Virus record (IMG/VR): IMGVR_UViG_3300030101_004750 | Coordinates: 1-32,377 of that record | Reading direction: 5' to 3' (one strand) | DNA length: 32,377 nt | Origin: a virus | Shown: positions 1 to 32,377 of the stretch, piece after piece | How positions within the stretch are numbered: the stretch's first letter is position 1 | How the letters are laid out: each line of letters starts with the position of its first letter | The notes under the pieces: model-generated | The model's database searches: none | What the model was told of the DNA's origin: nothing | Seen by the model: only the letters and a program-made list of their open reading frames with translations | Position numbers and translations under genes: made by a program

Positions 1-149
1 AAAGAATTATTGACGCTAAAATACCTTACGACCAAATTATCTGTGAGTTTGATAGCTGGATTCATATTTCGGTTTCAAACGATCCATCCGACCCGCCACG
101 GCAAAATGCTTTAACTATCGACAAAAAAGGTGTTCGAGTCTTTGCTTAA
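1..149 (+). CDS. M15-family peptidase (endolysin), C-terminal part
   Basis: This is the end of the endolysin gene whose start lies at 32019 at the other end of the window. The frame is open from base 3 to the TAA at 147-149 and encodes the third metal-binding segment, SWIHIS. Bases 1-70 repeat 32308-32377 with three substitutions, so joining the ends gives one continuous protein of about 145 residues. The VD at the right end reads ID here because of one of those substitutions. The circular join is inferred from the overlap and from frame continuity. Confidence 0.85.
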   Translation, partial: RIIDAKIPYDQIICEFDSWIHISVSNDPSDPPRQNALTIDKKGVRVFA

Positions 150-361
150 TTTCCAATTATTTTGAAAGTCTTTCAAAATTTTGAAAAACAGGTAAGATAA
201 CGCAATGATTTTAAATAATAAAAATATATGCAGTGATATTAAAAATATCACTGAAAAAGTTGCTTAACTTATTAATTATTAATAATAAATGATCGTTGAC
301 TTTCAAAATATTTAGCTGTTTTTTGAAAGATTTTGTTCTTTGTAATCAATCGTTATATTTT
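150..361. other. Candidate phage attachment region (attP) between endolysin and integrase
   Basis: This 212-base stretch has no gene. It is very AT-rich and lies against the 3' end of the integrase gene, the usual place for attP. It holds four copies of CTTTCAAAA/TTTTGAAAG, a 10-bp inverted repeat (231-253) and a second AT-only inverted repeat (269-275 with 279-285). Repeated 9-mers in both orientations around a central symmetric core resemble integrase arm-type and core-type sites. The exact core cannot be fixed without the host attB. No tRNA fragment was recognised. Confidence 0.5.
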
Positions 362-373
362 TTATTTTGAAAG
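160..373. repeat. Five copies of the 9-mer CTTTCAAAA (both orientations)
   Basis: Copies: 160-168 (TTTTGAAAG), 170-178 (CTTTCAAAA, making a 19-bp palindrome with the first), 300-308, 321-329 and 365-373; the last is inside the integrase 3' end. Three copies share a longer form, ACTTTCAAAATA. The clustering is seen directly; a role as integrase arm sites is inferred. The 160-178 palindrome could also act as a weak terminator for the endolysin transcript. Confidence 0.6.
231..253. repeat. 10-bp perfect inverted repeat, 3-base centre
   Basis: CAGTGATATT at 231-240 is the exact reverse complement of 244-253. It lies in the middle of the arm-site cluster, so it could be the recombination core or a directionality-factor site. 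A terminator is less likely because the stem is AT-rich and no T-run follows on the plus strand. Confidence 0.45.
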
Positions 374-1411
374 TTTTTTTACGTTTTTTGAGAAAACTTC
401 CGGCCCACGCCCTACGTTGTGGATTCTCTTTTGCAAGTAATGTTCTGTCATTTGAAAATTTGTATGACCGAGCAAAGCCTTAGCATTCTTTAAGCCTTCT
501 TGTTCCCCAGTGCTCATCGATGTTTGCAAATAAACATCAGTTGCACTTTTAGGCCGTACATCTCGCCGATTAAAATTTTTAGGATCAACTCCTAGAAATT
601 TAAGTGCTTTTCTGTGGTGATGACCAATCACCTCCTTTGAAATTTCCCTTCCCTTTTTGTGAAACATTCTTTCACAAACAAAATCCCCATGGATCCGTTT
701 TATTTCACTCAACAAAAATTTGATTGATTGTGAGATTTCAATAGCAACCAAGGCATCTCTTTTTTGAGTTTTGAAATAAATGTGTCCGTCCCTAACGTCT
801 TTCCATTTGATAGCAAGAACATCCCCCAAGCGTTGACCCGTTAGATACAGCATTTCCATAACGCAACCATAAATCGGCGTGGTAAAATTTTTCATCACTT
901 CAATGGAATTATGCAGATCGCTTGATTCTATCAAAACTTTTCTTGTTTTGATTTTCATTGGTTGAACGCTGGCAGTGACATCAATTGCAACCACTTGGCA
1001 CTCAATCGCAAATTTAAAAACCATTCCCATGAACTGCAAGATTTTGTTGAAGCGTCTAGGTCGATTTAAATAAGTTGTGGTTTTTAGTTTTATAAACATC
1101 GCAGAATTTATTTTTTCTAATTCGATCAAACGAAAATGTTTTTCACAGAATTTTTGCGTGGATCGGTATTGCTTAAACGATCCCGGTGAAACCTCACTTT
1201 TTTTGAGTTCCATCATCGCCGCTATAATTTCGACCGTATTAGCTGATGATTTTTTAGCTAACAACTGCTCACCATAACGAATGGTTTCGGGGCTCATAAG
1301 CCCAATGTTTCGCATCTTTTTATCAGGGCCAAGGGAAATCCAAATTGATCTCCCCTTAAGATACATATTGGGGGGAAGGTGATGCGGATTACTTTTTCTT
1401 TTGCGGCCCAT
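362..1411 (-). CDS. int: Tyrosine recombinase (phage integrase)
   Basis: This 349-residue protein would integrate and excise the phage by recombining attP with the host attB. The C-terminal catalytic domain shows the first arginine in TGQRLGDVLAIKW, the RDVRPKSATD segment that stands where HxxR normally lies (R replaces the usual H), and LLGHTNFQMTEHYLQ, with the second His and the nucleophilic Tyr. The N-terminal third fits the arm-binding and core-binding domains. It overlaps the 3' end of the upstream repressor gene by 23 bases, so the two are probably cotranscribed leftward. Its 3' end abuts the candidate attP. Confidence 0.93.
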   Translation of the reverse strand: MGRKRKSNPHHLPPNMYLKGRSIWISLGPDKKMRNIGLMSPETIRYGEQLLAKKSSANTVEIIAAMMELKKSEVSPGSFKQYRSTQKFCEKHFRLIELEKINSAMFIKLKTTTYLNRPRRFNKILQFMGMVFKFAIECQVVAIDVTASVQPMKIKTRKVLIESSDLHNSIEVMKNFTTPIYGCVMEMLYLTGQRLGDVLAIKWKDVRDGHIYFKTQKRDALVAIEISQSIKFLLSEIKRIHGDFVCERMFHKKGREISKEVIGHHHRKALKFLGVDPKNFNRRDVRPKSATDVYLQTSMSTGEQEGLKNAKALLGHTNFQMTEHYLQKRIHNVGRGPEVFSKNVKKLSK

Positions 1412-1781
1412 CAGATTCGGTCAAAATTTGAAATATTCGGTTGGCTTGATCGATTGTGATAACTTTGTTTGCTTTAAAATGAACTTTTTTTTCATCCAGT
1501 TCGTAGGTGTTTATGCTTAACGTATTTTTGCTGGTTTCCAGAACATCATATTCGGGCAGCAAATATTCCTCTGGGACGTTAAAGGCTTTGGCAATTTTTG
1601 TAAGAGCTATGCGTGATGGCTTAGAGACTCCTCGCACATATCGACTTATTGCATCTCGACCCTTGAGCCCAGCTTGTTTAGCTAATTCCGTTTGGTTCCA
1701 GCCTTTGATCTGCATATGTTCTAAAAGTTTTTGCTGAAAGCTCTTCCCTTCAACTAATTCTAATTTCTTTTCTGCGTTCAT
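1389..1781 (-). CDS. XRE/CI-type transcriptional repressor
   Basis: This protein has a helix-turn-helix of the XRE (lambda repressor/Cro) family near the N-terminus (QKLLEHMQIKGWNQTELAKQ, then GRDAISRYVRG). No LexA-like peptidase domain is visible, so it is a short repressor of about 130 residues. The start at 1781 (MNAEKK) was chosen as an ATG just before the domain with GGG six bases upstream; ATG at 1823 and TTG at 1832 are also in frame. It lies divergent from a Cro-like gene, and the integrase gene overlaps its 3' end, which is the usual lysogeny layout. Confidence 0.87.
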   Translation of the reverse strand: MNAEKKLELVEGKSFQQKLLEHMQIKGWNQTELAKQAGLKGRDAISRYVRGVSKPSRIALTKIAKAFNVPEEYLLPEYDVLETSKNTLSINTYELDEKKVHFKANKVITIDQANRIFQILTESDGPQKKK

Positions 1782-1856
1782 TTTTAACCCATTCTGCCGT
1801 TGTGGTTTTGTATTGAACAACATGATACACAAAAACGTATTTTAAAACAAAAATAA

Positions 1857-1884
1857 AAAATAGGCGTGACATATTGACACTCAA
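1857..1884 (-). promoter_or_regulatory. Candidate promoter for repressor and integrase
   Basis: On the minus strand, TTGAGT (complement of 1879-1884) is followed after 16 bases by TATTTT (complement of 1857-1862), a reasonable sigma70-like pair upstream of the repressor start. It overlaps the rightward -35 box, so a repressor bound here could control both directions. Confidence 0.45.
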
Positions 1885-1937
1885 TTGCGTCTTGGTTTAA
1901 GGTTATTATTCGCTCTTTCAAGTTGTTTTTGAGTGCA
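1874..1937 (+). promoter_or_regulatory. Candidate early rightward promoter and operator
   Basis: TTGACA at 1874-1879 is a consensus -35 box; a weak -10 (TTAAGG) sits 17 bases on at 1897-1902. CACTCAA at 1878-1884 recurs inverted as TTGAGTG at 1929-1935, and the two copies are plausible half-operators for the repressor or the Cro-like protein. Operator status is inferred from position and symmetry only. Confidence 0.4.
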
Positions 1938-1974
1938 ACATGAAATTAAAAAACGACAAAATAAAATAATAGTT

Positions 1975-2253
1975 ATGGAAAACAAACAGTTAACAATTGA
2001 CATCAAAGACATCATAAATGTTTTTGGCAGCGCAAGAGAATTGTCAGGGGATTACAAGAAGTATTTTGATTGTGATCTGAGTGTGACAACAATTGCGCAG
2101 TGGGTGCGTAGAAATAACATAAGAGGCGAACATCTTTTTTGCTTGGCTTACATTGCAAAGCAAAAAAATTTAAGATTTGAGTTGAGTGATTTTATCTCTG
2201 AGGGGAGTGAAAATGAGCACAAAAGCAAAGAAAGCAGTATTAAAAATCATTAG
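1975..2253 (+). CDS. Cro-like DNA-binding protein (putative)
   Basis: This is the first gene rightward from the divergent control region, encoding about 92 residues from the ATG at 1975; GTG at 1933 is an upstream alternative that would overlap the operator. The middle part (ARELSGDYKKYFDCDLSVTT followed by IAQWVRRNN) reads like a degenerate helix-turn-helix of the Cro type. The position, opposite an XRE repressor, is the main support for a Cro role. Its 3' end overlaps the next gene by about 40 bases. The family assignment is tentative. Confidence 0.6.
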   Translation: MENKQLTIDIKDIINVFGSARELSGDYKKYFDCDLSVTTIAQWVRRNNIRGEHLFCLAYIAKQKNLRFELSDFISEGSENEHKSKESSIKNH

Positions 2254-2662
2254 TGATGAAGTTCAGACAAAAAAGGAAGAACAAGAATTAGACTCGTTAG
2301 CAACTCGAGAAGCAGTGCTACTTGAGCTTGACCGAGCAGAAGTTTGGCAAGATTTCGGGTGGGCAATGAATATCTTGTGCAAAACTTTTTTAAGTTATTA
2401 CGAGGACTACGACATTGCTGAAATAAAATCAGCATTAATGTTAATGCGAGATATGCACGTTAAAACAAAAGATTCAACTTTGAACTCGCCAATTCTGCAT
2501 TCGGTCACTAAGAATATGCTCTCAGACAATTGCCCACTTGTTACTAAAATGAGACAGTTGGTTGACCTTCCTGCGAGAGATCGGCAGCGGTGGATTGATC
2601 GAGAACGGAAACACATGATCAAGGCAACATCCGACATCTCTGATATCGATGGCAATGTATGA
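2213..2662 (+). CDS. Hypothetical early protein
   Basis: This 149-residue protein was not recognised. The start at 2213 is set by a near-perfect Shine-Dalgarno (GAGGGGAG); the in-frame start at 2186 lacks one. The sequence is largely helical and charged, with a lysine-rich N-terminus and a basic region near the C-terminus (RDRQRWIDRERKHM). No catalytic motif is visible. It overlaps the RuvC-like gene by four bases (ATGA), so translation is probably coupled and a role in replication or recombination is possible. Confidence 0.7.
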   Translation: MSTKAKKAVLKIISDEVQTKKEEQELDSLATREAVLLELDRAEVWQDFGWAMNILCKTFLSYYEDYDIAEIKSALMLMRDMHVKTKDSTLNSPILHSVTKNMLSDNCPLVTKMRQLVDLPARDRQRWIDRERKHMIKATSDISDIDGNV

Positions 2663-3159
2663 AAGTGATCGGCATCGATCCGGGCAAAGATGGAGCCATC
2701 GCAGTGTTTGATTTGAATTTAGCTCCCATAATCGCCGTACATGATATGCCAAACTTTGAAATCAAAGCCGGAAAAACGGTGAAAAAAAGATTGGACGAAC
2801 ACGCCCTTGCCAAATTGATCGGACAAATTAAACCTGATCACGCTTGGCTTGAGCGTGTTTCAGCCATGCCTCGTCAAGGTGTGAGCTCCACTTTTTCTTT
2901 CGGAACAAGTTACGGAATTATCAAAGGTATATTAGCGGCATTAAAAATTCCATATTCGGAAGTGACTCCACAAAAATGGACAAAATCGTTGGCTGTTCCA
3001 CAAGGTAAGGATGGATCGAGGAAAAGGGCTTGCGAACTATTCCCTGACAGCAGTCATTTTTTTGAACGCAAAAAAGATCATAACAGAGCCGACGCTGCAC
3101 TGATTGGGTATTTCGGAGCACGGCAAAATTACATAAAAAAATTTGCCCTCAATGTATGA
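2659..3159 (+). CDS. RuvC-like Holliday-junction resolvase
   Basis: This 166-residue protein has the RNase H-like fold signature of RuvC resolvases: VIGIDPGKDGAIA at the N-terminus with the first Asp (D7), a Glu in WLERVSAMP near residue 65, and a C-terminal DHNRADAALIGYFG segment with the last acidic residues. RuvC enzymes cut four-way junctions as metal-dependent dimers; in phages they resolve branched DNA before packaging. Its length is close to bacterial RuvC. It overlaps the previous gene by four bases and lies among other recombination genes. Confidence 0.85.
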   Translation: MKVIGIDPGKDGAIAVFDLNLAPIIAVHDMPNFEIKAGKTVKKRLDEHALAKLIGQIKPDHAWLERVSAMPRQGVSSTFSFGTSYGIIKGILAALKIPYSEVTPQKWTKSLAVPQGKDGSRKRACELFPDSSHFFERKKDHNRADAALIGYFGARQNYIKKFALNV

Positions 3160-3184
3160 AGTTAAGCACAACAAATAATTAAAA

Positions 3185-3313
3185 ATGGAAGAAAAAGATT
3201 TTGAACAACTGATAGCTGCGATTCTTATTTTCAAAAGTAAGAGCGACAGTCCGGCACAGCTAAAAAAACTGATTGCATTAGCGAAGGAATTGAGCAGGGA
3301 GATGGATAAATGA
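3185..3313 (+). CDS. Small hypothetical protein (42 aa)
   Basis: This short gene reads MEEKDFEQLIAAILIFKSKS and ends SREMDK. It is supported by filling the gap between its neighbours and by its stop overlapping the next start (ATGA at 3310). The upstream ribosome site is weak. The product looks like a single amphipathic helix. No function is suggested. Confidence 0.55.
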   Translation: MEEKDFEQLIAAILIFKSKSDSPAQLKKLIALAKELSREMDK

Positions 3314-3510
3314 TTTTAACCAAAAAAGAATTGATAGAAATTACGGGAAAGAAACAGCACTCCAAGCAAGCTCAAACCTTACGTCACATGAACATTCCTT
3401 TCAAAACCAGATTAGATGGGAGTCTAGTTGTCGCAAGTTTTCATTTCCAAAAAGATGATTTTATTTCCAAGCCGTCAGTTAGCGAATCAATCGCCGGGTT
3501 AATTTTATGA
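3310..3510 (+). CDS. DUF4224-type protein
   Basis: This 66-residue protein begins ILTKKELIEITGKKQHSKQA and continues with a 'xLRHMNIPFKTRLDGSLVV' stretch, which matches the pattern I know from DUF4224: a short phage domain with a helix-turn-helix-like start and a small beta segment. Its role is not established; DUF4224 genes commonly lie in phage early operons. Both ends overlap the neighbours by four bases, so it is part of a translationally coupled set. Confidence 0.72.
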   Translation: MILTKKELIEITGKKQHSKQAQTLRHMNIPFKTRLDGSLVVASFHFQKDDFISKPSVSESIAGLIL

Positions 3511-4313
3511 ACAATTTTGAAAAATTATTGATTGATCACTTGAGCCCTTCAAGCATCAATCGTTTTATGGCTGATCAATCAGGATGGTGTGTTAATTATT
3601 TGCTTAATCAGAAATTTAAAGTGGGTTATGCAGCCTTCGTTGGAAAAGCTGTGGAAACTGGATTAGCTCAAAAGTTGTTTTTCCCAGAAACATCACTTAA
3701 TGAATGCACAGCGATGGCTGTTCGCCAATTTGATGCTGAAGTTAAAAGCCAAGGTGGTTTGATGGTGGATGATCTTGGCGAGCATTACGAAAAAATTAAA
3801 GCGATGATTCCCTTGGCGATTGAACATTTTAAGCCGTACGGCGAACCGACTCGATCAATGGGAAATCATCAACACAAAATCCAAATGGATTTTCGGTTTG
3901 GTAAAAAGCCCAACGACAAAATTGAAACGATTGGCTATCTCGATTTTTTTTACGAGGATAAACCTTTAATTATTGATCTCAAGACAACAATGAGAGCTCC
4001 GTCCCGGTGGAGTCAAGGTCATGGCATTCAAGCCGCCATCTATAGCTTTGCTATGAACTGCCCAGTCAAGTTTGTTTATGTCACGCCTAAAAAAATTGTT
4101 GAGCTCACGTTAGAAGAAGAAGACAAAAAAGAATTTTTGGGAATTGCGAAAGCTGCGGTGATTCGTATGAATCATTTTCTCAGTCTGTCGGAAGATCCCA
4201 TTAAGCTCGCTCGGAGTGCCGGGCATGATCCTTCAAGTTTTTATTGGAAGGACAATCCAACCTTCGAGCAAATTTTAATTAACGTAGAAAAGGAAAAAAG
4301 TCATGCCGCTTGA
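3507..4313 (+). CDS. PD-(D/E)XK (RecB/Cas4-like) exonuclease
   Basis: This 268-residue protein starts with LSPSSINRFMADQSGWCVNY, the usual opening of the RecB-like PDDEXK_1 group. The catalytic core is visible as GYLDFFYEDKPLIIDLKTT (about residues 140-160), giving the metal-binding Asp and the D-x-K of the motif. Such enzymes resect DNA ends for phage recombination, often next to an ssDNA-binding or annealing protein. The following gene overlaps by 11 bases and may be that partner. No iron-sulphur cysteine cluster of the true Cas4 type is obvious. Confidence 0.82.
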   Translation: MNNFEKLLIDHLSPSSINRFMADQSGWCVNYLLNQKFKVGYAAFVGKAVETGLAQKLFFPETSLNECTAMAVRQFDAEVKSQGGLMVDDLGEHYEKIKAMIPLAIEHFKPYGEPTRSMGNHQHKIQMDFRFGKKPNDKIETIGYLDFFYEDKPLIIDLKTTMRAPSRWSQGHGIQAAIYSFAMNCPVKFVYVTPKKIVELTLEEEDKKEFLGIAKAAVIRMNHFLSLSEDPIKLARSAGHDPSSFYWKDNPTFEQILINVEKEKSHAA

Positions 4314-4872
4314 ACTCAGTAGCGCAGAAAAAGTACCGTATTTAAAATATAGCCCAAGAGACAATGAGTGGAGTTTATCATCAGAAGATGGAGCTTATTC
4401 ATTTGATTGGGATGGTCCTGCCATTTGGGATGTTGAAAAAATTGAACTTGGTTGGTTGCTCTTGGATGTTGGAATGAGAGAGTGGGAGCCTTGGCCTGGC
4501 AACAAACGAACACCAAAACCTGATGAGAGAGAGTGGAAGCAAGGATTCATTTGCAAGGTTTTTAGCAAAAATCAATTTGATGATGCTCCGGTGAGGCAGT
4601 TCTCTAGCAACGGCACCGGGATCAACAAATTTATTACGAACCTTTATAATGAAGCTGAAAAGGTTAGCAATCGTTTTGCCGATGGCAAAGTTCCTGTTGT
4701 CACAATCACGGGGGCTGACAAAGAAAGTTATAAAGGTAAAGGATCGACCAAAATCCCAACCTTTGAAATTGTAAAGTGGGTAGCTCGTCCAAGTGAGTTA
4801 GACGGTGATGAAGTGGCTGAAGCTCCGAAGCCAAAGCAAAAACCAAAAAACGAAAATCCAGAATTTGAATGA
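4303..4872 (+). CDS. Putative single-stranded DNA-binding-type replication protein
   Basis: This 189-residue protein is not firmly recognised. It has a central region rich in Trp, Phe and beta-type sequence (YSFDWDGPAIWDVEKIELGW, then EWKQGFICKVFSK) compatible with an OB-like fold, then a disordered, Pro/Lys-rich tail ending NENPEFE. An acidic, aromatic-ended tail is typical of phage and bacterial SSBs, which use it to recruit partners. The position between exonuclease and prim-pol/helicase supports an ssDNA-binding role. A strong terminator follows 8 bases after the stop. Confidence 0.5.
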   Translation: MPLELSSAEKVPYLKYSPRDNEWSLSSEDGAYSFDWDGPAIWDVEKIELGWLLLDVGMREWEPWPGNKRTPKPDEREWKQGFICKVFSKNQFDDAPVRQFSSNGTGINKFITNLYNEAEKVSNRFADGKVPVVTITGADKESYKGKGSTKIPTFEIVKWVARPSELDGDEVAEAPKPKQKPKNENPEFE

Positions 4873-4880
4873 TTACCCTG

Positions 4881-4937
4881 CCGCTGAGTCAGTTTACCTC
4901 CTCTAGGCCATACTAAAATTGACTCAGCGGTTTTTTT
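4881..4937 (+). terminator. Strong Rho-independent terminator with long loop
   Basis: CCGCTGAGTCA (4881-4891) pairs exactly with 4920-4930 and is followed by seven Ts (4931-4937). The stem can extend to 15 pairs with one G-T wobble. The 28-base interior is unusually long and holds CCTCCTCT. The prim-pol start codon lies only three bases beyond the T-run. Confidence 0.85.
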
Positions 4938-4940
4938 AAA

Positions 4941-7004
4941 ATGAGTTTATTAAACACATCATTAAAATTTTTAAAAATGGGATTGCATCCGATTCCCTGC
5001 CATCGACCTGATGATCAAACAAAATGCACTTGCCATCACCAACATCAATGCGTATCTATTGGCAAGCATCCAGCGATGCCGTGGCATGGCTTACAAAAAA
5101 CAGGAGTTACCAAAAACAAACTTGACGCTTGGTTTGGCGAAGCTGGTTCTTTTGAAGATTACAATTTAGGACTCATTACCGGGAGCATTAGCAACAATGT
5201 TTTTGTGATTGATGTTGACCTTGGCGAAGGCAAAGAAGGCGATGAATCATTGCTAACCTTAGAGCTTGAGCACGATGATCTGCCGCAAACTTTGCAAACC
5301 ATTACAGGATCAGGTGGTCGGCATTATTTTTTTCGAGCTCCCAAAAATAAAAAAATTATCACTGGTAAAAATGTTCTAGGGCCGGGGCTTGACGTTAGAG
5401 GTGAAGGTGGATTTGTTGTGTGTGAACCAAGTGTTCATCAAAATGGGAACAGCTATAAAACACAATGGGATTTGATTGCTGAAGCTCCCGATTGGTTAAT
5501 CAATTTAGTAGTCGAGCCTACAACAAACGGTCACGCAACAAGTTCCATCCAAGAAGTAAGTTATGGCACAAATCCCTTCAAAGCCGAAGATGGTCGAGAA
5601 GGAGTCATGTATAAGACAATTCTTTCTGAGCTCCACTCATTTATTGACGTTCATCAAAGTATTCCAGAACTTGAAGAATTTGTTGATCAAGCGTACCCGG
5701 TTTATGAAGCAAAAGTAAATACTAGAGGCGTTGATCTCGAAGAAGATAATCGAGGAATTACTTTATTTAGGCAACGAGCTCAGTATCAAATCAATCGAGC
5801 CAAACGAGGTGATTTAAAAATCTTGAACGACCTAACGATTGATCAAGTAAAAAAAAAGACCGATGAAAAGTTATCAATCACAAATTGGGGGCTCGATAAA
5901 TTTCAAGGAACACCGGAGCCTGTTCAATGGTTGGTCAATGGAATTATTCCAATGAAGATTCCGATGTTGTTAGCGGCGATTGGTGGGTTAGGTAAAAGTT
6001 ATTTGGCTTTGGATTTAGCTTTGAAAATTGCCGGCGGAAGTAATGATTGGAACTCTGATGAACAACACTCTTTAGGGGGTCAGATAAAAAAATTTGGCAA
6101 GGTTGTTTTTTTTACAGCCGAAGATTCTGCCGGAGCCGTTCATAGAAGATTAGATAATATGGATTCCGATTTGCGACAAAAAGCAGAAGGAAATTTGTTT
6201 GTTGTTCCGCTACCTGACGCTGGGGGAGCTCATGCCTGGATTTCCAATTCCCAAGGACAACTGCATCACACCATGCAATATTTGGAGATACGAGATCAGT
6301 TACTTGCGATGGATGATTTGGTGCTTGTAATCATTGATCCGCTGCAAGCATTTGTTCACGCCGACATTAACTCTGATCCATCAGCAGCACAATTTTGGTG
6401 GTCGACTCTGAGTGAGCTTTGTGCAACGTGTGGAGCAACAGTGTTGGTGTCGCACCATATGAGAAAAGAAACCGCTTTTGAAATTACAAGACCAGAAGAA
6501 GCAAGACAAGCCATTCGAGGAACAACCGCATTGGTAGACGGTTCGAGGCTTGTTTATGCTCTTTGGAGTTTACCAGCAAAAGAAGAAAAAGAGCTCTGTC
6601 ACTTGTTGGAACTGGAGCACGATCACAATCGATTAGCTGCCGGGGCTGTTGTAAAAACCAACGAGTTTGCATCGATGGGAATACGCAAGTTTGTCAGGAA
6701 TGAAAGTGGTTTGCTTGAGGATTGGACGGACAAAATTGATACGGTTTTGGAAGAACGTGAAGAGATTACCACGATGCAACGCATCGATATTTTTAAGGAA
6801 GTCAAACGAAGATATTCAAACGGTTCAGCTTTTTCCTCGAGCCCACAAGCTCGAACAAATTCGCTTGTTAACTATTTAGTAGAGCGTTTCAAAATGACCC
6901 GGAAAATCGCTAAAAGCAAAATGGGTTATTGGTTGGAGAATGGTGAATTGATTGCAACACAAAAACTCAATAAAAATGTTTTAACTGTTAGGGAAGGAGA
7001 ATAA
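4941..7004 (+). CDS. Primase-polymerase fused to RepA-like (AAA) helicase
   Basis: This 687-residue replication protein has two parts. The N-terminal bifunctional primase/polymerase domain shows CxC/HxxxC residues and GKHPAMPW, the catalytic FVIDVDLGEG (near residue 90) and GSGGRHYFF (near 125). The C-terminal ATPase has a Walker A GGLGKS near residue 350 and a Walker B LVIIDPLQAF near 460, as in RepA-type hexameric helicases. It would prime DNA and unwind the fork; as no DNA polymerase gene is seen, host polymerase is probably used. The ATG has no Shine-Dalgarno and sits right behind a terminator. Confidence 0.9.
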   Translation: MSLLNTSLKFLKMGLHPIPCHRPDDQTKCTCHHQHQCVSIGKHPAMPWHGLQKTGVTKNKLDAWFGEAGSFEDYNLGLITGSISNNVFVIDVDLGEGKEGDESLLTLELEHDDLPQTLQTITGSGGRHYFFRAPKNKKIITGKNVLGPGLDVRGEGGFVVCEPSVHQNGNSYKTQWDLIAEAPDWLINLVVEPTTNGHATSSIQEVSYGTNPFKAEDGREGVMYKTILSELHSFIDVHQSIPELEEFVDQAYPVYEAKVNTRGVDLEEDNRGITLFRQRAQYQINRAKRGDLKILNDLTIDQVKKKTDEKLSITNWGLDKFQGTPEPVQWLVNGIIPMKIPMLLAAIGGLGKSYLALDLALKIAGGSNDWNSDEQHSLGGQIKKFGKVVFFTAEDSAGAVHRRLDNMDSDLRQKAEGNLFVVPLPDAGGAHAWISNSQGQLHHTMQYLEIRDQLLAMDDLVLVIIDPLQAFVHADINSDPSAAQFWWSTLSELCATCGATVLVSHHMRKETAFEITRPEEARQAIRGTTALVDGSRLVYALWSLPAKEEKELCHLLELEHDHNRLAAGAVVKTNEFASMGIRKFVRNESGLLEDWTDKIDTVLEEREEITTMQRIDIFKEVKRRYSNGSAFSSSPQARTNSLVNYLVERFKMTRKIAKSKMGYWLENGELIATQKLNKNVLTVREGE

Positions 7005-7007
7005 AAA

Positions 7008-7298
7008 ATGAAATTTTTACAAATTGTAAAAACCACAAAAGACACTGTAGGTTGGTTAAAAAAAACTGGTTATACCGAAACAGTTCTTGGGCGAGTTCAT
7101 CGTCCGAATGTTTTAGCAACGCTGACCGAAATCAAACGCAACGATAAACCTGAATATGTGGTTGCGGTGCGTGATGTGCAAAAGCGTGAATTGGTTGGAG
7201 TCCAACACAAATTTTTAGAAAAAGATCGTGCTGAAAAATTGTTTAACAATATTGCGAATGACTTATGTAAAGATTTGGGTTATGAGCAATCTCATTAA
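7008..7298 (+). CDS. Hypothetical protein (96 aa)
   Basis: This protein was not recognised. It is preceded by a good ribosome site (GGAAGGAG) placed inside the end of the helicase gene, so it is cotranslated with it. The sequence is basic and beta-rich in the middle (PEYVVAVRDVQKRELVGVQH) with a helical C-terminus. No catalytic motif or membrane segment is visible. Confidence 0.65.
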   Translation: MKFLQIVKTTKDTVGWLKKTGYTETVLGRVHRPNVLATLTEIKRNDKPEYVVAVRDVQKRELVGVQHKFLEKDRAEKLFNNIANDLCKDLGYEQSH

Positions 7299-7509
7299 CT
7301 CGCCGAAACATTACACCAGTGGCGGCATTGAGGCGATTGATTTCATTCGAGCAAAGTTAGGAGCCAGAGGGTTTACGGCTTACTGCATCGGGAATTGCTT
7401 CAAATATTTGAGTCGCTACGGGTTAAAGGGTGGCGTGGATGATTTAGAAAAATGTAAAAAATATTTAGAGTGGGCGATTGACAATGAAAGAGATCGATTG
7501 GGAAGCTGA
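7282..7509 (+). CDS. DUF3310 family protein
   Basis: This 75-residue protein starts INSPKHYTSGGIEAIDFIRA and contains YCIGNCFKYLSRYGLKGGVDDLEKCKKYLEWAI, which matches the DUF3310 pattern (PxHY, IG..xKY, R...K.G..DL.KA..YL). DUF3310 proteins are common small phage proteins, often annotated as nucleotide kinase-like, though the biochemical role is uncertain. The ATG at 7282 overlaps the previous gene by 17 bases and was chosen because the conserved domain begins here. Confidence 0.82.
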   Translation: MSNLINSPKHYTSGGIEAIDFIRAKLGARGFTAYCIGNCFKYLSRYGLKGGVDDLEKCKKYLEWAIDNERDRLGS

Positions 7510-8113
7510 AGAGCGTGAATTTTACGCTTTGAAGCCTGTTAAGACGAAACAAAAAAAACCAACAAAACAACAAAAAAAAGAGCAAAGGGCGCATTGGGAT
7601 ATGGTTAAAAAAGTTTTTAAAGATGAGGTGGCAGCTGATAAAAAGAGTTGGGAACCTTGGTACCGGGATTTGCTTGCACCTCTTAATGCGGCGAAAGAAC
7701 GCATGGACAAAAGGTGGGGTACCGGGAGACTCAAAAAGTTGGTGAGTCCTAAAACTCTCAAGATGTTCCAAGGTGTCGAGGATGATTTGAATGATGCTAT
7801 TGCCAAAAAAGATGAAGATAAGCTCATTCGTAAATCTACAAATTTAATTCGAGGGCTTGAGGTTATGGATCAGGAAGCCAGTCAAAAACATAAAACTTTT
7901 GAAGTGCCTCATGTTTTGGAAGGACAACTACCCAATAAAAAGTTTTTTGGGATTGTCAGGACTGAGGAAGATAGAGAAGCGTTGCAGCCACTCGCTCCAA
8001 ATGTCATCTATAGCATTAATGAAATCGCTCAGATCATCCACAAATTTGATCCTGATGGATTAGGCGCTGAACTCAAAAAAGATTTTAACAGCAAATTGGA
8101 AAGTGTTGAATGA
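7484..8113 (+). CDS. Hypothetical charged protein (209 aa)
   Basis: This protein was not recognised. It is lysine- and glutamate-rich, with a basic stretch near residues 16-30 (KTKQKKPTKQQKKEQRAHW) and long predicted helices. ATG 7484 was preferred over TTG 7478. Its start overlaps the DUF3310 gene by 26 bases and its stop lies directly before the methyltransferase fragment. A structural or DNA-bound helper role is possible, but nothing in the sequence decides it. Confidence 0.65.
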   Translation: MKEIDWEAEEREFYALKPVKTKQKKPTKQQKKEQRAHWDMVKKVFKDEVAADKKSWEPWYRDLLAPLNAAKERMDKRWGTGRLKKLVSPKTLKMFQGVEDDLNDAIAKKDEDKLIRKSTNLIRGLEVMDQEASQKHKTFEVPHVLEGQLPNKKFFGIVRTEEDREALQPLAPNVIYSINEIAQIIHKFDPDGLGAELKKDFNSKLESVE

Positions 8114-8230
8114 ATGAAAGTGATCGATTTGTTCAGCGGTATTGGTGGATTTTCGCTAGGGTTGGAAGCTGTTGGTTTTCAAACCGTCCAGTTTGTCGAG
8201 CAAGATCCTTTTTGCCAATATGAGTATTAA
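8114..8230 (+). pseudogene. N-terminal stump of a C5-cytosine DNA methyltransferase
   Basis: The 38 codons encode MKVIDLFSGIGGFSLGLE and FVEQDPFCQ, that is, intact motif I (SAM binding, FxGxG) and motif II of the Dcm/HhaI family. The frame then stops before motif IV (the catalytic Pro-Cys), so it cannot be an active enzyme. The stop lies 11 bases inside the Mom-type gene, and the matching C-terminal motif X is found at 8904-9023. Together they show that the middle of the methyltransferase gene was replaced. Confidence 0.85.
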
Positions 8231-8891
8231 AAATAAATATTTTGTAAGATTTATTTCTAGCTCAGAAACTTGGGAGTGGTTTTTGCGTAAACATTATGCA
8301 AAAAGAATACCTCATATCGTTCATTGTTTAGGTTTATTTGACGCTGATAAAGTTTTACAAGGTGTTATCAGTTTTGGAATATCCGCATCACCCTCTCTGG
8401 TTTGTGGAGCTTTTAACGGCAAATATAAAGATATCTTTTTAGAATTAAATAGGTTGTGCATTAATGACCATTTAGACAAAAATGTTTTAAGTTTTTTTGT
8501 AGGTCAATCACTTAATCTTTTAAAAAAACCTAAAGCCATAGTTTCATACGCAGATACGTCACTAGGTCATCATGGGTACATCTATCAAGCCACCAACTGG
8601 ATATATACTGGGTTGTCTGACGCTCATAAAGAATGGAGAATGTTCGGTAGCAATTTACATAGCAAACCGCTTTGTGAAAAATACAATTTGGAAGAGAGAA
8701 AAAATAATCCAAACAAATTTTATTTTATTGATCGACCTAGAAAGCATCGGTATTTTTATTTTGTGGGAAATCGCAAAGAAAAACGAGAAATGAGAGATTC
8801 GTTGAGTTATGCGGTTTTGCCTTATCCAAAAGGAGATAACAAACGATATGATTCAAGTTATATCCCAAGCGTGCAAAGAGTATTATTTTAA
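8220..8891 (+). CDS. mom: Mom-family DNA adenine-modification protein
   Basis: This 223-residue protein carries the signature of the Mom family (a GNAT-fold enzyme from phage Mu that converts adenine to a methylcarbamoylated form and so blocks many restriction enzymes): LELNRLCINDHLDKNVLSFF near residues 76-95, then YADTSLGHHGYIYQATNW and YTGLSD near 109-132. The start at 8220 is an ATG overlapping the methyltransferase stump; the open frame back to 8172 is only a shadow of that stump. Unlike in Mu, no Com-like activator gene is visible next to it. It replaces the central part of a cytosine methyltransferase gene. Confidence 0.85.
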   Translation: MSIKNKYFVRFISSSETWEWFLRKHYAKRIPHIVHCLGLFDADKVLQGVISFGISASPSLVCGAFNGKYKDIFLELNRLCINDHLDKNVLSFFVGQSLNLLKKPKAIVSYADTSLGHHGYIYQATNWIYTGLSDAHKEWRMFGSNLHSKPLCEKYNLEERKNNPNKFYFIDRPRKHRYFYFVGNRKEKREMRDSLSYAVLPYPKGDNKRYDSSYIPSVQRVLF

Positions 8892-8903
8892 CAAAATTAA
8901 ACA

Positions 8904-9023
8904 ATGAATGAAAAAGATCGAGGACAAAAATTGAAGGGGCTGGGGAACGCTGTTGTTCCACCTCTGATAGCAAAAATCGGAGCGTTGATAATGGAATATG
9001 AGATGCAAATTGATCATGAATAA
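8904..9023 (+). pseudogene. C-terminal stump of a C5-cytosine DNA methyltransferase
   Basis: The 39 codons contain KLKGLGNAVVPPLIAKIGAL, which is motif X of C5 methyltransferases (GNAVxPPxxxxIG), the segment that completes the SAM-binding domain at the protein's end. The frame has acquired an ATG at 8904 but encodes only this tail. It overlaps the next small gene by 8 bases, as an intact methyltransferase gene would, so the downstream junction looks original. Confidence 0.82.
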
Positions 9024-9207
9024 ATTATACGTTTTCACCCATCCGACCGACAAAACTTTTTCTTTTAAAATTTTCGGACAATTGACTCAACAAATGTTGG
9101 ACAAAATGATTTGTAGCTTGCAAGGGAATTATGCGGTTAGGGAATATATGAAGGGAGACACAGAATATGAGCGATTTGTTGAATCCAATTATTCAAAAAA
9201 ATCTTAA
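9016..9207 (+). CDS. Small hypothetical protein (63 aa)
   Basis: This protein (MNKLYVFTHPTDKTFSFKIF and onward) was not recognised. It may be a small alpha/beta protein. Its ATG at 9016 overlaps the methyltransferase tail, and its 3' end overlaps the next gene by 41 bases, so it sits in a coupled series. No motif suggests a function. Confidence 0.55.
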   Translation: MNKLYVFTHPTDKTFSFKIFGQLTQQMLDKMICSLQGNYAVREYMKGDTEYERFVESNYSKKS

Positions 9208-9844
9208 TTTACTTCGCAAAAATCACCTTACCAGCCGACAAAATTTTTACTCTTTCAAAAGAGCTTGTGAGGAAGATTGTTGTTCGGTTCGTTTAAATCT
9301 TAAATCGATGCAACATGGTCGGTGGTTCAGACAACCGGGCGTGAGTTGTGTTGTCAGGGATGAGGATGAAACGATTGGGATTGAGGTGGTCACCAAGTCA
9401 ATCACTTTGAGAGTTCTCACTCGATTCGATGAGCACAGCGATTTGGACACCAAAATTCTGATTGTGCAAAGTGCCGGGATATTCATTCCGGCGAAAGTGA
9501 GAGATGTTTCAAGCCAGAGTATCAAAAAAGCCGATCTTTTCATTGCAATCGGGGCCAAAAAACCCATCATAAAAACACAACAAGACATAGTAAGAGCTTG
9601 GCCTGATTTCGAGATTCCTGACCAGTTGATTGTGGATTTGGTGCAGAGATTTTGGAACACTCAAACACCCTTATCGTTGCATTTGTCGGTAGGGGTGGAT
9701 AGACACCTGCCAACACAAATGAATTTGGGTTATCAAATCGATGAGAGGCGTTCTAGGGACGCTGTGAGGCATTTGATAGGGCGTAAGGTACTTACCCTAT
9801 CAGTTCACCCGATAAGTGGCTTAAAAGGCTTGCGTGTGGCTTAA
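9167..9844 (+). CDS. Hypothetical protein (225 aa)
   Basis: This protein was not recognised. It has a basic first half with a Cys-rich stretch (CEEDCCSVRLNLKSMQHGRW) and a central beta-rich part (KILIVQSAGIFIPAKVRDVS). The ATG has AGGGAG upstream (about 9152-9157). The last 70 bases of the gene contain a nested inverted repeat, described separately. It is the last gene of the early rightward block before a regulatory gap. Confidence 0.65.
   Translation: MSDLLNPIIQKNLNLLRKNHLTSRQNFYSFKRACEEDCCSVRLNLKSMQHGRWFRQPGVSCVVRDEDETIGIEVVTKSITLRVLTRFDEHSDLDTKILIVQSAGIFIPAKVRDVSSQSIKKADLFIAIGAKKPIIKTQQDIVRAWPDFEIPDQLIVDLVQRFWNTQTPLSLHLSVGVDRHLPTQMNLGYQIDERRSRDAVRHLIGRKVLTLSVHPISGLKGLRVA
9775..9801. repeat. 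Nested inverted repeat inside the end of the preceding gene
   Basis: GATAGGG (9775-9781) pairs with CCCTATC (9795-9801), and inside it TAAG (984-87 of this block, i.e. 9784-9787) pairs with CTTA (9791-9794), leaving a two-base bulge and a three-base loop. No T-run follows, so it is not a normal terminator; RNA processing, a pause site or a protein site are possible. Confidence 0.45.
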
Positions 9845-10014
9845 AGTGTTGTTTTGGTGTTGGGCGAGTCTGATGCTTGTCTGTGCAATGGGGCGAATTA
9901 TCTTTTTTTTCCTAATATAACTAATATAAGGTATACAAGTGTATACCAATTTGATATACTAGATCTATTGGGGTTGCAGCTCTACTTTTTAAAACTTTTT
10001 AGGAGAAAGATGAA
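9845..10014 (+). promoter_or_regulatory. Non-coding control region of the MORN gene
   Basis: The region holds two tandem copies of CTAATATAA (9912-9920 and 9921-9929) followed at once by a perfect palindrome, GGTATAC and GTATACC around AAGT (9930-9947). A ribosome site AGGAG lies at 10001-10005. The palindrome has the size and symmetry of a dimeric repressor operator. No consensus -35/-10 pair is clear; TATACT at 9955-9960 could be a -10 box. Confidence 0.5.
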
Positions 10015-10365
10015 ATGACTAAAACAGCAAAAATAAGCGACACAGTTATTAAATATTCGGGTTCATATAACAAGCAGGGCTTATATCACGGACAAGGAAC
10101 CGCATACTTTTATGACGGAGGGAAGTATATTGGGGAATGGAAGGATGGCAAAAAGCACGGTGTAGGTAGATCCCGTTATGCGACAGGAGCCGTATATGTT
10201 GGAGAATTTAGAGACAACAAAAGACATGGAAAGGGTTGTATTGGTTATCCAAGTGGAGCCATGATAGCTGGTGATTTTAAAACCGATGTGGTTAAGGTTG
10301 ACTCATCAAGTGGAAAACAATATTTACTAAAATACTCCCTTGAAACCGATCCTGCGACCGTCTAG
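10015..10365 (+). CDS. MORN-repeat protein
   Basis: This 116-residue protein contains about three MORN-type repeats (consensus YxGxxxxGxxHGxG): LYHGQGTAYFYDGGKYIGEW, KDGKKHGVGRSRYATGAVYV and FRDNKRHGKGCIGYPSGA. MORN repeats form elongated beta-hairpin arrays that often mediate protein or membrane contact; they have no known enzymatic activity on their own. Start chosen by AGGAG 9 bases upstream. It has its own palindrome upstream and a strong hairpin downstream, and so looks like an independently expressed 'moron', possibly active in the lysogen. Confidence 0.82.
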   Translation: MTKTAKISDTVIKYSGSYNKQGLYHGQGTAYFYDGGKYIGEWKDGKKHGVGRSRYATGAVYVGEFRDNKRHGKGCIGYPSGAMIAGDFKTDVVKVDSSSGKQYLLKYSLETDPATV

Positions 10366-10390
10366 CAAATTTTTTCGTGGAAAAGATAAC

Positions 10391-10424
10391 GCAACCTAGG
10401 GAGTTTGCAGACTCCATAGGTTGC
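10391..10424. repeat. Strong hairpin downstream of the MORN gene
   Basis: GCAACCTA (10391-10398) pairs with 10417-10424 and GGAGT (10400-10404) with ACTCC (10411-10415), with one unpaired base on each side and a six-base loop: 13 pairs in all. No T-run follows on the plus strand. It may be a transcript-stabilising structure, an RNA processing site or a partial terminator. Confidence 0.6.
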
Positions 10425-10454
10425 TAACCACAAAATCATTTAGGAGATGAATTT

Positions 10455-10769
10455 ATGGCTATTAAGCAGTTTATAAGAATGCAAGCATTTATGTCGGATT
10501 ATTGGAGTCAAGCTCCAGAGACAGGGCGTAATGCTTTGTATCAGATTTATAATGATGTCGAGATTAAGCTCGTTCCCAATTACCAAGCGAATCAGGTGTC
10601 GATTGACGCCATTGAAGCTCAAACCAGTCAGAAGATGAGCCAAGCATTGACTTGGATCAGCAATCTCGCTGATAAGCACAAAATTAAGATTAGTCGGGTC
10701 AGAGGAACGTATGGTAGACGCAAACAACAACAACGGAGGGACAGGCAATGGACGCAACTGAGCTTTTGA
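10455..10769 (+). CDS. Hypothetical protein (104 aa)
   Basis: This protein was not recognised. It is preceded by a clear Shine-Dalgarno (AGGAG at 10442-10446). The protein is mainly helical with a very basic, Arg/Gln-rich tail (GRRKQQQRRDRQWTQ), suggesting nucleic-acid contact. It overlaps the excisionase-like gene by 22 bases and is probably coexpressed with it. Confidence 0.65.
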   Translation: MAIKQFIRMQAFMSDYWSQAPETGRNALYQIYNDVEIKLVPNYQANQVSIDAIEAQTSQKMSQALTWISNLADKHKIKISRVRGTYGRRKQQQRRDRQWTQLSF

Positions 10770-10930
10770 GTGTGAGGAAGGTGTCGGAGATTGAGGGCGT
10801 TCATCGGACTTATATTTATAAATTGATAAAAGAAGGACGAATTGAAACAATAGCAATTGGGGATAGAATATTTATCCCCAAAAGCTATCAAATCAAGCCC
10901 AAAGGTGAGGTTAAAAATGTAACAGTTTGA
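10748..10930 (+). CDS. Excisionase/HTH_17-like DNA-binding protein
   Basis: This 60-residue protein reads LLSVRKVSEIEGVHRTYIYK, then LIKEGRIETIAIGDRIFIPKS, the pattern of the HTH_17 excisionase/MerR-like winged helix (helix-turn-helix, then a wing with the conserved 'GRI...IGDRxFIP'). Such proteins act as recombination directionality factors or as small repressors. It lies far from the integrase but directly upstream of a promoter-like region with GTAACA half-sites, one of which overlaps its own 3' end. Start set by GGAGGGACAGG just upstream. Confidence 0.78.
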   Translation: MDATELLSVRKVSEIEGVHRTYIYKLIKEGRIETIAIGDRIFIPKSYQIKPKGEVKNVTV

Positions 10931-11015
10931 TACATCTGTTTTTGCCGTATTCCCCCCTATAACCCCCATATATACTTTTTTAAGGTTTGACGTAACAAAC
11001 TGTTACATTTAAAGC
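10915..11015 (+). promoter_or_regulatory. Candidate promoter/operator upstream of Q-like gene
   Basis: A 15-bp perfect inverted pair lies at 10915-10929 and 10996-11010 (arms AAATGTAACAGTTTG and its complement). Within the right arm region GTAACA (10992-10997) and TGTTAC (11001-11006) form a small palindrome placed just after a TTGACG -35-like box (10987-10992). The -10 (TAAAGC at 11010) is weak. The arrangement suggests a promoter blocked by a dimeric DNA-binding protein, perhaps the adjacent HTH protein. Confidence 0.45.
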
Positions 11016-11173
11016 TGTCTGGTTTTTGATTGCGGAGCACCTCTAACGAGGTGCTGTCCTCACAAAAACTAGACGGTTTTGTGGGCGTTAGATTGATTTA
11101 GCAAATTAGAAGCTAGTCATAGCTGTCTGATTGTGTGTATCATTAGAACATACAAATCATACAGTGAGTATGT
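11011..11173 (+). other. Structured untranslated leader before the Q-like gene
   Basis: No gene is visible. A GC-rich hairpin (AGCACCTC 11036-11043 with GAGGTGCT 11048-11055, loop TAAC) is followed by a second stem (11059-11067 with 11077-11085). The first loop region CTAACG is complementary to CGTTAG at 11086-11091, so a pseudoknot is possible. A 9-bp direct repeat AGCTGTCTG (11013-11021, 11121-11129) brackets both stems. CATAC/GTATG (11058 of the small stem begins at 11158; pair 11158-11162 with 11168-11172) flanks the ribosome site before the GTG start. Confidence 0.45.
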
Positions 11174-11533
11174 GTGGAACAGTCATTGAAACAAGTGCAA
11201 CACATTTTAACTCTTTGGGCTCGATGGATGCGAGAAGATTCCTTTTATTCAGAGCTTGGATACAGTCAAAGTTGTTGTAGCGGTGTTCGCTTCGGCAGCA
11301 CAGATTGGGACTCGATGCTCGAAGAGATTGATGATCGTCTTGTTCGGGCCACGGATGCGATCATTGATGATTTGAGCTTGATTCATGAGAAAGCTATACT
11401 CGTTGCTTATTTGAATGTGAGCACTGACCAGGGAGTTGGAGCCCAAGAGATTGAAGCTGCGGAGCTCAAGGTCATTGAGGGTTTGAAAAGAAAAGATTTG
11501 TGGATTGAGCCGGAGGTGTTGCAATCGGCTTAA
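11174..11533 (+). CDS. Antiterminator Q-like protein
   Basis: This 119-residue protein resembles the phage antitermination protein Q/RinA-like group: an N-terminal ILTLWARWMREDSFYSELGY stretch followed by a Ser/Gly-rich loop, then an IDDRLVRATDAIIDDL helix. These proteins switch on late genes by modifying RNA polymerase at a promoter or by activating it. Here the gene is followed 20 bases later by a double hairpin terminator, then by the packaging genes, matching the Q-terminator-late-operon plan. It starts with GTG at 11174. The family call is based on pattern only. Confidence 0.65.
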   Translation: MEQSLKQVQHILTLWARWMREDSFYSELGYSQSCCSGVRFGSTDWDSMLEEIDDRLVRATDAIIDDLSLIHEKAILVAYLNVSTDQGVGAQEIEAAELKVIEGLKRKDLWIEPEVLQSA

Positions 11534-11553
11534 AATTGTGATAGCTTCGGTGG

Positions 11554-11601
11554 TGGAGCATTGTGCTCCAAGATAATCGCTCACCGGAGCGATTTTTTTT
11601 T
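11554..11601 (+). terminator. Double-hairpin terminator after the Q-like gene
   Basis: A first stem TGGAGCA/TGCTCCA (11554-11560 with 11564-11570, loop TTG) is followed by ATCGCTC (11576-11582) pairing with GAGCGAT (11587-11593) and a run of nine Ts including the last stem base (11593-11601). This is a strong intrinsic terminator and is a plausible target for antitermination. Confidence 0.85.
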
Positions 11602-11624
11602 GCTCAACGATTGAGGAGATGATC

Positions 11625-11738
11625 ATGCCAAGAGGTATGGGAACTTATGGTTCAAAGCGTGGTAGACCGCCGAAGAAAAAGCCGATGCAAAGTGGGAAAT
11701 CAAGGTCGAAACGAAGTTATTAAATTATGATTCTTAAC
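11625..11738 (+). CDS. Tiny AT-hook-like protein (37 aa)
   Basis: This gene is preceded by a clear Shine-Dalgarno (GAGGAG at 11613-11618). The product starts PRGMGTYGSKRGRPPKKKPM; KRGRPPKKK has the Arg-Gly-Arg-Pro core of an AT-hook, a short minor-groove-binding element. Short proteins of this 'MPxGxGTYGxxxGRP' form are, as far as I recall, common in phage genomes near packaging genes. Function unknown; DNA binding is inferred. Confidence 0.6.
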
Positions 11739-12089
11739 GTCAAAAAGTTTTATAAACGTCAAACTGTTAGAATTGTGGGATTGAGGGACGATTTTAAACA
11801 CTCTTATTTTAGCTTCTGAACAGCCAAGTTATCCACAATTTAGGGCGTTTTAGCCCTCAAATGCCTAGTTATCCACAGGCAAACACTGCCTAAATAGTAA
11901 TCACGAAATTATTGTTTATAATCATTAGTTTACATCGATGTCGCATAACATCTATTATGTAAACTTTTAGGTTAAGTTATTGATTTGTAACGAATTATTA
12001 TTATATGTGGGGGGATCAAGGTACCGGGGGGGGGATATTTTGCAGGTCGCAGTCGCTATCTACCCTCGCAATCACATCAGAGGTGAATT
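11739..12089. other. Candidate replication origin, non-coding
   Basis: No gene is visible for 350 bases. Two perfect DnaA boxes, TTATCCACA, lie at 11829-11837 and 11869-11877, 40 bp apart in the same direction, and between them AGGGC/GCCCT can form a small hairpin. An AT-rich tract follows, with TATAAT at 11917-11922 and a nested inverted repeat: AGTTTACAT (11927-11935) with 11957-11965, and GATGT (11937-11941) with ACATC (11948-11952). Then come two G-runs at 12009-12034. DnaA boxes beside an AT-rich zone are the usual marks of a DnaA-dependent origin. A late promoter could also lie here. Confidence 0.55.
12009..12034 (+). repeat. G-runs (six and nine Gs) before the terminase genes
   Basis: G6 at 12009-12014, GG at 12020-12021 and G9 at 12026-12034 stand out in an AT-rich neighbourhood. 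They may form a G-quadruplex on the plus strand, or be part of a packaging (pac) signal next to TerS. A homopolymer of this length is also prone to sequencing error. Confidence 0.4.
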
Positions 12090-12407
12090 TTGAAAAAAAA
12101 GACGATCACATCGGCTCGAAATTTAACGGGACAACGAGGTCACGGTGGACGAATCGCAACAACGTGGTCGAAGGTTGCGATGCAGAAAGTTCACTCAAAA
12201 GCCGACCTTATAGCCGAGCGATTAGTAAAAATAGCACTAACCGACACACATCCCGGTCAAATGGCAGCCATTAAATTGTGTATGGATCGACTCGTTCCAG
12301 TAACAAAAGCCGTGGACGCCGATGCGTTGGCTGGAAAAAGCGTCAGCATTAACATTTCTGTTGAAGGTGTTAAAAAAGACGAGGGTCGGTTGATTGAACA
12401 AGGATAA
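12090..12407 (+). CDS. terS: Small terminase subunit (putative)
   Basis: This 105-residue protein precedes the large terminase, the normal place for TerS, which recognises the packaging site and recruits TerL. It is basic at the N-terminus, with a helical core (SKADLIAERLVKIALTDTHP, then GQMAAIKLCMDRLVPVTKAV) and a beta-type C-terminal strand (SVSINISVEGV) that in other TerS proteins contacts TerL. The start is TTG, chosen because of the AGAGGTG site at 12080-12086. Nothing else in the window fits TerS. Confidence 0.72.
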   Translation: MKKKTITSARNLTGQRGHGGRIATTWSKVAMQKVHSKADLIAERLVKIALTDTHPGQMAAIKLCMDRLVPVTKAVDADALAGKSVSINISVEGVKKDEGRLIEQG

Positions 12408-12410
12408 AAA

Positions 12411-12503
12411 ATGAAATATTGGATATTAATTTTTGCACTTATGTTTTTGCCAACCGCAGCACAATCGCATCATTCGCACGAAAGCCAAATAGAAGCGAAG
12501 TGA
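12411..12503 (+). CDS. Hidden 30-aa signal-peptide microprotein
   Basis: ATG 12411 has AAGGA seven bases upstream. The product MKYWILIFALMFLPTAAQSH is followed by HSHESQIEAK: a charged start, a hydrophobic core and an AQS-type cleavage site, then a His-rich tail. It fills the gap between TerS and TerL, and its stop overlaps the TerL GTG start (GTGA), so it may couple TerL translation. It may be exported or membrane-inserted; a His-rich tail could bind metal. Real expression is not proved. Confidence 0.55.
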   Translation: MKYWILIFALMFLPTAAQSHHSHESQIEAK

Positions 12504-13750
12504 GCGATTTTAAAGTTGCGCTTCATCCGCAACAACTTGAGGCATACAACCACCCAAGCCGATTTAAAATTGTTGTAGCAGGGCGAAGATGGGGAAAATC
12601 CCGGTTAGCACTGTATACACTTTTTATCGAAGCCCTACGCAGCAAAAATTACGATGTGTATTACATCGCACCTACTTTTGAGCAAGCCAAACGCATTATG
12701 TTTCGTGCTATGAAAGATGTTGGTAAGGATTTAATCGAATGGGCTCACGAAAACACAGCCACGATGCGATTGATTAACGGGCGTGAGATTCACATAGCAG
12801 GAAGTGATCGACCCGACACCTTGCGAGGTGTAGCTATGGCTCACTGTGTTATTGATGAGTACGCTAGCATCAAACCGATGATCTGGGAAGAAATTGTTAG
12901 ACCAGCACTGATCGATTCAAAAGGTTCGTGCTTATTTATCGGAACGCCGCAAGGCAAGAATCATTTTTACGATCTCTACAACTATGCTCAAAATAGAGCA
13001 GATTGGGGAACGTGGCAATTTAACAGCAAAGAAAACCCGTTTCTTGACCCAGAGGAGGTCAAAACAGCTTATGAAAGTTTATCAACTCAAGTAGCTCGAC
13101 AAGAATTAGAAGCAAGTTTTGAGAGTTTCGATTCAGGCTTGTTTAAAGAAGAGTGGATTAAGTTCGATAACGATGAGCCTACAGAGGGTGATTATTACAT
13201 AACAGTTGACCTTGCAGGATTTGAGTCAACCACCACAGGGCGAGGAAGCTCTTCAGCAAAACTGGATGAAACAGCCATCGTTGCCACAAAAGTTCACCAA
13301 GGTGGTTGGTATGTAGTGGATATTGAGCATGGTCGTTGGAATACAAGAGAAACGAGTGTAAGAATTTTGCGATTAGCTCAAGAAAAAGGAGCTAGATGTA
13401 TCGGCATCGAGAGAGGATCTTTGATGAACGCCGTGATGCCGTATCTCGAAGATCAAATGCGAAGGATAGGCTTTTACCCTCGAATTGAAAGTGTTACTCA
13501 CGGCGGTAAAAATAAAACAGATCGAGTGGTTTGGGCGTTGCAAGGGCGATTCGAGCGAGGTGTGGTAACTCTACGCCGAGGAAGTTGGAACTCACCTTTT
13601 CTCACGCAGTTGATGGATTTTCCAAACCCAAAGGCGCATGACGATTTGCCCGATGCCCTGAGTTTTTTAGATCAGATCAGTTTCACACCTTACAACAATT
13701 TTGAAGTTGAAGATGAATACGAGCCCTTCGACTTAGTGTCAGGATATTAA
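12500..13750 (+). CDS. terL: Large terminase subunit
   Basis: This 416-residue protein is the packaging motor. The ATPase domain shows Walker A AGRRWGKS (about residues 27-34) and Walker B HCVIDEY (about 115-121); the RNase H-like nuclease shows YITVDLAG, CIGIERGS and HDDLPDAL, giving the three acidic residues that cut the DNA concatemer. The start is GTG 12500, where the conserved FKVALHPQQLEAY begins; the longer frame back to 12419 only shadows the microprotein gene. The position right before the portal fits headful packaging. Confidence 0.93.
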   Translation: MSDFKVALHPQQLEAYNHPSRFKIVVAGRRWGKSRLALYTLFIEALRSKNYDVYYIAPTFEQAKRIMFRAMKDVGKDLIEWAHENTATMRLINGREIHIAGSDRPDTLRGVAMAHCVIDEYASIKPMIWEEIVRPALIDSKGSCLFIGTPQGKNHFYDLYNYAQNRADWGTWQFNSKENPFLDPEEVKTAYESLSTQVARQELEASFESFDSGLFKEEWIKFDNDEPTEGDYYITVDLAGFESTTTGRGSSSAKLDETAIVATKVHQGGWYVVDIEHGRWNTRETSVRILRLAQEKGARCIGIERGSLMNAVMPYLEDQMRRIGFYPRIESVTHGGKNKTDRVVWALQGRFERGVVTLRRGSWNSPFLTQLMDFPNPKAHDDLPDALSFLDQISFTPYNNFEVEDEYEPFDLVSGY

Positions 13751-13755
13751 ATTTT

Positions 13756-15621
13756 ATGGATAAAGATTTACTGAGTTGGATTATGAGTCAGGTCGATGAG
13801 TGGCGAACCTACCGAAAATCCAACTACGATGAGCGTTGGCGCGAGTATTATCGCATTTGGCGAGGTGTTTGGGATGAGAGTGATCGCACAAGACAAAGCG
13901 AAAGATCAAGACTTATCAGCCCGGCAACCCAACAAGCGGTTGAAGGGTCAATTGCTGAGTTAGAAGAAGCTACTTTCGGACGAGATGTCTGGTTTGACAT
14001 ACGGGACGATCTTCTTGATGAGCAACCTGAAGATATTCTTTATCTCAGGAACAAAATGAAAGAGGATATGGAGCGTGAGGGGTGGAAATCAGCGATCTCA
14101 GAAATTATGTTGAACGGTTGTCTTTACGGCGTTGGAATCGGTGAGCTTTTAACCGAAGAAAAAGAGGAAATTTATCCCGACACTCAGCAAATAGAAGGCA
14201 CTGAAATTTTTCAAACGGGTGTGAATCGTAAAAGTTACATTTGTGTCAAACTAAGAGCAGTTGATCCACTAAACTTCAGCATCGACCCGGCAGCAACCAC
14301 TATTGAAGATGCTCTAGGCGTTGCCATTGATGAGCTCGTTCCACGCTGGCAAGTTTTAGCTGGAATGAAATCCGGCGATTATGAAGATGTTGACTTGGGT
14401 GATGCCACGATCAGTTATGAAGATCAATACAGTGGCGAAACCAAACAAATCCCCTCTGAAAATGCCGTGAGATTATGTAAGTATTACGGCAAAGTGCCAC
14501 GGCATTACATCGACAGTAAAGTCAAAGAAGAAGATCAAGATGATTTAGTCGAAGCGTTAGTCGTTATTGCAAACGACTCTGAAATACTAAAGGCTGTCGA
14601 GACGCCTTACATGATGGGAGATCGTCCGGTTGTGGCTTATTCGCATGACCGAGTGCCGAATCGATTCTTTGGGCGTGGTGTAGTGGAAAAGGGCTACAAT
14701 GTTCAAAAGGCTCTTGATGCTGAACTGCGAGCAAGAGCCGATGCTTTAGCACTCACAACCCACCCTATGATGGCTGTTGATGCGAGCAGACTCCCCAGAG
14801 GAGCCAAGCCTCAAGTGCGTCCCGGTCAAACGATTTTAACCAACGGCGACCCAAGCACGATTTTAAAGCCGTTCAATTTTGGTCAATTGAATCCAACAAG
14901 TTACCGGGAAAGTGCTGAACTGGAACGCATGGTCAGCCAAGCAACGGGGGCTTTTGATGTGGGTAGCCGAGGAAATACCACTTTGGGTGGAATGAGCATT
15001 GCTCAATCAGCCAGCATTAAACGTCAAAAAAGAAGTTTGATGAATTTTCAAGAGCAGTTTTTAATTCCGGCACTCACAAAATGTGCTCATCGTTTAATGC
15101 AGTTCGATCCTGAAAATTATCCAGTTCAAGATTACAAATTCAAACCAGCCAGCACATTAGGAATAATGGCAAGGGAGTTTGAAACGCAACAATTGATTCA
15201 ACTTCTGCAAGTAACGGCCCCTGATAGCCCGGTTTTTATGATCATATTGGAAAGTATTTATGAAAATTCTAGTTTGCAAAATAGAGAAGTTATGGTGGCG
15301 GCTTTGCGACAAATGTTGCAACAGTCTCAGGAGCCTCAACAACCGCCTCCAAATCCTGTGGGAATGGCTCAAGTCCAAGTTCAAAACAAGCAAATAGACT
15401 TGCAAGCACAAAAAGCCCAAGCCGACCTAGCTCTCAAACAAGCGGATCTAGCATTAAAGCAAGAAACGCTAGAAATTAAAAAAGCCGAGAACCGAGATCG
15501 CAGGGATGATTCTCAAGAGAAGAACGATTTGAAAGAGTTGGATATGTACCTCAAAAGCCAAGTGGAGTCAGGCAAGCTAGAGAGCCGAATGGCTGAAAAG
15601 ATTATTGATCGAGTTCAGTAG
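13756..15621 (+). CDS. Portal protein
   Basis: This 621-residue protein fits the large portal of P22-like/short-tailed phages: a charged N-terminus (DEWRTYRKSNYDERWREYYR), a middle domain with WDESDRTRQSERSRLISPAT and FNFGQLNPTSYRESAELERM, and a long C-terminal coiled coil rich in Gln/Ala/Lys (about residues 540-610) like the barrel helices of P22 gp1. Twelve copies form the vertex channel for DNA. It directly follows TerL and is much larger than the usual HK97-type portal. Confidence 0.85.
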   Translation: MDKDLLSWIMSQVDEWRTYRKSNYDERWREYYRIWRGVWDESDRTRQSERSRLISPATQQAVEGSIAELEEATFGRDVWFDIRDDLLDEQPEDILYLRNKMKEDMEREGWKSAISEIMLNGCLYGVGIGELLTEEKEEIYPDTQQIEGTEIFQTGVNRKSYICVKLRAVDPLNFSIDPAATTIEDALGVAIDELVPRWQVLAGMKSGDYEDVDLGDATISYEDQYSGETKQIPSENAVRLCKYYGKVPRHYIDSKVKEEDQDDLVEALVVIANDSEILKAVETPYMMGDRPVVAYSHDRVPNRFFGRGVVEKGYNVQKALDAELRARADALALTTHPMMAVDASRLPRGAKPQVRPGQTILTNGDPSTILKPFNFGQLNPTSYRESAELERMVSQATGAFDVGSRGNTTLGGMSIAQSASIKRQKRSLMNFQEQFLIPALTKCAHRLMQFDPENYPVQDYKFKPASTLGIMAREFETQQLIQLLQVTAPDSPVFMIILESIYENSSLQNREVMVAALRQMLQQSQEPQQPPPNPVGMAQVQVQNKQIDLQAQKAQADLALKQADLALKQETLEIKKAENRDRRDDSQEKNDLKELDMYLKSQVESGKLESRMAEKIIDRVQ

Positions 15622-16577
15622 TGGCTAGTATCTTCGATAAGATCAAGGGTCACATTGACCGAGGTGTTGATCGTGCCGGGATGTTTTTTAATGATCCTGA
15701 TGTGATCAGAGCGATGAGTGTTGAACAAATCGAGCCCGATGCTCCGGTTGGCGATGCGTTCAAGCGTTACGGTGCTGCGACCTTGGGAGGGCCGGGGGAT
15801 ATTTATTCGCTTATTTGGAAAGATTTAATCGGTGCTGAAAGTGATTTACCGGGGTTCCGTTCTCTTCCAACTTCAGAAACTTTGCAAAAAAGGTTTGGAG
15901 CTCCACAAGGCCCAGAGTATATGGCTGTTGATTTTCTGGCGAGCGACCCTTTCAGTATGTTGGGAAAGACAATCAAAGGTGCGAGGCAAATAAGAAAAAA
16001 AATTGGCTCTTCACCACTAGATGATAAAAAGTTAAGCGGTCTTAGTAAAAAAGAAAAAATAGCAAAGTTAAGAGCAGAAGCAAACGCTCAAAGATTTGCG
16101 GAAAAAATAGATACATCTTACAGAGGACAGCATCAGCCAAAAGGCTATGATGATTTTTCAATAAGGCTTGATAATTTAACAAAGTCAATCACAGGAGAAC
16201 AAGCTGGGTATCCAGATGATTTTTATACATCTCAAGGGCGAAGGATATACGCCCCACCAGCTAGATTTTTTGATGATGAATATGGCATAGCGAATACGCA
16301 AAGTTATAACGCAATATTGAAAGCAAAAGGCAACCCAGAGGCAGAAGTTACCATTTATAGAGCTGTGCCAAATGAAAGAAACATAACAAAAATAAATGAA
16401 GGCGATTTCGTTACATTGAGTCCTAAATATGCAGAACTGCATGGGGCTAGTGGGTATGGTTCTGGTGGACAAGATGCTGGAAAGATATTATCGCAGAAGG
16501 TCAAAGTTAAAGACCTTTTATGGGATGGAAATGATGTTAATGAATTTGGCTATTTTCCTCATGACTCCCGACCTTGA
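15621..16577 (+). CDS. Virion-region protein with ADP-ribosyltransferase-like C-terminus
   Basis: This 318-residue protein starts at a GTG overlapping the portal stop by one base. The first ~130 residues read like a phage head-region protein (DPDVIRAMSVEQIEPDAPVG). The last ~170 contain EVTIYRAVP (Arg, near residue 247), GDFVTLSPKYAELHG (near 262) and NEFGYFP at the end, an arrangement like the R-S-E core of ADP-ribosyltransferase folds found fused to phage structural proteins. The C-terminal half is more A-rich than its neighbours, suggesting a separately acquired domain. It may be a virion-borne enzyme. Confidence 0.65.
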   Translation: MASIFDKIKGHIDRGVDRAGMFFNDPDVIRAMSVEQIEPDAPVGDAFKRYGAATLGGPGDIYSLIWKDLIGAESDLPGFRSLPTSETLQKRFGAPQGPEYMAVDFLASDPFSMLGKTIKGARQIRKKIGSSPLDDKKLSGLSKKEKIAKLRAEANAQRFAEKIDTSYRGQHQPKGYDDFSIRLDNLTKSITGEQAGYPDDFYTSQGRRIYAPPARFFDDEYGIANTQSYNAILKAKGNPEAEVTIYRAVPNERNITKINEGDFVTLSPKYAELHGASGYGSGGQDAGKILSQKVKVKDLLWDGNDVNEFGYFPHDSRP

Positions 16578-16782
16578 AAAATATTACGAGCTTCGGCTCG
16601 ATATGTTTTTAACCGATGCTTGGAAAGATTTGATTGTTGATGTGCAAAAGATGGAGCAGACAACGGATACACTCGATAATGTCACGCCCGACAATGTTGA
16701 TTTTAAAAAAGGCGAATTGAGCATAATTCGCTGGTTGCTGAATTTAGAAAATACCACTAAAAAATCTTACGAGGAACTTTAA
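16561..16782 (+). CDS. Small hypothetical virion-module protein (73 aa)
   Basis: This acidic protein (MTPDLEKYYELRLDMFLTDA followed by WKDLIVDVQ) overlaps the end of the previous gene by 17 bases. Helical proteins of this 'xxxRxxMFxTxxWKDLxxD' form are common between portal and zinc-ribbon genes in short-tailed phages; the role is not known. The longer frame from 16429 lies within the previous gene, so ATG 16561 is preferred. Confidence 0.7.
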   Translation: MTPDLEKYYELRLDMFLTDAWKDLIVDVQKMEQTTDTLDNVTPDNVDFKKGELSIIRWLLNLENTTKKSYEEL

Positions 16783-16783
16783 A

Positions 16784-16996
16784 ATGCCGATGTTTGAATA
16801 CTGGTGCGAGTGCGGAAAAAGAACGGAGAAGTTTTTGCAAAAAAAGAAAAATTTTGTTAAATGCGAATGCGGAAAACTTGCTGAATACCGTATATCGGCT
16901 CCCTTCATTGATTATCTGCACACAGGAATTGATCCCCACGGAGCTCCAACTTCTGGAGATAAGTGGGCTAGAATGCACGAAAGGGCAGCTAAATGA
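16784..16996 (+). CDS. FmdB-like zinc-ribbon protein
   Basis: This 70-residue protein begins PMFEYWCECGKRTEKFLQKK and contains VKCECGKLAEYRIS, so two CxC(G) knuckles form a zinc ribbon of the FmdB type (normally 'MPxYxYxCxxCG...'). Zinc ribbons of this size usually bind nucleic acid or another protein. A GAGGA ribosome site lies in the end of the preceding gene. The stop overlaps the next start (ATGA). Confidence 0.8.
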   Translation: MPMFEYWCECGKRTEKFLQKKKNFVKCECGKLAEYRISAPFIDYLHTGIDPHGAPTSGDKWARMHERAAK

Positions 16997-17679
16997 GTGA
17001 TTATACAAAATCGGTAAACTTTGCGTCTAAAGATTCTTTGAGCACAGGCGATGCCAACAAGATTGTTAAAGGGACAGAAATTGATACCGAATTTAACAAC
17101 ATCGCTACTGCTGTTGCGACAAAAAGAGATACGACATCAACCGTTGGTGTAGGGCAAGGCGGCACCGGGATTACGGCGGCTGGGACATCAGGCAATGTGT
17201 TGATGAGCGATGGTTCGGCTTTTGCTTCAAGCCCTTTAATTCCTACAGGGTCGGTTATGTTGTTTTATCAAGCCTCTGCCCCAACAGGTTGGACAAAAAG
17301 CACGACACATAACGACAAGGCTATCAGAGTTGTTTCAGGATCAGGTGGTGGAACAGGTGGTAGCGTGGCCTTTGAAACGGCATTTGCTTCACACACTCCA
17401 GCAGGTAGCGTTAGCGGAAATACAGCAAGCCACACGCTAACGATTAGTGAAATACCGTCTCACGCACACGGACACAAATTGGACGGAGGAGTGTTTGCTG
17501 CTGGATCAAGTTCCACGGGTTCGCTTCATGCTGATGCCACCACAAGTGCAAGTGGAAAAATAGAAAATACGGGAGGCGGTAGCGGTCACTCGCATGGTGC
17601 AACAGGATTGAGTTTCTCAGGAAGTGCCATCAACTTGGATGTAAGTTACGTTGATGTCATCATTTGCACCAAATCCTGA
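16993..17679 (+). CDS. Tail collar/fibre-like protein
   Basis: This 228-residue protein has an N-terminal part with GDANKIVKGTEIDTEFNNIA and a VGVGQGGTGITAAGTSGNVL segment, both frequent in phage fibre proteins, then PTGSVMLFYQASAPTGWTKS, the start of a Tail_Collar-type domain, and a Gly/Ser/His-rich tip (PSHAHGHKLDGG). It probably forms part of the receptor-contact apparatus. It lies in the early virion region rather than beside the main fibre gene at 27622. Confidence 0.82.
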   Translation: MSDYTKSVNFASKDSLSTGDANKIVKGTEIDTEFNNIATAVATKRDTTSTVGVGQGGTGITAAGTSGNVLMSDGSAFASSPLIPTGSVMLFYQASAPTGWTKSTTHNDKAIRVVSGSGGGTGGSVAFETAFASHTPAGSVSGNTASHTLTISEIPSHAHGHKLDGGVFAAGSSSTGSLHADATTSASGKIENTGGGSGHSHGATGLSFSGSAINLDVSYVDVIICTKS

Positions 17680-17951
17680 TGAAATGTCCACTGATTAAAA
17701 AAAAGTGCATGAAACATGACTGTGCTTGGTACATTCATTTGCGGGGAACAAACCCCAACACAGGTCAGGAGATTGACCAGTGGGGATGTTCGATGACATG
17801 GATGCCAATGTTGCTTGTTGAAAATAGCCAACAACAACGGCAGACTGGGAGTGCGGTGGAATCATTCAGAAACGAAATGGTTAAAAATAACGAATCTATT
17901 TTGAGAGGATTAGTCAATGGCAGTCGGCAAAACCTACCTTACTCTAGTTAA
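17679..17951 (+). CDS. Small Cys/Trp-rich phage protein (90 aa)
   Basis: The start ATG overlaps the previous stop by one base. The sequence shows CPLIKKKCMKHDCAWYIHLR and WGCSMTWMPMLLVEN, four Cys within the first 55 residues that may bind a metal, followed by a Gln/Asn-rich helical region. The pattern resembles a small protein seen next to tail genes in short-tailed phages, but I cannot name a family. It overlaps the next gene by 35 bases. Confidence 0.7.
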   Translation: MKCPLIKKKCMKHDCAWYIHLRGTNPNTGQEIDQWGCSMTWMPMLLVENSQQQRQTGSAVESFRNEMVKNNESILRGLVNGSRQNLPYSS

Positions 17952-18576
17952 TGATGTGCTTTCTCGTTTGAGAGAGAGTTCAGTAACGAGCGTTGGCGAT
18001 AACTCATACTCCAATTTAATTGGTAAATTTGTAAATGAAGCTAAAAGAGAAGTGGAAGATGCGTGGAATTGGAACCGACTGAGGAACACAATTACCGTAG
18101 ATACGGTTGCCGACAGTTTCAACTACACCTTAACAAGCTCACAAAAACGCTTTAGAGTTATTGACGCTTTCAATGACACACAAGATATCGAAATGCGTCT
18201 AACGGGCATGAACACCTTGAACCAAAGGTTTTATCTAGGAACAACGCAAACGGGAGCTCCGCAAGAATTTGGATTCAACGGACATGATACGTCAGGAGAT
18301 GCCAAAGTCGATGTTTATCCTGTTCCTGATGCAGTGTATTCGCTGCGGTTTAATCTTATAATTCCTCAAGCAGATCTCAGTGCCGATACCGATGAAATTA
18401 TTATGAACGAGTTTCCTATAATTCTAGGAGCTTACGCAAAAGCAATTTTTGAACGTGGTGAAGATGGGGGTGTTAGTACCAATGAGGCCTATCAAATTTA
18501 CAATGTTGCTTTGAACGATGCTATATCGCAAGATGCCGCACTTGCTCAAGATGAACTTGTTTATCAGGCGGTTTAG
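17917..18576 (+). CDS. Tail adaptor (gp11-like) protein
   Basis: This 219-residue protein has the features of the T7 gp11/P22 gp4-like adaptor that joins the portal to the tail: an early TLVNDVLSRLRESSV helix, EAKREVEDAWNWNRLRNTIT, then a beta-rich part and a C-terminal helix (EFPIILGAYAKAIFERGED). The order adaptor then nozzle (next gene) supports the call. Start ATG 17917 with 'GAGAGGA' upstream. Confidence 0.72.
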   Translation: MAVGKTYLTLVNDVLSRLRESSVTSVGDNSYSNLIGKFVNEAKREVEDAWNWNRLRNTITVDTVADSFNYTLTSSQKRFRVIDAFNDTQDIEMRLTGMNTLNQRFYLGTTQTGAPQEFGFNGHDTSGDAKVDVYPVPDAVYSLRFNLIIPQADLSADTDEIIMNEFPIILGAYAKAIFERGEDGGVSTNEAYQIYNVALNDAISQDAALAQDELVYQAV

Positions 18577-18578
18577 CT

Positions 18579-20081
18579 GTGGAACCACTTGCACCCGTTT
18601 CTGTTTCGGCACCGGGATTCAAAGGGCTTAACAAGCAATCGTCATCAGTTGATCTTGAACCCGGCTATGCGTTAGAAGCAACCAATTGCGTCATTGATTC
18701 TTTTGGTCGGATAGCATCACGAAAAGGTTTTTCTGCTGTTACGAGTAGCTCTTTGGGAAGCCACGATATTGAAGCCATCGGTGAATATTTAAAGATTGAT
18801 GGAAGCACTCAAATAATAAGTGCGGCTAACAACAATTTGTACGAAGGTACGACAACACTAACGAGCAAATATTCGACAAGTGTTAGTGCGAATCGTTGGC
18901 AGATGGTGAACTTCAATAACTTTCTTTGGTTATTCCAAAGCGGTCACGCACCGTTGAGTTGGGATGGAACGACCATGAAGTTAATTACAGCGATGACCAG
19001 TGCTGCTGGAACGCCGCCACAAGGAAATGCGGTGCTTGGAAGTTATGGTCGGTTGTGGGTTGGGGATGTGGCAACCGATAAAACAGTTTTGTATTACTCT
19101 GACACTTTAGCCGGGCATATCTGGACGGGAGGGGCTAGTGGAAGTGTTGATTTAAAATCAGTGTGGACAAACGGCATGGATTCCATAGCGGCTTTAGCCG
19201 CTTTTAATGGCTTTCTTGTCATATTTGGTCGTAAAAGTATTCTGATTTACAGTGGTGCAACGAATCCTTCATCAATGACATTAGTGGAACACGTCAAGGG
19301 AATTGGGTGTGTGAGTCGAGACAGTGTTCAAGACATAGGAACAGATTTATTGTTTCTGTCAGACACAGGAGTCAGGAGTTTGCAACGCACGATCCAAGAA
19401 AAATCGATGCCGATGAGAGACATTTCGAGCAATATAAGAAATGAGATTGCGTATTATATTTCCGCACAAACCGATTTGAATGATGTTGTTTCCACCTACA
19501 ATGAAAAAGAAAGATTTTATCTTTTAAATTTTCCGCAAGATGGTGTCACTTTTTGTTTTGACGTAAGCACTGTTTTGGAAAACGGAGCTTGCCCGGTCAC
19601 AACGTGGGATTCAATAAATCCAAAATCGATGATCACTCGAATCAATGGTGATTTACTTTTTGGTCAAACGGGAATCATTGGTCGATACACGGGTTATCTT
19701 GATAATACGAGTAGCTTTGATATGAGTTATTTGACGGCTTGGATTAGTTTTAATGAACCGTTTATTCAGAAGATTTTAAAAAAGATCGCCTTTACGATTC
19801 AAGGATCGAGCAGTAGCGTTTTTACCGTAAGACACGGTTATGATTATTCCGGCAGTTATTTTACGCAACAACAAAGCATTTCCGGTGGAACAACCTCTGA
19901 ATATAATGTTGGTGAATATAACATTGCCGAATTCAGTTCTGGAAACATAATTGATGAAGTGAGCAGCATTGGTAAAAGTGCCGGGAAAATGGTTCAGGTG
20001 GGATTGTTTAGTACAGTCAATGGTGCTGAATTAGCGATTCAAAAATTTGATATCTTTGCAAAGCGAGGTCGAATGAAGTGA
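18579..20081 (+). CDS. Tail nozzle (tail tubular B-like) protein
   Basis: This 500-residue, beta-rich protein starts with GTG 18579, two bases after the adaptor stop. It begins APGFKGLNKQSSSVDLEPGY followed by ALEATNCVIDSFGRI, which is characteristic of the phage nozzle/gp12-like family ('...xGxNxxxxxxxLxPGxAxxxxNxxxxxxG'), and has repeated beta-propeller-like segments (RLWVGDVATDKTVLYYSD). Six copies would close the short tail. It follows the adaptor, as in T7 (gp11, gp12). Confidence 0.8.
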   Translation: MEPLAPVSVSAPGFKGLNKQSSSVDLEPGYALEATNCVIDSFGRIASRKGFSAVTSSSLGSHDIEAIGEYLKIDGSTQIISAANNNLYEGTTTLTSKYSTSVSANRWQMVNFNNFLWLFQSGHAPLSWDGTTMKLITAMTSAAGTPPQGNAVLGSYGRLWVGDVATDKTVLYYSDTLAGHIWTGGASGSVDLKSVWTNGMDSIAALAAFNGFLVIFGRKSILIYSGATNPSSMTLVEHVKGIGCVSRDSVQDIGTDLLFLSDTGVRSLQRTIQEKSMPMRDISSNIRNEIAYYISAQTDLNDVVSTYNEKERFYLLNFPQDGVTFCFDVSTVLENGACPVTTWDSINPKSMITRINGDLLFGQTGIIGRYTGYLDNTSSFDMSYLTAWISFNEPFIQKILKKIAFTIQGSSSSVFTVRHGYDYSGSYFTQQQSISGGTTSEYNVGEYNIAEFSSGNIIDEVSSIGKSAGKMVQVGLFSTVNGAELAIQKFDIFAKRGRMK

Positions 20082-21139
20082 TGAAAATATTTATTGATTT
20101 GTTATTAGGTCGAAGTGCTTTTTTAAATCCTTCGATCATTGGAGATATTATTGGGGCTGCTGGAAGTTTTCTTGGAGCTCGCCGAGCCGCTAAAGGCCAA
20201 GAAGCAGCGGCTCGAACTGCCGCTGATGCAGCTAAGTTTCGCCCTTACAATATGCAAAGTGGGTTTGGTAGCGCAACTTTTTACGATGATCCAGGAAATC
20301 GGAGAGCAGTTGGAATGCTGTCTCCTCAATATCAAGCTTTAAGAGATCAGTTTATGACGCAAGCGCAGGGATTGAGTCCACGTTACCAGCAACTACAAGA
20401 TTATTATCTTGATCGCTCGATGTTAAGTGATCGGGATCAGGCATTAGCCGATCAAATGCGAACGCAAGCCGAAGGATTTTCAAATGCTCTGACAAATTAT
20501 GATCCCGAAGCGGCTGCTGGAGATATTTATTCTAAAATTGCTGAACTCAATCAACCGTACCGACAGCAGCAACAATTGGATTTAGAAAATCGTTTGCTTG
20601 CTCAAGGTATGCTAGGATCAACAGGCGGTGCTTCACGGTTCCAAGCACAACAAGCGGCGTTTGGTGAGCAAGATTTGAGAGGTCAAATTGCTGCGAGAGA
20701 AATGGCTCAACGTGAGCAAGCTGAATTACAACGATTGGCGGCTGGGGGGCTAGCAACTGCAAGAGAACTCGAAGCTGATCCAATGAGATTTTTGCAAACT
20801 GGAATGAGTTTTGACAACATTCCACTGAGTTACCTGCAAGCGGCAATTGGTTTAGATCAACTGCCACAGGGGTTAATTGATCGAGGCGGTGTGTTGGGAG
20901 GTCGATCTGCATCGGCTGGAGCCAATGCCGGGAGTTATCTTGCCAATGCAATCGGTGGTCGAGATTTGGCCATGGGAAATTTATATGGTGAAGTTGGCCG
21001 AGGTTTGGGTGATGCGATTGGTGGGATGTTTAAACGCAATCAGACAAATACTCCAGTTTCGGGAAATAAAGATGGCGGCACATACAGTCCTTATGATAGG
21101 TTTGCTGATGAACTTTATGTTACTCCAAGGGGTGAATAA
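20081..21139 (+). CDS. Internal virion (ejection) protein, small
   Basis: This 352-residue protein (ATG 20081; a GTG at 20078 is an alternative) has an Ala/Gly-rich hydrophobic N-terminus (IIGDIIGAAGSFLGARRAAK), a long Gln/Arg-rich coiled coil (residues ~75-240, e.g. YRQQQQLDLENRLLAQGMLG) and a Gly-rich C-terminus (GRGLGDAIGGMF). Such features recur in proteins packaged inside short-tailed phage heads and ejected into the host to help DNA entry (like P22 gp7/gp20/gp16). Its place between tail nozzle and two larger proteins of like composition supports this. Confidence 0.7.
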   Translation: MKIFIDLLLGRSAFLNPSIIGDIIGAAGSFLGARRAAKGQEAAARTAADAAKFRPYNMQSGFGSATFYDDPGNRRAVGMLSPQYQALRDQFMTQAQGLSPRYQQLQDYYLDRSMLSDRDQALADQMRTQAEGFSNALTNYDPEAAAGDIYSKIAELNQPYRQQQQLDLENRLLAQGMLGSTGGASRFQAQQAAFGEQDLRGQIAAREMAQREQAELQRLAAGGLATARELEADPMRFLQTGMSFDNIPLSYLQAAIGLDQLPQGLIDRGGVLGGRSASAGANAGSYLANAIGGRDLAMGNLYGEVGRGLGDAIGGMFKRNQTNTPVSGNKDGGTYSPYDRFADELYVTPRGE

Positions 21140-23274
21140 TGGCTAACGGCAATCAATCTGGCGGAATGTTTGCTACAAGAGATTACATGGCGGAAGCTCA
21201 AGAGCTCATGCGTCAACGAGATCAGCAAAGATTGTTGCAACGAGCGACCCTCACGCCGCAACAGCAAATCGGAATGTTGTACGGTCAAGCCGGGCAACAG
21301 CTTGGCAATGTGATTCGGCAGTTAAGTGGTTATGAGGATCCAATTATTACGGCTGCAAAAAAACAACGGGATCAAGAGCAAGCGTTTACAAAAACAATGG
21401 TTGATTTTGATGCTTTTGCGAAACAACAAAATTTAATGCCCGGAACTGCCAGTTATGACGAAGCTCTGTTAGGAGCGTTGCAAAATTTTCCGCAAATGCG
21501 AGATCGGTTTCGTCAAACAATAATGAATCCGAATTATCGTTTGAAGCAATTAAATTTAGAGCAAGCTCAAGCTGAAATAAAACAAAGAGAGGATGAAGCT
21601 GAAAACCTCAGAACAGCCTTGCCGCCATCAGATGCCCAATTATCAATGGATTTACCATCAGAATATGATTTTGTCTCTAAGCCTGATCAGTCTGGTCGTA
21701 CGGATGGAGTTGGACTTACTATTCCGAGTGTTGAAAGTGCTGGCGTTGATGCAGCAGTTGAGGCAGAAGCAAAAAAAGTTGGATTACAGCTTCCACAAAA
21801 TGTAGCTGACTTAGATGTTTTAAGTCGGAATCCAACTTCAATCGATCAAAAATATGGGAAGCTATTAACGCTATCTGAATTGAGAGATTTGCCAGAGCAA
21901 GATCGTAATATATTTAATAGCGAAATTAGCAATGAAGACAAATTACAAATGATGCAAGATTTTTCAGACAAAGCTGAACGCTCGCGCAGTCTTCAAACCG
22001 AGCCAGCACCAATGGGATTAGAAGACAGGTTTCCTGATGTTGAAGTGACACCCGGTGAAACAATATCTAGGCCACTTACAACACAAGAGCGATTAGAAAT
22101 AGGTATAAGAAATGCTTATGCAAATAATGACTTTGTAACAGCAAAAAATTTGGAGGCAGCATTAAAATCTCAAAAAGATTTAGAATACAAACCAAATTGG
22201 CAAAAAGTTAGAGAAGGTCTTTTTGTTGATACGAATGATCCTAATGGGCGAACGATGAGTTTCCCGGTAGAAGACAAAACAACACTTGACGTACTGATGG
22301 TAAATAATAAGCCTACTGCGTTTCGTATTAAAAAAGTTAATGGAAGTTTTGTTGGTTATGTTGATGAAAATTTACAAGATGTGACTTATGAAGAGATGGT
22401 CAACAACCTACCTAAAAAATATTCTGTCAATAAAAAGACTGGCATTGCATTTGATGAAGACGGACGAGCCTATTACCCAACAAAAGATGGTAATTTTGAA
22501 TTTATATCACCAGAAAAGGTTCAAGAAATTAGTATGCAAGCAGCAGAAGCCGGGGCTCCACGTGTAAATGTCAATACCAAAGGGGAAATTGAAGAGGATG
22601 CACCTATTACGGCTAAATCAACATGGAAAGCATTAGAAGATAAAATCATAAATCTTGGAGATCAAGATGCCAAAATGGTGAATATGGTCAGGCGTTTCGA
22701 TACCGATTTTCTAACTTTTGGAGGCAAACTGGCTGGACAATATTTTGCTGTGTTGGAAAAAGCTAATCCAAATTTCTTAAACGATAAGCAACGTGGGTAT
22801 TTGGCAAGTTATACAGACTTTAAACGAACAGTCATGGGGTCATTAGCTGATTACATAAGAGAAATGTCAGGGGCGGCTGTTTCAGAGCAAGAAGCGGCAA
22901 GGCTTTCAGAAGCACAACCAACATTAAAAGATTCACCAACACAGTTTACATCAAAAGTTAAGTCTATCTTGGAAGATTTAAAATTAGCCCAAGCAAGGTA
23001 TCAATATTTTATATTCACAGGCAGGTTAACTATCAAACAAGCTCAAGCTAAAGAAATAGCACAAGGTATTGTTGAAGAGATGTCTTTGGGTTCGTGGAAA
23101 AGTCAGCAAGATAAGTTATCTAATAAAGACCAAGCAAATAAATTAGGAAAGCAAGTTTTTGACAAAATTAAGGAGTTTTATCCAGAAATAAGTACAGAAC
23201 GACAAAGGGCTTTAGCAACTCAATACACTTCATCCATTCTTGGAGTATCCATTAGATTGGAGGCAATAGAATGA
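21139..23274 (+). CDS. Internal virion (ejection) protein, middle
   Basis: This 711-residue protein starts at an ATG overlapping the previous stop by one base (TAATG). It is Gln-rich and helical at first (MAEAQELMRQRDQQRLLQRA), then charged and coiled coil, with a mixed middle part (KVNGSFVGYVDENLQDVTYE) and helical C-terminal half. No transglycosylase Glu motif was seen. Inferred as an ejection protein from composition and neighbours. It overlaps the next gene by 4 bases. Confidence 0.65.
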   Translation: MANGNQSGGMFATRDYMAEAQELMRQRDQQRLLQRATLTPQQQIGMLYGQAGQQLGNVIRQLSGYEDPIITAAKKQRDQEQAFTKTMVDFDAFAKQQNLMPGTASYDEALLGALQNFPQMRDRFRQTIMNPNYRLKQLNLEQAQAEIKQREDEAENLRTALPPSDAQLSMDLPSEYDFVSKPDQSGRTDGVGLTIPSVESAGVDAAVEAEAKKVGLQLPQNVADLDVLSRNPTSIDQKYGKLLTLSELRDLPEQDRNIFNSEISNEDKLQMMQDFSDKAERSRSLQTEPAPMGLEDRFPDVEVTPGETISRPLTTQERLEIGIRNAYANNDFVTAKNLEAALKSQKDLEYKPNWQKVREGLFVDTNDPNGRTMSFPVEDKTTLDVLMVNNKPTAFRIKKVNGSFVGYVDENLQDVTYEEMVNNLPKKYSVNKKTGIAFDEDGRAYYPTKDGNFEFISPEKVQEISMQAAEAGAPRVNVNTKGEIEEDAPITAKSTWKALEDKIINLGDQDAKMVNMVRRFDTDFLTFGGKLAGQYFAVLEKANPNFLNDKQRGYLASYTDFKRTVMGSLADYIREMSGAAVSEQEAARLSEAQPTLKDSPTQFTSKVKSILEDLKLAQARYQYFIFTGRLTIKQAQAKEIAQGIVEEMSLGSWKSQQDKLSNKDQANKLGKQVFDKIKEFYPEISTERQRALATQYTSSILGVSIRLEAIE

Positions 23275-25277
23275 GCGAATACATATATACCGAGGAGCTC
23301 AAAAAGCAATTTCCTGATCAAAATATTCTCAATGGCGATGATGATGAATTAAATGCTGATGATTTATTTTTATCGGCAACAGAGAAAAAAGAAAAATTTG
23401 CTAATTTTGGTACACTAATGCTAGCGTCAAATATTGACGATCCAAGAACAAAAATGGCGTTATTTGCTGCTAGAAGATTTCCTGATGATAACTCAGCTAT
23501 TAATCGATACGCAATTAAAGATGGTGAAGTTATTTATGTTGATGATGATGGCGAGGCTTATTATGAAACGCCAAAAGGTTTAAATTTAAGAGAATTTGGG
23601 GCTGATTTAAGTGCTGATTTAATTCGAGGTACAATTGGATTGGGTGCAGCTACATATGGTGCCGGGATGCTGGCTTCAAGATTCCCAATTAACCCACCTC
23701 AAGGGCGGTTAGCAGCTTTGGGAATATCTGGGGCTGGTGGAATGTTAGCAGAAGGTGGGAGAAAAATAGCCGGGTTAGCTTATGGCGAACCTTTAAGTGG
23801 TGAAATTTTAACAGATATGGTTTCAGAAGGTATATTTTCGGTAGCTGGTGACGCTATTTTAGGGGGCAGCGTATTATCTTATTTAAACCGTAAAAAACGA
23901 AAAGATATTGAAAAACTAGATCGGGATCGAGCCAAAGAAAATATTAGAAAAGCCAAAGAGTTTGGAATTGATTTGAATCTCGCACAATCGAGCGATGTTC
24001 CCTCCGTAAAAGGTGATTTTGAAACATTAGCAAGACAACCAGAAACAAAAGATGTAATGGTCGATTCGTTGTTAAAGCAAGAAGGTCAAGCCAGAGAAGC
24101 GGCAAACAAGTTTTTTACTGATTTATCAAAAATTAAACGAAGGGGGCCACAATCTGTTGGTCGAACAGTTGCAAGGAAAAGTAAGGAATTTTTTGGTGAA
24201 TTGAAAGACAGAAGGCAACAATTATCGAATCAAGAATATAGAAAGGCTTTTGACAAGGCAATTACGGATAAAGACGATTTAAGTGTTTTAAGATCAATGA
24301 AAGATCGTCCGATTTATGTTGTTGGTTTAAAAAATGCACAAACTATATTAAAAAATGACGGCATTGTTATGTCTGATTTTGCTATGCTCAACACTGTTGA
24401 AGGATTGCATTATTTGAAAATGGGAATGCGTGAAGCGATGTCAAAGGCCACAGAAGGCATTGGCGGCATACAGCGAGGACAAGTAACTCAGCAACTTAAA
24501 TTTATTGATGAGGTTTTAGCTAAAGCATCTCCAGAATATGTAACAGCTACAGCTTTGTACCGAAAAAGTAGTGATCGTATGCGTGTTGCTGAAGATTCAT
24601 TGTTGGGTGAATTTAGGGATGTTGATGATCCCTATAAATTAGTAATTCGCAGTCTAGGGTCGGCTTATTCTCCGGCTGATATAAGAAGGGCTCGATTGTT
24701 ATTTAGAAAAGCTGGATTACAGGATGAGTGGTCTTCTATATCTTCGGAGTTTTTACAAAACCAGTTTAGAAAAGTAAATAAAGAGGTTGTAAGTGAAGAT
24801 CGACTAACGAGAGAAGCTCCTAAATACGCTCGTAAAATGTTAGGTGATAGTGATATGGCTGCCAGAATAAAAGCGGCATTACCTAAAGATCAATTAGAAC
24901 AATTTACAAATCTGTTAAAAGTTTTTGATCGTATAGGTCGAGTGAATGTTCAAGGCGGTTCAATTACTCAGCCATTACAAGCGACAAGGAAAGATTTAGA
25001 GCAAAGGGCCAAAAGTGGGCCTATGTTGAAAATGATGCAATTATTAAAAATTGATTTAGCTCGTCCGTTGGCTTTCGTTCCACAATTTTTCGAGAACTTA
25101 GCGATGGACGGCTATAACAGAAATTTAGCGGAAATTTTAACTGATCCAGCAGCTTTGGATCGACTCGATGAGTTGAAAAAATTATCGCCAAAAACTGAAA
25201 AATTTTATAGTGTTTTAGGGGCTATGGTAGGCATTTCAATGTCACCCCAAGAAACGCCAGAAGATTTTGCACCCTAA
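23271..25277 (+). CDS. Internal virion (ejection) protein, large
   Basis: This 668-residue protein has an acidic N-terminus, a glycine/alanine-rich membrane-active stretch at about residues 112-200 (GTIGLGAATYGAGMLASRFP and GISGAGGMLAEGGRK) and then long basic helical regions. Membrane-active plus helical organisation is usual in proteins that form the conduit for phage DNA. It ends 23 bases before a terminator, closing the tail/ejection transcript. The function is inferred. Confidence 0.65.
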   Translation: MSEYIYTEELKKQFPDQNILNGDDDELNADDLFLSATEKKEKFANFGTLMLASNIDDPRTKMALFAARRFPDDNSAINRYAIKDGEVIYVDDDGEAYYETPKGLNLREFGADLSADLIRGTIGLGAATYGAGMLASRFPINPPQGRLAALGISGAGGMLAEGGRKIAGLAYGEPLSGEILTDMVSEGIFSVAGDAILGGSVLSYLNRKKRKDIEKLDRDRAKENIRKAKEFGIDLNLAQSSDVPSVKGDFETLARQPETKDVMVDSLLKQEGQAREAANKFFTDLSKIKRRGPQSVGRTVARKSKEFFGELKDRRQQLSNQEYRKAFDKAITDKDDLSVLRSMKDRPIYVVGLKNAQTILKNDGIVMSDFAMLNTVEGLHYLKMGMREAMSKATEGIGGIQRGQVTQQLKFIDEVLAKASPEYVTATALYRKSSDRMRVAEDSLLGEFRDVDDPYKLVIRSLGSAYSPADIRRARLLFRKAGLQDEWSSISSEFLQNQFRKVNKEVVSEDRLTREAPKYARKMLGDSDMAARIKAALPKDQLEQFTNLLKVFDRIGRVNVQGGSITQPLQATRKDLEQRAKSGPMLKMMQLLKIDLARPLAFVPQFFENLAMDGYNRNLAEILTDPAALDRLDELKKLSPKTEKFYSVLGAMVGISMSPQETPEDFAP

Positions 25278-25300
25278 AACAAAAACGAAATAATTTTTAC

Positions 25301-25326
25301 AAAAGCCGCTTTATGCGGCTTTTTTT
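25301..25326 (+). terminator. Rho-independent terminator before scaffold/capsid genes
   Basis: AAGCCGC pairs with GCGGCTT around a TTTAT loop (about 25303-25321), followed by a T-run to 25326. It separates the ejection-protein genes from scaffold and capsid; with Q-type antitermination it may act as a partial stop. Confidence 0.85.
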
Positions 25327-25358
25327 ATTGAAAACTAACCAAATGAGGTAAAGAGCAA

Positions 25359-26063
25359 ATGGCAAATGAAGAAGCAAACGAACCTGTGAGCAATGACGTT
25401 CAGGAAAACGAGGCAACAACCGAGGAAGTTACTGTTCAAAGCCAAGTGGAGGATTTGAAATCTAAAAACTTGAAATTAGAACAAGCAATGACCCGGCAAT
25501 CGTACGAGTTAGGTGAGCTTAGAAAACTCAAGCCTGTTGTTGACCAATATCTAATGAAGCAAGAAGAATCGCAAAAAGTTGATATTCTTGATGACCCAGA
25601 TAAAGGTGTGCAACAACGAATCGAATCCAATCCTAAAATAAGGGAAATGGAAACGAAGTTGCAAAACATGGAACGCTTGGAAAGCGTGGCTAAACTAAAA
25701 GCCCAACATCCCGATTATGAAAAAATTGTTGATGACAATAATTTCAATGCTTGGGTGCAGAAATCGAAATATAGATCTCAGCTTTTAAATCAAGCCCACG
25801 TTCACTATGACTTTGAAGCGGCTGATGAATTGTTATCAATGTTTAAAGAACGGCAATCGGTTGAAAAAACTGTAGCGGCGAAAACTGAACGGGATATTCA
25901 AAATAAAGAAAGCCTATCCAAAGCAAAAGTTCCAACAGGTAACGCAACAGGTGGAAAGAAAACTTATACCCGACTCGAACTGATCAACATGAAAAATAGT
26001 AATCCAGAGCTCTACAGAAGTTTAAACGTAGCTGAATTATATCGCTCTGGACGAGTTCGTTAA
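25359..26063 (+). CDS. Capsid scaffold protein (putative)
   Basis: This 234-residue, acidic, helical protein has an extended charged N-terminus (VSNDVQENEATTEEVTVQSQ), a predicted coiled coil (EDLKSKNLKLEQAMTRQSYE) and a short basic C-terminal region (LELINMKNSNPELYRSLNVA). Scaffold proteins have just this composition and are encoded directly before the major capsid protein, as here. The Shine-Dalgarno-like GAGGTAAAGAG lies just upstream. Confidence 0.75.
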   Translation: MANEEANEPVSNDVQENEATTEEVTVQSQVEDLKSKNLKLEQAMTRQSYELGELRKLKPVVDQYLMKQEESQKVDILDDPDKGVQQRIESNPKIREMETKLQNMERLESVAKLKAQHPDYEKIVDDNNFNAWVQKSKYRSQLLNQAHVHYDFEAADELLSMFKERQSVEKTVAAKTERDIQNKESLSKAKVPTGNATGGKKTYTRLELINMKNSNPELYRSLNVAELYRSGRVR

Positions 26064-26084
26064 TTTTTTATTGAAGGAAAGAAA

Positions 26085-27005
26085 ATGGCTTTAGGAACAA
26101 ATAACACAACACCCACAACCGCTGATGCGTATATTCCCTTATTATGGTCGGATGAAGTAATTGCTGACTTTAAAAAGAATATAGTGATGGCTAATTTGGT
26201 CACAAGGTTTGACCACAGCGGGAAGCGTGGAGATTCTCTACAAATTCCCAAATTTACAAGAAGCAGTGCGAGTGCAAAATCTGCTGGTTCGGAAGTAACT
26301 CTTGTTGCTCCCACGCATAGCAGCGTAACTCTAACAATTAACAAGCACTTTGAGCATTCAGTTTTGCTTGAAGATATTGTGGCTGTTCAAGCACTCGATA
26401 CTTTGCGTCAACACTACACTGAAGACGCCGGATATTCACTAGCGAAACAAATCGACACCGATGTTATTCAACTTGGGCGTTCAAGCCAAGGCGGTAACTC
26501 GACAGCAGCCTACAATAAAGCTGTTATCGGAGGGGACGGAAGTACAAACTATGTCGCTGGTTCTAACAACGAAACGGCTGTGACGGATGCTGGCATCCGT
26601 AAAGTAATCCAAACTTTGGATGATGCAGATGTGCCAACGGATCAGAGGTTCTTAATGGTTCCAGCGGCAATGCGTAATACATTGATGGGGCTTTCCAGAT
26701 TCACCGAGCAAGCGTTCACTGGTGAAGGTGGTGCTGCCAACACCATTCGCAATGGTGTAATTGGAAATCTGTACGGTGTGACGGTTTACACTTCAAGCAA
26801 CGCCGATACAACTTCTGGTTCAGCAAACGCTAGGGTTGCTTTGCTTGGACATCCATCGGCGTTCGGTTTAGCGATGCAACAAAATGTAAGGACACAAACA
26901 CAGTATAAGCAAGAATATCTTGCAGACTTATTTACTGCGGACGTGCTTTATGGCGTGGCAGAGCTAAGGGCCGATGCTGCTGTTGCAATAGCGGTTCCCG
27001 CTTAA
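26085..27005 (+). CDS. Major capsid protein
   Basis: This 306-residue protein has the features of a short-tailed-phage coat protein: IPLLWSDEVIADFKKNIVMA near the start, KRGDSLQIPKFTRSSAS, then EHSVLLEDIVAVQALDTLRQ and a C-terminal AVTDAGIRKVIQTLDDADVP followed by TDQRFLMVPAAM, a pattern seen in HK97-fold coat proteins of this type. It follows the scaffold gene with a GAAGGAAAG ribosome site and is followed by a terminator with a T-run, consistent with high expression of one product. Confidence 0.88.
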   Translation: MALGTNNTTPTTADAYIPLLWSDEVIADFKKNIVMANLVTRFDHSGKRGDSLQIPKFTRSSASAKSAGSEVTLVAPTHSSVTLTINKHFEHSVLLEDIVAVQALDTLRQHYTEDAGYSLAKQIDTDVIQLGRSSQGGNSTAAYNKAVIGGDGSTNYVAGSNNETAVTDAGIRKVIQTLDDADVPTDQRFLMVPAAMRNTLMGLSRFTEQAFTGEGGAANTIRNGVIGNLYGVTVYTSSNADTTSGSANARVALLGHPSAFGLAMQQNVRTQTQYKQEYLADLFTADVLYGVAELRADAAVAIAVPA

Positions 27006-27021
27006 CTTTCAATCACCCTTG

Positions 27022-27048
27022 GGGGGAGTTCATCTCCCCCTTTTTTTT
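27022..27048 (+). terminator. GC-rich terminator after the major capsid gene
   Basis: GGGGGAG (27022-27028) pairs with CTCCCCC (27034-27040) around TTCAT, followed by eight Ts (27041-27048). It lies between the capsid and the probable decoration gene and probably makes capsid transcript levels higher than downstream ones. Confidence 0.9.
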
Positions 27049-27062
27049 AAGGAGACAAAAAA

Positions 27063-27386
27063 ATGGCTTTAACAAGTATTGTCACCAATCGGGGTGTGCA
27101 ACAATTTCAAGGTGCGTTTGATGAAATGTGGGTTGTTTCGTGCGCTGTTGATTTTGGTGCTGTTGCTGATGGAGATGAAGAAGATCAACAAGGAACAGTC
27201 GATGGACTAGCGTTAGGCGATATGATCCTTGGGATTTCGCTTTCGATAGATGTGGAAGATGTTACTATTTCGGGTGCAGTGGTAGCAGCTAACACCTTAA
27301 ATTTGCAAGCGTTAAATAATACTGGCGGTAGCAAAAACTTAGGTGCGGCCACAGCAAAAGTTTTGATCGGCAGACCAGCTTGGTAA
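27063..27386 (+). CDS. Probable head decoration protein
   Basis: This 107-residue, acidic, beta-rich protein (FDEMWVVSCAVDFGAVADGD and ISLSIDVEDVTISGAVVAAN) is encoded right after the capsid gene with an AAGGAGAC ribosome site that begins immediately after the terminator T-run. Position and composition fit a decoration or head-stabilising protein. I do not recognise a family. Confidence 0.6.
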   Translation: MALTSIVTNRGVQQFQGAFDEMWVVSCAVDFGAVADGDEEDQQGTVDGLALGDMILGISLSIDVEDVTISGAVVAANTLNLQALNNTGGSKNLGAATAKVLIGRPAW

Positions 27387-27402
27387 ATTGCGAAAACAGA
27401 GG

Positions 27403-27430
27403 ATAGGGGCGGCAACGCTCCTATTTTTTT
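27403..27430 (+). terminator. Terminator with GCAA tetraloop
   Basis: ATAGGGGCG (27403-27411) pairs with 27416-27424 (one G-T pair) around the stable GNRA-type loop GCAA; Ts follow to 27431. The start codon of the next gene directly touches the T-run (27432). Confidence 0.85.
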
Positions 27431-27431
27431 T

Positions 27432-27650
27432 ATGACAAAAAAATATAAATTTGAATTTCGGCAAAATGGAACAGTGATTGAAGTTGATCCTTGGGATGTC
27501 CCGGAGATGGTAAAAAATTCTCACGATTGGAGACCTTTGAATGATGTCACTGAAGTTTTGTTAGGCGATGCGTACAGTGTAACAAAAGAAGCAAAGCCAA
27601 AGTTAAAAAGGAAAAAAATAGATGGCGATCAATCGAGGCTCCGTATCTGA
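27432..27650 (+). CDS. Small hypothetical protein (72 aa)
   Basis: This protein (MTKKYKFEFRQNGTVIEVDP and WDVPEMVKNSHDWRPLN) has a beta-type start and a Lys-rich tail. Its ATG abuts the T-run of a terminator, with no Shine-Dalgarno. It overlaps the fibre gene by 29 bases. It may be a small assembly factor for the fibre, by position only. Confidence 0.6.
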   Translation: MTKKYKFEFRQNGTVIEVDPWDVPEMVKNSHDWRPLNDVTEVLLGDAYSVTKEAKPKLKRKKIDGDQSRLRI

Positions 27651-29307
27651 TACGGTTGGTGCGGTTAGTGCTGCGACCAGCGAGCAAAACGCTCTTACCC
27701 ATGCAAACGATGCTTCTACAAGTGCTACTGCTGCTGCCAACAGCGCCGCTGCTGCGGCTAGTTCGGAGTCAAATGCTTCGAGTTCATCTTCAACAGCGTC
27801 TTCAGCTAGTGCAACAGCGGTTGCTGCAAAAGATACAGCAACAACTCAAGCGAGCAATGCCTCCACAAGTGCCACCGCTGCCTCTGATTCTGCGACCGCT
27901 GCTGCTGCGTCGGCTGCCAGTATTCCATCAGTTGGCATCAGTGAAGATAACATTCTTCAAGTTAATGCGACTGTTAGTGATAATGACTATCTCAAAATAG
28001 ATGGGCAGAAAGCGGAAGGGAGAAGTGCATCCGAGGTTTTAGGAGACATAGGCGCACAAGCGGCTGATGCAGACTTAACTGCAATTGCTGGATTAACGAG
28101 CGCAGCAGACAAAGGTATTCAATTTACAGGATCAGGAACGGCTGGTACTTACGATTTAACAGCAGCAGGAAAAGCTTTGCTCGATGACGCTAATGCTTCT
28201 GCCCAAAGAACAACACTTGGACTAGGGACGGCTTCAACATTAGATACAGGAATATCGAATACCAATGTAGCCAAATTTACTTCTGGTGTAGCAGATAGCG
28301 ATTTTCTTAAGGTAAATGGAACATCTATAGAGGGTAGGAGTGCTTCTGAAGTTTTGAGTGACATTGGGGGGCAAGCTGCTGATGCCGATCTAACAGCAAT
28401 TGCTGGATTAACTTCTGCGGCTGACAAAGGCATTCAATTTACAGGAAGTGGCAGTGCTGGCACTTATGACCTAACAACTGCTGGTAAGGCGTTGCTTGAT
28501 GACGCTGATGCTTCAGCACAACGCACAACTTTAGGCTTGGGAACAGCTTCGGTCTTGGATACAGGTATATCTAACACAAATGTTCCAAAATTTACTTCTG
28601 GCGTTGCCACAGGAGATTTTTTAAAAGTCAATGGGACAGAAATTGAAGGGCGCAGTGCCTCAGAAGTGCTAAGTGACATAGGAGCGCAAGGTGTTGCTGG
28701 TAGCAATTTGGTTGTGCCGGACGGTGGCACTATTGGCAGTGCGTCTGACACGGATGCTATAACTATTGCAAGCGATGGAAAAGTTACAATGGCAGAGGTC
28801 GCTACTGTGTCAAAGGGAATCAAGTTTACAGGCACAGTAGCAAGTACAGATTCTAATACCCTCGATTCGTACGAAGAGGGAACGTGGACTCCTGTGGTAA
28901 CTGGCACAAGCACGGCTGGAACGTATGAGCCTGACGGAACCTTCAACAAAGGTTTTTATCAAAAAATTGGCAGAATGGTGACCGTTAGAGGAATTTCTAT
29001 GCTCGCCTCCTCAATAACAGGAGGTGGTAGTGGCGATATGCAGATCGGTGGGTTGCCGTTCAACTATGACGCATCTCACAATTGCGGTGCAGGGGCAGTT
29101 GTAACGGACAGTGTGGATTTTTCAGACAGTGCGATTGATAACCGTAACATTTTTGGATTGGGTATCAATGCTAATAGTGGTAGTGATGCCAGCACCTTGC
29201 GACTGCTGTTATCACGAGACAATTCAGGGTTTTACACAAGAGCAATTGCTGACGTTGATCCGCTGGATTTCATAGAATTTACCTATACCTACGCAACGAC
29301 AGCATAA
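27622..29307 (+). CDS. Tail fibre protein with tandem repeats
   Basis: This 561-residue protein has an Ala/Ser/Thr-rich N-terminal region (TAAANSAAAAASSESNASSS, residues ~30-95) as in other fibre shafts, then 105-residue repeats starting with RSASEVL at about residues 134, 239 and 344 (the third is partial), and a C-terminal domain starting NTLDSYEEGTWTPVVTGTST that is commonly found at fibre or spike ends, often as the receptor-binding tip. It likely makes the main receptor-binding fibre. The start ATG at 27622 lies within the previous gene. Confidence 0.85.
   Translation: MAINRGSVSDTVGAVSAATSEQNALTHANDASTSATAAANSAAAAASSESNASSSSSTASSASATAVAAKDTATTQASNASTSATAASDSATAAAASAASIPSVGISEDNILQVNATVSDNDYLKIDGQKAEGRSASEVLGDIGAQAADADLTAIAGLTSAADKGIQFTGSGTAGTYDLTAAGKALLDDANASAQRTTLGLGTASTLDTGISNTNVAKFTSGVADSDFLKVNGTSIEGRSASEVLSDIGGQAADADLTAIAGLTSAADKGIQFTGSGSAGTYDLTTAGKALLDDADASAQRTTLGLGTASVLDTGISNTNVPKFTSGVATGDFLKVNGTEIEGRSASEVLSDIGAQGVAGSNLVVPDGGTIGSASDTDAITIASDGKVTMAEVATVSKGIKFTGTVASTDSNTLDSYEEGTWTPVVTGTSTAGTYEPDGTFNKGFYQKIGRMVTVRGISMLASSITGGGSGDMQIGGLPFNYDASHNCGAGAVVTDSVDFSDSAIDNRNIFGLGINANSGSDASTLRLLLSRDNSGFYTRAIADVDPLDFIEFTYTYATTA
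28021..28689 (+). repeat. Tandem 315-bp repeats in the fibre gene
   Basis: The segment starting RSASEVL recurs at 28021, 28336 and 28651 (period 315 bp, 105 codons; third copy truncated). The copies are almost the same in protein sequence (e.g. ADADLTAIAGLTSAADKGIQ in both) but differ at many third codon positions, showing selection on the protein rather than recent duplication. Confidence 0.8.
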
Positions 29308-29318
29308 AGGAACAGCAT

Positions 29319-29582
29319 ATGGCTTTAGAGAAAACAGTATCAATTGGTAGCATGAACATCGTCAAAGATTCCGCAGATTATCAGCACATACATGTTAAAA
29401 CCGTGACGGTCATAACCGAGGATGGAGTTGAAATATCACGGACAAATCATCGTCATGTTGTTCATCCAAACTCGGATGTTTCTACGGAATCGGATGACGT
29501 AAAAAATTTGGCAAACTCGATTTATACCGAGGAAATAAAAACAGCTTATAGTGCCTACGCTCAATCGCAATTGCTGGATTAA
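29319..29582 (+). CDS. Small hypothetical protein (87 aa) after the fibre gene
   Basis: The product (MALEKTVSIGSMNIVKDSAD and onward) resembles small phage proteins found after tail fibre genes: beta-type, with HIHVKTVTVITEDGVEISRT and a His/Asn-rich turn (TNHRHVVHPNSD). Possible fibre assembly or accessory protein; the role is unknown. Start ATG 29319 with AAGGAACAG upstream. Confidence 0.68.
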   Translation: MALEKTVSIGSMNIVKDSADYQHIHVKTVTVITEDGVEISRTNHRHVVHPNSDVSTESDDVKNLANSIYTEEIKTAYSAYAQSQLLD

Positions 29583-29590
29583 CAACAGGG

Positions 29591-29713
29591 TTGAGTTGCT
29601 CAAAAGTGTTGCTGTTTGGAGAAGTGGTTTTTTTAGTTTTGGCAGGATTGTCTTTAGTAGGGTTTGTAATACTTTTAATTTATTTAGCTTACATGAGTTT
29701 TGATGAATATTGA
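29591..29713 (+). CDS. Possible small membrane protein (40 aa, TTG start)
   Basis: The frame 29591-29713 encodes one hydrophobic segment (LLFGEVVFLVLAGLSLVGFV followed by ILLIYLAYMS). It fills the otherwise empty 120 bases between two genes and overlaps the next by 11 bases, as its neighbours do. The start is uncertain (TTG 29591, GTG 29606 and GTG 29624 are all in frame). It may be a membrane component of the lysis set. Confidence 0.35.
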   Translation: MSCSKVLLFGEVVFLVLAGLSLVGFVILLIYLAYMSFDEY

Positions 29714-29864
29714 AGAACTAACAGTGGCGTTTCAAAGACATGAGGCACAGTGCGAAGAAAGGTGGAAGACTATTTTTAACCGAATAACTCGCATCGAGCG
29801 ATGCCTAATGGGAGCCACAGGTGCGGTGCTGTTGCTGTTGTTGTCTAATTTAATAGTGGGGTAA
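29703..29864 (+). CDS. Small membrane protein with C-terminal TM segment (53 aa)
   Basis: MNIEELTVAFQRHEAQCEER is followed by a helix and then a C-terminal membrane segment (GAVLLLLLSNLIVG). An N-terminal charged helix and C-terminal TM is the form of XhlA-like hemolysin/holin-accessory proteins and of several small phage membrane proteins. The family is not proven. It is too short for most annotation pipelines. Confidence 0.55.
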   Translation: MNIEELTVAFQRHEAQCEERWKTIFNRITRIERCLMGATGAVLLLLLSNLIVG

Positions 29865-29869
29865 CATGA

Positions 29870-30373
29870 GTGTTAGATCCTGCCAGCATTGGACTAGCCA
29901 TAGCCGGAGTGAAAACCGCTACAGAGCTCGTGAAAAAAGGCATAGCGGCGGCGAAAGATGTTAACGAAGTTACCAAAGACTTAGGAAAATTATTTGACCA
30001 TACAGAAACACTATCGCAAGCAAAGAAAGAAGTAGGAAAGGGGAAGAAGGGTAAGTCGTTGTCGCAACAAGCAATGGACATAGTAACAGCGGAGAGAAAT
30101 GCTAAACAGGCACTAGCAGACATAAAACAAAAGTTGTTATGGGGGCCATACCCAGATGGAGGTCAGATTTGGAAGGATTTTCTACGCACCCGACAACAGA
30201 TGATTCGGGAGCAAAAACTAGCCAGAGAAAGAGAAATAGCATTAAGAAAGAAAAGAATTGATGACATTATTTATTGGGGGACTGTAGTAGTAATTTTAGG
30301 ATTTGGGGGATTTATGATCTGGCTCGTGATTGAGCTAATTCTGGACATGGGCAAAAAAGCAGGGAAGTGGTGA
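29870..30373 (+). CDS. Hypothetical protein with C-terminal membrane segment (167 aa)
   Basis: GTG start at 29870. The N-terminus is mildly hydrophobic (DPASIGLAIAGVKTATELVK), then charged helices (QKLLWGPYPDGGQIWKDFLR, IREQKLAREREIALRKKRID), then a membrane segment (IIYWGTVVVILGFGGFMIWL). Proteins of this design occur beside phage fibre and lysis genes; I cannot name a family. It ends one base into the next start codon (TGATG). Confidence 0.65.
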   Translation: MLDPASIGLAIAGVKTATELVKKGIAAAKDVNEVTKDLGKLFDHTETLSQAKKEVGKGKKGKSLSQQAMDIVTAERNAKQALADIKQKLLWGPYPDGGQIWKDFLRTRQQMIREQKLAREREIALRKKRIDDIIYWGTVVVILGFGGFMIWLVIELILDMGKKAGKW

Positions 30374-30699
30374 TGCAAAAAAAGTTTGAAGCTGATACTA
30401 AATTCTCAAGTCACGATTTGGACAGAAATGGAGTAATCACGGAGGAGGAGCTACAGCGAGAAGAGCGCATTTTGCAAATTGAAAATGCCGATAAGATGGC
30501 TGACAGTCAGCGAAGGATGGCTTGGTTTGCACTAGCTGGAATGTTGCTTTACCCGTTTGCTGTAGTTTTTGCTATGTGGTTAGGGCTAGAGCAAGCAGCA
30601 ACAATACTAGGCGATATGGCAGCAACGTATTTTGTATCTGTTGCAGCTATCGTGGCGAGTTTTTATGCGAAGGAGGCGTATATAAAAAATGGAAATTAG
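30373..30699 (+). CDS. Membrane protein with EF-hand calcium-binding loop
   Basis: This 108-residue protein carries a complete canonical EF-hand loop, DLDRNGVITEEE: acidic/Asn residues at loop positions 1, 3, 5, Gly at 6, Ile at 8 and Glu at 12, all as the consensus requires. It is followed by a charged helix and two hydrophobic segments (WFALAGMLLYPFAVVFAMWL and ATYFVSVAAIVASFY). A strong ribosome site (AGGGAAG) sets the ATG at 30373. A calcium-responsive holin-like or lysis-control protein is a possible role, inferred from the location. Confidence 0.75.
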   Translation: MQKKFEADTKFSSHDLDRNGVITEEELQREERILQIENADKMADSQRRMAWFALAGMLLYPFAVVFAMWLGLEQAATILGDMAATYFVSVAAIVASFYAKEAYIKNGN

Positions 30700-30883
30700 G
30701 AGATTTGCTTCAGTTAAAAAAACAAAAAAAGGTGTGCCAGTAAAATATTTGGCTGGTGCTAAAAATCCCAAGAAAAAAGAAAAAGAGATTTTAGCGACAA
30801 GAAAAAAGTACAAGCAGGGTAAAAAAATTAACGTCAAGAAAGTGAGTGCATTTCGTGCCAAGCAAAATAAGTCAAGCGGATAA
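30689..30883 (+). CDS. Small lysine-rich protein (64 aa)
   Basis: The product is very basic (EIRRFASVKKTKKGVPVKYL, AGAKNPKKKEKEI, KKYKQGKKINVKKV). It overlaps the EF-hand gene's end by 11 bases. Such basic small proteins with the 'VPxKYLAGxKNPxxxxxEI' form are, to my recollection, common in aquatic phages; the role may be DNA or capsid binding, unknown. Confidence 0.65.
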   Translation: MEIRRFASVKKTKKGVPVKYLAGAKNPKKKEKEILATRKKYKQGKKINVKKVSAFRAKQNKSSG

Positions 30884-31085
30884 AACATTTTTACAAAACA
30901 AGGCTAAAGGTAGTCGATTTACCTACTCGCAACTAAAGAAAGTTTTGAATCGTGGCAAAGCTGCATATTTAAGTTCTGGCAGCAGAAACGTATCAATGAC
31001 AGCTTGGGCAAGAGGTAGAGTAAATAGTTTTGTGAGTGGCAAGGGTGGAGCAAGAAAAGCAGATAAAGATATATTGAAAGGTTAA
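30855..31085 (+). CDS. DUF5824-like small basic protein
   Basis: The product reads PSKISQADKTFLQNKAKGSR, FTYSQLKKVLNRGKAAYLSS, MTAWARGRVNSFVSGKGGAR. The 'QLxKVxxRGxxAYxSSxxR...WAxxRVNSFxxGKGGARKAD' pattern matches the one I recall for DUF5824, found in many phages. Start is a GTG at 30855 or 30846. It overlaps the previous basic gene by 29 bases. Confidence 0.68.
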   Translation: MPSKISQADKTFLQNKAKGSRFTYSQLKKVLNRGKAAYLSSGSRNVSMTAWARGRVNSFVSGKGGARKADKDILKG

Positions 31086-31086
31086 G

Positions 31087-31239
31087 ATGAAAAAACTTAC
31101 GCAGAGACAAATGGACACACTTAAAAGACATTCAGTGCATCACACAGCAAAGCATATGACGGAAATGCGTAAACTTATGAGGGGTGGCAAAACCTTCACT
31201 GAGAGTCATAAAATAGCCATGAAAAAAGTCGGTAAATAA
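31087..31239 (+). CDS. Small phage protein (50 aa)
   Basis: The product reads MKKLTQRQMDTLKRHSVHHT, AKHMTEMRKLMRGGKTFTES, HKIAMKKVGK: a short, positively charged, two-helix protein. The His-rich 'KxHSxHHxxKHMxxMxKLM' and 'FTExHKxAxKxVG' pattern is one I recall as widespread in aquatic phage genomes. It is too short for the usual gene-length cut-offs; a one-base overlap with the next gene (TAATG) supports it. Confidence 0.7.
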   Translation: MKKLTQRQMDTLKRHSVHHTAKHMTEMRKLMRGGKTFTESHKIAMKKVGK

Positions 31240-31496
31240 TGGCTGTTTACCAAGGAAAGAAAGTTGCACTAAATAAACCAAGACGCATTCGCAAAGGTGA
31301 AGTTAGTTATGGCAAAAAAAAATCTGTTGTGTTTGTGAACGACAATGGCAAGGTAAAGAGAGTAACTTTTGGCGATCCAAATATGCGGATTAAAAAAAAT
31401 CAGCCAGCCAATCGAACCAGTTTTAGGGCTAGACATAAATGCGATACAGCCAAAGATAAAACTACGGCAAGATACTGGTCATGTAAAGCGTGGTAA
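31239..31496 (+). CDS. Conserved small phage protein (85 aa)
   Basis: This basic protein has a beta-type first half (SVVFVNDNGKVKRVTFGDPN) and a C-terminus reading NRTSFRARHKCDTAKDK followed by TTARYWSCKAW. 'NMxIKKxxPxxRxSFRARHxCDxxxDKxxARYWSCKxW' is a recurring pattern I know from phages of marine bacteria. The two Cys may bind metal or be part of a virion or capsid component. The function is not known. Confidence 0.72.
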   Translation: MAVYQGKKVALNKPRRIRKGEVSYGKKKSVVFVNDNGKVKRVTFGDPNMRIKKNQPANRTSFRARHKCDTAKDKTTARYWSCKAW

Positions 31497-31670
31497 TTGG
31501 AATATTTAGTATATAAAGATTCTTTTGGCAGATATCACATTGTCAGTAGTCAAAGAAACTGGACGATTCCAAACCATGTCATTGTGCGAGAATTTGAAAA
31601 TATTGAGCAAGCAAAAAATTACGTTAGGAGTGAATTAAATGTGGTCAAGTTTAATAAACCCAATCGCTAG
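31497..31670 (+). CDS. Small hypothetical protein (57 aa, TTG start)
   Basis: The frame begins at TTG directly after the previous stop and encodes EYLVYKDSFGRYHIVSSQRN, WTIPNHVIVREFENIEQAKN and a short tail. It overlaps the holin gene by 32 bases. The sequence looks like a small alpha/beta domain. It fills the gap between two genes but its start is not strongly marked. Confidence 0.5.
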   Translation: MEYLVYKDSFGRYHIVSSQRNWTIPNHVIVREFENIEQAKNYVRSELNVVKFNKPNR

Positions 31671-32022
31671 TGTTGTTGGGAGTTTGATTGAATCCAAAGT
31701 TGAGAAGCAACGTGGAAAGACAAAAGTTGCTGTAGCTAAAGCAGAGGCAGAGGCAGAAGTTTATAAGCAAACTTCGTTGCAAGAAGGCAATTGGGACAAG
31801 ATTATGGCTCAAGGTAGCCAACAGTCATTTAAAGACGAATGGCTAACAATTTTGTTTTCACTTCCCCTGATACTTGCTTTCATTCCCGGTGCAGAAGGCA
31901 TAGTGCAGAATGGATTCGAGCAATTAGAGATAATGCCAACGTGGTATCAGTACAGCTTGGGAGTAATTGTGGCTGCTTCATTTGGGGTGAGAAGTGCAAC
32001 CAAATTCTTTGGAAAAAAATGA
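31639..32022 (+). CDS. 3TM-type holin
   Basis: This 127-residue protein has an N-terminal hydrophobic segment (SLINPIASVVGSLIESKV), a long Lys/Glu helical middle, then two membrane segments (WLTILFSLPLILAFIPG and YSLGVIVAASFGVRSAT). The three-segment plan with a charged linker is that of phage holins of the 3TMs family, which make the holes that release the endolysin. The Shine-Dalgarno TAGGAG at the start is strong. It overlaps the endolysin start by four bases (ATGA). Confidence 0.78.
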   Translation: MWSSLINPIASVVGSLIESKVEKQRGKTKVAVAKAEAEAEVYKQTSLQEGNWDKIMAQGSQQSFKDEWLTILFSLPLILAFIPGAEGIVQNGFEQLEIMPTWYQYSLGVIVAASFGVRSATKFFGKK

Positions 32023-32377
32023 GACTTACCAAAAACTTTAGTTTGGACGAGTTAACAGCGTCAGGAACAGCAGCAAGACTTGGCATCGATAACACACCTA
32101 ACGATCTTCAGCTGCAAAATCTGCGCCGATTGGCAGAACTCTTGCAACAAGTAAGAGATCATTTTCAAACGCCTATATTTATCAATTCTGGCTTCAGATC
32201 AAAAGCTACAAATCAGGCGGTCGGTTCAACTTCAAAAAACTCACAGCATTTATTCGGCTGTGCGGCAGATATCCGTATATCAGGTGTATCGCCAAAAGAG
32301 GGCGTTCAAAGGATTGTTGACGCCAAAATACCTTACGACCAAATTATCTGTGAGTTTGATAGCTGGATTCATATTTC
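32019..32377 (+). CDS. M15-family peptidase (endolysin), N-terminal part
   Basis: The start overlaps the holin stop by four bases. The protein begins MRLTKNFSLDELTASGTAAR and has FINSGFRSKATNQAVGSTSK, SQHLFGCAADIRISG, giving the metal-binding His and Asp of the peptidase M15 (D-Ala-D-Ala/L,D-carboxypeptidase-like) group; the third ligand is in the part at the left end of the window. It would cleave peptidoglycan peptides at lysis. With the left-end piece the protein has about 145 residues, usual for this small lysin group. No signal peptide, so it depends on the holin. Confidence 0.88.
   Translation, partial: MRLTKNFSLDELTASGTAARLGIDNTPNDLQLQNLRRLAELLQQVRDHFQTPIFINSGFRSKATNQAVGSTSKNSQHLFGCAADIRISGVSPKEGVQRIVDAKIPYDQIICEFDSWIHI
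32308..32377 (+). repeat. Terminal overlap with window start (circular join)
   Basis: Bases 32308-32377 match 1-70. They differ at 5/32312, 9/32316 and 17/32324 (all transitions); the last 53 bases are identical. The overlap lies within one gene and keeps its frame, so it marks circularity of the contig. The mismatches indicate strain variation in the source. Confidence 0.8.

Follow-up and report, generated by a model that had tools for sequence, protein, structure and literature searches.

Apparent in-place replacement of a phage C5-cytosine methyltransferase by an intact Mom-family gene

The Mom protein of phage Mu modifies adenine (PMC10286901), has been assigned to the GNAT family (PMC7824862), and is synthesised under a translational control in which the small protein Com serves as the activator (PMC6483171). 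Precedents also exist for the acquisition and exchange of methylase genes by phages, both in Hill et al. 1991, as listed in PMC10286901, and in the lactococcal 936 phages, in which modification genes have been gained or replaced (PMC4190342). Here, we describe a phage locus at which, judging from its sequence, a C5-cytosine methyltransferase gene gave way to an intact Mom-family gene, and compare it with these systems.

The locus lies in a metagenome-type viral contig of 32,377 bases (IMGVR_UViG_3300030101_004750), the whole of which was analysed and is referred to below as the window; no end repeats were seen in it. Since this record carries an integrase (362-1411, minus strand), a repressor-like gene (1389-1832, minus strand), a Holliday-junction resolvase (2659-3159), a primase/ATPase (4941-7004) and, by family matches, terminase, portal and tail genes, the phage is most likely of a temperate tailed type. 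The locus itself (8114-9023) belongs to the early region, with the primase block on one side and the packaging genes on the other. It is preceded by a plus-strand gene taken from the ORF list and the sequence (7478-8113), to which no function was assigned by family, with no match in Pfam or PHROG profile searches, and whose stop codon is immediately followed by the methyltransferase start at 8114. It is followed by a small plus-strand gene (9016-9207) that overlaps, at its start (ATG 9016 or 8998), the stop of the second methyltransferase remnant, in a layout that matches that of the related contig L004 (see below). Searches for relatives of the phage via the primase and upstream gene among viral contigs, and via the upstream and downstream genes among annotated phages, found none, and positions 1-8000 gave no DNA match to annotated phages. 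Elsewhere in the window, we observed a small phage gene built of MORN repeats (10015-10365; PF02493, E 4.7e-16) and, between the portal and tail genes, an ORF matching phrog_2579, 'ParB C-terminal domain' (15621-16577; E 5.6e-29).

The first part of the methyltransferase gene survives at 8114-8230 on the plus strand as a frame of 38 aa (MKVIDLFSGIGGFSLGLEAVGFQTVQFVEQDPFCQ-YEY*), which consists of 35 methyltransferase codons and 3 foreign codons, the final YEY being read out of the mom start region. This 5' stump matches the Pfam DNA_methylase family PF00145 at positions 1-38 (E 1.6e-9), so that motif I, near the N-terminus, is present. The sole PF00145 stretch of the whole record covers profile positions 1-40, and no second C5-type methyltransferase was found elsewhere in the record. 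The 3' stump (8904-9023, plus strand) represents the final ~38 codons of a C5 methyltransferase, and its stop overlaps the next gene. It gave no match in a Pfam search; it does match the C-terminus of the phrog_363 DNA methyltransferase (positions 289-321 of 327, E 5e-4), indicating that motif X (GLGNAVVPP) is present, and positions 274-307 of a 319-position profile that was made in this analysis from 81 methyltransferases (E 4e-5). The profile searches bear out the original prediction that both stumps derive from a C5 methyltransferase. As protein queries, these 38-aa stumps proved too short to be useful. There is no internal stop or frameshift in either of them. Motifs IV (PCQ), VI (ENV) and VIII, together with the target-recognition region, are absent from the stumps and all present in the intact enzyme of contig L007, and the remnants do not make up a working enzyme.

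Between the stumps lies an intact Mom-family DNA-modification gene of 223 aa on the plus strand (8220-8891). It matches the Pfam Mom family PF25680 over profile positions 2-202 of 202 (E 2e-37, 129 bits against a cut-off of 27.1) and phrog_1384, 'Mom-like DNA modification protein' (E 1e-51). An AlphaFold model of the protein (pLDDT 82) has Mu Mom as its best PDB match (8bv8; Foldseek E 7.7e-11, TM 0.64), with GNAT acyltransferases as the next structural matches. Residues H25, Y26, R29, E75, N77, R78, S109, D112, Y122, Q123, N126, H147, K175, H176 and R177, identical in 21 homologues, are all retained in it. By analogy with Mu Mom, its product is expected to modify adenine and thereby shield the DNA of the phage. 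A longer mom ORF beginning at TTG 8172, present in the mechanical ORF list, was rejected; the homologues in contigs L001 and L003 begin at an ATG equivalent to 8220. The closest relative found is that of L001 (78% aa identity), with further relatives at 72% and 64-68% in other virus contigs, and no donor of the gene closer than this was found among the searched sequences. With a GC content of 32% and a third-position GC (GC3) of 25%, against 41% GC for the window, mom is compositionally foreign to its surroundings, and its two nearest relatives lie in AT-rich contigs of 31-33% GC. As a separate observation, contig L001 carries two different mom genes (3832-4536 and 5001-5669) separated by a single small gene, as does L002.

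An intact counterpart of the broken gene was identified in the viral contig L007, which encodes a 296-aa methyltransferase (ATG at 3333) with motifs I, IV, VI, VIII and X visible. Both stumps are matched by the ends of this enzyme in the same order and orientation, positions 8114-8218 of the window corresponding to L007 3333-3437 (90.5% nt identity) and 8907-8981 to L007 4116-4190 (96% nt identity), which settles their identity as C5 methyltransferase. Between these matching ends lie about 678 bp in L007 and about 688 bp in the window. The rest of the compared L007 stretch bears no resemblance to the window; since the likeness is limited to the methyltransferase, L007 is a phage that shares this gene with the window and is otherwise different. 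A scan of genome contigs with the L007 enzyme returned relatives of at most 57% identity and no nearer source.

A second contig, L004, belongs to the same lineage as the window, being ~90% identical to it in nucleotide sequence downstream of the locus (8909-10019 and 10386-11999). The contig begins inside its methyltransferase, and the comparison accordingly covers the C-terminal part of the enzyme, where L004:3-473 is an open frame of 157 methyltransferase codons whose end overlaps the following gene at the same ATGAATAA. Because of this shared ending and the ~90% downstream match, L004, as aligned, displays an earlier or alternative state of the site. The methyltransferases of L004 and L007 are 86% alike in the 3' part, whereas their middle is not shared. 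Moreover, the 3' stump is a mosaic of the two: positions 8925-8954 are identical to L007 (30/30) and differ from L004 (20/30 identical), whereas from 8955 onwards the stump follows L004. Alleles of the methyltransferase gene therefore do recombine between phages. Taken with the family matches to PF00145, PF25680 and phrog_363, the L007 comparison upholds the prediction of two stumps and an intact Mom gene in this position, order and strand. The alignments confirm an in-place replacement of the methyltransferase by Mom, which, like the intactness of the Mom gene and the preservation of both flanking gene contacts, can be read directly in the DNA.

We also noted that the methyltransferases related to that of L007 have a second, long and conserved ORF overlapping them in the +1 frame (phrog_1008, WPTP...MGFPxxW), which was seen in 89/94 methyltransferase ORFs. 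Examples include L007:3496-4143 within the methyltransferase at L007:3333-4223, L049:1369-2160, L004:1-351 and the genome loci L098-L177. The open stretch of the +1 frame has a median length of 242 aa; the corresponding values are 111 aa for synonymous-codon shuffles and 55 aa for the +2 frame. In 69/87 cases, the +1 frame is open for longer than in all 50 shuffles. On this sequence pattern, the methyltransferase and the +1 ORF look like a conserved dual-coding gene pair; no description of such a pair came up in literature searches. With the Mom replacement, nearly the whole of this overlap was lost, too.

The two junctions were located by alignment. At the 5' junction (8217-8220, TTTTTGCCAA / TATGAGTATT; aligned with L007, L001 and L003), the methyltransferase TTTTTGCCAA runs into ATGAGTATTAAA of mom. 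At the 3' junction (8899-8909; aligned with L007 and L004), mom-linked sequence meets the methyltransferase 3' end, with homology to L007 and L004 resuming around AATGAAAAAGATCGAGG and the L004 match continuous from 8909. The longest stretch shared across the junctions in any compared locus is at most 11 nt on the 5' side and at most 16 nt on the 3' side. Neither inverted repeats nor an invertible segment were found at the junctions, and no repeat or site-specific recombination signal marks them. A 17/19 direct repeat (8109-8127/8903-8921) was considered as a recombination seed and set aside, as an equally good one arose in 6.7% of shuffles and it is not significant.

The condition of the remnants bears on when the exchange took place. 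Between the 5' stump and L007 there are 10 base differences, and 10/10 of them are synonymous (P ~ 9e-7 under neutrality, where ~25% would be expected to be synonymous). Since the differences are all synonymous and the stumps contain no internal stop or frameshift, the divergence from L007 appears mostly to predate the break. Either the break is young relative to the separation from L007, or selection is still maintaining the stumps; a young break is the simpler of the two. The replacement is probably recent, because the stumps show no decay.

A stepwise history, in which the middle of the methyltransferase was first deleted and the remnant later received mom by insertion, would yield the same end product, and the remnants give no sign that the two junctions arose simultaneously. 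Mom and C5 methyltransferase genes can, in addition, be direct neighbours (L049, L062), permitting stepwise routes of this kind. The undecayed state of both stumps, together with the near equality of the inserted and lost lengths (688 vs 678 bp), fits a single exchange slightly better, however, and we consider the two-step history possible and, on balance, somewhat unlikely.

For a single exchange, we infer the following course. In the ancestor, the gene at 7478-8113 would have been followed by an orphan C5-cytosine methyltransferase and then by the small gene at 9016. Through illegitimate recombination, or recombination over short homology, codons ~36 to ~262 would then have been exchanged for the AT-rich Mom-family gene of another phage, killing the methyltransferase through loss of motifs IV, VI and VIII and the target-recognition region, and leaving the start region and the 3' overlap in place. 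The start context of the next gene is preserved by the 3' stump. The 5' stump, in turn, would still be translated from the old start, with ribosomes passing to the internal mom start by termination-reinitiation. Finally, Mom would modify adenines of the phage DNA (methylcarbamoyl type, Mu-like), replacing cytosine methylation as the protection from host restriction.

The translational step of this course is suggested by the layout of the genes. The stop of the 5' stump falls 8 nt inside mom, after the start at 8220, and this ATG lies without a Shine-Dalgarno sequence, whereas many other genes of the phage have AAGGA/GGAGG-type sites. In L001 and L003, too, the mom start lies in an ATGA overlap with the preceding gene. 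An examination of RNA structure at the mom start revealed nothing notable (z -0.85). As the mom start lies inside the stump frame and lacks a dedicated ribosome-binding site, Mom is most likely made by the simplest route, termination-reinitiation from the stump.

The original prediction went further than an in-place swap of one modification for another, which L007, L004 and the two kept contacts substantiate, in proposing a site of routine exchange with the methyltransferase ends as recombination anchors. According to such an account, the start and end of the methyltransferase would supply a translation start, a downstream overlap and short homology, and temperate phages would repeatedly swap chemically different modification genes between them. 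In its favour, L004 and the window are two states of one site, carrying methyltransferase and mom respectively; the L004 and L007 methyltransferases have similar 3' parts and unshared middles; and the mosaic 3' stump implies, as a weak point, that gene ends recombine between lineages. Against it, we searched 87 other Mom loci with the methyltransferase profile (80 from the last viral scan, 3 from the first scan and 4 from annotated phages, with flanks of up to 3-5 kb) and found methyltransferase stumps around mom in 0/87, which is weak evidence given the few relatives of this phage in the set and the length of the flanks. Pattern scans of viral contigs for each stump matched L007 and L004 only. 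With no significant junction repeat either, a repeatedly used exchange site is unsupported and seems improbable.

Elsewhere, the two kinds of modifier were seen in proximity: in L049, an intact methyltransferase lies upstream of mom with one small gene between them, and in L062:2076-3839, the gene directly after mom encodes a C5 methyltransferase from another subgroup, so that the two modifiers stand side by side. Such neighbourhoods are one possible route to exchange.

An artificial join, by assembly or amplification, of a methyltransferase phage and a mom phage from the metagenome is unlikely: the contig is known from assembled sequence alone and samples of the same contig series (3300030116, 3300030329) contain both methyltransferase and mom contigs, but two independent joins would have been required, both correct in order and strand and both leaving the mom ORF complete and the two gene contacts undisturbed, across shared stretches too short to mislead an assembler (≤11 nt and ≤16 nt). 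Overall, the best explanation, and one that we hold to be likely, is an in-place replacement of methyltransferase by Mom, with translation via the stump and Mom protecting the phage DNA.

If so, cytosine methylation was exchanged for a bulky adenine modification in one gene slot, with the scar still readable. Such an exchange speaks for restriction pressure selecting for the presence of a modifier at this position and not for one particular enzyme, and it makes it possible to test concretely whether the stump of a dead gene can drive the translation of its replacement. The window is the sole case of a mom-for-methyltransferase swap with stumps found in this analysis, and literature searches returned no description of one. 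As far as our tools show, a modifier swap between chemically different classes with the gene ends retained is new; the replacement and acquisition of modification genes are themselves known.

Compared with Mu Mom (PDB 8bv8), the window protein belongs to the same family by profile (PF25680), sequence (E 1.5e-7) and fold (Foldseek E 7.7e-11), and differs in showing about 21% identity in the structural alignment and in having no Com-like gene visible upstream, where the frame is instead the methyltransferase remnant. Free-standing mom genes in Listeria, Bacillus Riggi, Exiguobacterium and Acinetobacter JeffCo phages are 38-43% identical to it; these, however, lie among unrelated small genes and lack methyltransferase remnants. 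Orphan phage C5 methyltransferases (phrog_363, PF00145; for example, that of L007) are the source of both stumps, whereas the window has lost all of their catalytic and target-recognition parts. Finally, as in Hill et al. 1991 (listed in PMC10286901) and in the 936 phages (PMC4190342), modification genes were gained by recombination, presumably in escape from restriction; there, a methylase gene or domain was gained, while here a methyltransferase has given way to a chemically different modifier at one and the same position.
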